DNA of 44,851 nt from a virus. Numbering within the stretch: the stretch's first letter is position 1; every line of letters begins with the position of its first letter. The position numbers and the translations under genes were made by a program. Below are positions 1 through 44,851 of this stretch, piece by piece. Under the pieces are notes generated by a model that was not told the DNA's origin, made no database searches, and saw only the letters and a list, made by a program, of their open reading frames with translations. Location of the stretch: IMG/VR virus record IMGVR_UViG_3300046721_000135, positions 1 to 44,851 of that record. The stretch is one strand, 5' to 3'.

Positions 1-127
1 TTCGTGTCATTTGATTTCTCCATTAAAACAAGTTTGGTGAAAAGGGTTAACCTGCTATAGAACGATCCAAGCCCAATCGTGGGCCAAGCAATACTCAATC
101 GCTGACGTCACGTCCTCAAAGCGGACT
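1..127. repeat. 127-bp direct terminal repeat, left copy
   Basis: These bases are identical to 44725-44851 at the other end. The match ends exactly at both contig ends and is 127 bases long, a common maximum k-mer size in assemblers. The simplest reading is assembly overlap of a circular or circularly permuted, terminally redundant genome with a unit of 44,724 bp. A physical short terminal repeat is possible but less likely, because the repeat cuts through a small gene. Confidence 0.95.
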
Positions 128-201
128 TCTAAGCCCTCGATAAACACCAGGGGATTAAGCTTGTTGCGAAACCACTGATGGATAACTTTGGTGTGTGTCA
201 T
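55..201 (-). CDS. Small phage protein, 48 aa
   Basis: Unknown function. The chosen ATG at 201 follows AAAGGAG with a 9-base gap; the longer in-frame extension has no comparable site and would run through the preceding gene. The protein begins MTHTKVIHQWF and ends with an acidic, aromatic stretch (EYCLAHDWAWIVL). It follows the 206-430 gene after 4 bases in the minus-strand operon starting near 674. Because of the terminal repeat, its 3' half also appears at 44779-44851. It shows no metal-binding motif or membrane segment. Confidence 0.7.
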   Translation of the reverse strand: MTHTKVIHQWFRNKLNPLVFIEGLEVRFEDVTSAIEYCLAHDWAWIVL

Positions 202-205
202 CTGC

Positions 206-430
206 TTACTCTCCTTTCCTTTCAATATCAATCGTAAATCCACCATTACAAGGCGCGTATTGTCCAAAAGTTGGAACTGCAGAAGGCGTGTCACTACAAA
301 CCAATCTCTGATGTGGCATGTTGGGATTTAAAAACGGAATAGCTTTCCCGATTCTATCCAACAGCCAAGCGGGAGGGTTATCGATCGGATAACTTTTGCC
401 ATCGTATTGTTTATTTATTGTGATTGTCAT
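206..430 (-). CDS. Small phage protein, 74 aa
   Basis: Unknown function. The ATG at 430 follows GAGGAG with an 8-base gap and gives MTITINKQYDGKSYPID. The 25-residue upstream extension lacks a ribosome-binding site and would overlap the end of the 459-635 gene, so it was trimmed. The product is a soluble, mixed-charge protein with no recognised domain. It is the second gene of the minus-strand operon that crosses the contig junction. Confidence 0.7.
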   Translation of the reverse strand: MTITINKQYDGKSYPIDNPPAWLLDRIGKAIPFLNPNMPHQRLVCSDTPSAVPTFGQYAPCNGGFTIDIERKGE

Positions 431-458
431 CTGCGTGTCTCCTCTATTGATAGGTGAA

Positions 459-635
459 TTAGTTAGTCGAATCCAGGTTAACCCAAACACTACCAGTTCC
501 AGCAACGGGCGAAATCAGAACCTTGACGATATTCCAGGCAATCTTGACATCCAGAATGTTTACATCGACCAGCAATCCATTAATCCGATAGCGAACCGTT
601 TTCCCTAAGAGCAACTGCATCTCGTTGGTTGTCAT
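459..635 (-). CDS. Small phage protein, 58 aa, first gene of junction-crossing operon
   Basis: Unknown function. The ORF reads MTTNEMQLLLGKTVRYRING onward and alternates hydrophobic and polar residues as expected for a small beta-rich protein. AAAGGAG lies 8 bases before the ATG. It is the promoter-proximal gene of the minus-strand operon, about 40 bases downstream of a good sigma70-like promoter. An overlapping plus-strand ORF (396-608) is its shadow: it has no ribosome-binding site and runs against the operon. Confidence 0.7.
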   Translation of the reverse strand: MTTNEMQLLLGKTVRYRINGLLVDVNILDVKIAWNIVKVLISPVAGTGSVWVNLDSTN

Positions 636-680
636 TTGCTTGTCTCCTTTGTATTGATTAACTTAACACCTAATACCATA

Positions 681-709
681 ATAGTAAATGATTATCAGTC
701 AGTTGTCAA
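681..709 (-). promoter_or_regulatory. Sigma70-like promoter for junction-crossing early operon
   Basis: On the minus strand, TTGACA (704-709) is followed by a 17-base spacer and TACTAT (681-686), so initiation would be near 674. It points at the genes from 635 downwards and back-to-back with a plus-strand TTGACA at 741-746. The two -35 boxes form a 7-bp inverted repeat (TGTCAAG / CTTGACA), so a bound regulator could affect both. Confidence 0.65.
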
Positions 710-740
710 GTAAATAATGCAAGTAAAGTGCAGAATTCTC

Positions 741-768
741 TTGACACTCTCTTATAATCGGATAAATG
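741..768 (+). promoter_or_regulatory. Candidate promoter for the late operon
   Basis: TTGACA at 741-746 is followed 16 bases later by TAAATG (763-768). A perfect TATAAT lies at 753-758, but only 6 bases from the TTGACA and without a good -35 of its own at normal spacing. The region is AT-rich and just upstream of the first late gene. Which hexamers are used cannot be decided from sequence. Confidence 0.4.
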
Positions 769-824
769 CTTGTTTGGCTATAGATTAGGAATATTAAACC
801 CAGTTTAACGAGGATCTATTCTTT

Positions 825-1148
825 GTGGCACGGCCAAAAGGAGCACTTGGGAAAGTCCCTCGAGACCTGAAGGAAATGGTCCAGGTCGCTCTCACTAAGC
901 TAGGCGGTGTGCAATACTTAGTAGATATCGGTAAGTCTGAGCCAGGTCACTTCTTTAAATTGCTTTCGATGATCATTCCGAGGGAAGTATCACATAGCGG
1001 TGTGATCACCGGCGTATCTGTCACGGTGAATACCAATCTTGCAATGGGTAACAACGCACGTGCGAAGAAGGCATTGCTTGCAAACGTAGCGCATCAGCTT
1101 GCGGAAGAATCAGCTGTTTACGAAGGAGCTTGCGTCGATGCCGACTGA
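825..1148 (+). CDS. Putative terminase small subunit-like DNA-binding protein
   Basis: A 107-aa protein with a GTG start (MARPKGALGKVP); GAGG lies about 13 bases upstream, so the start is not certain. Residues 14-55 (LKEMVQVALTKLGGVQYLVD ... HFFKLLSMIIP) match a helical pattern often seen in the first gene of phage packaging modules, where it is usually annotated as a small terminase subunit or hypothetical protein. Such proteins recognise the genome for packaging with the large subunit. The position is right, although ten small genes separate it from terL. It is the first gene of the late operon, and its stop overlaps the next start. Confidence 0.5.
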   Translation: MARPKGALGKVPRDLKEMVQVALTKLGGVQYLVDIGKSEPGHFFKLLSMIIPREVSHSGVITGVSVTVNTNLAMGNNARAKKALLANVAHQLAEESAVYEGACVDAD

Positions 1149-1359
1149 CCGCCAGCCCGCTACAGGAGCCTCTTCCCAGCCGGTAGTGGAGATGAACATC
1201 CCTCTCGCTCATACCACTGTCGACCGCAATGTCGTCACGTCGACAATAGAAGTTATGCCGCTTTACAGGCACACAGTTGATGTGTTGAAGATGGCACACC
1301 ACCCGGACCCCATGGATTTTACAGCCAGCGGGTTCTTCAACGATCTCCATATTTTATAG
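1138..1359 (+). CDS. Small phage protein, 73 aa
   Basis: Unknown function. The ATG at 1138 follows AAGGAG with a 9-base gap and overlaps the upstream stop by 11 bases. An upstream in-frame start at 1099 would give a longer but poorly supported protein. The product (MPTDRQPATGASSQP...) has a Ser/Gln/Pro-rich N-terminus and a His- and Met-rich second half (YRHTVDVLKMAHHPDPMDF). No domain is recognised. Confidence 0.6.
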   Translation: MPTDRQPATGASSQPVVEMNIPLAHTTVDRNVVTSTIEVMPLYRHTVDVLKMAHHPDPMDFTASGFFNDLHIL

Positions 1360-1362
1360 CCC

Positions 1363-1605
1363 ATGCAAGTTCAGAGTAAGCCCAGTATAGCTCAAGACGC
1401 GCTCCCAGTCAAGGTTTCCAGCCAGAAGTCGGGAACCGCCGTCAGGCGGCCGGTTCAAGAGCTGAAGCGTGAAGAGCTGGTCTGGAAGCGGCACTACTGG
1501 CAGCACCAGATGGATCTGACCGCTCAGATGATCGGGCTGTTGGACGAGGCCATCTTGGCCTGTGAGATCCGGATCAACAGTGCAGCCTATGAAAGTCAGC
1601 TGTGA
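1363..1605 (+). CDS. Small charged helical phage protein, 80 aa
   Basis: Unknown function. After a Ser/Val-rich start, the part from about residue 30 (RPVQELKREELVWKRHYWQH) is strongly helical and charged, suggesting a short coiled coil. The start lies 3 bases after the upstream stop, with no clear ribosome-binding site, so translation may be coupled. It overlaps the next small gene by 17 bases. Confidence 0.55.
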   Translation: MQVQSKPSIAQDALPVKVSSQKSGTAVRRPVQELKREELVWKRHYWQHQMDLTAQMIGLLDEAILACEIRINSAAYESQL

Positions 1606-1738
1606 CACCTGCGACGACACGGGCTTCTTCATCGACGACTATGGAGAAGAAGTGATGTGTCCTGACTGTAAGGCCCGCTACAAGCTGGACGATGAACAAC
1701 CCTTAACAATCGACGACTATAATGAGGAGACCCGATGA
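1589..1738 (+). CDS. Small zinc-ribbon protein, 49 aa
   Basis: The ORF contains CDTCDDTGFF followed by CPDCKARY, two CxxC knuckles about 20 residues apart. That is the pattern of a small zinc ribbon as found in DnaJ-type and other phage mini-proteins. The C-terminus is very acidic (DDEQPLTIDDYNEETR). It overlaps the upstream gene by 17 bases and the downstream gene as ATGA (1735-1738), which supports it as real. Its function is unknown. Confidence 0.65.
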   Translation: MKVSCDTCDDTGFFIDDYGEEVMCPDCKARYKLDDEQPLTIDDYNEETR

Positions 1739-2013
1739 GCTTCGTAATCAGTGACCCCTATCCGAACACCGTCATTCAACCCACCGAGTTTGAAGTCAAG
1801 GTGGATGGAGGCACCCCACAGCCCAGCGTCCCAGCCGTAGACTCCAGCGGTCAGCCCTTCTTCAAGTTTGACTTGTCCACCCTGGGAGACGGAAAACACC
1901 AGATCGAAGTCTCAGCAAAAGGTGGTGGAGGTGAGTCTGCGTTCAGTGCCCCTTTCGTTTTCGAGTTAGGCGTACCACCCATTCCAGCAAATCTTCGTCT
2001 GTCCGATACATAA
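1735..2013 (+). CDS. Ig-like / beta-sandwich phage protein, 92 aa
   Basis: The protein (MSFVISDPYPNTVIQPTEFEVKVDGG...) has the strand pattern and G-D-G-x-H core (LGDGKHQIEVSAKG) of an immunoglobulin-like beta-sandwich, followed by a Pro-rich tail (GVPPIPANLRL) as in linkers to FN3 domains. Such domains commonly decorate phage particles or bind cell surfaces. ATGA overlap with the zinc-ribbon gene. GAGGAG lies 4 bases before the ATG. Role inferred only. Confidence 0.6.
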   Translation: MSFVISDPYPNTVIQPTEFEVKVDGGTPQPSVPAVDSSGQPFFKFDLSTLGDGKHQIEVSAKGGGGESAFSAPFVFELGVPPIPANLRLSDT

Positions 2014-2023
2014 GCGGGGAACC

Positions 2024-2230
2024 ATGATTACCGCTGCTGCTAAAAGAGTTTTCCCTGTTGGCTGTTCGGATGGAGAGATACTGCGCGACCTCACCCGTTG
2101 GGTGGAAACCGTGGTGGCTCACTATGCGATAACCAAGAGTAACGAGCCTCGGCATCAGGAGTTAACCGTAGAGATTAAAACCGCCAATGGCAGATACATT
2201 GTCGTTACCATCCAGGAGGAAGGAGACTAG
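2024..2230 (+). CDS. Small phage protein, 68 aa
   Basis: Unknown function. The N-terminal half is helical (DGEILRDLTRWVETVVAHYAI) and the C-terminal half is beta-like (LTVEIKTANGRYIVVTIQ). The gene sits between two packed small genes and its stop abuts the following TTG start. No membrane segment or metal motif is present. Confidence 0.6.
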   Translation: MITAAAKRVFPVGCSDGEILRDLTRWVETVVAHYAITKSNEPRHQELTVEIKTANGRYIVVTIQEEGD

Positions 2231-2485
2231 TTGCAGATCGATTTCGTCCGTGAACTGGATAACCGAAAGGAAGAGATTGGCTATCGGGCCTTGCTGGAAG
2301 CCGTGTTTGCACCAATCAATGATTCAGAAATCCATTACACGCATGGATACTGGAGTGTTGGAATGGCCAGGACCAAGGGCCTGATCCCGCACTGGGTAGG
2401 CTTCTGCAAGCAGTGCCAGCATTTTTTCCTGATTTGCGGACCTAAGCAATCTCGCTGTTATTGCATTGATCATAAGGAGCATTAG
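2231..2485 (+). CDS. Cys/His-containing small phage protein, 84 aa
   Basis: It starts with TTG at 2231; a purine-rich GGAGGAAGGAG run ends 5 bases before it. A shifted ORF at 2187 is a shadow. The C-terminal half has GFCKQCQHFF and a later RCYCIDHKEH, a plausible zinc site (C2...C/H). The FCKQC segment recurs in the gene at 2848-3048, so the two may share an origin. Function unknown. Confidence 0.6.
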   Translation: MQIDFVRELDNRKEEIGYRALLEAVFAPINDSEIHYTHGYWSVGMARTKGLIPHWVGFCKQCQHFFLICGPKQSRCYCIDHKEH

Positions 2486-2653
2486 ATGAAGACTCCCAAG
2501 TGGACCACCATGACCCCGGCTCATATAGGAAAGAAGCCAGCCACGATGCCGGTGAAGTCTCCCTCTAAGACTCAAGGCCAGGCTTGGGAAGGCCCTATGC
2601 CTCAGCCAGGAAAGGCGATTCCGGCTGTAAAGCAGAAGATGCCCAAGCGTTAG
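2486..2653 (+). CDS. Basic Pro/Lys-rich small protein, 55 aa
   Basis: The ORF begins MKTPKWTTMTPAHIGKK and remains rich in Lys, Pro and Met throughout, with no predicted globular fold. AAGGAG lies 7 bases before the ATG, inside the end of the preceding gene. The basic, low-complexity composition would suit nucleic-acid or scaffold contact, but that is inference. The long antisense ORF over this region (2324-2818) has no operon context. Confidence 0.55.
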   Translation: MKTPKWTTMTPAHIGKKPATMPVKSPSKTQGQAWEGPMPQPGKAIPAVKQKMPKR

Positions 2654-2662
2654 GAGACCCCG

Positions 2663-2854
2663 ATGCCACTCAACAAGACCAGCTCGAAGCAAGCCTTCAA
2701 GGATAATATCGAGGCCGAGGTAGCCAGCGGTAAACCCCAGAAGCAAAGTGTCGCAATCGCCTATGCCGTTCAGCGCAAAGCCAAGCGGCAGGGATTCGTC
2801 GACGGTGGACCAGTCCACAGAGCCATGGGAATTAAGCCAGGAGGCAAGTGTTGA
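2663..2854 (+). CDS. Conserved small phage protein, 63 aa
   Basis: The core KPQKQSVAIAYAVQRKAKR resembles a small basic helical family frequently seen near phage packaging genes (K-P-x-K-Q-A-V-A-I-A-Y pattern). GGAG lies 8 bases upstream of the ATG. A glycine-rich tail follows (FVDGGPVHRAMGIKPGGKC). Function is unknown. It overlaps the next start by a few bases. Confidence 0.65.
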   Translation: MPLNKTSSKQAFKDNIEAEVASGKPQKQSVAIAYAVQRKAKRQGFVDGGPVHRAMGIKPGGKC

Positions 2855-3048
2855 GCCAGATCACCTACAAGAAAGGCTGGCTGCGCTGTAAGCACGGCAT
2901 CCTGCTCAAGAGGGGGAAGAAGGTGATCGGTTTCTGCAAGCAATGCCCTATCATCCAAATTCCCGTTGAAACAGGCGAGGCCAGTTCCAAGCACTGGATC
3001 ACTGTCAACGAGCCACTACTCAAGGTCTACGACCAGGGAGTCACTTAA
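2848..3048 (+). CDS. Small Cys-containing protein upstream of terminase, 66 aa
   Basis: The start is GTG at 2848 or TTG at 2851; GGAGG precedes both, with the better spacing for 2851. The protein has RCKHGILL and VIGFCKQCPII, giving three or four potential zinc ligands, and resembles the C-terminal part of the 2231-2485 product. Its stop lies just before the terminase GTG, which fits translational coupling. Function unknown. Confidence 0.6.
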   Translation: MLSQITYKKGWLRCKHGILLKRGKKVIGFCKQCPIIQIPVETGEASSKHWITVNEPLLKVYDQGVT

Positions 3049-3049
3049 G

Positions 3050-4474
3050 GTGCCCCGCCCCGCTGTCCAGCGAAACAAGAACCCTGAACCCCGCGTCTAC
3101 GAATTTAACTACAAGGTCGGTCCCGTAGCGCAGGCATTTCATCAAGACACCACATCCAGAGTCAAGTTGCTCATCGGGCCTTTTGGAACAGGCAAGACAA
3201 CCAACGCAGCCTGTGACCTGATTCTATGCGCTTCTTCACGGGTGCTCCCAACCCAGGGCAAGGTTCGCAGCAGGTTCGCAGTCGTCCGAAACACCTACCC
3301 CCAGCTGAAAGACACCGTTATCAGAACCTACCTGGACTGGTTTCCGGAAGGCATCTTCGGGCGGTACAACGTCACTGACAAGATCTACAAGCTCGTGAGG
3401 AAACAAGATGATGAAACCATTGAAGTCGAACTCCTGTTTAAAGCGCTCGACAGTCCAGAGGATGTTAGAGATCTCCTCTCTCTTGAACTCACGGGTGCTC
3501 ATATTGACGAAGCGCGGGAAATACCCCACGACGTCTTCAAGGGCGTACTGGGCCGTGTGGGAAGATTTCCCTCACTTAAAGATACAGCTGGTAAAGACCC
3601 ATTCCTCACGCCACCCCAAGTCATCCTCACCACCAACTACCCAAACACCGAACACTGGATCTACGACGACTTCGTTGCGCACCCGGTCCAAGGCTACACC
3701 ATCTACCGCCAGACCCAGGAAGAGAACAAGCATAACCTCAGGCCTGGTTACTACGAGGACCTCGAACGAGACTTCGCAAATCGACCGGACTTGCTGAAGA
3801 CCCTGGTGAGAGGCGAGTGGGGAGTCACGGTCAGAGGCCGTATGGTCTACCCGGAGTTTTCGCGGGACCTACACGTCGCAACTGCTCCGATCCAACCGGT
3901 CGACTCCCCTGTGATTCGTGGTTGGGATAACACCGGGCTCTCGCCAGCCTGTGTGATTACCCAGATGTCAAGCACCGGCCAGTGGCTAGTTCTCCACGAG
4001 TTTACCGCTGACGACATGGGTATATTGGACATGGGCGAGATGGTCCAGATCTGGTGTGCGGATACCTTCGGGAAGTACAGCGCCAGGTACAGAGACATCG
4101 GAGACCCATCAGGCACAGTCCGAGACACTGGAAAGATGTCGCCCAGAGACTACCTAGCCAAACTCGGTATCTTTGTCGAACCCGGCCAGCAACACTTCAA
4201 AGTGCGCAGGGAAGCCGTAGCCAGCCGCTTGATCAAGATGGTAAACAAGCAGCCAGCGATCAAAATCAGCCCCACCTGCAAGCGCCTCGTGGACGGTTTC
4301 GAGGGTGGCTATGCTTACCCAGAGATAGGCAATAGCGGCGTCTTCCGTCCCGACCCGATGAAGAACGATTACAGCCATATCCACGATGCGCTACAGTACC
4401 CAGCGACTCGCCTGTTCATCCACGAGCAGCCCGATGACAAGCCGTTAAGAACGATGGACCATGCGTGTGTGTAG
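3050..4474 (+). CDS. terL: Terminase large subunit (DNA-packaging ATPase/nuclease)
   Basis: This 474-aa motor pumps genome DNA into the prohead and cuts concatemers. The N-terminal ATPase has Walker A GPFGTGKT at residues 43-50 and a Walker B/catalytic segment ending in IDEAREI near 150. The C-terminal RNase H-like nuclease has GWDNTG near 292, GDPSG near 350 and HDALQYPATR near 444, as in the Terminase_6 nuclease group. The GTG at 3050 was chosen over an ORF start at 2966 because GGGAG lies about 9 bases upstream and the extra 28 residues would overlap the 2848-3048 gene. The portal gene follows after 3 bases. The motif set is complete. Confidence 0.95.
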   Translation: MPRPAVQRNKNPEPRVYEFNYKVGPVAQAFHQDTTSRVKLLIGPFGTGKTTNAACDLILCASSRVLPTQGKVRSRFAVVRNTYPQLKDTVIRTYLDWFPEGIFGRYNVTDKIYKLVRKQDDETIEVELLFKALDSPEDVRDLLSLELTGAHIDEAREIPHDVFKGVLGRVGRFPSLKDTAGKDPFLTPPQVILTTNYPNTEHWIYDDFVAHPVQGYTIYRQTQEENKHNLRPGYYEDLERDFANRPDLLKTLVRGEWGVTVRGRMVYPEFSRDLHVATAPIQPVDSPVIRGWDNTGLSPACVITQMSSTGQWLVLHEFTADDMGILDMGEMVQIWCADTFGKYSARYRDIGDPSGTVRDTGKMSPRDYLAKLGIFVEPGQQHFKVRREAVASRLIKMVNKQPAIKISPTCKRLVDGFEGGYAYPEIGNSGVFRPDPMKNDYSHIHDALQYPATRLFIHEQPDDKPLRTMDHACV

Positions 4475-4477
4475 CCT

Positions 4478-6874
4478 ATGCTGAGTGATTCACAGAAAAC
4501 CTATCAAGCCAAACAGCCAGCCGGTAAGGACACTGGCCTAGACCCTGTGCCTGACGATCCGAACCCGCACGCTGAACTCGTCGGCAAGTGTCTCGACTAC
4601 CTGGGGCGTTACAAGCCCGACATGGACTACTTGAACACCTTGCGTGAGCGCCTGCACCGGGCCTACATGCAGGAACCCTACGGCAACGAGATGGAGGGTA
4701 GAAGCAAGATCGTGATGTCTGACGTAGCGGACACCATCGAATGGATCATGCCCTCGCTCATGAGAATCTTTTATGGCGGTACGGATGTGGTCAAGATCAG
4801 TGGCCAGGGTCCAGAAGACGAGTCAGCCAAGGTGGCAGGCCCCCCAGATCCCCAGACAGGCTTACCGACCACGATTACCGTAAACCCCGCAGCCCTCTTG
4901 AACGAAAAGGTAAACCACGACTTTCAGCGAGGCTTCAATGGCTACCTCCTGCTATACGACTGGTTCAAAGACGCGATGCTCGACAAGATGGGTGTTGTGA
5001 AATACTGGTGGGAGAACCAGACCGTTGAAACCCCTGTCGCCTACAAGGGACTTCAAGACCACGAGCTACAGAACGTCCTCGGTGGAACTCGCTTTCAGTT
5101 GCAAGACCACCAAACGATGGTCGGCGCAGATGGCTCGATGACTCACGACATCACTGGCGCCACCGTGAAGCAAATCTCCCACCCGATGGCCGAGGTCTTG
5201 CCACCCGAAGAATTCATCTGGGACATCAAGGCGAAGACCGTGAAGCAGGCCGAGTTTGCTTGTCACCGGAAGCGCGTGCACAAGACTGAGTTGATCCAGA
5301 AGTACGATATCCAAGCTGACGACCTAGACGCCTTCCCCCAGTCCAACGAGAGCTTCACAACGGACGTCCTCTTCTATGAGCGGTTCAAAGACCTGGGGGG
5401 AACATCGTTTTACCAGGATGATGTGGATCCGGATTGGAAGATCATCCATGAATGCTATCTCAACGACTACTCGAGCGGCAAGAAAGTGCCCATGCAAGTC
5501 GTCCTCTGCGGCCCTAAAGCTCTACACGTCGAAGTCAACAGCTACGGCCACCCGCCCTTCTGCGAGATCACGCCAATCCGGGTGCCTCATCGAGCCATTG
5601 GCCGTTCCATCGCTGAGTTGGTCGAGGATTTACAGAGGCTGAAGACCGCCTTTGTTCGCTTCATTGCAGACAACGTCTACTACCAGAACAACGCGCAGAT
5701 GATTGTAAATCCATTTCGTCTCAACATGGAGGATGTACTTAATAACAACTACCCGGGAGGCCGGTGGAGAACCAAGCAGGATGTGGATGCTACGACAGCA
5801 GCTTGGCCGGTTCCAGTCAGTCCTTTAAGTCCTCATGCCATCGGGATGGTTGACAAGATTGACAGCTGGAAAGAGAACCGGACGGGTGTCACCAAGTATA
5901 ACCAGGGAACTGATGCCGATACGTTGAACAAAACAGCTACCGGTATATCCGCGATCATGTCGGCTTCACAACAACGCGTCGAACTCATTGCCCGAAACTT
6001 CGCAGAAGGTGGCGTAAAAGACCTCTTCCATGCCTTTGGTAAGATGAACATCGACTTCTTGCAGAAGCCGGAGGCTGTGCGCTTCAACCAAGACTGGCAA
6101 TACATCAATCAAGACACGATTAACATCGACTTTGACGTACAGATTGACGTGGCACTAGGAACCGGCACCCGAGACCAGACCGTACAGCACCTTTTGGCGA
6201 TGTTAGACCGCATGATTCAGCCCGCATTCATCCAAAGTGGCGTGTTTTTACCAGAAAACCTGTACAACCTGTTGAAAACCGTGTTCGAGAACATGGGAAT
6301 CAAGCAAACGGACCAGTATTTGTCCCGTCCGCCCAGCCCGCAGGAGCTGGCGGCCCAGCAACAGGCCCAACAGATGCAGCAAATGCAGCAACAAGCCCAG
6401 ATGAAGCAACTACCAGGAGGACAACCACTTCAAGGTCAGCCACAAGGCCCACCTCCAGGTGCTCCACCCAATGGAAACGGCCAGAAACCCCCAGGATTTG
6501 CAGAAGGTGGCTTTGTTCCACCTCCATCCATCATGCAGCAACCAAACTATGCCCATGTGAACCTTCCAGCTCCCCTGTCTACACCGAACGACCTGATTCG
6601 TGAAGACGGTACGCTGAAAGGTCCAGGCTTTCTAGGTTCTATTCCGCACCCAGGCGGGGGCACATCAACTGAGCTATCCATCGGGGTCAACATTGACGGA
6701 AAACCAGCCTTGATACCCTCTTTGGTTCCAGGCTTAACACCTCAAGAGATCCACACGGTCTTAAATGTCGAAGATCCCAAGCAATGGCCACAATCCATGG
6801 TAGACAAGATGGTCTCTCATGCCAGAATCAGGATGGCTCAAGGCAAGAGTGCCTTCAAGGAGGTAGGAGAATAA
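4478..6874 (+). CDS. Portal protein with C-terminal extension
   Basis: A 798-aa portal, placed directly after terL. The head-tail connector forms the DNA channel at one capsid vertex. The N-terminal part (KIVMSDVADTIEWIMPSLMR) and the middle (VPHRAIGRSIAELVEDLQRL, then TATGISAIMSASQQRVELIA) match long podovirus portals of the P22 type. Compared with P22 gp1 (about 725 aa) it is longer. After a Gln/Met/Pro-rich linker (around 620-690) it carries an extra segment near residues 725-795, with ELSIGVNIDGKPALIPSLVPG and HARIRMAQGKSAF. That segment resembles a small stand-alone or fused phage domain of unknown function. No clear ribosome-binding site; the 3-base spacing implies coupling to terL. Confidence 0.9.
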   Translation: MLSDSQKTYQAKQPAGKDTGLDPVPDDPNPHAELVGKCLDYLGRYKPDMDYLNTLRERLHRAYMQEPYGNEMEGRSKIVMSDVADTIEWIMPSLMRIFYGGTDVVKISGQGPEDESAKVAGPPDPQTGLPTTITVNPAALLNEKVNHDFQRGFNGYLLLYDWFKDAMLDKMGVVKYWWENQTVETPVAYKGLQDHELQNVLGGTRFQLQDHQTMVGADGSMTHDITGATVKQISHPMAEVLPPEEFIWDIKAKTVKQAEFACHRKRVHKTELIQKYDIQADDLDAFPQSNESFTTDVLFYERFKDLGGTSFYQDDVDPDWKIIHECYLNDYSSGKKVPMQVVLCGPKALHVEVNSYGHPPFCEITPIRVPHRAIGRSIAELVEDLQRLKTAFVRFIADNVYYQNNAQMIVNPFRLNMEDVLNNNYPGGRWRTKQDVDATTAAWPVPVSPLSPHAIGMVDKIDSWKENRTGVTKYNQGTDADTLNKTATGISAIMSASQQRVELIARNFAEGGVKDLFHAFGKMNIDFLQKPEAVRFNQDWQYINQDTINIDFDVQIDVALGTGTRDQTVQHLLAMLDRMIQPAFIQSGVFLPENLYNLLKTVFENMGIKQTDQYLSRPPSPQELAAQQQAQQMQQMQQQAQMKQLPGGQPLQGQPQGPPPGAPPNGNGQKPPGFAEGGFVPPPSIMQQPNYAHVNLPAPLSTPNDLIREDGTLKGPGFLGSIPHPGGGTSTELSIGVNIDGKPALIPSLVPGLTPQEIHTVLNVEDPKQWPQSMVDKMVSHARIRMAQGKSAFKEVGE

Positions 6875-6875
6875 T

Positions 6876-7196
6876 ATGCAAACCCCCAGATGGCTCCGAT
6901 GGCAGCGCCAGCCGGTCCCGGCGGACCCCAAAATGGTAGTGGCCCGTTCGGATGAAGCCGCCCGCTTTCTGCAATCTGAATTGCTTGTGAACTTTTTCTC
7001 TAATACTGAGGAAGCCTTGGTAAACCGCTGGCGTTCCACCTTGCCGAACGACACCGAACAGCGCGAGCGCATCTACATCCAGATGCAACTCCTGGATAAC
7101 TTTAAACTCTACATGGAAGCCACCATCGATGATGGCCGGATGGCCGCAACCATGCTCGATCAACTGCTTACTGGCCAGCGAGACCAGGCCTACTAG
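6876..7196 (+). CDS. Small head-associated protein, 106 aa
   Basis: The protein (MQTPRWLRWQRQPVP...) is mostly helical, with FLQSELLVNFFSNTEEALVNRW and ERIYIQMQLLDNFKLYMEATI. It lies between portal and scaffold, which suggests a head-assembly accessory role. GGTAGGAG precedes the ATG. No known domain is recognised. The antisense ORF at 6855-7598 that covers this region is a shadow. Confidence 0.65.
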   Translation: MQTPRWLRWQRQPVPADPKMVVARSDEAARFLQSELLVNFFSNTEEALVNRWRSTLPNDTEQRERIYIQMQLLDNFKLYMEATIDDGRMAATMLDQLLTGQRDQAY

Positions 7197-7206
7197 GAGA
7201 ACCACG

Positions 7207-8184
7207 ATGGGAACATTTGAAGAGCAAGTCGCACGTTTGGCAGCAGGCGAGGTAGAACCCGGAGAACCCGTGGTTGAACCCACTCCTGAACCCGGACCAA
7301 ACGCCCAAGTCGAAGGCCAACCCGTTATTCCTGATCCACCTACAGCCGAGCCACCCCAGCAGGCTGCACCCGCTGAAGAACCCGTTGTACCCTCAGAACC
7401 TTCAGAACCCCAAGAACCAGACCCGTTACTCCAGGGCATCCCTGGCAACGTCCCTTTATCACCCGCTGTCACCAAGCGCATCAATAAAGCCATCTTCCAG
7501 CGTGAGGAAGCCCGCAGAGAAGCCGAATACTGGCGTCGAGTGGCCTCTGGAGAAGTCCAGAAACCAGCGCCTGCACCCATTGCCTCAGCCCCAGTCATCC
7601 AGTTTCCAAAGCCTCAGCCTAAGATAGAAGACTTCCAGAATGAAGCCGACCCTTACGCTGCCCTCGCCTTTGCCGCTGGCCGATATGAAGCTGAAAAGAT
7701 CCAGCACGAAAACCAGACCCGAGCTTTCCAAGCCCAACAGCAGGCTCAACTCAACCAGCAAGAACAGCTGGTGCAAGCCAAGATGGCCGAAGGTGAAGCC
7801 AAGTACCCGGACTTTTACGAAGCGACCGACGAACTGGGGAAGCAAGTGACCCCTGCCATGCGTGAAGCCCTCTTCGATAGTCCCCGCTTTGCCGACCTTG
7901 CCTACCACTTGAGCCACGATCCTGCCGAAGTCCAGCGCATTGCGAGACTAACGCCTCTCGCCCAGGTGCGCGAACTCGGAAAGCTGGAAGATAAATTGGC
8001 GGTACAAACTGCGAACCCATCTGCCAAGCAGGTGGCTCGCCAGCCGACTCCGGTACAGTCTGCCGGTCAAGGTCTCCCAACCACCAAGCCCAACACTGCA
8101 AAGCTGTTTGAGGCTGCCAAGCAAGGCGGCTCTTTGCGGGACTGGACGAAGTATCTGGAGCAGACCGAGACCTTTCAGCCGTAG
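7207..8184 (+). CDS. Putative scaffolding protein
   Basis: The 325-aa product has the usual hallmarks of a phage scaffold. The N-terminal part (about residues 15-85) is acidic and rich in Pro and Glu. The middle (about 160-215) is Gln-rich and helical, with runs such as QAQQQAQLNQQEQLVQAKMA. The C-terminal part is a basic Lys/Arg-containing tail. Scaffolds guide coat assembly and leave before packaging. It sits directly before the coat gene. The ATG at 7207 follows AGGAG with a 7-base gap; an upstream in-frame start at 7129 would read across the previous gene and was rejected. Confidence 0.75.
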   Translation: MGTFEEQVARLAAGEVEPGEPVVEPTPEPGPNAQVEGQPVIPDPPTAEPPQQAAPAEEPVVPSEPSEPQEPDPLLQGIPGNVPLSPAVTKRINKAIFQREEARREAEYWRRVASGEVQKPAPAPIASAPVIQFPKPQPKIEDFQNEADPYAALAFAAGRYEAEKIQHENQTRAFQAQQQAQLNQQEQLVQAKMAEGEAKYPDFYEATDELGKQVTPAMREALFDSPRFADLAYHLSHDPAEVQRIARLTPLAQVRELGKLEDKLAVQTANPSAKQVARQPTPVQSAGQGLPTTKPNTAKLFEAAKQGGSLRDWTKYLEQTETFQP

Positions 8185-8209
8185 CGGATAGGCCACAAGG
8201 AAAATCCCG

Positions 8210-9121
8210 ATGGCCATAATCTCAGGTGGTTTTTCAAGTTACCTGGCTATAGGCAATCGCGAGGACCTGTCCGACATCATTCACAACATAGCCCCGGTTG
8301 AAAACTGGCTCGTCAGCAACTCTGGCGAGACCAAAGCCACCCAACGCTATCACGAATGGCAGACCGACACCCTCGCGACCCCCGCAGCCAACGCCCAATT
8401 CGAGGGCAACGACTATTCAGCAACCATTATCGTCCCCACTACTAGGCTTGGAAACTATACTCAAATCCTGGCAAAAACGTTTGCAATCACCCGCACTCAG
8501 GAAGTCACCGACAAAGCCGGGCGCAAGTCTGAACTAGCCTATCAAACCGGGCTCAAGCTGAAAGAACTAGCCAACGACATCGAGTATGCCCTGATTGTCA
8601 ACTCAGCCAGCGCATCCGGCGCTACCGGCACAGCCCGCCAGTTGAAAGGCGCGTTGGGCTGGATCTCGACCAACAACACTACCGCTTCTGCTACCACTGT
8701 CTATTTCACAGAAGCGAACCTCCAGGCCAACCTGCAGCTTGTCTGGGCCGCAGGTGGAAAACCCCAGCACCTCGTGATGGGAGCCCTCCAGAAAACCAAG
8801 TTTGACGCCTTCACCGGAAACAACACCCGGTTCTTGAACATGCAGCCAGCCCAGGTCCAGTCCGCTGTCGAGGTCTACAAGTCCTCGTTCGGAAACCTCA
8901 CGGCTCACCTGCACTTCATCATGAACCAGAGCGCTCAAGCCGACAAGGTCATCATCTTTGGAGACATGAGCTTGTGGCGCAAGGCGTACCTCCGTAAAGC
9001 GGAACGCATCCCCTTGGCTGTTACCGGCTCATCCCTGCGGTTCCTGATTGAGACAGAACTCACTCTGGAATGCGGCAACGAGCTAGGCGCAGGCAAGGTT
9101 ACTGCGATGGCTGCAGCTTAA
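8210..9121 (+). CDS. Major capsid protein (DUF5309/SU10-like)
   Basis: The 303-aa product has the opening NREDLSDIIHNIAPVENWLVS and the central VTDKAGRKSELAYQTGLKLKELANDIEYALI. Both are characteristic of the DUF5309 / SU10-type major capsid family with an HK97 fold, where the first motif follows a short N-arm. GATGTARQLKGALGWIS in the middle also fits. AAGGA lies 8 bases before the ATG. The position after the scaffold supports the call. I recognise the family by motif, not by search. Confidence 0.9.
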   Translation: MAIISGGFSSYLAIGNREDLSDIIHNIAPVENWLVSNSGETKATQRYHEWQTDTLATPAANAQFEGNDYSATIIVPTTRLGNYTQILAKTFAITRTQEVTDKAGRKSELAYQTGLKLKELANDIEYALIVNSASASGATGTARQLKGALGWISTNNTTASATTVYFTEANLQANLQLVWAAGGKPQHLVMGALQKTKFDAFTGNNTRFLNMQPAQVQSAVEVYKSSFGNLTAHLHFIMNQSAQADKVIIFGDMSLWRKAYLRKAERIPLAVTGSSLRFLIETELTLECGNELGAGKVTAMAAA

Positions 9122-9178
9122 CCACTACCGAATTCGGGGCTGGCCACCCGCTGGCCCCGCCAATCCAAAGGAGCAACG

Positions 9179-9493
9179 ATGCTGATCAAGACCAAAACGC
9201 CTGGAGTATTAATCTCGGACATGGACTACACAACCCAGTGGCACAGAGGCACAAGCCACGACACCCACGAGACCACCTATCTCGAAGACGTGAAGCCCAT
9301 TCAAGCCAGGGTCAACATGCTGAAGAACCAGACAGACAATGGGTTTACAATTGACCGCACCATGCAGCAAATCGGCCTGATCCCCATCACCATCTGGGTA
9401 GCTCATCCCGAGTTCCGCGAAGACCCACGCACTCTCGACAAGTGGCTGAAATCTGAAGAAGGCGCTCCTTACCGAGTCGCCAAAGGAATCTAG
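9179..9493 (+). CDS. Small structural protein downstream of coat, 104 aa
   Basis: The protein (MLIKTKTPGVLISDMDYTTQ...) has a compact alpha/beta pattern ending PEFREDPRTLDKWLKSEEG. Similar small proteins often follow the coat gene in phages with this capsid family, and a head decoration or completion role is likely. AAAGGAG precedes the ATG. The stop codon shares one base with the next GTG start (TAGTG). Confidence 0.65.
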   Translation: MLIKTKTPGVLISDMDYTTQWHRGTSHDTHETTYLEDVKPIQARVNMLKNQTDNGFTIDRTMQQIGLIPITIWVAHPEFREDPRTLDKWLKSEEGAPYRVAKGI

Positions 9494-11097
9494 TGGCTGG
9501 AATCTATAGCTCAGTCTTAACCGAAACTTCTGTCACCGACCTGCCCTCGTGGGTCTACGATGACCTGGCCAACCCAGACATTTCCCAGATCGACGTTCCC
9601 TGGGGACGGTACAATCTTCCAACGCAAAACGACATCACGCGCGGCAACCTCACCATCGACTGGCACGGCTCAACCCTGGTGCTCGATGGAGCATTGGCAG
9701 GAGTCCACTTCTATTTCAGGTCTACCGTTATTAATTCAGCCGAAGCCAACCACTATTTCCATCTCACAGACCAGATCTATGAAGCGACTACCCAACTGAC
9801 GATGCCGACAATCATAGACCTCTCTCCTGGAGAAATCGTTCAGATCCGGTGCGGGGTCAATACCAGCGACCCCAACGAACCCGTTCGCTATCTGGTTAAA
9901 ACCGTGGATTCTGTCAGCGGAAGCACCGTTACCTTTACCGAGCCCTTTGGCCTGGACATTCCTGTCTATGCCGATGAAACCGCCCTCAAAGCCGTAGTCA
10001 TTGAAAGTCAGTGGAATAAGATCGGCCCTTGGGGAGAAATGACAGCCAACGGCTCATACGGCAACGGTCTCGGCCTAGATCACGGCATGATCCGGTACAC
10101 TGGCGGAATGCAACATGACATCATCTTCAAGAACGCCCACTTTGAAACCCTGATGCCTGCCGACATCGACATCCCGCCAGCCGAAGGAACCGTAATCTTC
10201 GTTCAGGATATCTTAAACTTCAGCCTCTTGAACACCACTGCTTGCAACCTGATCAAGGTTCTGTTCCACAGTTTCCGGTCCGACAACATGCTAGTTGATG
10301 GCCACCGTTTCACTGGCGTAGGCCGAACCAACATAATCGCACCACACAACACCTTTATTGGAACCCTGGTTGCCGCCTGGGGAGGCACTGGCTTGACCTA
10401 CCAGAACATCGAAGTCAAAGGCCAGAACATGGTCATGGCCAACATGGAAATCTTTCCGGTAGACCTCCTGTTTAAGAACATCACTTTCACTACCGACTTC
10501 CGAAGAAACTGGTCCTACAACGCAGCTGCCGTAATGTTTGGCTTCTACAACTGTGCGGAGCGGATCGAAGACTCGACTTTCACCATTACCACCGACTCCA
10601 TCTCCAGCTGGAATCTGGATGCAAACAACTCGCTACTCTTCAAGAACTGCGTGTTCGACGATCCATCCACCTTCTCCAACTACTTTTACTTCCCACGGCA
10701 CACTATTGAAGGCACGATTACCTTTGGCGGAATCACCTACGGCCCACTCACCAGCCGCTCAGACACAGTCACGCGCACAGGAACCGTTACCGGCAAGCAC
10801 ATCATCCCTCCCAGGGGGCTGTACAAGTCACTGACCTACCGGATTCCAACTACTGGAAATTCCTGGGCTTTAGGCGTGGGCTATGGAGGCACGATCTTTG
10901 CCGCTGCCTACGATGCCGTGAACTACACGTCGGTCAGCAACAACTGGCTTCAGATCGCACCGAACACCAGTGATGCAACCCGATACGCAGCCAACGTCTT
11001 TACCTGTTACTTCACAGGCGGAACAGCCTCAATGGTGATGGACTTTCAACTAGAATACTACCCGGCACCCGACGATGTGGGCTGGACAACGGATTAA
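9493..11097 (+). CDS. Beta-helix-like tail spike/appendage protein, 534 aa
   Basis: The sequence after about residue 190 shows short repeating strands with N/D/G turns (IIFKNAHFETL, LTYQNIEVKGQNMVMANMEIF, DLLFKNITFTTDF, LLFKNCVFDDP), the pattern of a right-handed parallel beta-helix. A C-terminal beta-sandwich (TRTGTVTGKHIIPPRGLYKS) may be a trimerisation or carbohydrate-binding part. It probably acts at the particle surface on host glycans. The GTG start overlaps the upstream stop. Its place between the coat and other appendage genes, rather than at the end of the tail genes, is unusual. Confidence 0.7.
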   Translation: MAGIYSSVLTETSVTDLPSWVYDDLANPDISQIDVPWGRYNLPTQNDITRGNLTIDWHGSTLVLDGALAGVHFYFRSTVINSAEANHYFHLTDQIYEATTQLTMPTIIDLSPGEIVQIRCGVNTSDPNEPVRYLVKTVDSVSGSTVTFTEPFGLDIPVYADETALKAVVIESQWNKIGPWGEMTANGSYGNGLGLDHGMIRYTGGMQHDIIFKNAHFETLMPADIDIPPAEGTVIFVQDILNFSLLNTTACNLIKVLFHSFRSDNMLVDGHRFTGVGRTNIIAPHNTFIGTLVAAWGGTGLTYQNIEVKGQNMVMANMEIFPVDLLFKNITFTTDFRRNWSYNAAAVMFGFYNCAERIEDSTFTITTDSISSWNLDANNSLLFKNCVFDDPSTFSNYFYFPRHTIEGTITFGGITYGPLTSRSDTVTRTGTVTGKHIIPPRGLYKSLTYRIPTTGNSWALGVGYGGTIFAAAYDAVNYTSVSNNWLQIAPNTSDATRYAANVFTCYFTGGTASMVMDFQLEYYPAPDDVGWTTD

Positions 11098-11099
11098 TC

Positions 11100-11348
11100 A
11101 TGAGCTTAAAGATCACTGCATTGACTAGACAAAGCCCTGCTCCCTGTCAACACCTTACCTTGACTTCAAATGATAATGGCACCATCAATGTCACCCATGT
11201 TTCCATTCCAGCAATCAAGGCACTGTTTGACCAGTTTCCAGGGGGAAGCCGTGGAGCTTTACTCTTTGCCTGGGCGCAAGATCGGATGGATCGAGGATCG
11301 ACCTTGAATCAACTTGTCAATGTCGAGATCGAATCGGTGATTGTCTAA
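11100..11348 (+). CDS. Small structural-region protein, 82 aa
   Basis: Unknown function. The product (MSLKITALTRQSPAPCQHLT...) has beta-rich N- and C-terminal parts flanking a helix (IPAIKALFDQFPGGSRGALL). The gene lies 2 bases after the preceding stop, and its own stop overlaps the next start as TAATG. Its context implies a virion or assembly role. Confidence 0.6.
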   Translation: MSLKITALTRQSPAPCQHLTLTSNDNGTINVTHVSIPAIKALFDQFPGGSRGALLFAWAQDRMDRGSTLNQLVNVEIESVIV

Positions 11349-12508
11349 TGGCACTACAAAACCTTGTGGGAGATGGAATCTGGTTGCCGACTCTTGAAGC
11401 AGGATTCTCTGGAACCGGCTCTTTGGCGGGTGGAGACACGGCTCTCATTGATGCTGATCAGGAAGAAGTTCAGTTCATCGGGCAGGTAACTATTGATGGT
11501 GGCGGTAGCAAAACCTTTGGCACCTCTGGCTCAAAGATTGGCTGGCTGCCCGGTCCTTCCATCACTCTTGCGGCCAACTCAACCTGCACGGTTGGCGTGA
11601 AGACAGCCGTAGACACCTCCAACGGTCCTCCAGCCAGAGCCACCATCGGCAAGGCCGCTTTCAGCGTCTACAAAGACCTAGTGGGTGGAACAGACACAAT
11701 TACCGCTACCACTTGGCGGGAAGACGCTATGGCCTCTGGAACTCCGTTCACCGTAGCGGATGGAGACTTGATTGCCATCTGCTTTCTTCTGACCACCACT
11801 TCCGGCAGTCCTTCGATAAAAGTTCGCACTTTAACGCCTTCGACTCAATTTGGATTTCCAGCCTGTACTCTAGTTACTTCCGGCCCAACCTATACCTTAC
11901 TTGGTGCTTTAGCCAATGCGATTATCATTTTCGATGATGGGGCAATAGGCTGGTTTGCAGGTACCATACCCTGTTCTGCTGTTGACACTACCAGCGCCAC
12001 GATTGGCAACACCAACATCTTTGGCAACATCTTCCGGGTTCCGTTTACCTGCAAAGTAGATGCCCTATCGGTTACTGTAACCCCTACTGCTGGAGCCGAC
12101 TTCGCGATGGAACTCTACAGCACCCCACTCGGCACTCCAGCCACAGTGGAATCCATCTCTGTCGATCAGAATCTGACTACCGCTACCGCCATCAAGCAAT
12201 TTATGCGCCGCTTAATTACTCCGAGAACCCTGACCATCAACACCGACTACCTGGTCGGAGTGCGGCAGACCACTGGAACCGCTTTAACCATCAGTCAGCG
12301 GGATCAATCGAACGCCTCTTACTTTAAGCCTCTTGGCATGGGAGCTGAATGCTATGCGGCCACTTCTACCGCTGGAGCCACCTTTGCGGCCATCAACTCA
12401 GGAAAGCGCCGTTACATGGCTCATGTCCGTATCTGCGCTTTAGATGATGGAGCCGGAGCAGCTGGCGGTCTCTTGGTTAATCGAGGAATGCGGGGAGGAA
12501 TGGTATGA
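11348..12508 (+). CDS. Beta-rich appendage protein, 386 aa
   Basis: Dominated by short strands with Gly, Thr and Ser (SLAGGDTALIDADQEEVQFI, FCLLTTTSGSPSIKVRTL), and probably a two-domain beta-sandwich virion protein of the tail-fibre or receptor-binding type. No catalytic motif is evident. It ends with a Gly-rich tail (GGLLVNRGMRGGMV) that overlaps the next ATG as ATGA. The role is inferred from composition and location. Confidence 0.6.
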   Translation: MALQNLVGDGIWLPTLEAGFSGTGSLAGGDTALIDADQEEVQFIGQVTIDGGGSKTFGTSGSKIGWLPGPSITLAANSTCTVGVKTAVDTSNGPPARATIGKAAFSVYKDLVGGTDTITATTWREDAMASGTPFTVADGDLIAICFLLTTTSGSPSIKVRTLTPSTQFGFPACTLVTSGPTYTLLGALANAIIIFDDGAIGWFAGTIPCSAVDTTSATIGNTNIFGNIFRVPFTCKVDALSVTVTPTAGADFAMELYSTPLGTPATVESISVDQNLTTATAIKQFMRRLITPRTLTINTDYLVGVRQTTGTALTISQRDQSNASYFKPLGMGAECYAATSTAGATFAAINSGKRRYMAHVRICALDDGAGAAGGLLVNRGMRGGMV

Positions 12509-13566
12509 GACCAATCGTTCGAGGCGCAGCAGCCAATGCAGGCCTGATCTTCCATGTCTTCGCACAAGACAGTGCATCAACCGTTGGGGCTGGAAAAGCC
12601 TCGGTAGCCTACAGTAGCTGGACCTGCTACTACATTCGCAACGGTGAAGCGATCTCAGGCGCAATCACCACTCAGGACATCACGACCATCGGTACCTACG
12701 CAGCCCCCACGGCCAACACCAACATCCGGATTAAAGCCGTAGATAACACCAACATGATCGGGGTCTACGAGGTTCAGATCCACCTTGACTGGGTGAACAC
12801 GACTAACAGTTGCCAGTCCCTGACGATCTACCTAAGCGCAACCGGAGTCGCCGTCTTGCCAATCCAGATCCCTCTAACTGGCTGGGACCCGCAGCTTCTC
12901 CAAGCGACACCAACGAACATTACGGCAGGCACAATAGCCACTGTGACCAACTTGACCAACCTGCCAGCCGTCACCACCGACTGGCTGACAGCGGCAGGCG
13001 TGAAGGCAGATGCAGTCACAAAGATCCAGGCGGGTCTAGCCACACCAACGAATATCACTGCAGGCACAATAACCACGGTAACTACTGTCACTGGTGTCAC
13101 TGGCTTAACTGCCTCAGATGTAGGTGCAATCAAGGTCAAGACAGACAACTTGCCATCCTCTCCCGCAGCCGTTGGCTCGAACATGGGAACCGTCACAAGC
13201 GTCACTGGTGCAGTCGGCAGCGTCACCGGCCTGACCGCCTCAGATGTGGGCGCCATCAAAACCCAGACTGACAAGCTGGCCTTTACCGTCACTAACCAAG
13301 TCGATTCCAACGTGATCGATTGGAAAGGAGCTACGGCACCCGCGATGACCGGAGACGCCTATGCCAGAATTGGAGCGACGGGTTCAGGCCTCACAACCCT
13401 GGCACTAGAAGCCACTGCCCAAGCCATCAAGGCCAAGACCGATGCCCTGGCTACAGCGGGTGATATCGCCGCTGCTGTTGATGCTGCCGTTATCGATGTC
13501 AACATTAAGACAGTCAACAATGTTACCGTCAATGGAGACGGAGCAGGAACACCATGGGGTCCATGA
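12505..13566 (+). CDS. Repeat-containing phage structural protein, 353 aa
   Basis: The N-terminal half is a beta-sandwich-like domain common in phage appendage proteins (FHVFAQDSASTVGAG...). From about residue 130 the protein has repeats: TPTNITAGTI occurs twice and GLTASDVGAIK twice, each followed by KTD/TQTD-like helical pieces, and then a low-complexity alpha segment. Such alternating beta and helix repeats are typical of fibre shafts. ATGA overlap with the gene before. The protein ends with GDGAGTPWGP. Confidence 0.65.
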   Translation: MRPIVRGAAANAGLIFHVFAQDSASTVGAGKASVAYSSWTCYYIRNGEAISGAITTQDITTIGTYAAPTANTNIRIKAVDNTNMIGVYEVQIHLDWVNTTNSCQSLTIYLSATGVAVLPIQIPLTGWDPQLLQATPTNITAGTIATVTNLTNLPAVTTDWLTAAGVKADAVTKIQAGLATPTNITAGTITTVTTVTGVTGLTASDVGAIKVKTDNLPSSPAAVGSNMGTVTSVTGAVGSVTGLTASDVGAIKTQTDKLAFTVTNQVDSNVIDWKGATAPAMTGDAYARIGATGSGLTTLALEATAQAIKAKTDALATAGDIAAAVDAAVIDVNIKTVNNVTVNGDGAGTPWGP

Positions 13567-13567
13567 G

Positions 13568-13960
13568 ATGGCATCTAGCTGGGGAACAAGTTGGGGTACA
13601 AGCTGGGCAAGTAGCTGGGGAGTTATTGATGCTGGAGCAATATCTGCCAGCCTCCAGGGAACCAGCGCCTTATCCGCAACTGGGATTGCAGGCACCACCC
13701 AGCACATTTCAGCGGCTCTCTACGGCATTTCCGGGATGGACGTTTACAATGCTCAAGACCTTACTCGAACGAGCTTTGCGAACCTGGCCGGAACTTCCCG
13801 GTTTACCTCCCATATCCTGGACATTACGCCACCCATCGTTATTCCCAAGCCAGGAGCGGGTCAACCCTCGATTCATGCAGGCAGTCACCCAGTTCGTGGC
13901 CAGTCAGTTCCAGTCAAGGGAAGTTCCAGGCGCGTTCCTGGCAAGGCGGATCGCATATGA
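13568..13960 (+). CDS. Small WG-repeat virion-region protein, 130 aa
   Basis: The N-terminus carries a short Ser-Trp-Gly repeat (SSWGTSWGTSWASSWG), seen at the start of many small phage structural-region proteins. The rest has beta-strand and proline-rich segments. The ATG at 13568 was chosen because the larger ORF (from 13442) would overlap the preceding gene by more than 120 bases. A second frame (13554-13964) is a shadow. Its end overlaps the glycosyltransferase start as ATGA, tying the next three genes to the same transcript. Confidence 0.6.
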   Translation: MASSWGTSWGTSWASSWGVIDAGAISASLQGTSALSATGIAGTTQHISAALYGISGMDVYNAQDLTRTSFANLAGTSRFTSHILDITPPIVIPKPGAGQPSIHAGSHPVRGQSVPVKGSSRRVPGKADRI

Positions 13961-14637
13961 TTGATCTAATCATGCCCACACTGGGAAAACCACACCTCCT
14001 GAAAGCCCTAGCCTCTCTGCGCTATCTGCCCTTCCCGGTGAAGCCGCACATCATCTACGAGGCTTCCAGTTGGCCAGAAGCTATTAATCAAGGCCTAGCC
14101 GACAGTACCGGAGACGTTCTCCTAATGGATGATGACGTCGAGTTACTACCTGACACATTCAAAGACTTTGACTCAGAAGCAGCCGACATCCTGGGATTTA
14201 AACTCCTGTTTCCAGACGAGACCATCCAGCACGCCGGAGTCTTCGTCCATCTTCACGGCGTCGGCCACATCGGCTTCAAGCAACCTGCCACCGAGTTCAA
14301 CTACTCGCAGCGCGTCTGTGCCGTGACAGCCTCTCTCATGTACATCCATCGGGAAGTCATCGACGAGATAGCCCCAGTGACCCAGTGGGATGGCTACCAG
14401 TTTGAAGACACGGACTTCTGCTTTCGAGCGTTTAAGGCGGGCTTCACTCTGGTTACGACACCAGCCACCGCGATTCACCACGAGAGCCAGACCAAGAAGC
14501 TGCTGCCTGACTTCAATGCCAAGCTGCAAACCAACATGAAGAAACTAGCTGAAGCCCACTTCAAGAACGAGTTGTTCTTACACAACCTGATGAGTTATCC
14601 GCGTCCGATCAAGGAGCCCCGTGCCGCCTCGAACTGA
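13957..14637 (+). CDS. GT2-like (GT-A fold) glycosyltransferase
   Basis: This 226-aa enzyme would transfer a sugar from a nucleotide-sugar donor to an unknown acceptor. The metal/donor site is GDVLLMDDDVEL, with Asp at 58-60. Further on, QFEDTDFCFRAFKAGFTL and IHHES match the ED catalytic-base helix and C-terminal His of rhamnosyltransferase-like GT2 enzymes. It is short, lacking a membrane segment, so it is probably cytosolic. It opens the GT2 / radical SAM / GT4 cassette inside the structural operon and overlaps both neighbours. Possible substrates are virion protein, host surface glycan or DNA base; none can be chosen from the sequence. Confidence 0.85.
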   Translation: MIDLIMPTLGKPHLLKALASLRYLPFPVKPHIIYEASSWPEAINQGLADSTGDVLLMDDDVELLPDTFKDFDSEAADILGFKLLFPDETIQHAGVFVHLHGVGHIGFKQPATEFNYSQRVCAVTASLMYIHREVIDEIAPVTQWDGYQFEDTDFCFRAFKAGFTLVTTPATAIHHESQTKKLLPDFNAKLQTNMKKLAEAHFKNELFLHNLMSYPRPIKEPRAASN

Positions 14638-15682
14638 CTACCATCGTTTCCAGAAGTTCAAGGTGCTTGCTCACGCCGAGAAGATCGAGGACATCGTGAC
14701 CAACCGGATGCCTGCCCCAGTCGAGTGGATCATCTATCCCTCGAACATCTGCGGCTACCGCTGTCCTCACTGCATCATGGCTGAGGAGCAAGCCTTACAT
14801 CACAAGCTCCTCTCCCCAGGCGCAATGTTGAAGATCCCGGTAGATGCCAAGCGCCTGGGAATCCAGACGGTGGTCTTCTCCGGTGGTGGTGACCCATTGA
14901 TCAACAAGCTGACTGTTCCCACAGCCTATCAACTCAAACTCACAGGCATCCGAACCGGCATCAACAACCAGGGCTACCTACTGAACGACCCCACTGCCTT
15001 CGACTTCATCCGGTATTCCATTGATGCAGCCAATAAGAAGACCTATGAACAGATCCACCGGTTTGACGGCTGGGATCGAGTCGTCCACAACATCAAGCGT
15101 CACCAACTGCTGCGAGAAGCAGGTGAACAAATCGAGATGGGCCTCGCCTTCCTCATTACTCCTTCCAACTATAAAGAAACCAGCGACTTCTGCGAATGGG
15201 GCCAGCAGTTTAATCCCGACTTCATCCACATTCGCCCCGCCTTCCTAGACAGCCCCTATCTGGACAGCCAGTATCCGGGTGGGGGTCAAGCCTTGAAGGA
15301 AACCATTATTCCTTCGCTGACCGAACTAGGCCGTGAGATGGAGAAGCAGTATCCGAACGTCTACTACCGGGTAGACAAGTTTGAAGGCTACTGGACCCCA
15401 AAACTATATGACAAGTGCCGAGCAACCCCACTGATGGCAGTCACTTCCGGAGACGGAGCTTTCCTGATCTGTCAGGACCGAGGGATCAAGGGCGGAGAAG
15501 AATCCTACCGCTGGGGAGACTATAACTCGCAGACCTTTGACCAGATCTGGTGGTCACAAGAGCATCGAGACGCAATCAGCCAGATTGACTTATCCAGTTG
15601 TCCTCGCTGCGTAGAGAACGGCTACAACGAAATCATCCAAATGGGCTTTATTGACGACAACATGAAGATGGCACTGTTATGA
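14621..15682 (+). CDS. Radical SAM enzyme with SPASM-like C-terminus
   Basis: A 353-aa enzyme of the radical S-adenosylmethionine superfamily. The 4Fe-4S motif is C44-GYR-C48-PH-C51, and VVFSGGGDPL resembles the SAM-binding GGE region. The C-terminal region contains further cysteines (KCRATP, FLICQD and SSCPRC), typical of a SPASM/twitch auxiliary Fe-S domain. The GTG start follows AAGGAG by 4 bases and overlaps the upstream gene by 17 bases; its stop overlaps the next ATG as ATGA. Such enzymes can modify sugars, peptides or cofactors; pairing with two glycosyltransferases suggests sugar or glycopeptide chemistry. Confidence 0.85.
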   Translation: MPPRTDYHRFQKFKVLAHAEKIEDIVTNRMPAPVEWIIYPSNICGYRCPHCIMAEEQALHHKLLSPGAMLKIPVDAKRLGIQTVVFSGGGDPLINKLTVPTAYQLKLTGIRTGINNQGYLLNDPTAFDFIRYSIDAANKKTYEQIHRFDGWDRVVHNIKRHQLLREAGEQIEMGLAFLITPSNYKETSDFCEWGQQFNPDFIHIRPAFLDSPYLDSQYPGGGQALKETIIPSLTELGREMEKQYPNVYYRVDKFEGYWTPKLYDKCRATPLMAVTSGDGAFLICQDRGIKGGEESYRWGDYNSQTFDQIWWSQEHRDAISQIDLSSCPRCVENGYNEIIQMGFIDDNMKMALL

Positions 15683-16842
15683 TGGAACTAGCCTACATAC
15701 ACCCTGATGATGGCGGCTGCACTTACTACCGGGTCAACCTGCCACTCGACACGATGAACGCCAAGGAAGACGCCCGTGTTCACCGCATCGTTCCCCAGGA
15801 CAACCCTGAGCGCATCCAGAAGCTGCTAGAACCCTGCGATATGCTCGTGTTTCCAAGACCCTCCGACCCCACCATGGTCTCGAACATTGCCAAGCTTCAC
15901 GAGAAGGGTAAGAAAGCCATCGTAGACTTTGACGATAACCTCTGGGAAGTCAGTCCTCTCAGCCCTCACTACGCCGACTATGGCCTCCGCAATGTCCAGT
16001 ACAAGCTGCCAGATGAGCCCATGTTAGACCTCTGGACAGATGGCAAAGGGTTTGACATCGAGATGAACAAGCTGCGGCTCCAGGCCGTTCGAGACACGAT
16101 TGAAGCGGCTGACCTGGTCACAACAACCACCGAGTATCTAGCCACTATCTTCCGCCAGTGGAACTCGAAGGTGGCGGTTCTACCCAACTGCCTGGACCTT
16201 AGCCTCTGGCAGAAGCTTCCTCTTCAGAAGCGCACTGACAGCATCCGCTTGTATTGGTCAGGAGGTTCCAGTCACTATGAGGACATCACCCTGCTCTCGG
16301 ACGTCTTCCCCGTAATCTGCAAGAAATATCCAGAAGTGAAGCTCGTCATTGTCGGCCACCTGTTCAAAGGACCATTCAAGGGGGTTCCCGAAGACCGGAT
16401 CGAGTTTCACCAATGGAGCCACACGCTGGCCTATCCTTACAAGTCCGCTATCCTAGATGCCGACATCTCGCTGATCCCGCTCCAAGACACCGAGTTCAAC
16501 CGCTCGAAGTCCGCGATTAAGTGGATCGAGCAGTCCGCCCTGTCCGTCCCTAGCGTTGTCTCCCACGTCACTCCTTACAAAGAGATGGACAATGCTGACC
16601 ACAATAATGCACTATTCGTCGAGAACCATCCTGACGCCTGGATCGAGGCTATTTCCCTCCTCATCGAAGATCCATTACTTAGAATTCGGATTGGGTTGGA
16701 AGCCCGCCGCACTGTTGAACAGCATTACGACATTAACAAAGAGTACGTTCAATGGCTGCACGCATACCAAGGGCTTCTCAACCGGAGACGCCCGATTTCT
16801 AAAGTAAAGGAGCTTCATCATGTCCAAAAACAACACCACTGA
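15679..16842 (+). CDS. GT4/GT1-like (GT-B fold) glycosyltransferase
   Basis: The 387-aa product has the C-terminal nucleotide-sugar domain of GT-B enzymes: RLYWSGGSSHYEDI, then KLVIVGHLFKGPF, and the donor site FNRSKSAIKWIEQSALSVPSV, similar to the E-x7-E region of GT4. The N-terminal acceptor domain contains KAIVDFDDNLWEV, common in phage and bacterial surface-glycan transferases. No membrane segment. It overlaps both the radical SAM gene (ATGA) and the next structural gene (16820), so the cassette has no promoter of its own visible. Confidence 0.85.
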   Translation: MMELAYIHPDDGGCTYYRVNLPLDTMNAKEDARVHRIVPQDNPERIQKLLEPCDMLVFPRPSDPTMVSNIAKLHEKGKKAIVDFDDNLWEVSPLSPHYADYGLRNVQYKLPDEPMLDLWTDGKGFDIEMNKLRLQAVRDTIEAADLVTTTTEYLATIFRQWNSKVAVLPNCLDLSLWQKLPLQKRTDSIRLYWSGGSSHYEDITLLSDVFPVICKKYPEVKLVIVGHLFKGPFKGVPEDRIEFHQWSHTLAYPYKSAILDADISLIPLQDTEFNRSKSAIKWIEQSALSVPSVVSHVTPYKEMDNADHNNALFVENHPDAWIEAISLLIEDPLLRIRIGLEARRTVEQHYDINKEYVQWLHAYQGLLNRRRPISKVKELHHVQKQHH

Positions 16843-17287
16843 AACAGATTTCCTATCTGCTGCATTTAACGCCATCTGTCCTACCTGGATGGGAACCGGG
16901 ATCACCGGTGCTGCGTTTACCGGAGGGATCACCAATATCTACATTGCCCTCCATACAGCCTCAACTGCCTCAATGGGGGAATCTTCTTCTCAAACCACTT
17001 CTGAGACTGTGTATGCAGGTTATGCCCGAGTGGGAGTAGTCCGTACTAGCGCAGGTTGGACAGTCAGTTCCCCAGGCGGCATCGGCACCGTAGTCAACCT
17101 GTCAGCCATCAACTTCCCTCAATGCACTGGCACCTCAGCCCAGATTATAGCTGCTTCAGTCGGTACGTTGACTTCAGGGGCAGGCCAGATCCTGTATCTA
17201 GGAGATCTTTCTGGTGGAGGCTTATCCGTAACCAATGGCGTGACCCCATCCTTCGCAGCGGGAAACCTCTCGATCACCGAGGATTAA
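16820..17287 (+). CDS. Tail-fibre-type structural protein, 155 aa
   Basis: The segment NIYIALHTASTASMGESSSQ followed by YAGYARVGVVRTSAGWTVS matches a widespread small phage tail/virion family (ALHT ... Y-x-GYARVxV pattern). The rest is beta-rich. AAAGGAG lies 7 bases before the ATG. It overlaps the end of the GT-B gene by 23 bases, placing the glyco cassette inside a structural operon. Confidence 0.75.
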   Translation: MSKNNTTETDFLSAAFNAICPTWMGTGITGAAFTGGITNIYIALHTASTASMGESSSQTTSETVYAGYARVGVVRTSAGWTVSSPGGIGTVVNLSAINFPQCTGTSAQIIAASVGTLTSGAGQILYLGDLSGGGLSVTNGVTPSFAAGNLSITED

Positions 17288-17291
17288 GCCG

Positions 17292-17450
17292 ATGGCTGAA
17301 CCACAGGAACAACCCAAGGTGGTAGAAGCTGTGCGTGATTCTCCCACCTTCCATCCTCAAGGCACGGTTATGGAGATCCAGAATGCGGAAGGCCAGAAGA
17401 TACGGTACGTTCTTACTCCTCTTGGTTGGGTTATGGTGCGGGAGTCTTAA
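17292..17450 (+). CDS. Small protein overlapping the spike signal peptide, 52 aa
   Basis: The ORF reads MAEPQEQPKVVEAVRDSPT and ends with a beta-like stretch (KIRYVLTPLGWVMVRES). GAGG lies 9 bases before the ATG, 4 bases after the preceding stop. The last 68 bases overlap, in another frame, the signal peptide of the large spike. The protein reads as natural, and small proteins ending in a similar hairpin are seen in phage tail regions. Function unknown. Confidence 0.55.
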   Translation: MAEPQEQPKVVEAVRDSPTFHPQGTVMEIQNAEGQKIRYVLTPLGWVMVRES

Positions 17451-20400
17451 GGCTGCAACCTACTACGTTGCCAAGACTGGGAGCGGAACTGCCTGCACAA
17501 TAGGCAGTCCCTGCCTGACGGTAGCCGTTGGACTGGGCAAACTTGTAGCTGGCGACACCCTCGTCATTCACGCTGGCAGTTACAGTGAAACCATCGGGTT
17601 CTTCGGAACCAACATCCCAGCCGGTATCTCAGACCTACAGCGCACCGTCATTCAAGCCGCCACAGGTGAAACCGTCACCTTAAACGAAGTCGACATCTAC
17701 AGCCGCTCCTATATCACCATCCAGGGCATCACCTTTAATGGCAATGTCTGTCGAATCGGCCGTAACGCAACCACTGACGCGGCGGCCACCTTTGTCACCT
17801 TCGACACCGTCACGGTTCAGAACTGGGTCGGTGGCGGGAGTGGAGCTGGAGCCATCATGCCCGGATTCCGTCAGGAAGGCATCTCGTCCAACCTCCTGAT
17901 CAAGAATTGCAGTTCCCACAACAACGGGTCAACCAGCCTGGATCATGGCCTCTACATCTCCACCCAAGACGTGACCGTTGATGGCGGAACGTTCTACTCT
18001 AACGCTGGCCACGGCATCCAGGTTTATACTTCAGGCCAGGCCACAGCTACCAATAACACCGTGATCAAGAACACGATCACTCACGACAACGGCTCCTACG
18101 GAATCGGCCTCTATTCGGGCGACAATCTGAGAGCCTACAACAACATTGTCTACCACAACGGCATTATTGTTGGCAGCACAGGTGGCCTCAGAGTCAGCGC
18201 CAGTTCAGGTTCCCCTGCCACCAACCCTCTGATCTTCAACAACACCGTGTATAACAACACCGGCTATGGCATCCGCCTGGAAGTCGGCGCTTCCAACGTC
18301 AACATCCGGAACAACATTTCTTATAACAACTCAGGCGTAGAAATCAGCGATGCTACAGGAGGCAGTTTAGCCGCTTCCAACGTGGCCAACCGGAACAACC
18401 TGTGCGACACCTTGATAGCAACCCTCTGCGATGGCGGAAACCCACTGTTCGTCAATGCAGCGGCGAATAACTTCCAGCTTCAGACCACCTCGCCAGCAAT
18501 CAATGCAGGAACCAGTTTGTCCACCGTGACCACTGACTTTGCCGGAGTTTCGAGACCCCAAGGCTCTGCCTATGACGAGGGAGCCTATGAATACGTGCCC
18601 GCGATTCCCCCGGCCACTGGCTGGACCCAGTTAACCAATACTTCTATCAGGCCACTTTGCCCAGCCGGAATCAACGGCAATTGCGACAAGGTAACGCTGG
18701 CCTGGGCTTCAGGTGCCTTCGACACCTTACGCAACCGACTGCTGATCATGGGTGGAGGCCACACAGACTACGAGGGCAACGAGATCTACTCGTTAGATGT
18801 GACCCAACTGACGATGACTCGGATTACCAATCCAGGAACACCGGGAGCAAGCGACGCTCAATACAATGGAATTGATCCCTTCACCAATAAACCAAACTGT
18901 CCGACTTCGCTAGTCGGTGGAACTCAACCTAACAGCAACCATACTTACGACAGCATGGTCTACATGCCTAATGTTGACAGGATGTGGTACAAGCAACAAT
19001 CAAATGCAGTCTGTGGTATCGGCAGTGCAGAAGGATGGCAGTTCAACATGGCTACTAATGCCTGGGAGCACAAGTCTTCTCTGCTAATTCCAAGCAATAC
19101 CGGTCCAGGCTTGATGGGTTCTTACGACCCAACCAGTGGCAAGGTCTTCTACCACGGCAACTTCGATCTTCTGAGCTACAACCCTCTGACAGACACCTAT
19201 GTTAAGCTGACTAACAATGGAACCGGCTTTAGTAGAACAGATTGGATGACCTCCGTTATCGATCCTACCCGGCACCGCTTCTACCTAATGGGCGGTGGTC
19301 AAGGTGCCCTCTACTACGACCTCACTGCTCCCTACGCCCGGCACAACATCAACCAGACTGGAGGAACTGCAATCACTCAATCCGGTCAATCGGGTGGTCC
19401 TGGACTTGCCTACGACTCAGCTATTGACCGAATTGTGGGCTGGGCCGGAGGTGACACGGTTTACCTCTACGATGCCAACACAGACAGTTGGACGAGTCAG
19501 ACCTTTACAGGTGGACCCGGAGCTTCCAATATCAACGGAACCTATAAGCGTTGGGCCTACTCACCGGCAAGCGATGTCTTCGTAGTGGTCAACTCGGTAG
19601 ACAACAATGCCTACAGCTTAAGACTCAGTCCTCCGGTAGCAGATACGGTGGCCCCTTCGGTTCCCACCAACCTCGGAGCAAACACGGTTTCTAACGTTGA
19701 GATTGACTTGGCATGGACTGCTTCTACCGACAATGTGGGCGTGGCAGGCTACCAGATCTACCGCAATGGCTCTCAAGTTGCCCTGTCACCAACCAACAGC
19801 TATCAGGATACTGGCCTGACTGCTTCGACTACCTACACCTACACCGTGGCTGCCTACGATTCCTCTAGCAACGTGTCTGCCCAATCCACCAGTGCCTCAG
19901 CCACAACCGGAGCCGTGGTCAACCCATCCAGTTCCAACTTCCAGATCAGTTCCACGGCTTCAGGAACCTTGCCCTTCACAGTCGGCCTGATCTTCAAGAA
20001 AGGTGATATCCCGAACTTCCCGATCCTCGACATCGCAGAGTATCAAGTCGTGGTCAAGCGCCGCTGGAATGACGGTTCTGTCAAACACGCCATTGCTTCA
20101 GGCCAAACTGCTTTAACCGCCAACGTGCTGAAGACGATTACGGTATCCAACTCAACCGCTGCTCCCACAGGAACCGCTCTGACTTCAGCCGACATCACGG
20201 CAGCGAACCCGGTAGCCACCGTGCAGCTAGGCTCTATCGGAACAGCCAATCTATCCAGCCTGTTTGCGACCCCGTTTAGAACCTGGCTGGCCGGTCCAGA
20301 GATGGTGGAATGCCATTACCGTACTACCATCGGCGGATCACCAGGTCTCAACGTCTGGTTCTACGTGCGATTCTACAAAGCAGGCCGAATCTGGATCAGG

Positions 20401-21879
20401 GCCATCGTGGAGAACGGCTATCTCAATGTTTCGACCGACAACGGAACCACGATTCCCAACATTACCCAGACCTATTTACCTCTTGTCAATATCGGAGCGA
20501 ACGGAGTCTACAACAACAACGGCTTGCCTCTAACCCACTACGGCTTCACCCGCTGGTCAGCAGAAGGCTGGGTCAGCGGTGGCTTCCCGGACGTAATCCC
20601 AAAGCACAACAGCCAGTACCTGATGGATACGAAGCTCGTGCCTAACTACTGGAAGCGCAGTCCGAGTGCGACCGTTCTCAACAGCCTGCTCCAGACCTAT
20701 ACCCAGATGTCTAACGGCAGCATGAACGCTAACATGGGAGACACCGGCTTCCAGTCCATGATTGGTCTACTACCCACCTGGGATGCACTCTACGTGACCT
20801 CAACCGACAGCCGAGCCTATTACGCGGTACTGGCCAACAGTTCCTCGTTAAACAGCTACCCTATCGTGTGGCGAGATAGTAGTACCCAGCTTCCAGCCAC
20901 TCCAGCCAACTGGCCTAGCTATGGAATTGATGGCGGAACGTTCGGCAAGTGCGCTGGCTCCAACTGCTGGGAGATGAACCACGCTCCCTCTGAAGGCTAC
21001 CTGGCCTACTTGTTGACCGGCGACTACTGGCATTACGAAACCATGGAGTTTAATGCAGCCTTGAATTACCTGGCCTTAAACACCAGCCATGGAGTCGGAC
21101 TCAATAAGCTGCTGACCTCGCAGACCCGTGGCACAGGCTGGAACCTGCGTACCCTGGTCCAGTTTGACGCGGTCTGTCCATCGGGTGATGCGGTCTGTTT
21201 CGACTATCAAACTCTGCTAGCCAACAACATGACTCAATGGCTTGCCGTCAGTGCCACACTTCCATCGCCATCGTTAGGCGACATCTACGAATATGACGAT
21301 CCTTATGGAGGTGGCAAGGTAGCTCCGTGGCAGCAGCACTTCTGGATTCAGTCGGTCGGTATGGGGTCCGATCTTGAACCGTTGGTTAACATGTCCACTT
21401 ACAACCAGGTTCGTGACTTCCAATACAAGTGGCCCATCGGTATCCTGGGTGACTCTTCCAACTTCTACTTTACATACGCTTCCTTGTTCAACCTGAAGGT
21501 CACTCCGGCCAGTTCAGGTCTGGTGCTTACAGGCTTCTACCCAACCTGGGCGCAAGCCTGGGCAGGGAACATCACGGCTGGCTTAATTGTGAGTCCAACC
21601 TTTAACAACACCTTGCAGGGCACCTCTGGCAGCGATCCTCTCAATGCCTCCACAGGCTACTGGGGAAACCTGATTCCTGCGATCGCCTATGCCGTTGACC
21701 ATGGAGCCACAGGAGCTTCGGCAGCGTGGTTGCGCTTAACTGGAGCTACCAACTGGTCAGCAGTCGGAGGCAGCGGCTTTGACGATATTCCGACCTGGGG
21801 GATTGTGCCAAGAACCGTGATTCAGGCACCTCCTCCAACACCACCGGCTCCACCGACTGGCTTGATTAAGATAAACTAA
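17383..21879 (+). CDS. Giant modular tail spike / polysaccharide-degrading protein with signal peptide
   Basis: The 1498-aa protein probably recognises and cleaves host surface polysaccharide. From ATG 17383 (GGAG 7 bases upstream) it starts MRKARRYGTFLLLLVGLW and has a Sec-type signal peptide ending near SLKA-ATYYV. Next comes a right-handed beta-helix (about 25-405: LRAYNNIVYHNG, NIRNNISYNNS), then a kelch/galactose-oxidase-like region (about 410-750: RNRLLIMGGGHTDYEGNEIY). An FN3 domain follows (about 755-845: PTNLGANTVSNVEIDLAWTA). A large C-terminal part has a beta domain and an alpha/alpha-barrel-like piece (NHAPSEGYLAYLLTGDYWHY, then QTRGTGWNLRTLVQFD) resembling rhamnogalacturonan- or heparinase-type lyases. 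A GTG at 17335 is an alternative start. No start codon lies between the signal peptide and mature sequence, so the signal seems genuinely part of the protein. Confidence 0.8.
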   Translation: MRKARRYGTFLLLLVGLWCGSLKAATYYVAKTGSGTACTIGSPCLTVAVGLGKLVAGDTLVIHAGSYSETIGFFGTNIPAGISDLQRTVIQAATGETVTLNEVDIYSRSYITIQGITFNGNVCRIGRNATTDAAATFVTFDTVTVQNWVGGGSGAGAIMPGFRQEGISSNLLIKNCSSHNNGSTSLDHGLYISTQDVTVDGGTFYSNAGHGIQVYTSGQATATNNTVIKNTITHDNGSYGIGLYSGDNLRAYNNIVYHNGIIVGSTGGLRVSASSGSPATNPLIFNNTVYNNTGYGIRLEVGASNVNIRNNISYNNSGVEISDATGGSLAASNVANRNNLCDTLIATLCDGGNPLFVNAAANNFQLQTTSPAINAGTSLSTVTTDFAGVSRPQGSAYDEGAYEYVPAIPPATGWTQLTNTSIRPLCPAGINGNCDKVTLAWASGAFDTLRNRLLIMGGGHTDYEGNEIYSLDVTQLTMTRITNPGTPGASDAQYNGIDPFTNKPNCPTSLVGGTQPNSNHTYDSMVYMPNVDRMWYKQQSNAVCGIGSAEGWQFNMATNAWEHKSSLLIPSNTGPGLMGSYDPTSGKVFYHGNFDLLSYNPLTDTYVKLTNNGTGFSRTDWMTSVIDPTRHRFYLMGGGQGALYYDLTAPYARHNINQTGGTAITQSGQSGGPGLAYDSAIDRIVGWAGGDTVYLYDANTDSWTSQTFTGGPGASNINGTYKRWAYSPASDVFVVVNSVDNNAYSLRLSPPVADTVAPSVPTNLGANTVSNVEIDLAWTASTDNVGVAGYQIYRNGSQVALSPTNSYQDTGLTASTTYTYTVAAYDSSSNVSAQSTSASATTGAVVNPSSSNFQISSTASGTLPFTVGLIFKKGDIPNFPILDIAEYQVVVKRRWNDGSVKHAIASGQTALTANVLKTITVSNSTAAPTGTALTSADITAANPVATVQLGSIGTANLSSLFATPFRTWLAGPEMVECHYRTTIGGSPGLNVWFYVRFYKAGRIWIRAIVENGYLNVSTDNGTTIPNITQTYLPLVNIGANGVYNNNGLPLTHYGFTRWSAEGWVSGGFPDVIPKHNSQYLMDTKLVPNYWKRSPSATVLNSLLQTYTQMSNGSMNANMGDTGFQSMIGLLPTWDALYVTSTDSRAYYAVLANSSSLNSYPIVWRDSSTQLPATPANWPSYGIDGGTFGKCAGSNCWEMNHAPSEGYLAYLLTGDYWHYETMEFNAALNYLALNTSHGVGLNKLLTSQTRGTGWNLRTLVQFDAVCPSGDAVCFDYQTLLANNMTQWLAVSATLPSPSLGDIYEYDDPYGGGKVAPWQQHFWIQSVGMGSDLEPLVNMSTYNQVRDFQYKWPIGILGDSSNFYFTYASLFNLKVTPASSGLVLTGFYPTWAQAWAGNITAGLIVSPTFNNTLQGTSGSDPLNASTGYWGNLIPAIAYAVDHGATGASAAWLRLTGATNWSAVGGSGFDDIPTWGIVPRTVIQAPPPTPPAPPTGLIKIN

Positions 21880-23435
21880 TGGGTATAGCGAGACTTTTAG
21901 CCAACACAGACAACTTTGATCGGGCAAACTCCAATAGCCTGGGAGCCAACTGGGGAGACATTACCACCTCGGGAGGAAACGGCGCTCTCCACATTGTTTC
22001 TAACGCCGTCGGTCATGGGGCGGGTGGAAACAATGGCGGGTCATCAGCCCGATGGATCGGCACAGGCACATTTACCAACGATCACTGGTCTTCTATCCAG
22101 CCAGCCTGGGTTAATTCAGGAACCTGGTTTGGAGCCATTGCTAGGGCTTCTGCGGATCAAGATGCCAACCGGGATTACTACCTGTTTCAAGTTCAAGACA
22201 CTGGACCAGGAAGCGCCTATCGACTGGTTAGCGTCGTCAATGGAACCACCACGGTTCTCAAGAGTGGCACGGTCAATGCAGTAGGCTCAGTCGATATTGA
22301 AGTAATCGGAACCACGATCAACGGCTGCTTAAGCGGAGTCGTGATTGATACGGCAACGGACTCTACGCCTACGCTGACTACTGGCTCCCCTGGCATCTGG
22401 CAATCCGATGTCACCCCCTTGATGGACAACTGGCAAGGCGGAAGCCTGGTTACGGTCACCGATATTCCCATGACTCCGGGTCCAGCAGGAGTGGGGACGA
22501 TAAGCGGAACCCTGTTAGGGGTAACCTCCCTTTCCGTTACCATGGCCGGAACTGGAGCCTTAACTCAAGTTTCCAATATCAAGATTATTTCATGTCAGAT
22601 GGCTGGAGTTGGAACTCTTACTCCTGGTCTAGCCTTCTACACCAACTCCACCTGCCATATGTACGGTGGCTGGTCGATGGGAACCGTGAAGCTGGCATGG
22701 AATCCTAATACCGAGTCAGACCTGGCAGGCTACAAGATCTATATCGGCACCTCATCAGGGATCTACAACTATGCCACCTCGCCCTATGTGTCTCCAGTCA
22801 ACGTGGGCATGGTGCAGACCTTTACCTTCCTCTTGCTTCCTGGAGGAGTGACCTACTACTTCGCCATCACAGCGTTTAACTCCACCGGTCAGGAGTCGGC
22901 CTTCTCGTCAGAACTAGCAGTTCCCATCGAGACCTATCATGCCTACTCAATGACCTTGACTGGATCTAATGTGATCTCGGGCTCATCAGCAGGTACGGCG
23001 CAACTGGTAGGTCGTTTGGACAATGTGGGTGGATTAATCTTAGACCTGACTGTGGGGACTGGAGGCATGGGCAATCTGACAGCCTTTGGCTTGGCCAACA
23101 AAGCTGGAGCCATGTCTGCCTTCCCTAACTTGGAAGCCATGGCCTCAAGCTCAATGACCTTGACGGGTACAGGAGCATTGATCCGAAACTCTCAAGGTCA
23201 ATCTGCTGGAGCCTTAACTGGAACATTGGTAGGAACTCAAGGTCTGACAATCCCAGGTTCAGCGGCAGGTGTTGGAGACATGCAGGGAACCCTGACGGCG
23301 ACTGGGTACATGTCCATCGTGATTACCGGGCGAGGTGTGATGTCCATCCACTCCTTTACCCAGGTAGGAATGCCTCAGAAGCAATATCGCACCAAGTTAC
23401 AAGCCGGAGAAGTCCACAGTTCACCGAAGAGGTAG
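21879..23435 (+). CDS. LamG-like / FN3 tail appendage protein, 518 aa
   Basis: Residues 1-190 (DNFDRANSNSLGANWGD, then ARASADQDANRDYYLFQVQD) match a concanavalin/laminin-G-like jelly roll found in carbohydrate-binding phage and bacterial proteins. An FN3 domain lies at about 267-352 (VKLAWNPNTESDLAGYKIYI). The rest consists of Gly/Thr-rich strands (VTMAGTGALTQVSN, MTLTGTGALIRNS). The start overlaps the spike stop as TAATG. Probably binds sugar on the host surface. No catalytic residues visible. Confidence 0.7.
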   Translation: MGIARLLANTDNFDRANSNSLGANWGDITTSGGNGALHIVSNAVGHGAGGNNGGSSARWIGTGTFTNDHWSSIQPAWVNSGTWFGAIARASADQDANRDYYLFQVQDTGPGSAYRLVSVVNGTTTVLKSGTVNAVGSVDIEVIGTTINGCLSGVVIDTATDSTPTLTTGSPGIWQSDVTPLMDNWQGGSLVTVTDIPMTPGPAGVGTISGTLLGVTSLSVTMAGTGALTQVSNIKIISCQMAGVGTLTPGLAFYTNSTCHMYGGWSMGTVKLAWNPNTESDLAGYKIYIGTSSGIYNYATSPYVSPVNVGMVQTFTFLLLPGGVTYYFAITAFNSTGQESAFSSELAVPIETYHAYSMTLTGSNVISGSSAGTAQLVGRLDNVGGLILDLTVGTGGMGNLTAFGLANKAGAMSAFPNLEAMASSSMTLTGTGALIRNSQGQSAGALTGTLVGTQGLTIPGSAAGVGDMQGTLTATGYMSIVITGRGVMSIHSFTQVGMPQKQYRTKLQAGEVHSSPKR

Positions 23436-23438
23436 CCC

Positions 23439-24410
23439 ATGATCACCGTCATCAGCGTCTTTGATTTAGAGCCAGGAGAAGTCAGAACCTTTCAGCATGA
23501 CTGGTCAGACAATGTGGTGTCTCCGTCCACTGTCAATGGTGTTACCGTAACTGCTGTAGACTTGCTGACTGGCCTGGACGGAACATCCGATGTGATTGCA
23601 GCGACTGACCTTGCGGGGAGTATCACTACCGTCACCCTTCAGAAACTAGTTGGTAAGGGTTCCACCAGCTATGACCTCAAGCTTCAGATGGTCAGGACCG
23701 ATGGGGAAACCTACATTGACCATTATCTAGTGACCGCCGACATTGACAAGACCATCTATGCCTTGGTGGATAGAGCTTTGAGACTCCTGGGTGTCAGGAA
23801 CATTGGCACCCGCCTGAGTCCAGAGGAACAGGAGCAAGGCCTGGAAGGACTGAACACGATGCTGCTGTCGTGGTCAAGCGAACGAATGCTGGTTCAATCT
23901 ACAGTGGTTGATGTGTTCCCTACCGTGGCAGGTACCTCAGTCTACACGATTGGCCCAGGTGGAGACATTGACACGGTTCGTCCAGAGCAGATCCTGTCAG
24001 GTTACATCGTGTCTAACTCAGTGAGCTTCCCGCTGGCACCTCTGGGACCAGAGGGCTTTGACGCCATCCAGTACAAGGACACTACGATGGTTCCGAACAG
24101 CTTCTTCTACGACAATGCTGTGCCAATGGCGACGGTAACGTTAAGCCCCATTCCTGACGCTATCTACACCGTCAGCTTGCGTTCAATCAAAGAGATGACG
24201 AACTACTCGACGGTAGCGATTAACCATGGGCTTGAAGGTGACTACGAGAATGCCGTGAGTTATAACCTGGCCATCCACTTGGCCCCCAAGTACGGAATGA
24301 ATGCGGCTCCTGAAGTGGTAGCCATAGCAGCACAGTCTGCCAGCCGCCTGATTAACGAACGGTTCGGCAAGCTCGATGCCACTCTCGATGCTGGGTTACT
24401 GGTAAGCTGA
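23439..24410 (+). CDS. P22 gp4-like tail adaptor with N-terminal beta-domain fusion
   Basis: Residues from about 105 (IYALVDRALRLLGVRNIGTR, then LNTMLLSWSSERMLV and ENAVSYNLAIHLAPKYGM) match the P22 gp4 / tail accessory factor family. That protein rings the portal and helps keep DNA inside. P22 gp4 is about 166 aa; this one is 323 aa because a beta-sandwich of about 100 residues (FDLEPGEVRTFQHDWSDNVV) precedes it, similar to small phage neck or baseplate domains. It is translated in tandem with the gp10-like gene. Confidence 0.85.
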   Translation: MITVISVFDLEPGEVRTFQHDWSDNVVSPSTVNGVTVTAVDLLTGLDGTSDVIAATDLAGSITTVTLQKLVGKGSTSYDLKLQMVRTDGETYIDHYLVTADIDKTIYALVDRALRLLGVRNIGTRLSPEEQEQGLEGLNTMLLSWSSERMLVQSTVVDVFPTVAGTSVYTIGPGGDIDTVRPEQILSGYIVSNSVSFPLAPLGPEGFDAIQYKDTTMVPNSFFYDNAVPMATVTLSPIPDAIYTVSLRSIKEMTNYSTVAINHGLEGDYENAVSYNLAIHLAPKYGMNAAPEVVAIAAQSASRLINERFGKLDATLDAGLLVS

Positions 24411-24411
24411 C

Positions 24412-25833
24412 ATGACGATGGAAACCAAGAAGATCAACTTTGGCAAGCCAGCGGTGGTGGATTCGGTTGAGTTAGGCCAGACCGATGCCCAGTCGCTTCT
24501 CGAAGGCTACCAGGATGAGTTTGGGTGTTACGTGAAGCGCCCGGGTCTGACTCTGTTCACGACACTACCAAAGGCAGCCAAGGTGGATGGCATCTACGAG
24601 TCAATCGCAGGCACAGTAATAGCGGTCTGTTCTGGACAGCCGTATACCTTGATAGCTAATGGCTCTGCAACCGCCTGGACAGGAACCAAATTGACGGCTG
24701 GAAACCCAGTGATCTTCACCGAAGACCTATCCAACATCTTCGCAGCTCATGGCGGCAAGATCACGAAGCTGGTCGAGACAACCAAGGTGGCTTCTGACCT
24801 GGCAGGAAACTCGCCTCAAGCAGGCGTGACCCACATCATCTTCAAGGACCGTTACCTCCTCTGTAACGGAACCGACAGCTTGGTAGGCGATCAGTTCTTC
24901 AGCGACGATCAGGTCAACGGGTATGGTGCTTCTAACAGTTGGGAAGTGTTCAACAATGAGGAGAACGCAGATCCCTTGACAGCTGTGACCGAGAAGTGGG
25001 GAGAGACTCTGTCAATGGGTCCAGAATCAATCGAGTTTGTGGAAGATGACGGGATCACGCCATGGGCCAAGATGGCTGTACCACCTCCTGGTGTTGGACT
25101 GCTAGCACCCTACAGCATCGTAGATTTAGGAAGCACGTTCTACTTTCTATCCGTCTATGACCGGGCACCCAGGATTGTCCGCCTAGAGAACCGCTCGATC
25201 AGGGCTATCAGCTACCCGATAGACCCCTTGATTTCAACCACTACAGCGCCGTTCTCCCAGGGGTTTGGCTTAACCATCAACCGGATCCCGTTCTACGTGG
25301 TGACCAACCAGATTGACGGCTTCACTCTGGCCTACAATGCCTTACAAAACACCTGGAGCCAGTTTGCCAGCTGGAATGGCAGTGCCTACGACTTCTACCC
25401 CTGCAATACCACGAGCTACATCAAGGGATGGAACACTACGCTGATTGGCGACACAGCCGCTACAGGCAAGATCTGGAGTCTGGACGGACTAACTGACGAT
25501 GGAGATCCCATTCGGTTTGAATTGACGAGCGGAAACACCTCCTGGGGAACCGACCGACGCAAGCGTTCAGCCAAGCTCCTGTTCAAGTGCAAGCGCGGCC
25601 AGTCAGCAGACATTTCTGAACCCTACTTCAAGGTCCAGTTTAATGACGATGGAAAGGGCTGGTCGGAACCCAGACGGGTCAGCTTGGGCTTTACAGATGA
25701 CCTCCAGTTCTACGGGGTGCTCTACCAGTGTGGAACCTATCGCCAGCGGCAGTACCGGGTAGTTCATGACGACGTGAAATCTGACTTCATCTTGGTCTCA
25801 GCGGAAGAAACGTTTCAGGTATTGGATAACTAG
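24412..25833 (+). CDS. P22 gp10-like packaged-DNA stabilisation / tail hub protein
   Basis: The 473-aa protein has about the same length as P22 gp10 (472 aa). The order KINFGKPAVVDSVELG, LLEGYQDEFGCYVKRPGL, GIYESIAGTVIAVCSGQPYT and HIIFKDRYLLCNGT is the beta-propeller-like pattern of this family (Phage_stabilise). It binds the gp4 ring and plugs the portal channel. It begins 1 base after the gp4-like stop. This pair places the phage among short-tailed phages. Confidence 0.88.
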   Translation: MTMETKKINFGKPAVVDSVELGQTDAQSLLEGYQDEFGCYVKRPGLTLFTTLPKAAKVDGIYESIAGTVIAVCSGQPYTLIANGSATAWTGTKLTAGNPVIFTEDLSNIFAAHGGKITKLVETTKVASDLAGNSPQAGVTHIIFKDRYLLCNGTDSLVGDQFFSDDQVNGYGASNSWEVFNNEENADPLTAVTEKWGETLSMGPESIEFVEDDGITPWAKMAVPPPGVGLLAPYSIVDLGSTFYFLSVYDRAPRIVRLENRSIRAISYPIDPLISTTTAPFSQGFGLTINRIPFYVVTNQIDGFTLAYNALQNTWSQFASWNGSAYDFYPCNTTSYIKGWNTTLIGDTAATGKIWSLDGLTDDGDPIRFELTSGNTSWGTDRRKRSAKLLFKCKRGQSADISEPYFKVQFNDDGKGWSEPRRVSLGFTDDLQFYGVLYQCGTYRQRQYRVVHDDVKSDFILVSAEETFQVLDN

Positions 25834-26181
25834 ATGTCCTTCATCACCGTTAAACACACATTGGCCAACACGGCTGAATACTGGATCGGCAAGGTTTACT
25901 ATAACCTGGAGATCTTCTATGGCGGGATGACTGGTGGTGGCTTCGTTGAGCGCAAGCAGGTCATCTCGAGCCAGGTGATTACACCACCACGAACCACTGA
26001 CTTCCGCGAGATAGAGACTTTTAACCGCCTCGTCAGTAAGCGCGTCTACAACCTGATCCAGTTTAGTCAGGGAATCGGGATTGCGCCCATACAGAACCCA
26101 ACCACTAGTGCGGGATATTGGATTGAAAGGAAAACACCATGGCAACTGGGGTTATCACTAAGGTCACGGCGGTCGGCTTAA
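25834..26181 (+). CDS. Small tail-region protein, 115 aa
   Basis: Starts directly after the gp10-like gene. The first 100 residues (MSFITVKHTLANTAEYWIGK ... FNRLVSKRVYNLIQF) are mixed alpha/beta, but the last residues (LSLRSRRSA) read as overhang and overlap the next gene by 43 bases in another frame. No family is recognised. Its likely role is with the tail. Confidence 0.6.
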   Translation: MSFITVKHTLANTAEYWIGKVYYNLEIFYGGMTGGGFVERKQVISSQVITPPRTTDFREIETFNRLVSKRVYNLIQFSQGIGIAPIQNPTTSAGYWIERKTPWQLGLSLRSRRSA

Positions 26182-26492
26182 TCTTAGACTCTGAGACCAC
26201 GCTTTACACGGTTCCAACCGGATTGCAGCTCATCCATGTGGATGCTACTTTCTGCAACACACACGCCTCGACAGACGATGCGTTTGATCTGCATTACGTC
26301 CCATCAGGCGGAAGCCGGGGAGCCAGCAATCAGATTGTTAAAGGGCTAACCGGAGTATCCAGCCTGCGCGCCGGAGACACAGGGTTTCTATCAAATGACC
26401 CAATGCTTGCGGCTGGAGACACCATCCGAGCTATAGCGGCAACAACCAACCTGATTGCTTACCGATTAGGCTTGGTGCTGGAGGAACTATGA
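26139..26492 (+). CDS. Beta-rich structural protein, 117 aa
   Basis: A compact beta pattern (GVITKVTAVGLILDSETTLY, then LQLIHVDATFCNTHASTDD) of the kind seen in small phage head/tail decoration proteins, with a hydrophobic C-terminus (YRLGLVLEEL). GAAAGGAAA precedes the ATG and ATGA overlap joins it to the next gene. Function inferred from context only. Confidence 0.6.
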   Translation: MATGVITKVTAVGLILDSETTLYTVPTGLQLIHVDATFCNTHASTDDAFDLHYVPSGGSRGASNQIVKGLTGVSSLRAGDTGFLSNDPMLAAGDTIRAIAATTNLIAYRLGLVLEEL

Positions 26493-26773
26493 GCGGATTT
26501 CAAACCATCGGCCGGTCAACCCATATTAAGAACATCCAGAGAGGCAGTGTCGTGGTCACTTCTGCTGCGGTAACCGCCACAGCTTCTATAACCAGCGTCA
26601 ACAGGGCTTTATCTGAGATATTCAACTTAGGCGCTCGGTTCAGTTCTGCCGGTACAGCTTGGAGCGGTGGCACGATAGACTTTGTCAACGATACCACCGT
26701 GGTAGGTGCTGGCATTGCCGCCGGGGCAGCCACGATCACCATTCAATTTCAAGTAACGGAATACTACAGCTAG
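26489..26773 (+). CDS. Beta-rich structural protein, 94 aa
   Basis: The ORF (MSGFQTIGRSTHIKNIQRG...) is Ala/Thr/Val-rich with alternating strands and a Gly/Ala turn. It is similar in style to the upstream neighbour and overlaps it by 4 bases. GGAGG lies in the end of the previous gene. Probably a virion protein; no family recognised. Confidence 0.6.
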   Translation: MSGFQTIGRSTHIKNIQRGSVVVTSAAVTATASITSVNRALSEIFNLGARFSSAGTAWSGGTIDFVNDTTVVGAGIAAGAATITIQFQVTEYYS

Positions 26774-26785
26774 GGGGAGGCTACC

Positions 26786-29743
26786 ATGCCAGATTGGAAT
26801 GCACTTATTAACGCAGCCGTACCGGTTGCTTCAACAGTAATCGGTGGCATTGGAGCTCAGCAAGCCCAAGGCAAGGGAATCCAGCTTTCTCAGGATGCTC
26901 TCAATCAGGCCAAAGCTGAAGCTGCGGTTGCTTATGGTCAGGGTGGTTCTGACGCGGCGAATGCTTTGGGAACAGCTAACCAGAACAGCCAGAATGCGCT
27001 TAACTGGGGCTATGGTCAGGCTGGTAATGCACTGGCTAGCGGGTTTAACCAAGCTAACCAGTTTGCTCCTTGGGGGTATCAGCAGGGTCTGGCAGACAGG
27101 GCAACTGGGTTGTCCAACTCTCTCGGGGCACTAGGCACTGGCTATGGAAATGCGTTTAACATCCTCAATCCATATGCACAATCTGGAGTACAAGCATTAA
27201 ATCAGGCTAATAACCTCATATTTGGCAAGGGGACTCCAGGGGGTGGAGGGATGCCGCAGGTAAACCCCATGCCACAGGGGCAGACAGCGCCCCAGATCCC
27301 GATGCCCCAGATTCCACAGTTTAGCGCACCGGGTGGAATGCCCCAGGGAATGATCAAGCAGAACTCTCTGGCTACAGGGGCAGGAGGTGCAACAGGTTCA
27401 GCTCTGGGTAATCAGAATGTAGCGGCTGGCTTGGCCTCGATACCAGACCAGAGTGGTCAAGCATTATCAAACCAATCGCTACAAGGATCAAGCCTGAGAA
27501 CCGGAGTTGGAGCTTTGGCAGGTCTAGGCGGTATCAGCGTAGCGATGGCAGCTATTCCGGCTCTTGCAGCGGTGCCCTTCATTGGTCCTATCATGGCTGG
27601 TGTGGGAGCCTTAGTCGCCAAACTCTGGAACAACCACAACCCAGACAAGACCTGGGCTTCTAACGCCATCAACGATGTGGGTCTAGCAGTCTGGGGTCCA
27701 CAGCGGGACGGTAACGGGGGAATCTTGGGCGAGGTGAAGAGCGGTAAGCTCACGGCTGATCAAGGCATTGCAGCCTACCAGGCTCTCTACCAAGGCTGGA
27801 TCAATGCCATGCACACGGCTGGAGTGGATCAGTCCATCATCGACAGGTCAGTCCAGTCTCAGGGGCAGTATTGGTCCACTACACCCGAGATCATCAAGCA
27901 GGCTGCTGCACAGGCACCTCAAGGTCAACAGGGTGGAACACCTCCTGCAGGTGGAAACGCCCTAGCCAGTGGACCCACTCGTGGAGCAGGCGGTTATTCC
28001 ATGGGAGGTCAGGTTCCAGGGCAAGACCAGGGGACTGACACCGTCCCCGCCATGCTCCGTGGCGGCGAGTTTGTCATGACCCCTGAAGCAGTACGCCACT
28101 TTGGAGTGGCCAAGCTGCAGCAGATGAATGACGCAGGTAAGCAGAATGCCCTGTCAAATCCTCAACACTTTGCTACAGGGGGAACCGTTGCGCCATATGA
28201 CCCGACTAATCCGAATAAGACGCAGGACTGGACACGGCAACTAGATCCGACAGGCCAGTTACCGGCCGGCTATTCCAGCTACACCCAGGGCTACGATCCG
28301 GTTAAGCAACAGTGGCAGTACAACCCGAACACGGGGGCTGCTTATACAGGTGGAGATACCAGAGGGGTTGCCGCACCCTCGACGGTTCCAGCTGGTGGTG
28401 TCAACCCATTAACCCAGGCTCAACAAACCTCGATGCCCAAGGCTGGAGATCCGAACTACTATAAGTACACCTCGACAGGTGGAGCAGCCTACCAGATGCC
28501 AGCAGCTACGGTGCCGACCAATACGACGACTGGAACCCCAGCGACTCCAGGTCAAGGCGGAAATTCAGGCGGCACGATTGATCCTAACAAGGGAATACCA
28601 GCTTCAACCCAGACCACTGGAACCGTTCCAGCCAGCCGTAGCACCACAGGGAACTCAACTGGAATTGCTCCACCAGCTCCATCGACTTCGACTGCTGGAG
28701 GAAGCCGTAACGCTAGCCTGTCTGCTAGTCAAGGCAATGTCTGGCATCAGGCTCCCCAGGTTCAAGCAGCGGCACCTCCACCGATTGGTCCAGGAGTAGC
28801 TCCAGCAGGTCCAGGCTTGTCAGCCGGTGGTGCTAGGAATGCCTTGCTGCCTACGGCTCCCACGGTGGGTGGAACGGCGGCACCTCCAGCAGTGACTCCA
28901 CCTGTCAATCCGGGTGGTGGTACAGGAAATCTTAGTAATCCTGAAGGACAATGGACTAATCCAGTTGGAGGCAGTGGCAACCCTTATACTACCCCCGGTG
29001 GCGCTGGCAATTCAACCACTGGAACCACCCAGTTTCCCAGTAACTGGAATTCGAACAATGCTCCGATGCCCGATGTTCTAAACATGCAAGGAGCCAACGG
29101 AGCGAGTTACGAGACCAGCCCACTCTACCAGTGGCAGTTGCAGCAAGGCGAGAAGAATATCAACAGGGCTTTGGAAGCTCGTGGCCGGCAGAACAGCTCT
29201 TACGGTTTGAACACGCTGGCCAACTTCTACAACTCGCTAGGCGCTAACGAGGCGCAGAACAACTATAACCGGACGTTCCAGATGGCCCAGCTAGGCTTAC
29301 AGGCCTCCCAGCAGCAAGCCAGCCAGCAGGCAGCTTACGGTGGTGCAGCCAGCCAGCTTTACCAGTCAGCCTCTCAAGGCGATGCAGCCAGTGCCCAGCA
29401 ACTAGCCACCCAGATGGGAGTCAACTCGACCCAGTATGCTCAACTCCTGTCAGCCCTAACCAGCAAGTATGCAGGTGACACCTCAGCGGCACAGCAGGCT
29501 CTCGGCACCGCACTAGCCCAAATATCGATGTGGCAATCCAGTGGCCAGGCACAGAACACCTGGAACTGGGCTAACCCGTATTCTGGGAACAACATTCTAG
29601 CTGGATCGAACAATGCCATGCTGCCTTATGCCTTGGGTAATCAAGGGGCTGCTTACCAGCAACTGTTACAGGCGCTTGGAATAGGGGGTAGTGGACAATT
29701 CACAGAACAGGGGACTGGTTCATTGTTCCCGCCACAGCGATAG
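26786..29743 (+). CDS. Large putative ejection/internal virion protein, 985 aa
   Basis: The N-terminal 60 residues hold an Ala-rich hydrophobic helix (VPVASTVIGGIGAQQAQGKG). A longer hydrophobic segment at about 241-285 (ISVAMAAIPALAAVPFIGPI) could enter the host membrane. Near 420-450 is the motif PAMLRGGEFVMTPEAVRHFG, recurrent in phage tape-measure and internal proteins. A Pro/Gly/Thr linker of some 250 residues follows. The C-terminal 250 residues are Ala/Gln helices (NINRALEARGRQNSSYGLNT). Composition and position after the tail hub fit an ejection protein; it may also line a DNA channel. No lytic-transglycosylase motif was seen. Confidence 0.7.
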   Translation: MPDWNALINAAVPVASTVIGGIGAQQAQGKGIQLSQDALNQAKAEAAVAYGQGGSDAANALGTANQNSQNALNWGYGQAGNALASGFNQANQFAPWGYQQGLADRATGLSNSLGALGTGYGNAFNILNPYAQSGVQALNQANNLIFGKGTPGGGGMPQVNPMPQGQTAPQIPMPQIPQFSAPGGMPQGMIKQNSLATGAGGATGSALGNQNVAAGLASIPDQSGQALSNQSLQGSSLRTGVGALAGLGGISVAMAAIPALAAVPFIGPIMAGVGALVAKLWNNHNPDKTWASNAINDVGLAVWGPQRDGNGGILGEVKSGKLTADQGIAAYQALYQGWINAMHTAGVDQSIIDRSVQSQGQYWSTTPEIIKQAAAQAPQGQQGGTPPAGGNALASGPTRGAGGYSMGGQVPGQDQGTDTVPAMLRGGEFVMTPEAVRHFGVAKLQQMNDAGKQNALSNPQHFATGGTVAPYDPTNPNKTQDWTRQLDPTGQLPAGYSSYTQGYDPVKQQWQYNPNTGAAYTGGDTRGVAAPSTVPAGGVNPLTQAQQTSMPKAGDPNYYKYTSTGGAAYQMPAATVPTNTTTGTPATPGQGGNSGGTIDPNKGIPASTQTTGTVPASRSTTGNSTGIAPPAPSTSTAGGSRNASLSASQGNVWHQAPQVQAAAPPPIGPGVAPAGPGLSAGGARNALLPTAPTVGGTAAPPAVTPPVNPGGGTGNLSNPEGQWTNPVGGSGNPYTTPGGAGNSTTGTTQFPSNWNSNNAPMPDVLNMQGANGASYETSPLYQWQLQQGEKNINRALEARGRQNSSYGLNTLANFYNSLGANEAQNNYNRTFQMAQLGLQASQQQASQQAAYGGAASQLYQSASQGDAASAQQLATQMGVNSTQYAQLLSALTSKYAGDTSAAQQALGTALAQISMWQSSGQAQNTWNWANPYSGNNILAGSNNAMLPYALGNQGAAYQQLLQALGIGGSGQFTEQGTGSLFPPQR

Positions 29744-29753
29744 GAGACTTTAG

Positions 29754-31187
29754 ATGCCACAACTATTCGACTATTCAGGAATCGGCCAGAACTATCTGAG
29801 AGACCAGGCACTTCAGCAGGAGATCGAGCAGCGGAAGAAGTCGTTTCCGATCAGTAATGCTCTCGCTAGTGCCCAGCTTCAGGACTATCTTAGAAACCAG
29901 CAGGACACAGCTGCTATCCGTCAGACTGCCCAGCAGAACAATCAGATGACCGTAAATCCTGAACCTCCAAAGCCAGATGCCTTTGGCAATATGCAGCTTA
30001 ACCAGTCAGGTGCTCCCAACCAAACCGAGAACACCATCGTCGCCGTCTTCAAGAAGTACATCTCTCAGGGTAAGATTAAGGAAGCCACCGATACTCTAGA
30101 TACTTACACTAAGCCCATGTTGCTCTCAGGCAATGTAGACGAAGCAGCACGGGTCAGCAGCAGGGCGCTCGGTGTTCCACTGGTTCCAACTCCAGACCGA
30201 AAGGACATCATGCTTGCCAAGCCCGGAGAGGTCGGCTTTAACATCAAGACGATGAAGCAAGAGTTTGCTGTGCCAGAAGCCAACAAGCCTCCTACTTCGA
30301 TGGGCCAACTGGCTGCTGAAGCCTATAAAGGTGGAAAGCCAGATGAAGCTCAGAAGATCTTGAACATGGAACACCCTGATAAGTCTACTACCGATTTCAC
30401 AGCCAAGGATCGGGTGGCTTTAGCTGCTCAAGCCCAGAAGCTAGGCAAATCAGTTAACGACCTTACACCAGCAGAACAGAATGCCGCTCTCACTGCTCCC
30501 AAAGACCCTGAAATGGAAGCCCTACGAAAGGCCATGCTAGCTATTGGAATCGCTAATGCCAAAACCCAACTCACTCCAGATGCTGCTGTCGAACAGATGG
30601 CTCAGTCTATCGTGGATGGCCGGTCAACCCCTTCCCAGTTGTCTTCCATGGGACGCTCCAAGGTTAGAAGCCAGATTATGGCCAGAGTCTATGAGTTAAA
30701 TCCTGAATACGATCAGATGTCTGCCGAAGCTGGCTTGCAGGCTGGCAACAAGAACCAGAAACAGATCAGGGCGCTGGATGCTGTAGGAACCGGACTGGAT
30801 GTTTTGGAGAAGGCCTCCAAAGAGTTCAAGCGAACCGATATTGGACTACTGAACAGAATTGTTCTAGGCGGTGAGATTCAGGTCAACGATGAGAAGGCGA
30901 TTAACTTTCAGACCTCGCTGCAAGGAGTGATTGATGACTTGGCTTCTGCCCTGTCAGGCGGAGGTGCAACGACTGACCAGTCCAGAAACCAGGCCACTAA
31001 GATCTTTAACCAAGCTTACTCGGCAGGTGGTATAGACTCTGCCATCAAGACCGTAAGAAAGATTATTGCTGGAAGACGAGCCAGGTTCTCCAGCGGAACG
31101 GTTTATAGCAAAGATAGTCGATTGACTCAGCCGACAGGTTCTCCAACACCACCAGCTGGTTCAGATCCACTAGGACTCTTTAAGTAG
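29754..31187 (+). CDS. Helical internal/ejection protein, 477 aa
   Basis: Mostly alpha-helical, with a Gln-rich N-terminus (YLRDQALQQEIEQRKKSF), repeated amphipathic helices, and a C-terminal part (RALDAVGTGLDVLEKASKEF ... IKTVRKIIAGRRARF) similar in style to large phage internal virion proteins. It is second of three big genes at the end of the structural operon. GGAG precedes the ATG. No enzyme motif recognised. Confidence 0.65.
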   Translation: MPQLFDYSGIGQNYLRDQALQQEIEQRKKSFPISNALASAQLQDYLRNQQDTAAIRQTAQQNNQMTVNPEPPKPDAFGNMQLNQSGAPNQTENTIVAVFKKYISQGKIKEATDTLDTYTKPMLLSGNVDEAARVSSRALGVPLVPTPDRKDIMLAKPGEVGFNIKTMKQEFAVPEANKPPTSMGQLAAEAYKGGKPDEAQKILNMEHPDKSTTDFTAKDRVALAAQAQKLGKSVNDLTPAEQNAALTAPKDPEMEALRKAMLAIGIANAKTQLTPDAAVEQMAQSIVDGRSTPSQLSSMGRSKVRSQIMARVYELNPEYDQMSAEAGLQAGNKNQKQIRALDAVGTGLDVLEKASKEFKRTDIGLLNRIVLGGEIQVNDEKAINFQTSLQGVIDDLASALSGGGATTDQSRNQATKIFNQAYSAGGIDSAIKTVRKIIAGRRARFSSGTVYSKDSRLTQPTGSPTPPAGSDPLGLFK

Positions 31188-31193
31188 GCCACT

Positions 31194-32567
31194 ATGCCAG
31201 AATCCATCACAGATTTTTCCGCTAGAATCAAAGCCAAGTATCCAGACTATTCCAACGTGCCAGATGAAGAGTTGGTCAACCGGATTGTTGCCAAGCATCC
31301 TGAGTATGCTAGTCAGGTGGATATGGTAACTAAGCCAGCTGACCAACCTCAATCCGGTCTAAGCCAAGCCTATGACTTTGCCAAAGGAACCGTTGAAAAT
31401 GTCGCTTCTGGCCTGAATCCAGCCAATATCTACCAAGCCTTTCGCCATCCCATCGAACCTATGCTGGCTGAACTCCAGAAGGCCAAGGAAGCCCATGACC
31501 AGGGCAATACGATGGAAGCCATGGCCAGGATAGCAACCGGGGTCTTTCCAGTAATTGGCCCCATGATTGGCAATATGGCAGAACAACCAGCCAAGCTGAT
31601 GTATGGGGAAACCCCCGAAGCTAGAGGCCAGGCCTTTGGCACGATGATTTCGCCAAAGGTAGGTGCTATGGCTCTTGGCGGTATAGGTTCTGCTGTTGAG
31701 AAGGCTGCACCTGCTATCTATCGCAGTGCTCTCGGTAGAGGGTTAGAGACAGTTACCGAGAATCCCAAGACCGGAGAATCCAAGGTTCCAGGGGTTTCGG
31801 CTGAACAGTTACAGAACCGAGTGGTTAGCCAGGGTATTGATAAGGGCCTGATTGCTAGTCGTGCTGGAGCCAAGGGATCACGGTTAAATACCAAGGCTTA
31901 CAAGGCTGAGATCGACCGGCGCATCTCCGATATTGAGACTCAGCAGCTGGGTCCAGGCAATGTGGTTAGTCGAGATGCTGTTGCCAACTATGTTGATCCA
32001 ACCCAGATGCCAGACTTAAACACAGTAAACCGGGCACAGGATACAGCAACCGCAATGGCTGTTAAGGACAAGTTTGTAGCTGACCGTACACCTCAGATGC
32101 CTGCTTCTGAATCTCAGGCTGTCAAGGTTGCTACCGACAAGTCGCTTGGTGAGAGAGCCTTTCAAGGCATCAGTGGTCCGGCAGAGAAGGGCGAGTTGCG
32201 GCTTAGAACAGGCTTGATGAATGAGTTAGAAAGCCTTGATCCTGGATTGGAAGGCGTGAACCAGAACACCCAGACATCAATCTTCCTGACCCGTGCCATA
32301 CTGAAAGCAGCCAAGTCAACCAATACCTGGAAGCAGGCTACTTCGACTCCAAACCTGATTACCAGTGGCTTAGGCTATGCCACGTTAGGCTACAAGGGAG
32401 CCATCATCCTGCCCATCTTGCGCCAGATCATTGACCGGCCTGATGTGAAGTCAGCACTGGCCATTGCCATTGACCGGATGGCCAAGTTTAAAGCAGATCA
32501 GGGAATCTCCAGTCAGCCATTGAACCCAGCACTCTATGGTCAAGGTGAACAGGATCGACAACCTTAA
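31194..32567 (+). CDS. Structural/internal protein with phage N-terminal helical motif, 457 aa
   Basis: The first 45 residues (ITDFSARIKAKYPDYSNVPD, then LVNRIVAKHPEYASQVDM) match a repeated small helical motif common at the N-terminus of phage internal and tail proteins. After it come hydrophobic Ala/Gly-rich helices (ARIATGVFPVIGPMIGNMA) and a long helical C-terminal half. Probably ejected with DNA or lining the neck. Its 3' end overlaps the start of a membrane-protein gene by 32 bases. Confidence 0.65.
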   Translation: MPESITDFSARIKAKYPDYSNVPDEELVNRIVAKHPEYASQVDMVTKPADQPQSGLSQAYDFAKGTVENVASGLNPANIYQAFRHPIEPMLAELQKAKEAHDQGNTMEAMARIATGVFPVIGPMIGNMAEQPAKLMYGETPEARGQAFGTMISPKVGAMALGGIGSAVEKAAPAIYRSALGRGLETVTENPKTGESKVPGVSAEQLQNRVVSQGIDKGLIASRAGAKGSRLNTKAYKAEIDRRISDIETQQLGPGNVVSRDAVANYVDPTQMPDLNTVNRAQDTATAMAVKDKFVADRTPQMPASESQAVKVATDKSLGERAFQGISGPAEKGELRLRTGLMNELESLDPGLEGVNQNTQTSIFLTRAILKAAKSTNTWKQATSTPNLITSGLGYATLGYKGAIILPILRQIIDRPDVKSALAIAIDRMAKFKADQGISSQPLNPALYGQGEQDRQP

Positions 32568-33081
32568 GCCCAGTTTCTGGCTAGACATCGAGAAAAAGGT
32601 CTTTCTCGCCTTCTTCGACTTCTACTTCTGGTGGTTTTTTCCTAAGCGATTACACAAGGCGATACGGACGACAGGTAACTTAATTTTGGGAATCCATATG
32701 CTCTCGGTAATAGTGCTGGGCGGAATGTTGGTCAAGCATGTGGTTTTGCAGACTAGTCCCATCTATAGCAACGACATTATCCGTGACCAAATCATCAAGA
32801 ATACCGGGCGGTTGGACACCATCGAGGACAACTGGCGGAGGGAGGTCGTGTTTGACGCTGAACTGATTAAAGGTATCGGGGAGTTAAGGACCAATATTAG
32901 CTTGCTGCAGCAGGAATTGACCCTGTATCGCTGGGCGTTTGGCCTGATCTTTGTAGTGCTAGTCGGGCAGTTGGGAGTGGCTGTATTTAGCGTGTTTATG
33001 AGAAGGGAAGTCGAGCGGAGAGATCTGCCACTGATGAATAACCGGCGGCATGGTAATGATGACTTCGAGGACGTTAGATGA
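32536..33081 (+). CDS. Membrane protein, 181 aa, in probable lysis region
   Basis: Predicted segments: a Phe/Trp-rich hydrophobic region near residues 20-35 (AFFDFYFWWFF), a membrane helix near 48-68 (LILGIHMLSVIVLGGMLVK) and another near 133-155 (FGLIFVVLVGQLGVAVFSVF), with a soluble helical part between. The start is uncertain: ATG 32536 lacks a clear ribosome-binding site and the overlap suggests coupling. It may be a holin-like or membrane-anchored lysis accessory protein. Its stop overlaps the next ATG as ATGA. Confidence 0.6.
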   Translation: MVKVNRIDNLKPSFWLDIEKKVFLAFFDFYFWWFFPKRLHKAIRTTGNLILGIHMLSVIVLGGMLVKHVVLQTSPIYSNDIIRDQIIKNTGRLDTIEDNWRREVVFDAELIKGIGELRTNISLLQQELTLYRWAFGLIFVVLVGQLGVAVFSVFMRREVERRDLPLMNNRRHGNDDFEDVR

Positions 33082-33335
33082 CCGAATATCTGACCCAGAA
33101 TAAGCTATTAACGATATCTGGAATCATTATCTGCACACTGATTGGAGTCGTCTGGTCGATAAACAATACCCGGCTACAAGCTCTTGAAGAGTGGCGCAAG
33201 CGTCAGGATGCTTACCGCAATGCCCATGTAGATACCGAGATTGCTATCACTAAGGAGAAGGTGCAGATGCTGGTTGATAAAGTTTCGAAGATGGAGATGG
33301 AGTTAGACCGTTTGAGCGAGAAGGCGCATCGATGA
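33078..33335 (+). CDS. Single-TM coiled-coil protein (spanin/holin-associated type), 85 aa
   Basis: An N-terminal hydrophobic segment (LLTISGIIICTLIGVVWSI) is followed by a long charged coiled coil (LEEWRKRQDAYRNAHVDTEI ... VSKMEMELDRLSEK). This is the shape of an inner-membrane spanin subunit or similar small lysis protein. No lipobox partner is evident nearby. GAGG lies 7 bases upstream. Confidence 0.6.
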   Translation: MTEYLTQNKLLTISGIIICTLIGVVWSINNTRLQALEEWRKRQDAYRNAHVDTEIAITKEKVQMLVDKVSKMEMELDRLSEKAHR

Positions 33336-33368
33336 ACAAGAGGTTTAAATCTAGTCAAAGGAGGCGTT

Positions 33369-33566
33369 ATGCCATTGATTAACCTAGTAATCGTGCTGAT
33401 CGTAGTGGGGGTCTTGATGTGGCTGGTAAACACCTACATTCCTATGGACGGCAAGATCAAGCAGATCCTGAATGTGGTGGTTATTATTGCAATCGTGATC
33501 TGGCTGCTAGGAGTGTTCCTTGGTGGCTTAGGCGGTCTCAGTTCTATCCGGGTAGGCAGGCCATAG
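33369..33566 (+). CDS. Two-TM small membrane protein (Thivi_2564-like), 65 aa
   Basis: The sequence MPLINLVIVLIVVGVLMWLV, a short polar loop (NTYIPMDGKIKQILN) and a second hydrophobic helix (VVVIIAIVIWLLGVFLGG) match small two-helix membrane proteins of the Thivi_2564 type found in phages and bacteria. AAAGGAGG lies 6 bases upstream. Two helices and small size make it a good holin candidate. Confidence 0.7.
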   Translation: MPLINLVIVLIVVGVLMWLVNTYIPMDGKIKQILNVVVIIAIVIWLLGVFLGGLGGLSSIRVGRP

Positions 33567-33574
33567 GAGGCCCT

Positions 33575-33802
33575 ATGTTTAAAACCAATTGGAAGACCAC
33601 ACTGTTTGGGTTGGGAGCTGCCGGGTTAAACCTGTTTGCTAACGGGACCGGCTGGAGAGAGGTTCTGTTTGCAGTGGGGATCGCTGCCTTGGGAACCTTT
33701 GCCAAGGATGCCAACGTCAGTGGAGGAGGGTCTACGGTACTTCCTAATGCTGTGCCCGATCCTCCCCCGGTTAGCCCTTTGCCTGCTCCAGTTAAACCCT
33801 AG
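33575..33802 (+). CDS. Small holin-like membrane protein, 75 aa
   Basis: The N-terminal half (WKTTLFGLGAAGLNLFANGT, then EVLFAVGIAALGTFAKDANV) is a two-helix arrangement recurring in small phage proteins next to lysis genes, with the conserved AKDxNVSGG-type turn. The C-terminus is Pro-rich. The start at 33575 was chosen over 33419 because AGGAGG precedes it and the extra residues are a shadow of the previous gene. Last gene of the late operon. Confidence 0.65.
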   Translation: MFKTNWKTTLFGLGAAGLNLFANGTGWREVLFAVGIAALGTFAKDANVSGGGSTVLPNAVPDPPPVSPLPAPVKP

Positions 33803-33835
33803 CTGCCGGTAAAGCAGGACCCCTCCCCTACGCTC

Positions 33836-33859
33836 GCAGGCATAAAGAATCATGCCTGC
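33836..33859. repeat. Inverted repeat between convergent operons
   Basis: GCAGGCAT (33836-33843) and ATGCCTGC (33852-33859) form an 8-bp perfect stem with an 8-base loop. It lies between the end of the plus late operon and the end of the minus operon, so a terminator role is natural, but no T-run follows on either strand. Confidence 0.5.
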
Positions 33860-33862
33860 TCG

Positions 33863-33970
33863 CTACCCCCTCCCCTGGTCGTCTTTCCGGTAGTAAAGCT
33901 TGCCAAACAGCCAGTCACCGAAATCAACCAGGAGGAGGAATAGTACGGTCACGATTAATGCTCCAACCAT
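33863..33970 (-). CDS. Tiny single-TM protein, 35 aa
   Basis: The ORF reads MVGALIVTVLFLLLVDFGDW then a charged tail (KLYYRKDDQGRG). One hydrophobic helix is obvious. Alternative GTG or TTG starts up to 33994 would overlap the preceding stop. No strong ribosome-binding site, so it may be coupled. It lies at the far end of the minus operon behind the two secreted proteins. Confidence 0.45.
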   Translation of the reverse strand: MVGALIVTVLFLLLVDFGDWLFGKLYYRKDDQGRG

Positions 33971-33986
33971 TGCTGGCAATATCAAC

Positions 33987-34424
33987 CTAATCACACGTCA
34001 CGCTAAAGTGATCCACGAAGGCCTTCGGAGTAAAGTAGTTGTCTCCGAATAGCAGATGGTACGTGTAGTGCACGGTAAATAGGCCCACCACCTTGAACTG
34101 GTCGTGATAGCTGTAGTTCTCGAGGTTATTCTGGCCGAACTGCAAGCGGGTAAAGGTCTGCCCGGTCATGTTGTACTGGGTTCCGGTATCAAGGCCGGTA
34201 GCAGTCATGTCGCCTCGGGGGCCAACGTGGACGTCGATAGACACCTGATTGTTTTGCTGGGTCAGGTGAATCACCGAATGAACCGTCCCAGAGACAGCAA
34301 CGGATTCAGAACAGCTGGAGTCGATGACCCCGACCATGGGGCTATCGATGTGATCAGTGTAGTTGATGGTCTGAGCTGACAACGCAACAGGCACTAATAA
34401 CAATGCCAATAATGCAAGTTTCAT
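33987..34424 (-). CDS. Secreted protein with signal peptide, 145 aa
   Basis: MKLALLALLLVPVALSAQ is a Sec signal peptide with cleavage likely after ALSA. The mature part is beta-rich (TINYTDHIDSPMVGVID) with one Cys near residue 38 and one near 144 (SVTCD), which could form a disulfide in the periplasm. AAGGAG lies 4 bases before the ATG. It is near the end of a phage early operon, so it would act in the host envelope, for example in superinfection exclusion or lysis control. The style resembles host-type secreted proteins; no family was assigned. Confidence 0.7.
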   Translation of the reverse strand: MKLALLALLLVPVALSAQTINYTDHIDSPMVGVIDSSCSESVAVSGTVHSVIHLTQQNNQVSIDVHVGPRGDMTATGLDTGTQYNMTGQTFTRLQFGQNNLENYSYHDQFKVVGLFTVHYTYHLLFGDNYFTPKAFVDHFSVTCD

Positions 34425-34474
34425 AATGCTCCTTATGCAAGGCGAGTGGCCTTGACGTCAATGGATACAAACTC

Positions 34475-34645
34475 CTAAATATGGGTTGCAATGTAAGCGG
34501 TCTTGACCAATGTGCCGGGGTTGCCGCCCTGGCCCCGCACGGAGGTCTGAACCACTGTTCGCTGGGCCGATAATGTAGCTGTTATTAAGCAGACTGCCAT
34601 TAGGGCCAAGAGTCGGGTACAGAGGTTCAATCGTCCTGGTGTCAT
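34475..34645 (-). CDS. Small secreted protein, 56 aa
   Basis: The product (MTPGRLNLCTRLLALMAVCL...) has a basic N-terminus, a hydrophobic core and a signal-peptidase-like site LSA-Q, leaving a mature peptide of about 29 residues rich in Gly, Val and Thr. AAAGGAGG lies 9 bases before the ATG. A longer ORF in another frame (34458-34655) would start at a GTG embedded in this ribosome-binding site, so it was rejected. It precedes the 145-aa secreted protein and both may act outside the cytoplasm. Confidence 0.6.
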   Translation of the reverse strand: MTPGRLNLCTRLLALMAVCLITATLSAQRTVVQTSVRGQGGNPGTLVKTAYIATHI

Positions 34646-34677
34646 TGTTGCTCACCTCCTTTCATTTACAGATTGGT

Positions 34678-34905
34678 TCAAGCCGGTTTATGAAACCGTT
34701 CACATTCGTCTTCCTGCTGGCGAAGTTCGGCTTGAAGAGCCAAGATACGTTCTTTGCGTAAATCACAAGTATATATCCAGCCCTTAATTGTATTTTCTAA
34801 CCGCTCAATCTCCGCATCCTTGGCAGCCAGCAACGGGTCAACGTCGGAAGCTCTATACCAATCATCATCTGGTTTACTATCACTAGAAAATCGACTCGGT
34901 TTCAT
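34678..34905 (-). CDS. Coiled-coil small protein, 75 aa
   Basis: Residues about 25-70 form a strong coiled coil (LLAAKDAEIERLENTIKGW and later ILALQAELRQQEDECERF). GAGGAGG lies upstream of the ATG and the gene abuts the preceding stop. Such proteins are frequent in phage early operons; the partner is unknown. Confidence 0.65.
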   Translation of the reverse strand: MKPSRFSSDSKPDDDWYRASDVDPLLAAKDAEIERLENTIKGWIYTCDLRKERILALQAELRQQEDECERFHKPA

Positions 34906-35142
34906 CTAGGGCTTCCTCCTCTTGGCGCGGGTGGTGAGCCAGTCCAATAACTCCTGTTCTGTAAATCCCTGGAATTCAGGTGTCCACGATTCATGGATTC
35001 GTTGTCCGTTCATCCACATCCTCAACGCCCTCGCAAGCCGAGCCTCGCCAGCCAGAAGACCGGCGGCGTAGCCTTGATTCCATGCCTCAACATTCGTCGT
35101 CTTGACTCCGTAGATATCGTGAGGATTCTTCGGCGGGGTCAT
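34906..35142 (-). CDS. Small phage protein, 78 aa
   Basis: Helical, basic C-terminus. VKTTNVEAWNQGYAAGLLAG and ARALRMWMNGQRI suggest a compact helical fold; the end is rich in Arg and Lys. Its ATG lies 1 codon inside the end of the upstream gene (overlap 35139-35142). No family is recognised. Confidence 0.65.
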   Translation of the reverse strand: MTPPKNPHDIYGVKTTNVEAWNQGYAAGLLAGEARLARALRMWMNGQRIHESWTPEFQGFTEQELLDWLTTRAKRRKP

Positions 35143-35363
35143 TTCTCACCGTCCAGGCCGAAGTCTCGGACAACTTCTTCAAAGGCATCACCTACAGGCC
35201 GTTTCCACTTATTACCAAGTGTTACACCTCTACGATCACGCACTTCCTTGACGAAGGCGGAGATCCAGAAGTGATTTTGTTCTTCGTCTGTGATCGCGTA
35301 CCGATCATAATCTGGATGCTTCTTCTTTACATCAATACACCACTTCTCAAACTGTTCGGTCAT
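35139..35363 (-). CDS. Small phage protein, 74 aa
   Basis: Begins MTEQFEKWCIDVKKKHPDYD. Regular mix of helix and charged residues, with an acidic end (FEEVVRDFGLDGEK). Opening patterns like this (EQFEKWC/F) are frequent in small phage proteins of unknown function. AGGAG lies 4 bases upstream. Confidence 0.65.
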   Translation of the reverse strand: MTEQFEKWCIDVKKKHPDYDRYAITDEEQNHFWISAFVKEVRDRRGVTLGNKWKRPVGDAFEEVVRDFGLDGEK

Positions 35364-35418
35364 AACGCTCCTGTCACACTCTAAGATGAATCCAGCGGCA
35401 GACGTAGCAAGAGCTGCT

Positions 35419-35511
35419 CTACCGACCGGTCACTTCTGCCCACCGCTGGAACCTGTTCTCCTCCGCCGCGTGGTGAGACTGTGACCACCAATCATCGCTT
35501 GCGTCCGTCAT
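35419..35511 (-). CDS. Possible 30-aa peptide
   Basis: MTDASDDWWSQSHHAAEENR is protein-like in composition, but no ribosome-binding site precedes the ATG. It is the only candidate in the 35364-35532 gap. Low confidence. Confidence 0.3.
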   Translation of the reverse strand: MTDASDDWWSQSHHAAEENRFQRWAEVTGR

Positions 35512-35532
35512 CTGGAACGGAGGAGAAACCCC

Positions 35533-35862
35533 CTATCTCTTCTTCAGATCAGCCTTCAATCCGGTAGCCTTAGCCAACTCAGCCTTCAAGACCAGGTTCT
35601 CCTTCTCCAGCTCAATGATATAGGTCTTGTCTGCTGCCCAGGCTGGGGCTGGAGCATATTGCAGGCTCTCATCTACCCAATCCGCCTTCGGTGTCAGCCT
35701 CGGGTCCCAGCCCAATAGAAATTGATAGCCTGGTTGACCTGGCTGGGTAAGAACATACGACCAGTCGACTTCAACTACATCTCTCGGATCACTGGCCGGT
35801 CCTGGCTTGGTGGTGACTGGGCACAATCTAACGGTTCGTTTATACTCTTCTGTAACTGGCAT
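35533..35862 (-). CDS. Small phage protein with C-terminal coiled coil, 109 aa
   Basis: The ATG at 35862 follows AAGGAG with a 7-base gap; the 13-residue upstream extension is weaker. The N-terminal half is beta-like with Trp and Pro (WSYVLTQPGQPGYQFLLGWD); the C-terminus is a heptad-like helix (YIIELEKENLVLKAELAKAT). Function unknown. Confidence 0.65.
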   Translation of the reverse strand: MPVTEEYKRTVRLCPVTTKPGPASDPRDVVEVDWSYVLTQPGQPGYQFLLGWDPRLTPKADWVDESLQYAPAPAWAADKTYIIELEKENLVLKAELAKATGLKADLKKR

Positions 35863-35863
35863 C

Positions 35864-36046
35864 TTAGATCTCCTTAGCATTAATTGGGAAAAAAGCAACA
35901 ACCTGATGGTTGCGCCGCATGAACAACCTAACCTCTTTAAGAGTCTTAAATATAATCCATGTCCGCTTCAAAGGCCTTCCATTGAGAATCTTAGTGAGCG
36001 AATTGTTTGCTCCACCTTCGACCATCAAGCAGAGATAGACTTTCAT
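35864..36046 (-). CDS. Small phage protein, 60 aa
   Basis: Begins MKVYLCLMVEGGANNSLTKI and continues with a basic alpha/beta stretch (TWIIFKTLKEVRLFMRRNHQ). The ribosome-binding site is weak, but the gene fits the packed spacing of its operon, ending 1 base before the next gene. No family recognised. Confidence 0.55.
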   Translation of the reverse strand: MKVYLCLMVEGGANNSLTKILNGRPLKRTWIIFKTLKEVRLFMRRNHQVVAFFPINAKEI

Positions 36047-36054
36047 CGTAGTTC

Positions 36055-36279
36055 TTAACGATAACGTCCAAAGGGTCCCCGCTTGATGTAAAGTCCACAG
36101 TTGCCACGCGAGTGATGGCGTTTAGACATGTTGTATTCGTCGTGAGCATTGGCCCACTGGGTGGCTTCCTCCCAGGTAGGTTCCACTCTGGCTAGTTTCT
36201 GGTCAGGGTCTCTGATCCAGACCTCATCGGCCCGTTGGTCGAGAAGCCAGCCATTGACGCGCTTGAACGGGTTGGACAC
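36055..36279 (-). CDS. C-terminal part of an apparently frameshifted gene, or an overlapping small gene, 74 aa
   Basis: From GTG 36279 the frame reads SNPFKRVNGWLLDQRADEVW, then KLARVEPTWEEATQWANAHD and a basic Arg/Gly end. This is protein-like, while the same frame upstream to 36375 is Ser/Arg-rich shadow. No good ribosome-binding site precedes the GTG. A one-base shift would join it to the 36224-36388 frame, giving a protein of about 110 aa. Confidence 0.5.
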   Translation of the reverse strand: MSNPFKRVNGWLLDQRADEVWIRDPDQKLARVEPTWEEATQWANAHDEYNMSKRHHSRGNCGLYIKRGPFGRYR

Positions 36280-36388
36280 AGTGGTTGTTCCAGATTTGCC
36301 TGATGTCCTGAGAAGTGGTTGCTGCTTTCGCGTCGACCTGCTTGACGAATTTGACGACCTTGATGCTGGGCACAAAGTAGAATTTCAT
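36224..36388 (-). CDS. Small protein, 54 aa (N-terminal part of possible split gene)
   Basis: The sequence begins MKFYFVPSIKVVKFVKQVDA and looks natural until the overlap with the next frame. AAGGAG lies 5 bases upstream and the ATG overlaps the upstream stop as ATGA (36385-36388), strong support that translation starts here. It may be a real 54-aa protein or the 5' part of a longer gene broken by an indel near 36279-36290. Confidence 0.55.
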   Translation of the reverse strand: MKFYFVPSIKVVKFVKQVDAKAATTSQDIRQIWNNHCVQPVQARQWLASRPTGR

Positions 36389-36618
36389 CCTTGCTCCTTG
36401 GCCCTTTCAGCCAGCATGGCATCTGCCACTTGATAGGCAAGACCTGAACTACCTATGCAAACTGATTCCCATCCCTGCGGAGCTGCATTATGCTTCAGTG
36501 CCTCAAAACAATGACCTATTACCATTCCTGCAAACCAGTCCCGCAGGGTCATGCCTGAATGAATCCCAATTCTGGAAGTTACCGGATCATATGGAAATGC
36601 CGGACCACCATTGTTCAT
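36385..36618 (-). CDS. Conserved small phage protein (GMTLRDWFA family), 77 aa
   Basis: The motif GIHSGMTLRDWFAGMVIGHC and the end AYQVADAMLAERAKEQG match a common phage protein family (GMTLRDYFA...YxxADAMLxxR). Its function is unknown; it is usually in early or replication-region operons. The start overlaps the 36-aa membrane protein as ATGA. Confidence 0.75.
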   Translation of the reverse strand: MNNGGPAFPYDPVTSRIGIHSGMTLRDWFAGMVIGHCFEALKHNAAPQGWESVCIGSSGLAYQVADAMLAERAKEQG

Positions 36619-36725
36619 CTCGGCCCCCTTGGCTTATGCTTCTCTAGCCAGATGGTTAATGCTACCAGAAAGATCCCGATCCACAACAGGTAGAACATGA
36701 AGACCCAGATGGGTTCCTTGAACAC
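36615..36725 (-). CDS. Tiny membrane protein, 36 aa
   Basis: GTG start 6 bases after GGAGG. The product MFKEPIWVFMFYLLWIGIFL continues hydrophobic and ends basic (WLEKHKPRGPR): one membrane helix with positive C-terminus. The stop overlaps the next ATG as ATGA. It is the first gene after the structured non-coding stretch 36726-36942. Confidence 0.6.
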   Translation of the reverse strand: MFKEPIWVFMFYLLWIGIFLVALTIWLEKHKPRGPR

Positions 36726-36739
36726 TTGTCACCTCCGTT

Positions 36740-36930
36740 AGGTTCCCCAGCTGGCTCAGAGGCCAAGTCGTCTAACCGGTCAGTGGATGGGATCTCAGTT
36801 ATGACCAGCTATTTCTGAGCATCCACCGTTAGTACGGAGCTTGACATGTCCAGCTGGAGGTTACACCGGGTCTCGGCCAGGGACGGCCCAGGCTGGAGAC
36901 TGGTCAAATGACAAACCAGGAGACCCGGTA
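36740..36930 (-). other. Structured non-coding region with multiple inverted repeats
   Basis: The interval between two minus-strand genes contains: a 10-bp stem ACCGGGTCTC (36865-36874) / GAGACCCGGT (36920-36929), which closes two smaller hairpins (GGCC/GGCC at 36875-36888 and CTGGT/ACCAG at 36900-36919); a second hairpin GTGGATG (36783-36789) / CATCCAC (36820-36826) with inner CTCAG/CTGAG; and two copies of the palindrome CCAGCTGG (36747-36754, 36850-36857). No ORF was seen here. It could be a structured RNA in the operon transcript or a DNA site. Confidence 0.6.
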
Positions 36931-36942
36931 GCTTGTGGCTGG

Positions 36943-37101
36943 TCAGGCTTTGGCAGCTTCAACCAGCTTGGGTTTGCGCTTCACATAGACCTTGGGCGTA
37001 TTATACTCGTCTAACACCTTGAAGATCGAATTCGATTTCTCCAGACCCAACTCCCTGATGGCTTCCACCAGCTTCTGTTCTGCGGTTTTCTTCCGGCTCA
37101 T
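36943..37101 (-). CDS. Small basic helical protein, 52 aa
   Basis: MSRKKTAEQKLVEAIRELGL continues with a basic tail. GAGGAG lies 6 bases upstream of the ATG, and ATGA overlap links it to the gene before. Function unknown; charge suggests nucleic-acid contact. Confidence 0.6.
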   Translation of the reverse strand: MSRKKTAEQKLVEAIRELGLEKSNSIFKVLDEYNTPKVYVKRKPKLVEAAKA

Positions 37102-37316
37102 CGCTTTCTCCTCTCAATTTTAAGACGGCTATCTTCCACTTCAATCACTCGTTCAAGCACCGGGATCACAGTAGTCAGCATCTCGTACAAATCATTGGCC
37201 AGCTTAAGATGCTTCTTCATGCTCACAATCCTAGTTGTATCCAAAACAGTCTGGGCAAACTCTTCGGGATGTCGTTCATGGTAAGGAGCAACGGGCTTGC
37301 GCGGTTTCCTCGTCAC
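37098..37316 (-). CDS. Small helical phage protein, 72 aa
   Basis: GTG start, GAGGAG 6 bases upstream, and GTGA overlap with the preceding gene. Mostly one long amphipathic helix (KKHLKLANDLYEMLTTVIPV) with basic ends. Its helical part resembles that of the next gene (LKEYIKLTDDLIHILI), so the two may be distant paralogues. Confidence 0.65.
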   Translation of the reverse strand: MTRKPRKPVAPYHERHPEEFAQTVLDTTRIVSMKKHLKLANDLYEMLTTVIPVLERVIEVEDSRLKIERRKR

Positions 37317-37444
37317 TTGGCTCTCCTCTTTGGTTTAACAGTTACAGATTTAAGACGTTTTTCAAAGGCCAGCTGGACATAGATCAGAATATGAATCAAG
37401 TCATCCGTCAGCTTAATATATTCCTTCAGCTTGTTTCTCGTCAT
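37313..37444 (-). CDS. Small helical protein, 43 aa
   Basis: Starting from ATG 37444 (AGAGAGG 8 bases upstream; a second ATG two codons earlier is too close to it) the product is MTRNKLKEYIKLTDDLIHIL then a basic tail. It has ATGA overlap upstream and GTGA overlap downstream. Function unknown. Confidence 0.55.
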   Translation of the reverse strand: MTRNKLKEYIKLTDDLIHILIYVQLAFEKRLKSVTVKPKRRAK

Positions 37445-37851
37445 CGGCATATCCTCTCTAATGTAAACAGCTTGACCATTACAAACTCCTTCTCATCGTC
37501 TTGCACTTTGGTTACCAGCGACTCCCACACTAGTTTGTCATCGAGCAGGTACCGCCTGCAGACCGTGTCACACACGAGCTTCTCGTAGTTCCTGACATCC
37601 CGCCGCCTGATCTCTCCTGACTTAGTGAACCAGTTGCTGTGGTAGCTCAACTCCATCCGATAGCGTAGCGTATCATCCAGCCTCATCGGCGGAAGAAAGA
37701 GGGTCGCGTGCTCAATCCAGACCCTCGCTTCCTTAGTCATTGTGATGGTGTTGAACCCGCGCCTGCTGATGGTCGGCCCCACGCTAACTGGCGCATAGAT
37801 GCTGTTTGCACTGGGGGGCAACGTGGGAATCTTGACGTCAAGGACTTTCAT
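37441..37851 (-). CDS. rusA: RusA-like Holliday junction resolvase
   Basis: The 136-aa protein begins MKVLDVKIPTLPPSANSIY, matching the RusA N-terminal strand and PPSxN motif. Later RRRDVRNYEKLVCDTVCRRY and YLLDDKLVWES supply the Asp and Lys residues expected at the active site (D-x-x-N-x-x-K and DD-K). RusA cuts four-way DNA junctions produced in recombination and concatemer processing. The trimmed start at 37851 avoids a nine-residue extension. It completes a recombination set with the Sak4-like ATPase and Cas4-like nuclease genes upstream. Confidence 0.75.
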   Translation of the reverse strand: MKVLDVKIPTLPPSANSIYAPVSVGPTISRRGFNTITMTKEARVWIEHATLFLPPMRLDDTLRYRMELSYHSNWFTKSGEIRRRDVRNYEKLVCDTVCRRYLLDDKLVWESLVTKVQDDEKEFVMVKLFTLERICR

Positions 37852-37852
37852 G

Positions 37853-38050
37853 CTAGATAAACCCCTCCCTGGTCTCATCTATCGTGTCCTTACACGACCT
37901 GCACCGCCAAGTGATCTTCCATAGTCCTATCGATGATCCAGCCGCTGCCAACCGACTGATCAACTCACTCGACTCGTAATGCCAGTCGTGCACATGCTCC
38001 TTTACCCTGGGATCAATGTCGTAGAGCAGCCACTTCAGCCATCTGTTCAT
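37853..38050 (-). CDS. Small Cys/His protein, 65 aa
   Basis: Residues include HDWHYESSELISRL and TWRCRSCKDTID, a possible zinc site of two His and one CxxC pair. The start at ATG 38050 was preferred over a TTG 12 bases upstream. No strong ribosome-binding site. Unknown function; lies just before RusA-like. Confidence 0.55.
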   Translation of the reverse strand: MNRWLKWLLYDIDPRVKEHVHDWHYESSELISRLAAAGSSIGLWKITWRCRSCKDTIDETREGFI

Positions 38051-38107
38051 CGTGCGTTCCAATCGGTCGAACCGACAAGACTGTCGTTTCTCCCTCCATA
38101 TTTTCAG

Positions 38108-38650
38108 CTATTCTTCAACCGCCTTCTTCCACCCATACACCCGCTCTCTAAACGTGCCATCTGGGGTACGTGTGCCATCCTCACCTAGCGATCGGTTGGC
38201 CTCATGCTTGATACTAAACAGCAGTCGTCTTCCCACCAGGGCCTCCAGGAACGCATCGTTGACCACAATCGAGCCTTCCAGATCTAGTGCCTTACAAAAC
38301 TCCTTGAATGGCAAGAGATACTGCTTCTTCTTGAAGTAGTCACTGGTCTTCTGGACAGGATCGGCCCAGATCAGCGATTCCAGCATCCCAGGAAACACGG
38401 TCTTGTTGCGGTAGCGGTACTCTGTCTCCCCGTCATCATTCTGCGTGGGAATCCCATCCACCAGGGACAATTCCAGCTTGATATACTTTAGGTTGTGATC
38501 CTTGTTCATGGCAATCGCGGCCTTCTTGATCTCAGCCTTCACGTTCTGGCAAACAGGCAGGATATCCTGCTGGACATCCTTCATGTCTCCTACTTCTACA
38601 GGCTCGTTGACTTCAAATCCTACAGCATCGGTGGTTTCAGTGTCTTCCAT
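38108..38650 (-). CDS. DUF669-like ssDNA-binding-type recombination partner
   Basis: A 180-aa acidic protein with order YFKKKQYLLPFKEFCKALDL, VVNDAFLEALVGRRLLFSIK and a late F-R-E-R-V segment. This pattern resembles DUF669-type phage proteins that accompany Sak4-like annealases and appear to bind single-stranded DNA. GGAG lies 7 bases before the ATG. It is directly downstream of the Sak4-like gene, as in other phages. Function is inferred from partner and weak similarity. Confidence 0.5.
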   Translation of the reverse strand: MEDTETTDAVGFEVNEPVEVGDMKDVQQDILPVCQNVKAEIKKAAIAMNKDHNLKYIKLELSLVDGIPTQNDDGETEYRYRNKTVFPGMLESLIWADPVQKTSDYFKKKQYLLPFKEFCKALDLEGSIVVNDAFLEALVGRRLLFSIKHEANRSLGEDGTRTPDGTFRERVYGWKKAVEE

Positions 38651-38663
38651 CGTTATTCTCCTT

Positions 38664-39533
38664 TTAGTTGGTTGTTAGGACTGGGACTGGTTCAACAGCT
38701 GGTTTAGAACTCTTGATGTGCTGCATGATGGTGGCATAGGACGCGTTCTCCAGGATGGGGGGTAGACCATACCTGTTCTTCGCCAATATCTTGGACCCGA
38801 ATGCTGCGACTTGTTGCTGTTGGGTATAGCAGATGTATTTGGTCGTTGTGATTATTTTTCCAGAAGCATCTGGCTTAGTGCTGGATTTGCGATCCAGATA
38901 GAGAGACGCCGCAAACAAGCCTTCGCACTCATCTCGGAAACCGCCCAAGATATTGGGTGTGATGCTAACAGTCTGGTCCTTCTTCTTGTCTAGCTTCTCC
39001 TGGGATTCACTTTTGAGATGGCAGGTAACCACTACGTTGCCCTTGAACGGGATGACCTCTGCGATGATAAACCTGAACAACCAGGACTTCAAACCCCCAT
39101 ACATCTGGAGCTTATTGACCAGGCCCTTATCTGTCAGGTAATCATTGGCCTTGTAGCGACACATGTACTCCCAGAAGAGCAGTGATACATATGTCAGGTT
39201 GTCTATCACCAACGTGCTGACTTTGCCAGCCTGGGCCATCTGGCGAGCCCGCTGGACTGCTTTATACAGTAATCCCGAGCGTTCTTCGACAAACTCCTTG
39301 ATCGCATCCTTACCACTGTCCGGATCAATGTAGAGCTGTTCATACTCAACCAGGTTATTGAGCAAATGTCTACCATCTGGAGCCCTCAGTATTTCCAACC
39401 CTTCTGGCTCGGTCCCGATGTAATACACTCGTGGAAACGTGAGTGCAAAGGTGCTCTTACCTGAACCAAACTGCCCATTGACCTCGATCTTGACATTGGG
39501 AATAGCCGCTTCAAAGTCAGCTCTGGTTGGCAT
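38664..39533 (-). CDS. Sak4-like RecA-fold recombination ATPase
   Basis: The 289-aa product has Walker A GQFGSGKST (20-28), a Walker B-like segment STLVIDN (106-112) and a sensor region VVVTCHLKSESQEKL, typical of the AAA_24/Sak4 group of phage RecA-like single-strand annealing proteins. GGGGAGG lies 6 bases before ATG 39533; the TTG start at 39554 is weaker. It overlaps the gene upstream by 17 bases. Together with the nuclease and RusA-like genes it would drive phage recombination. Confidence 0.8.
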   Translation of the reverse strand: MPTRADFEAAIPNVKIEVNGQFGSGKSTFALTFPRVYYIGTEPEGLEILRAPDGRHLLNNLVEYEQLYIDPDSGKDAIKEFVEERSGLLYKAVQRARQMAQAGKVSTLVIDNLTYVSLLFWEYMCRYKANDYLTDKGLVNKLQMYGGLKSWLFRFIIAEVIPFKGNVVVTCHLKSESQEKLDKKKDQTVSITPNILGGFRDECEGLFAASLYLDRKSSTKPDASGKIITTTKYICYTQQQQVAAFGSKILAKNRYGLPPILENASYATIMQHIKSSKPAVEPVPVLTTN

Positions 39534-39750
39534 GGATGGCCTCCCCGACTTCAATCTCGACTACCTCAGGCATGGGAGGAACGACAGGCGGAGTATTTGA
39601 AAACTTGATCAAGGCCTTAATCAGCTTATCTTTCGCCTCTTCAAAAGACTTATCGCTGCACTCGCTGAAATATGCCTTATCGATCCAAGTCTTAGCAAAG
39701 TAGCGATGATTATACTCAGGCAAGTACTCGTAATTGATGATGACTTTCAT
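39517..39750 (-). CDS. Small phage protein, 77 aa
   Basis: ATG 39750 follows AAAGGAG with a 5-base gap. The product (MKVIINYEYLPEYNHRYFAK...) has an alpha/beta start and a Pro/Glu-rich, low-complexity end (TPPVVPPMPEVVEIEVGEAI). It lies between the HNH and Sak4-like genes. Function unknown. Confidence 0.65.
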   Translation of the reverse strand: MKVIINYEYLPEYNHRYFAKTWIDKAYFSECSDKSFEEAKDKLIKALIKFSNTPPVVPPMPEVVEIEVGEAIHANQS

Positions 39751-39766
39751 CTTGGCTCCTTTATGG

Positions 39767-40147
39767 TTAAACGTCTGGTTCAACGACTACTTCAAACTGC
39801 TGACTGACTGATTTATATCCTGGTGGGCGATGGTGTTTCAAATGGCAAGAACGGCATATCCTCTCAAGGTTATCGAGGCTGTTGTTCTTCCAATCATTGT
39901 CTTTGTGGTGAATATCCATCTTAGTTACCCTGCCGCATCGCTCACACGCTCCTTCGTCTTTGATAATTCTCGCCCTGTAATGACCGGAGGCCCAAGAAGC
40001 GACTGGCTTTGTTAATCTTTGCCTAGTAAAGGATTTTCCCATACAGATTTGGCCGCAATACTTTTGCTTACTGGACAAGTAATCACTTCTGGTCTTAATT
40101 GTTTTACCACAAACAGCGCATTGATTTGGTATGGGTCTATGACGCAT
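39767..40147 (-). CDS. HNH endonuclease
   Basis: The 126-aa protein has two N-terminal cysteine pairs (CAVCGK, then YCGQIC) and a classical HNH core: GACERCGRVTKMDIHHKDND, followed by NLERICRSCHLKHH. The two His and Asn act at the metal active site; four Cys bind zinc. It may be a free-standing homing-type nuclease or a phage recombination/packaging nuclease. Its start (ATG 40147, AAGG upstream) overlaps the end of the Cas4-like gene by 11 bases, which argues for a settled operon member rather than a very recent insertion. Confidence 0.85.
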   Translation of the reverse strand: MRHRPIPNQCAVCGKTIKTRSDYLSSKQKYCGQICMGKSFTRQRLTKPVASWASGHYRARIIKDEGACERCGRVTKMDIHHKDNDWKNNSLDNLERICRSCHLKHHRPPGYKSVSQQFEVVVEPDV

Positions 40148-40982
40148 CAAATTCACCTTCGACCACTACACTGAATTCTTTTGGCTGAGGGTCAGTAGTG
40201 TATAAAGATTGTCTAACTTCTTCATCATCACCACTTACGCAAATTTCGAAGTATTCACAAGAGCTGCACTGCCAGCCGAGATGCTTTGGATAGATGCTGG
40301 ACTTCTCACAGTGCCTAATCAAGCCTTCCCATTCAGCCTGGCTGCGCTCCCAGAAATCTATCTGCTGGGGTGTTCGCTGCACCACCAACCGCTCAAACTT
40401 GCAGTGCCAGCCAGCCGGTTCCCCCTTATAGGCGCGCTGTCTGAAGCCTGGAACGATGGTATTGACCACCGCCCCAGCACAATCTCCCCATTTCTGTCTG
40501 ACAAACGAGATATAGCGTGTGAGTTGAGCATCCAGCTCATACCTACGCTCCGCACCCCACGGCATCTTGGCTTTAAACTTGTGATCGAACAGGTAGACTG
40601 AGCCGGTTTGTCGATGGCGAGCGACCAGATCAATGATGAGATTGGGATGTTCAGGAGCCGGCGGATCTTGCAACTCAACCTCAAGGATTTCCCACTGCCT
40701 ATCGATCTCAGCATAGTAGGCAACATAGGCTTCCAGCGTATGAAAGCCACCTTCCCTGGTCCAGACCTGATTTAACGGGTCCAGGTCTTCCGGGTAACTG
40801 TCTGAGAAGGCCCTGTCCTTGTCCTGTCCCAGGTAATGCGCTTCTAAGCCGGAGTGCATAGCCTTCCCCCACATGGCAAAGTTAGACTCTGCGCCTGTGG
40901 TGATTTTGGCCAACCCTTCCTTGTGGAGAGAGTAGGCAAATGGACAGGTATTAAACCGCTGGGTAGAGCTATGGCTAGTCAT
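40137..40982 (-). CDS. Cas4-like PD-(D/E)XK exonuclease with Fe-S cysteines
   Basis: The 281-aa product fits the RecB/Cas4 nuclease group. The first Cys is at residue 13 (FNTCPFAY), with three more in CSSCEYFEIC near 239-248: four possible ligands for a 4Fe-4S cluster. Active-site features are H43 (GKAMHSGLEAH), IIDLVARH near 118, DHKFK near 131 and the QLTRYISF helix. Such nucleases produce single-stranded ends for the Sak4-like partner. AAGGAG lies 4 bases before the ATG. No cas1 or repeat array is present, so a recombination role is more likely than CRISPR adaptation. Confidence 0.8.
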   Translation of the reverse strand: MTSHSSTQRFNTCPFAYSLHKEGLAKITTGAESNFAMWGKAMHSGLEAHYLGQDKDRAFSDSYPEDLDPLNQVWTREGGFHTLEAYVAYYAEIDRQWEILEVELQDPPAPEHPNLIIDLVARHRQTGSVYLFDHKFKAKMPWGAERRYELDAQLTRYISFVRQKWGDCAGAVVNTIVPGFRQRAYKGEPAGWHCKFERLVVQRTPQQIDFWERSQAEWEGLIRHCEKSSIYPKHLGWQCSSCEYFEICVSGDDEEVRQSLYTTDPQPKEFSVVVEGEFDAS

Positions 40983-41131
40983 GGGGCTCCTTGCGGCCAG
41001 AAGATGGCCAAGACAAACATCAGCAGAACGATAGCCACCAGCAGACCAAACCTCGCTACGCTCGGAACAGACAAAAGCTGTTCCTCGCTACAACTTACCA
41101 TCCTATTTACCATCTGATCAGCAGCTTTCAT
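40979..41131 (-). CDS. Tiny single-TM protein, 50 aa
   Basis: MKAADQMVNRMVSCSEEQLL is followed by a clear membrane helix (FGLLVAIVLLMFVLAIFW). GGGGAG lies 5 bases before the ATG. It is joined to both neighbours by ATGA overlaps (41128-41131 and 40979-40982), which strongly supports translation. Function unknown. Confidence 0.6.
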   Translation of the reverse strand: MKAADQMVNRMVSCSEEQLLSVPSVARFGLLVAIVLLMFVLAIFWPQGAP

Positions 41132-41352
41132 CTCGGCTCCCCGATCTCAGCCTCAGGGTTGGGACTGACATAGATCAAGCGCCGTATAGCTTCCCGCCCC
41201 AGGTTAGCCAGATGCAGCCCCATCTGAGCAGCCACGATCTTGGCATCCCTGGCCTCTTGCGCCGTCAAGTAGATGGTGACCCTGGTCTTCATCCCCGGAT
41301 CCACTATCTTGACAATAGACTTCGGGGTTTTCAACTCCATCAGCTTAGTCAT
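41128..41352 (-). CDS. Ribbon-helix-helix candidate regulator, 74 aa
   Basis: The middle part has a short strand (TRVTIYLT) and two helices (AQEARDAKIVAAQMG; LANLGREAIRRLIYV) in the order of a ribbon-helix-helix DNA-binding domain. GAGGA lies 5 bases before ATG 41352; the nine extra N-terminal residues of the longer ORF were trimmed. It would likely bind palindromic operators as a dimer, perhaps in the nearby divergent promoter region or the TGACA repeats. Assignment is by fold pattern only. Confidence 0.5.
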   Translation of the reverse strand: MTKLMELKTPKSIVKIVDPGMKTRVTIYLTAQEARDAKIVAAQMGLHLANLGREAIRRLIYVSPNPEAEIGEPR

Positions 41353-41557
41353 ACCGTTCCTCTTTGCACTCGTATTCATGAACCTTGGCTGCGAGTTCCA
41401 TCTCTTCCCCAGTAGCTACCTGATACAACTCCCACAACGTCTTGATATGTTCAACCGTTGGGGTAATCAACTGGTTTCCTTCTGCAATCATCTTGCACTC
41501 GACAATCACCTGATACAACTTAGACTCCGCTTCCTTCTGCCTGCCAGTTGCTTCCAT
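41345..41557 (-). CDS. Small helical protein, first gene of early operon, 70 aa
   Basis: ATG 41557 follows GGGAGG by 5 bases. The product is a run of charged helices (GRQKEAESKLYQVIVECKMI ... LWELYQVATGEEMELAAKVH). It is promoter-proximal, about 28 bases after the -10 of the minus promoter, and overlaps the RHH candidate by 8 bases. Function unknown. Confidence 0.65.
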   Translation of the reverse strand: MEATGRQKEAESKLYQVIVECKMIAEGNQLITPTVEHIKTLWELYQVATGEEMELAAKVHEYECKEERYD

Positions 41558-41584
41558 ATGAACCTCCCTATCAAACACCTGCAA

Positions 41585-41613
41585 TGATAAACTTACGCTA
41601 TGAACCTTGTCAA
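41585..41613 (-). promoter_or_regulatory. Sigma70-like promoter for recombination/early operon
   Basis: On the minus strand TTGACA (41608-41613), a 17-base spacer, then TTATCA (41585-41590). It points at the gene starting at 41557. The -35 is consensus; the -10 is a fair match. Confidence 0.65.
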
Positions 41614-41641
41614 TAGGCTATTTCACCCACTGGGAATTATG

Positions 41642-41669
41642 TTGACACTTTGACCCATTTAAGTAGTAT
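41642..41669 (+). promoter_or_regulatory. Sigma70-like promoter for replication unit
   Basis: TTGACA (41642-41647), a 16-base spacer, and TAGTAT (41664-41669). The transcript would start near 41676 and carry an approximately 85-base leader containing the paired repeats at 41710-41751 before the ATG at 41762. Confidence 0.65.
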
Positions 41670-41709
41670 CATCTTGTTTTCCACGATGTACCTTTCCTAT
41701 CGTAGTTGG

Positions 41710-41751
41710 GGGCGGTTCTCAACCAGCCGCCCTCTTGTTTCCTGGTTGAGA
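41710..41751 (+). promoter_or_regulatory. Leader RNA with mutually exclusive or pseudoknotted stems
   Basis: GGGCGG (41710-41715) pairs with CCGCCC (41727-41732), followed by a U-rich TCTTGTTT. The loop between them contains TCTCAACCAG (41717-41726), which pairs perfectly with CTGGTTGAGA (41742-41751). The second arm touches the AGAGG ribosome-binding site of the downstream ATPase. The arrangement allows either an attenuator (terminator versus antiterminator) or an H-type pseudoknot hiding the ribosome-binding site. Confidence 0.6.
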
Positions 41752-41761
41752 GGAAAACACT

Positions 41762-42622
41762 ATGTCCTATCTGATTGACAAAATCGTTCCAAAACATCAA
41801 GTCCATATCATCAATGGTCCTAGCGGAGTAGGCAAAACTCGCTGGATTGTCTGGCTACATAGTGACTGGAAGGAAGGAAAGCCAGTCCTCGGATATGAAT
41901 CATTCCCCGTTCCAGCTCTCTACATTGCCAAGGATCGCAACCAAGACTCGCTTGATTTGACCTTCAAGAGCATTAACGCTGAACATACCATCGAACATAA
42001 ATCGCTTCTCTATGACAAGAAAACCAAGATTGAAAACCTTGCCGAGAGCTTCCCAGATTACAAACTGTTTTACTTAGATCCGATTGTCAAGTTCATGGTT
42101 CCTTGTCGAATTAATGACTATGGAGCTGTAAGCGATTTCCTTAGTGAATGCTCTGAATACTGCCAGCGCGATAAGATAACAATCTATGGAACCTGCCATG
42201 CGCCTAAAAAGAAAGAGGGGCAGAACTACGAGAATCCACGCGAATGGACACTCGGTTCAGGTGCTTGGGGCGGTTATTCAGAAACCATGTTCTCGCTGAA
42301 TGGAGACGATCTACAAACCCCAAACTCAACACGTTACTTTTACGTTCTCCCCCGCAACGCCAGGGAGGATAAATACTATTTCAGACTGGAGGACGGTTGG
42401 GTTACTTTGGTCGATGATCCGAAGCAATTAGAACTCTATCAACAATTCATTGAGTTGATACCGGAGAATCAAACCAATTCACGCGCCGACTTGGTTAAGA
42501 TAGTTGCTCGACTTGGCGGGTCTGTTAGTAATTTCGATAGAGACTATCTTTACAAAGCTGACAAAGACGGCTATTTGAAACTATTCAAGCGCGGGCAATA
42601 CATTAAGCTAAAACCAGCGTGA
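41762..42622 (+). CDS. RepA-like replicative helicase/ATPase
   Basis: The 286-aa protein has Walker A GPSGVGKT (19-26), Walker B LFYLD (102-106), and a later GTCHAPKKKEGQ...GSGAWGGYSETMF stretch, typical of the RecA-fold RepA/AAA_25 hexameric helicase group used by plasmids and phages for replication. The last 60 residues have a winged-helix-like pattern (SRADLVKIVARLGGSVSNFD). It could unwind or initiate replication at the adjacent repeat region. The upstream leader suggests RNA-level control. With no phage polymerase found, it would recruit host replication proteins. Confidence 0.75.
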   Translation: MSYLIDKIVPKHQVHIINGPSGVGKTRWIVWLHSDWKEGKPVLGYESFPVPALYIAKDRNQDSLDLTFKSINAEHTIEHKSLLYDKKTKIENLAESFPDYKLFYLDPIVKFMVPCRINDYGAVSDFLSECSEYCQRDKITIYGTCHAPKKKEGQNYENPREWTLGSGAWGGYSETMFSLNGDDLQTPNSTRYFYVLPRNAREDKYYFRLEDGWVTLVDDPKQLELYQQFIELIPENQTNSRADLVKIVARLGGSVSNFDRDYLYKADKDGYLKLFKRGQYIKLKPA

Positions 42623-42640
42623 CCCCCTCATAGGTGTAGA

Positions 42641-42824
42641 ATATGACAGAAACTATGCCGTTTTGTCATATGACAAAAGATGACAAATTGGTTTAAACCT
42701 ATTGTAACCAATGGTTTACGAGGAGTTTCTGTCATATATATATACCTATATCACTATTAATTAAAAGAATCAACGACTTGACTGAAATATGACCAAAAAT
42801 TGACAATTTGTCATGGATGACAGA
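42641..42824. repeat. TGACA-rich inverted-repeat region (candidate origin or operator)
   Basis: Between the helicase and the next gene lie: ATATGACAGAAACT (42641-42654) and its perfect inverse AGTTTCTGTCATAT (42724-42737); the 18-bp palindrome TTTTGTCATATGACAAAA (42661-42678); ATTGGTT/AACCAAT (42688-42694, 42706-42712) with an inner GGTTTAAACC palindrome; and TGACAATTTGTCA (42801-42813). The core TGACA appears at least eight times on both strands, next to an AT-rich stretch (42736-42775). Iteron-like content beside a replication gene fits an origin, or an operator for an autoregulator. Confidence 0.6.
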
Positions 42825-42836
42825 AAGGTGACTGAA

Positions 42837-43184
42837 ATGCCATACCCTGAACGCAGCAAAATAGGTCCGTGGGGAAAGTGGGAATTTGATCCTGAAATGT
42901 TGGTTATCCGCTGGACTGGCAGAGGTATATATGAGTTTGATTTGGAAGGAATGTCTAGTTCCAGGGCAATACTAGACATGATCTTTCAGCTCAATGGTCA
43001 CATTGATGCAGTCTTTACCAGAGAAGACATGGGATACTTACTTGAGGCCATTGAAAGGCTACTGAACCCGCAAGGAAACTATTGTGGAGCAAGTACCTAC
43101 TACAATCCAATGACACCTGAGAAACATAAGAAACTAATGAAATCATTGTCTAAGGATGGACAGTTAGTTAATTTGAAGGAGTGA
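42837..43184 (+). CDS. Conserved phage protein of unknown function, 115 aa
   Basis: AAAGGTG lies 6 bases before ATG 42837; an ATG at 42813 has no ribosome-binding site and falls inside the repeat array. The pattern WEFDPEMLVIRWTGRGIYEF, DLEGMSSSRAILDMIFQLNG and YLLEAIERLLNPQGN matches a family frequent in phages and mobile elements (W-x-Y/F-x-PEMLV ... DWIFQ), whose function is unknown. Followed directly by a terminator. Confidence 0.7.
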   Translation: MPYPERSKIGPWGKWEFDPEMLVIRWTGRGIYEFDLEGMSSSRAILDMIFQLNGHIDAVFTREDMGYLLEAIERLLNPQGNYCGASTYYNPMTPEKHKKLMKSLSKDGQLVNLKE

Positions 43185-43216
43185 CCCGGCCAGCTCTTGC
43201 CAGCCAGCCGGGTTTT
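43185..43216. terminator. Rho-independent terminator between convergent units
   Basis: CCCGGC (43185-43190) and GCCGGG (43207-43212) form a GC-rich stem followed by TTTT (43213-43216). It sits immediately after the stop of the plus-strand gene and 57 bases from the end of the minus operon, so it ends the plus transcript; activity on the other strand is less certain. Confidence 0.75.
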
Positions 43217-43272
43217 GAGGTCAGATTTGGAGTGTGGTTGGTGCGGGAGATGGTGCGGCTAGTTATTGCGGA

Positions 43273-43557
43273 TTAGATTTTGAATTCAGGATCTGCTTGC
43301 TTTATAATGGTCAACATTTTCAAAGCTAGTGGATCTTCTTTGAGCCATCTTGGGTGGCATTCTGTAACAACTTCTTTTAATACTTGTAATAGCTTGGGAG
43401 CAGTTGAAATAAGAGCTGCGTTAGCATAGGCACTCTCATTGTCGGTCCTTATTTCACATACAATATTACTTCCATCCTGCCCTCCACCAACCATTAGGCA
43501 ATCATTTAAACCTTTTATTGTGCTACATATCCATTCGCCTGACGTATATTTAGTCAT
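43273..43557 (-). CDS. Conserved small phage protein (ANAxLIxxAPxLL family), 94 aa
   Basis: Begins MTKYTSGEWICSTIKGLNDC; the motif ANAALISTAPKLLQVLKEVV is the hallmark of a very common phage protein family with no known function. GGAGG lies 7 bases before the ATG and the start overlaps the upstream stop as ATGA. Last gene of the junction-crossing operon. Confidence 0.8.
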   Translation of the reverse strand: MTKYTSGEWICSTIKGLNDCLMVGGGQDGSNIVCEIRTDNESAYANAALISTAPKLLQVLKEVVTECHPRWLKEDPLALKMLTIIKQADPEFKI

Positions 43558-43724
43558 TTGATTTCCTCCTGTGATTTGAATTTCAGCTTATCTTTTGGCC
43601 AATAAAACCCAATGTCAACCACTTTGACCATGACTTGTCCTTCAGGCACGTTTGGGTAGTTCTCGATTACTGTTACAAGTTGGTCATTTATTTCTGGATC
43701 ATCACTGATTATAGTGGCTAACAT
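43554..43724 (-). CDS. Small phage protein, 56 aa (paralogue of next gene upstream)
   Basis: ATG 43724 has GAGGAG 4 bases upstream. An ATG at 43736 overlaps the preceding stop (ATGA) and is an alternative. The product MLATIISDDPEINDQLVTVI ... GFYWPKDKLKF aligns with the 43733-44002 product (SITCTIRSTDPELNGQPVDI ... FWYHGSKLAL), indicating duplication. It lacks the C-terminal cysteine motif of the other copy. Confidence 0.65.
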   Translation of the reverse strand: MLATIISDDPEINDQLVTVIENYPNVPEGQVMVKVVDIGFYWPKDKLKFKSQEEIK

Positions 43725-43732
43725 TAGTCTCC

Positions 43733-44002
43733 TCATGATGGATAGATCTGGTTTGCTATCTGGTTCAGACAGGTATCACACAGCCACTTGCCAAAGAGGT
43801 CACTGTAATACTTAGCTGGTTGACCACAGTAACAGTGATTGACCTCTTCCAAGGCTAATTTACTACCGTGATACCAGAAAGCCAGCCTGGGGCAATCTCG
43901 CAACGATACGAGGCATTTCCCATCGGCTCCATACTCCAGGATATCGACTGGTTGACCGTTGAGTTCAGGATCGGTACTTCTAATCGTACAGGTTATAGAC
44001 AT
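43733..44002 (-). CDS. Small zinc-binding phage protein, 89 aa
   Basis: ATG 44002 follows GAGGAG by 6 bases; the 17-residue extension was trimmed. N-terminal part resembles the adjacent shorter gene. The C-terminal part has CYCGQPAKYYSDLFGKWLC and DTCLNQ: four cysteines in two CxC/CxxC-like pairs, a zinc ribbon. Function unknown. Confidence 0.65.
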   Translation of the reverse strand: MSITCTIRSTDPELNGQPVDILEYGADGKCLVSLRDCPRLAFWYHGSKLALEEVNHCYCGQPAKYYSDLFGKWLCDTCLNQIANQIYPS

Positions 44003-44058
44003 TTGTTTCTCCTCTTGACATAGATTTCCTTGCGTTATGGCTGAAAGATTCAACCTTG

Positions 44059-44268
44059 CTAGGTAATAGGGGTAGTTTTCCTGCCTTCCCTGAACTTTCT
44101 CAAAGCCGATTCATCACGTTCCAGTTCAAGATCCCTGACAAACCTTGCCATGACTCCATTACCACACGTATCACAAGGAACCGTTTCTGGCTTCCCATCA
44201 AAGAAGTAATGGCTACGTTTATGTTTCCGTTTACATTCGTAAACAGCTCCGACTGGCTTTCTGGTCAT
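44059..44268 (-). CDS. Small zinc-ribbon protein, 69 aa
   Basis: MTRKPVGAVYECKRKHKRSH ... ETVPCDTCGNG gives Cys at about 12 and a CxxC pair at about 32-35; His residues in the basic stretch could supply the fourth ligand. AAGGAG lies 6 bases before the ATG. The C-terminal half is a charged helix (FVRDLELERDESALRKFREG). The 44003-44058 and 44269-44377 gaps hold nothing convincing. Confidence 0.65.
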   Translation of the reverse strand: MTRKPVGAVYECKRKHKRSHYFFDGKPETVPCDTCGNGVMARFVRDLELERDESALRKFREGRKTTPIT

Positions 44269-44377
44269 CTTAATCTCCTTGACATTGGTTTATAAGCCCA
44301 GCTATAGTCTCAATAAGCCCACGTGTGTTCATCTACCAGGCGATGAACGTTAGAGCTCTCCGCCCAGTGTTCTGCCA

Positions 44378-44734
44378 TTAAGCAACGTTGCTTTGGTTGG
44401 TGCTTATGGTGTAGCCGTCGAAGTAAACCTGCTCACTGCCACTTTCACGATCCCAGACAAACCATTGAAACTTCTTTTGAAAGACTGAATAGCCGCTATT
44501 GCGCAAGCAACGGTTCATCCTATCCTTGGTGGTAACAGTTTCCCACCCACCACTTCTAAGCACAATCCTTCCATCCAGGTGAAAAGTAACCACATTGGTT
44601 GAATGGTAGCGCAATGCAATCGTGTCTTCATTGAGTCTTTCAAGCGAGGTATTGCAACATATGGTTCTGGATTCCCGCTTACCTAACAGTGAGCTTGCTT
44701 GCCAGTAACTGCTTGGGATATCTTTTCGTGTCAT
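44378..44734 (-). CDS. Conserved phage protein of unknown function, 118 aa
   Basis: The protein order SLLGKRESRTICCNTSLERL, DTIALRYHSTNVVTFHLDGR, LRSGGWETVTTKDRMNRCLR and F(V)WDRESG...FDGYTI matches a family widely found in phages (the N-T-x-V-x-F ... D-G-x-I-x-L-x-S-G-G-W-x-T-V-T-T-K pattern). GGAG lies 7 bases before the ATG. It belongs to the operon beginning near 674 across the junction. Confidence 0.75.
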   Translation of the reverse strand: MTRKDIPSSYWQASSLLGKRESRTICCNTSLERLNEDTIALRYHSTNVVTFHLDGRIVLRSGGWETVTTKDRMNRCLRNSGYSVFQKKFQWFVWDRESGSEQVYFDGYTISTNQSNVA

Positions 44735-44851
44735 TTGATTTCTCCATTAAAACAAGTTTGGTGAAAAGGGTTAACCTGCTATAGAACGATCCAAGCCCAA
44801 TCGTGGGCCAAGCAATACTCAATCGCTGACGTCACGTCCTCAAAGCGGACT
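44725..44851. repeat. 127-bp direct terminal repeat, right copy
   Basis: Identical to 1-127. See left copy; indicates that the window closes on itself. Confidence 0.95.
44779..44851 (-). CDS. 3' part of the 48-aa protein (duplicate of 55-127)
   Basis: This is the terminal-repeat copy of the small gene at 55-201, cut by the contig end. It is the same gene, not a second one. Confidence 0.7.
   Translation of the reverse strand, partial: VRFEDVTSAIEYCLAHDWAWIVL

Follow-up and report, generated by a model that had tools for sequence, protein, structure and literature searches.

To our knowledge, virion glycosylation has been demonstrated in few tailed phages. In mycobacteriophages, glycans are reported on capsid and tail-tube subunits, according to the passages of PMC12619734 and PMC11256854 that cite Freeman 2023. 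For mycobacteriophage Che8, phage-encoded glycosyltransferases (GTs) are proposed or shown to decorate capsid and tail subunits (Freeman et al., 2023, via PMC11256854 and PMC12619734); the locus described here resembles that system, with decoration predicted from genes. In the related mycobacteriophage Maravista, the GT genes are found close to the end of the genome (PMC11256854); here, they belong to the head gene block, 3' of the major capsid protein (MCP) gene, and are accompanied by partners that can be exchanged and by a radical SAM enzyme (rSAM). Pelagimyophages carry variable GT and radical SAM genes near their fibres, interpreted as LPS modification (PMC7029224). These host-recognition clusters resemble our locus in that an environmental phage carries variable GTs and radical SAM cassettes close to its structural genes; however, the clusters belong to T4-like myophages and adjoin tail fibres. 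Phage Gtr serotype-conversion cassettes also encode GT-A type GTs, but our cassette lacks a GtrA/GtrC-like membrane protein and occupies a late structural position. The complete podophage genome of Podoviridae sp. ctQWt234 (MW202801) has the order MCP-rSAM-GT2-PhyH-MTase-NodB-GT4 directly 3' of MCP, and its rSAM and GT4 share 23% and 24-27% identity, respectively, with ours. It differs, in the annotation as deposited, in gene order, in the larger number of enzymes, and in an MCP without a match to ours. We know of no functional study of the ctQWt234 cluster. A search of the open-licence literature found no description of a coat-linked, swappable GT4 locus or of virion glycosylation involving a radical SAM enzyme; a prior description elsewhere is possible. 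In this study, we describe a GT2-rSAM-GT4 cassette that we regard, with a probability of roughly 0.6, as one form of a polymorphic locus for virion glycosylation, linked to the coat gene and not to a fibre gene, in which the rSAM alters a sugar.

Genome setting and integrity of the three enzymes

The window, that is, the whole stretch of DNA analysed, is an entire virus record of 44,851 bases. Since a perfect 127-nt direct repeat is present at both ends, the record looks like a complete genome. Its genes are those of a short-tailed phage of the P22/GP4-like kind, with matched head and packaging genes (large terminase, portal, scaffold, MCP of phrog_1328, adaptor Ad3, head closure Hc3, and ejection protein) and replication genes (Sak4-like, exonuclease, HNH, and primase/helicase proteins). 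The genome yielded no match to a phage integrase, and nothing in Rfam matched within the window. The features relevant to the cassette are as follows.

8210..9121, + strand: MCP, HK97-type, phrog_1328 (E 2.9e-78; tree), the family linked with the cassette
9179..9493, + strand: 104-aa gene 3' of MCP, possibly a small head protein, which several phages of the MCP clade have in common (homologues in L022, L024, L027, L028, and L029)
13957..14637, + strand: GT2, soluble GT-A glycosyltransferase of 226 aa with a DDD motif at residues 58-60 (Pfam PF13632)
14621..15682, + strand: rSAM, radical SAM enzyme of 353 aa with a GTG start, CX3CX2C, and four Cys at the C-terminus that predict one auxiliary cluster (Pfam PF04055)
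15679..16842, + strand: GT4, soluble GT-B glycosyltransferase of 387 aa, the constant member of the coat-linked locus (Pfam PF00534/PF13692; phrog_7162, E 5.6e-44)
16820..17287, + strand: GP4 gp80-like fibre protein, a neighbour outside the cassette (Pfam PF23140, 1.3e-9)
23439..24410, + strand: head-tail adaptor (Ad3-like), which bounds the insertion slot on its far side (phrog_637, 5.4e-10)

The three overlapping open reading frames reported by the first-pass annotation, with overlaps of 4-23 bases, were borne out: the overlaps are, in order, 4 bases (upstream gene at 13568-13960 with GT2), 17 bases (GT2 with rSAM), 4 bases (rSAM with GT4), and 23 bases (GT4 with the gp80-like fibre gene). 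That annotation also placed the cassette among tail genes. This holds for the window lineage, in which fibre-like genes lie on both sides (9493-13960 and 16820-23435), but not for the relatives, in which the cassette sits directly between MCP and the head-tail adaptor.

All three proteins scored above the curated Pfam cut-offs. GT2 matched Glyco_trans_2_3 (PF13632; E 6e-7, 29.9 bits against a cut-off of 27) and belongs to the GT-A families; rSAM matched Radical_SAM (PF04055; E 4e-8, 34 bits against a cut-off of 29.5) and belongs to the radical SAM superfamily; GT4 matched Glycos_transf_1 (PF00534; E 6e-10, 39.4 bits) and PF13692 (37.6 bits), and thus carries a GT4/GT-B domain. PHROGs held no family for GT2 or rSAM, and the only NCBIfam matches were far below the cut-offs. 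The predicted model of GT2 (pLDDT 75) has a GT-A fold, with ppGalNAc-T2 (Z 16.4), WrtF (Z 15.9), and GlfT2 (Z 14.3) as matches. Intact motifs had been claimed for the cassette. D58-D59-D60 of GT2, and C44-x3-C48-x2-C51 together with C266, C284, C327, and C330 of rSAM, are invariant in 5 phages. In the EX7E donor motif of GT4, only the second Glu (E284) is kept, the first position being Ser. E284 lies within an F-N-x2-K-S-x2-K-W-x-E motif, of which K277, S278, and K281 are invariant.

In comparison with the sister phage L002 (IMGVR 3300046713_000202), whose gene order is that of the window, dN/dS was 0.085 for GT2, 0.049 for rSAM, and 0.053 for GT4 (MCP, 0.093). Because values of 0.05-0.09 indicate purifying selection, the three reading frames are real genes, intact and under selective constraint. 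None of the three proteins has a membrane segment (maximum 19-residue hydropathy 0.92-1.11), and no + strand terminator-like site was seen in the scan between MCP and the adaptor; the enzymes are therefore probably synthesised alongside the head proteins, with the cytoplasm as their place of action. The promoter and terminator scans yielded fewer sites than shuffles, and we accordingly make no claim of an internal promoter. No nucleotide-sugar pathway adjoins the cassette in the window; hence, the sugar donors must be host-made.

Linkage of the cassette to the coat gene

The order GT2-rSAM-GT4 recurs in three other phage lineages. L118 and L024 have the three genes in the window order, which the first-pass annotation had proposed to search for, and L023 has an extra methyltransferase (GT2, methyltransferase, rSAM, GT4). 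The full order in L024 is terminase, portal, scaffold, MCP, a 122-aa gene, GT2, rSAM, GT4, and adaptor. In all three lineages the cassette, with overlaps of 4-7 bases, lies immediately 3' of MCP plus a small gene, and the adaptor comes next, with no fibre genes between. Identity to the window proteins is 60-64% for rSAM, 41-42% for GT2, 35-45% for GT4, and 44-48% for MCP (L023 and L024). In the loci examined, neither window-type rSAM nor window-type GT2 occurs without the other. No relative was found to have the cassette in an early operon, an arrangement that would have weakened the idea of virion modification.

A further question of the first-pass annotation was whether a particular fibre or coat gene accompanies the cassette; it is the coat gene with which the cassette tracks. 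Among near-clade MCP relatives with downstream sequence, GT4 is present in 9/9; the long-branched L035, whose place in the tree is unsure, has no GT4 in its 2.4 kb of downstream sequence. The GT4 carriers form one MCP clade (support 100/100), and PF13692 was found in 0/44 records outside it. A virome scan with the GT4 alignment, not conditioned on MCP, yielded 77 newly fetched loci, including a few re-fetched contigs or near copies. An upstream MCP of this family on the same strand is present in 69 of the 70 GT4 loci with at least 4 kb of upstream sequence, and the supported groups of the GT4 and MCP trees agree. The locus is thus a case of phage-encoded GT genes linked to a virion protein gene. 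Within the MCP clade that bears GT4, portals of two types alternate. The portal and terminase of the window match those of cassette-less phages and have no match in L023, L024, L027, and L028. That the window and L024 portals are unrelated was considered and rejected; PHROGs assigns both to phrog_1216, as very diverged relatives.

The first-pass annotation favoured glycosylation of the fibres, and the window itself invites that reading, because the cassette shares 23 bases with the gp80-like fibre gene and has fibre-like genes on its flanks; the gp80-like or beta-helix fibres adjoining it would then be the substrate. Beyond the window lineage, the only one in which fibres flank the cassette, the association breaks down in both directions: L006, L007, L008, and L084 have the gp80 fibre gene without the cassette, and L022-L024 and L027-L030 have the cassette without gp80. 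Relatives have the cassette with no fibre gene adjoining it. Moreover, the large fibre-like proteins of the window and L002 are 72-84% identical, against 99% for GT4. We therefore consider the fibres or spikes a quite unlikely substrate. Some phage GTs glycosylate DNA bases, and the two transferases might act on phage DNA in this way. However, the cassette is placed among head genes, and no thymidylate-synthase-like or base-modifying gene was seen among the larger open reading frames scanned, which makes DNA hypermodification extremely improbable. The earlier view that the pathway is placed with the virion genes, and more probably targets the particle than DNA, is upheld.

The enzymes between MCP and GT4 are exchangeable. 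L024, L029, and L030 have MCPs that are 87-89% identical and share GT4 at 65-73%; the slot holds GT2 and rSAM in L024 and an unrelated GT-A-like enzyme in L029 and L030. Within the clade, the slot holds further transferases of the GT1/GT4 and GT2 types, along with methyltransferases, one nucleotidyltransferase, and a protein with a weak sulfotransferase match. Loci at greater distance add a relative of epimerases and GDP-mannose dehydratase, domains of the UDP-glucose-dehydrogenase-like and hexapeptide types, one kinase-like protein, and one short-chain dehydrogenase. The slot contents are glycan enzymes.

Class and likely substrate of the radical SAM enzyme

C44, C48, and C51 of rSAM are invariant in 5 close phages and in the alignment with distant relatives. 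The enzyme had been labelled a SPASM protein, of which the C-terminal Cys are confirmed and the full domain is not: a SPASM domain needs seven C-terminal Cys, and only four (C266, C284, C327, and C330) follow residue 191. The window rSAM has no match to PF13186 (SPASM), and its L024 homologue scores 20.0 bits, below the cut-off of 21.5; the distant relative L004 passes PF13186. Four C-terminal Cys would be enough for one auxiliary Fe-S cluster, a predicted 'twitch'-like count. Their number and spacing, C-x(15-20)-C ... C-x2-C, fit the twitch pattern; in the fold comparison, BtrN (4m7t, Z 15.3) ranks below DesII, SkfB, and BlsE, with a model C-terminus at pLDDT <50.

The best phmmer match of rSAM among proteins of known structure is DesII (dTDP-4-amino-4,6-dideoxyglucose ammonia-lyase; E 2.7e-7, residues 29-206), whose substrate is a nucleotide-sugar. 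DesII is also the top fold match to the predicted model, which has pLDDT 72 and a weak C-terminus (PDB 8HZV; Z 21.7, 293 aligned residues, 4.4 A). Identity is about 18-19%, and SkfB and BlsE tie with DesII within 1 Z, so that the reaction is not inferable from this likeness and fold alone cannot separate a sugar from a peptide substrate.

SPASM-type relatives often act on peptides, and the peptide enzymes SkfB and SuiB are close fold matches of rSAM at similar Z. The rSAM could accordingly modify a peptide or a virion protein side chain in a sactipeptide- or epimerase-like manner, with the GTs glycosylating the product. We regard this chemistry as very unlikely: there is no precursor-peptide gene, the cassette genes overlap and leave no gap, the best sequence match is DesII, relatives lie in sugar clusters, and rSAM is found only with this GT2. 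The glycopeptide chemistry suggested in the first-pass annotation has no specific support, and the gene neighbours of the rSAM relatives point to sugars. Distant relatives (19-24% identity) in other phages adjoin C-methyltransferases, transketolase halves, and short-chain dehydrogenases. Distant plasmid relatives, found by tblastn, are clustered with pseB/pseC, a transketolase, and a sugar nucleotide-binding protein in Solidesulfovibrio, with UDP-galactopyranose mutase and a DegT aminotransferase in Streptomyces, and with epimerases and carbamoyltransferases in Azospirillum. Two pattern scans of genome contigs returned no cellular rSAM homologue, which means only that no close relative fitted the patterns. 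Judged by this guilt by association, which points consistently the same way, a sugar is the likelier substrate of rSAM.

Proposed pathway and its meaning

In the proposed pathway, the three genes would be read together with the structural genes, and the soluble GT4 and GT2 would move sugars from host nucleotide-sugars to a particle protein in the cytoplasm. The most likely target would be freshly synthesised MCP or the small protein whose gene lies 3' of MCP; Ser/Thr enrichment was looked for in the MCPs of the clade, and none was found. GT4 may provide the constant linkage, and GT2 and rSAM may then extend and alter the glycan, an order of steps that we infer, with rSAM altering one sugar through a reaction such as dehydrogenation, epimerisation, or deoxygenation. 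In related phages, GT2 and rSAM are exchanged for other transferases and modifying enzymes, and the coat protein and GT4 are retained; thus, the exposed glycan would vary on a constant shell.

The same enzymes might instead change the O-antigen or another surface glycan of the host, to block superinfection or keep particles off debris. Many phage GTs are O-antigen converters, and the bacterial relatives of rSAM sit in surface-sugar clusters. The GTs of pelagimyophage hypervariable host-recognition clusters, with rSAM cassettes nearby, are interpreted in this way (PMC7029224). The coat linkage could also be ordinary late-gene synteny, since a host-surface enzyme in a tolerant slot would give the same pattern. 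However, a fixed place 3' of MCP and restriction to one MCP clade would be unexpected for such enzymes. A Gtr system comprises a flippase GtrA, a polytopic GtrC, and a membrane-anchored GtrB; the cassette has no GtrA/GtrC-type membrane protein, and its three proteins lack hydrophobic segments. In a genome with no integrase match, the host surface would also have little time left to change after late expression. On balance, we consider modification of the host surface unlikely.

Returning to modification of the particle, the phage probably decorates its own shell with an unusual sugar. More tentatively, and at somewhat less than even odds in our estimation, this HK97-fold coat clade may carry a polymorphic coat-glycan locus equivalent, in phages, to the O-antigen locus of bacteria, in which a constant GT4 is combined with exchangeable transferases and sugar-modifying enzymes, including an rSAM that makes an unusual shell sugar, so that near-identical capsids would bear different glycans. 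If true, such a pathway would contain a sugar-modifying step of a new type, carried out by a phage radical SAM enzyme. With a locus that recurs in dozens of environmental phages, is bound to a single coat clade, and exchanges its enzymes on a constant coat, the diversity of capsid glycans would become testable from sequence. Such a locus would also raise the question of what selects for such diversity in phages that face no immune system, for which protist predation, particle sticking, and host receptors or defences may be considered.

Interrupted capsid and glycosyltransferase genes

In L020 (IMGVR_UViG_3300049227_000006), a close relative, the major capsid protein (MCP) gene is interrupted after codon 22 by approximately 815 bases (4453-5267). 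The insert matched the group I intron model RF00028 (E 3e-10) with 45.8 bits, slightly below the gathering score of 50, and also contains a 179-aa ORF on the opposite strand, which by eye looks like an HNH endonuclease.

In viral locus L029, a frameshift or sequencing error divides the GT4 gene (7137-8287) between one frame at 7137-8051 and a second, overlapping one at 8003-8287. L119 (IMGVR_UViG_3300037190_000525) was the only GT4 locus with sufficient upstream DNA that lacked an upstream MCP match; the adaptor still follows immediately downstream.

Fibre-like proteins and a small ORF

Large fibre-like proteins (beta-helix, fn3) of the window, its sister phage L002, and phage L023 have Sec-signal-peptide-like N-termini, which are unexpected on tail proteins, whose assembly is cytoplasmic.

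Fibre-like proteins with Sec-signal-peptide-like starts
Window 17383-21879, N-terminus MRKARRYGTFLLLLVGLWCGSLKAAT
L002:12763-17268
L023:15722-18133 and 18127-19848

A possible 51-aa gene (window 17293-17448; ATG GCT GAA CCA ... TAA), read by eye, overlaps the start of a 1.5-kaa gene.

Radical SAM and transketolase-like genes

Split transketolase-like genes recurrently partner a distant branch of the window's radical SAM family, in phages and in a Solidesulfovibrio plasmid, where the pair adjoins pseB/pseC.

Radical SAM with split transketolase-like genes in compared viral loci
L014:9992-12909
L015:9992-11663
L016:3140-5850
L106:7362-10071

This pairing may represent a conserved step of a sugar pathway.

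Follow-up and report, generated by a model that had tools for sequence, protein, structure and literature searches.

A cluster of iteron-like sites behind a RepA-like ATPase gene: a candidate replication origin that changes together with the ATPase between related phages

What is the role of a dense cluster of short palindromic repeats that lies directly behind a RepA-like ATPase gene in a phage genome? Origins of uncultivated phages are seldom known, and the original prediction for this locus offered two answers: iterons for the initiation of phage replication, or binding sites for a candidate RHH protein encoded nearby. We examined the locus within the window, i.e. the whole 44,851-base record (G000), which looks like a complete tailed-phage contig, with an identical 127 bases at its start and end. 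Terminase, portal, scaffold and major head protein genes lie on the plus strand, and early genes (Sak4, HNH, PD-(D/E)XK exonuclease, RusA) run leftward from 41.6 kb. The leftward operon has a sigma70-like promoter on the minus strand at 41584-41613 (TTGACA-18-TATCAT, 11 of 12 consensus matches), and the ATPase gene has one on the plus strand at 41642-41669 (TTGACA-16-TAGTAT, 10 of 12 matches); both hexamers of the former are also present in a relative, G001, where the TTGACA...TAGTAT of the latter is likewise readable. The stretch between these divergent early promoters (41584-41669) is largely common to the two phages. The RHH protein is encoded at 41128-41379. The HNH endonuclease gene (39767-40156), between Sak4 and the exonuclease, has no match in G001 and is possibly a homing-type insertion; near the right end of the window, a small protein (44378-44734) matches Kyanoviridae Gp96 (PF23790, E 5e-11).

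The repeats are as dense as had been predicted. Eight exact TGACA/TGTCA cores (at least eight had been claimed) fall within 42641-42824, on the plus strand at 42644, 42671, 42681, 42801 and 42818 and on the minus strand at 42664, 42730 and 42809, and a ninth site is degenerate (TGACC at 42790). This density exceeds chance: 5000 dinucleotide shuffles of 42641-42824 gave a mean of 1.04 and a maximum of 5 cores, and every 184-bp window elsewhere in the record has three or fewer. At a scale of 200 bp, no 6-mer of the window is clustered more densely than ATGACA, which has 7 copies in the cluster compared with 22 in the whole record. Alignment of the sites gives anAtATGACAaAa, with nine sites on both strands in two groups (42643-42735 and 42789-42822). 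The left group (42641-42737), of the form ATATGACA(A/G)AA, has sites at 42643+, 42664-, 42670+, 42680+ and 42730-; the right group (42786-42826) has them at 42789+ (the TGACC site), 42800+, 42809- and 42817+, and within each group many sites are 6-11 bp apart. The original prediction had also described an 18-bp perfect palindrome, which is TTTTGTCATATGACAAAA at 42661-42678, two sites head to head, and a 14-bp inverted repeat, which is likewise perfect (42641-42654 and 42724-42737). Its statement that no gene explains the pattern holds for 42623-42812; the last site (42817-42822) lies inside ORF 42813-43184 only if the first ATG is used, and a start at 42837 instead would leave this site outside. 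This small plus-strand ORF (42837-43184 in its shorter form), which lies outside the core unit, was present in one of six records searched, the window itself, with no match in G001 and four further records. Rfam and tRNA scans were empty, and the DNA of the locus had no match in the phage collection. A further, possibly conserved element, AAAATAGG..TCCG..GGGG, found at window position 42858 and at the start of the G001 contig, was rejected as chance level (0.117 of 300 shuffles reach it).

The gene-free 190 bp behind the ATPase stop codon contain 32% G+C, compared with 52% for the record. The predicted AT-rich stretch is real: in windows of 40, 60 and 100 bp alike, the record has its highest AT content in the cluster region, and the AT-richest 40 bp (42734-42773, 85% AT) lie between the two site groups and are a candidate DNA unwinding element. 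The 14-bp inverted repeat is the arm of a potential stem-loop or cruciform of ∼120 nt (42630-42749, from single-strand folding) that is made of the inverted sites and had been missed as such. The fold z is -6.9 for 42623-42760, the strongest of 895 windows (150 nt) of the record. Because inverted sites make a fold expected, we do not count this foldback as independent evidence. The GC skew, proposed with the original prediction as a check, was uninformative and lent no support to an origin.

The neighbor of the cluster is a RepA-like ATPase, as had been claimed. The plus-strand gene 41762-42622 encodes a P-loop ATPase of 286 aa that matches AAA_25 (PF13481; Pfam E 1.3e-11) with 44.9 bits against a curated cut-off of 27; the G001 counterpart, scored with its neighbors in frame, reaches 28.4 bits. 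The other Pfam match of the window ATPase, NACHT, is sub-threshold only, and the PHROG_239 primase/helicase family matches it at E 1.3e-9, covering only positions 467-611 of 801. The protein is a putative origin initiator-helicase or helicase loader. Its C-terminal ∼70 aa (42410-42622) form a proposed helix-turn-helix or winged-helix DNA-binding domain, which gave no Pfam match at a meaningful score. The G001 counterpart of this domain was modeled with three main helices (pLDDT 67), and its structural matches were rich in helix-turn-helix, homeodomain-type folds, at weak scores (E > 0.8, Z about 5) that a small helical bundle can yield by chance. The full-length ATPase model had a pLDDT of 37, and the ATPase profile had no significant match among PDB sequences. 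No primase, polymerase or other replication initiator was recognized among the early ORFs scanned with Pfam, PHROGs and NCBIfam, some of them with only part of these libraries, in scans that small diverged initiators can escape; the phage would therefore lean on host enzymes.

Which protein, then, would read the repeats? The sole close relative found, G001 (IMGVR_UViG_3300046713_000202; 44,650 bases), is informative here. Over most of their length the two phages resemble each other, with most compared proteins 86-100% identical: RHH 100% (83/83), TerL 98%, RusA 97%, portal 93%, MCP 93%, a 79-aa protein 89%, exonuclease 86% and Sak4 86%. Four of 14 window proteins tested have no G001 match (HNH and the products of ORFs 42813, 43273 and 44059). 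DNA similarity breaks off shortly after the start of the ATPase gene, 17 nt in (window position 41778), and returns at 43868, and the gene at this right border of the exchange (43733-44053) is 67% identical. In the same place G001 has an ATPase of 297 aa, compared with 286 aa, that is ∼25% identical. As a separate observation, about 320 bp of the minus-strand early operon (36617-36935) are nearly identical in G001, while the flanks are poorly alignable or much less alike. This stretch has no ORF of at least 60 aa, a possible 36-aa membrane peptide from a GTG start, a strong DNA foldback near 36801 (150-nt windows, z -4.6), RNA folds that are not significant over 36615-37120 (z -1.65 and -0.78), and no meaningful Rfam or phage-collection match; it is perhaps a structured leader, a noncoding RNA or a recent exchange.

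Directly behind its ATPase gene, G001 has the densest 6/7-mer cluster of its record, also in both orientations but with a different word, RTGCAGAA versus ATGACARA in the window locus. ATGACARA has 7 of its 10 genome copies in the window locus, and neither of its 2 G001 copies is in the G001 locus; RTGCAGAA has 6 of 8 copies in the G001 locus, and neither of its 2 window copies is in the window locus. Seven G001 sites, C(A/G)TGCAGAAG, fall within the final 150 bp of its contig (three leftward, three rightward and one more leftward), and the other contig end has four TTGCAG words at 69-107 and one at 214. The two words differ by one inserted base, ATGACAGAA / ATGCAGAA (ATG-A-CAGAA versus ATG-CAGAA), a similarity that fits two related readers and leaves room for one tolerant reader. 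The 40- and 60-bp AT maxima are at the ATPase-adjacent locus in both genomes, with the G001 maximum for 100- and 190-bp windows located elsewhere (about 1.7 kb), and the G001 foldback behind the ATPase has z -5.75, rank 2 of 890 windows. Poly-G runs stand at or near both G001 contig ends, close behind a stretch common to both (AAAAATAGGTAT); because of this arrangement, and because the flanking genes fit, we infer that the two ends are neighbors. The poly-G break inside the cluster is probably a sequencing or assembly break, and the G001 cluster may therefore be incomplete or partly misassembled. The next gene after it (116-376) is on the minus strand, which would place the cluster between convergent genes.

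Because the ATPase and the word differ while RHH is identical, the repeats change with the ATPase and not with RHH. An RHH protein identical in both phages would thus be a poor reader of two words, and the ATPase, exchanged with the repeats, is the best candidate. This covariation, together with the recurrence of AT-richness and a stem-loop in G001, strengthens the proposal of iterons for replication initiation, and the ATPase and the putative origin seem to have been swapped between related phages as one cassette. The covariation comes from one genome pair, because the searches yielded only G001, and a single exchange would look the same whether the ATPase reads the sites or the two were inherited jointly on one segment.

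With the window ATPase as query, no relative was found in IMG/VR, GTDB genomes, plasmids or phages at 1e-5; when the phage search was relaxed to E 1, a single Microbacterium phage appeared at 0.05 with two records, in which the protein is annotated as primase. The G001 ATPase matched nothing in the phage search, and it and RHH, used as queries, returned only the G001 record. A two-row alignment of both ATPases found only G001 in IMG/VR, matched none of 10 further viral records, and against 19 records gave G001 plus two weak, unrelated-looking matches. Records reached via the capsid and portal genes were set aside as relatives, being too distant or without this ATPase. AAA_25 was present in eight of 40 records searched, G000 and G001 included, in a scan that covered part of the loci reached through these genes. 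In two of the eight, G005 and G033, an organizer-like gene precedes the helicase gene, either immediately or at a distance of one gene, and contains direct repeats (GAAGCAAAACGAAGCAA in G005, locus L123; CGAACGCAACCGAACGCAA in G033, locus L118); an organizer-like gene with internal repeats upstream of a helicase is a lambda-O-like arrangement. As a control, we compared eight loci in total, taking 220 nt downstream of the gene at each (215 nt in G001). All six other AAA_25-matching phage genes, one of which (L124) is a weak match whose frame looks like a terminase by eye, lack dense words and a foldback (fold z -1.85 to +1.31; top 6-mer 2-4 copies), while the window and G001 both have them (z -5.5 and -5.1; 7 and 6 copies).

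At iteron origins, multiple sites and an AT-rich stretch together with a RepA/DnaB-like ATPase suggest binding, melting and helicase entry. The window has this layout, with multiple short sites and an AT-rich stretch beside the gene of the putative initiator ATPase, and we consider it reasonably probable that replication starts at this cluster and that the cognate AAA_25/RepA-like ATPase reads its iteron-like sites. The ATPase binding, melting, helicase activity and origin activity at the cluster that this reading implies would proceed as follows. The ATPase would be made from its early promoter and would bind the approximately nine iteron-like sites (ATATGACARAA), in both orientations, probably through its C-terminal helix-turn-helix-like domain. 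The site-bound ATPase would oligomerize, and the AT-rich stretch between the site groups would melt, with the inverted sites perhaps extruding as a stem-loop. Either the ATPase itself or a host helicase that it loads could then enter the single strands, after which a host polymerase would take over, with later help from the phage exonuclease, RusA and Sak4, the last of these being described in part of PMC5499656 as needed for phage replication.

The sites could instead be an operator array that binds a phage repressor (RHH or the product of ORF 42813-43184) and regulates either the early operon or the small gene that follows the cluster. An 18-bp perfect palindrome suits a dimeric repressor, the rightmost sites extend over the start of ORF 42813-43184, and weak promoter-like matches overlap the sites (9 in the region versus 5.3 expected in shuffles). 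However, the claim that RHH binds the repeats is undercut by an RHH identical at 83/83 residues in a phage whose locus has no ATGACARA site, and the early promoters (41584-41669) are over 900 bp away. Moreover, G001 lacks a match to ORF 42837-43184, and a cluster persists there between convergent genes (given the inferred adjacency of the contig ends); because the G001 cluster has no downstream start to regulate, the operator idea is weakened, and we now regard it as unlikely. It is very improbable that the cluster is a partition or packaging site, i.e. a centromere for the ATPase/RHH pair or a phage terminus. An RHH protein plus an ATPase is the make-up of ParA/ParG-type loci, and both are present together here, but the ATPase matches AAA_25 and no ParA model, and RHH is invariant between the phages despite the changed word. 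The G001 contig does end within the cluster, yet its ends, with poly-G close behind the shared AAAAATAGGTAT, look like a sequencing or assembly break, and the window's own 127-base end repeat is located elsewhere.

Could the repeats simply be hitch-hiking, as a fast-diverging, AT-rich 3' gap that has no function at the DNA level and folds like a terminator or an mRNA end? The cluster does stand at the 3' end of a gene, and noncoding gaps diverge fast. Against this, which we think scarcely likely, stand the further copies of the word beyond the stem (42786-42826), again in both orientations, the presence in two phages of clusters of different words, and the six of six control AAA_25 genes that have no such cluster. 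There is a small chance that the locus is an origin, or a primosome or priming site, read by a host initiator or nucleoid protein, with the ATPase acting as helicase only, like RSF1010 RepA. The excerpted account in PMC4234260 describes such a division of labor for RSF1010, with RepC reading the iterons; the stem-loop might serve for single-strand priming, and the likeness of the two words would allow a single conserved or host factor to read both. But at this one position the repeats differ between phages with most other compared proteins 86-100% identical, and no RepC- or RepB'-like protein was recognized among the early ORFs scanned, although such small proteins diverge fast.

If the cluster is an origin read by its cognate ATPase, the unit may, as a tentative proposal that could well be wrong, be a minimal one-protein phage replicon: an AAA_25/RepA-like RecA-fold ATPase with its own origin-binding domain, working without a separate initiator, loader or primase, and an iteron-built stem-loop directly behind its gene, all in one exchangeable cassette. 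Among the papers listed in our literature searches, none dealt with an AAA_25 ATPase that has an iteron origin of its own downstream, which does not prove absence. It is instructive to compare this unit with known systems. A likeness to lambda O-type systems is seen in the distant relatives G005 and G033, with an initiator gene beside the helicase gene in the early region, and repeats; the lambda O-type has its iterons inside the organizer gene, whereas the window sites are intergenic, 3' of the ATPase, and no organizer-like gene was recognized in the window. The P4 alpha helicase belongs to SF3, whereas the window ATPase is AAA_25/RecA-like, and in its 286 aa the P4 alpha-type combination of primase and SF3 in one chain is not found. 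P4 alpha has a bacterial-type (Toprim) primase, and no primase domain was found in the window ATPase. The proposed likeness is that of a single protein reading short ori repeats through its C-terminal domain: the relevant part of PMC4234260 describes P4 alpha as one protein that combines an ATPase/helicase with a C-terminal winged-helix-type domain reading such repeats.

In both the window and G001 a large stem-loop follows immediately 3' of the ATPase gene, which recalls the replication genes of pRN1 (ORF904) and the BIP-1/BPP-1/BMP-1 phages. In excerpts of PMC4234260, the pRN1 stem-loop of ∼100 nt, 3' of the replication gene, is required for replication and keeps its fold with little sequence conservation; the pRN1 protein has a C-terminal winged helix, and the authors note a similar stem-loop in BIP-1-type phages. 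The same excerpts report that no specific binding of the pRN1 protein to the stem-loop region was found, a warning for the reading that the ATPase recognizes the sites here. The pRN1/BIP-1-type proteins combine an archaeo-eukaryotic-type primase with an SF3 helicase, both lacking from the window ATPase by Pfam and PHROG, and the pRN1 origin is without iterons, whereas the window stem-loop is made of repeated sites. With RSF1010 the window shares a relationship to the RepA-type hexameric helicase (AAA_25 is placed among families related to a RepA-like phage helicase in part of PMC8965321), and iterons and stem-loops at the ori; in RSF1010, however, iteron recognition and priming fall to two further proteins, RepC and RepB' respectively, and neither was recognized in the window early ORFs scanned. 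The PLE satellites of Vibrio cholerae provide a precedent for taking the joint change as a sign of a cognate initiator/ori pair: in elements that are otherwise much alike, the initiator changes together with the ori, and swaps showed the two to be cognate, according to portions of PMC8263062 and PMC7145576. The PLE initiator is a RepA_N protein with ∼30-bp semi-palindromic iterons, not an ATPase, and in the window the cognate pairing is putative. In another case, an ori is presumed to lie next to repA in phages (PMC7157519, in part).
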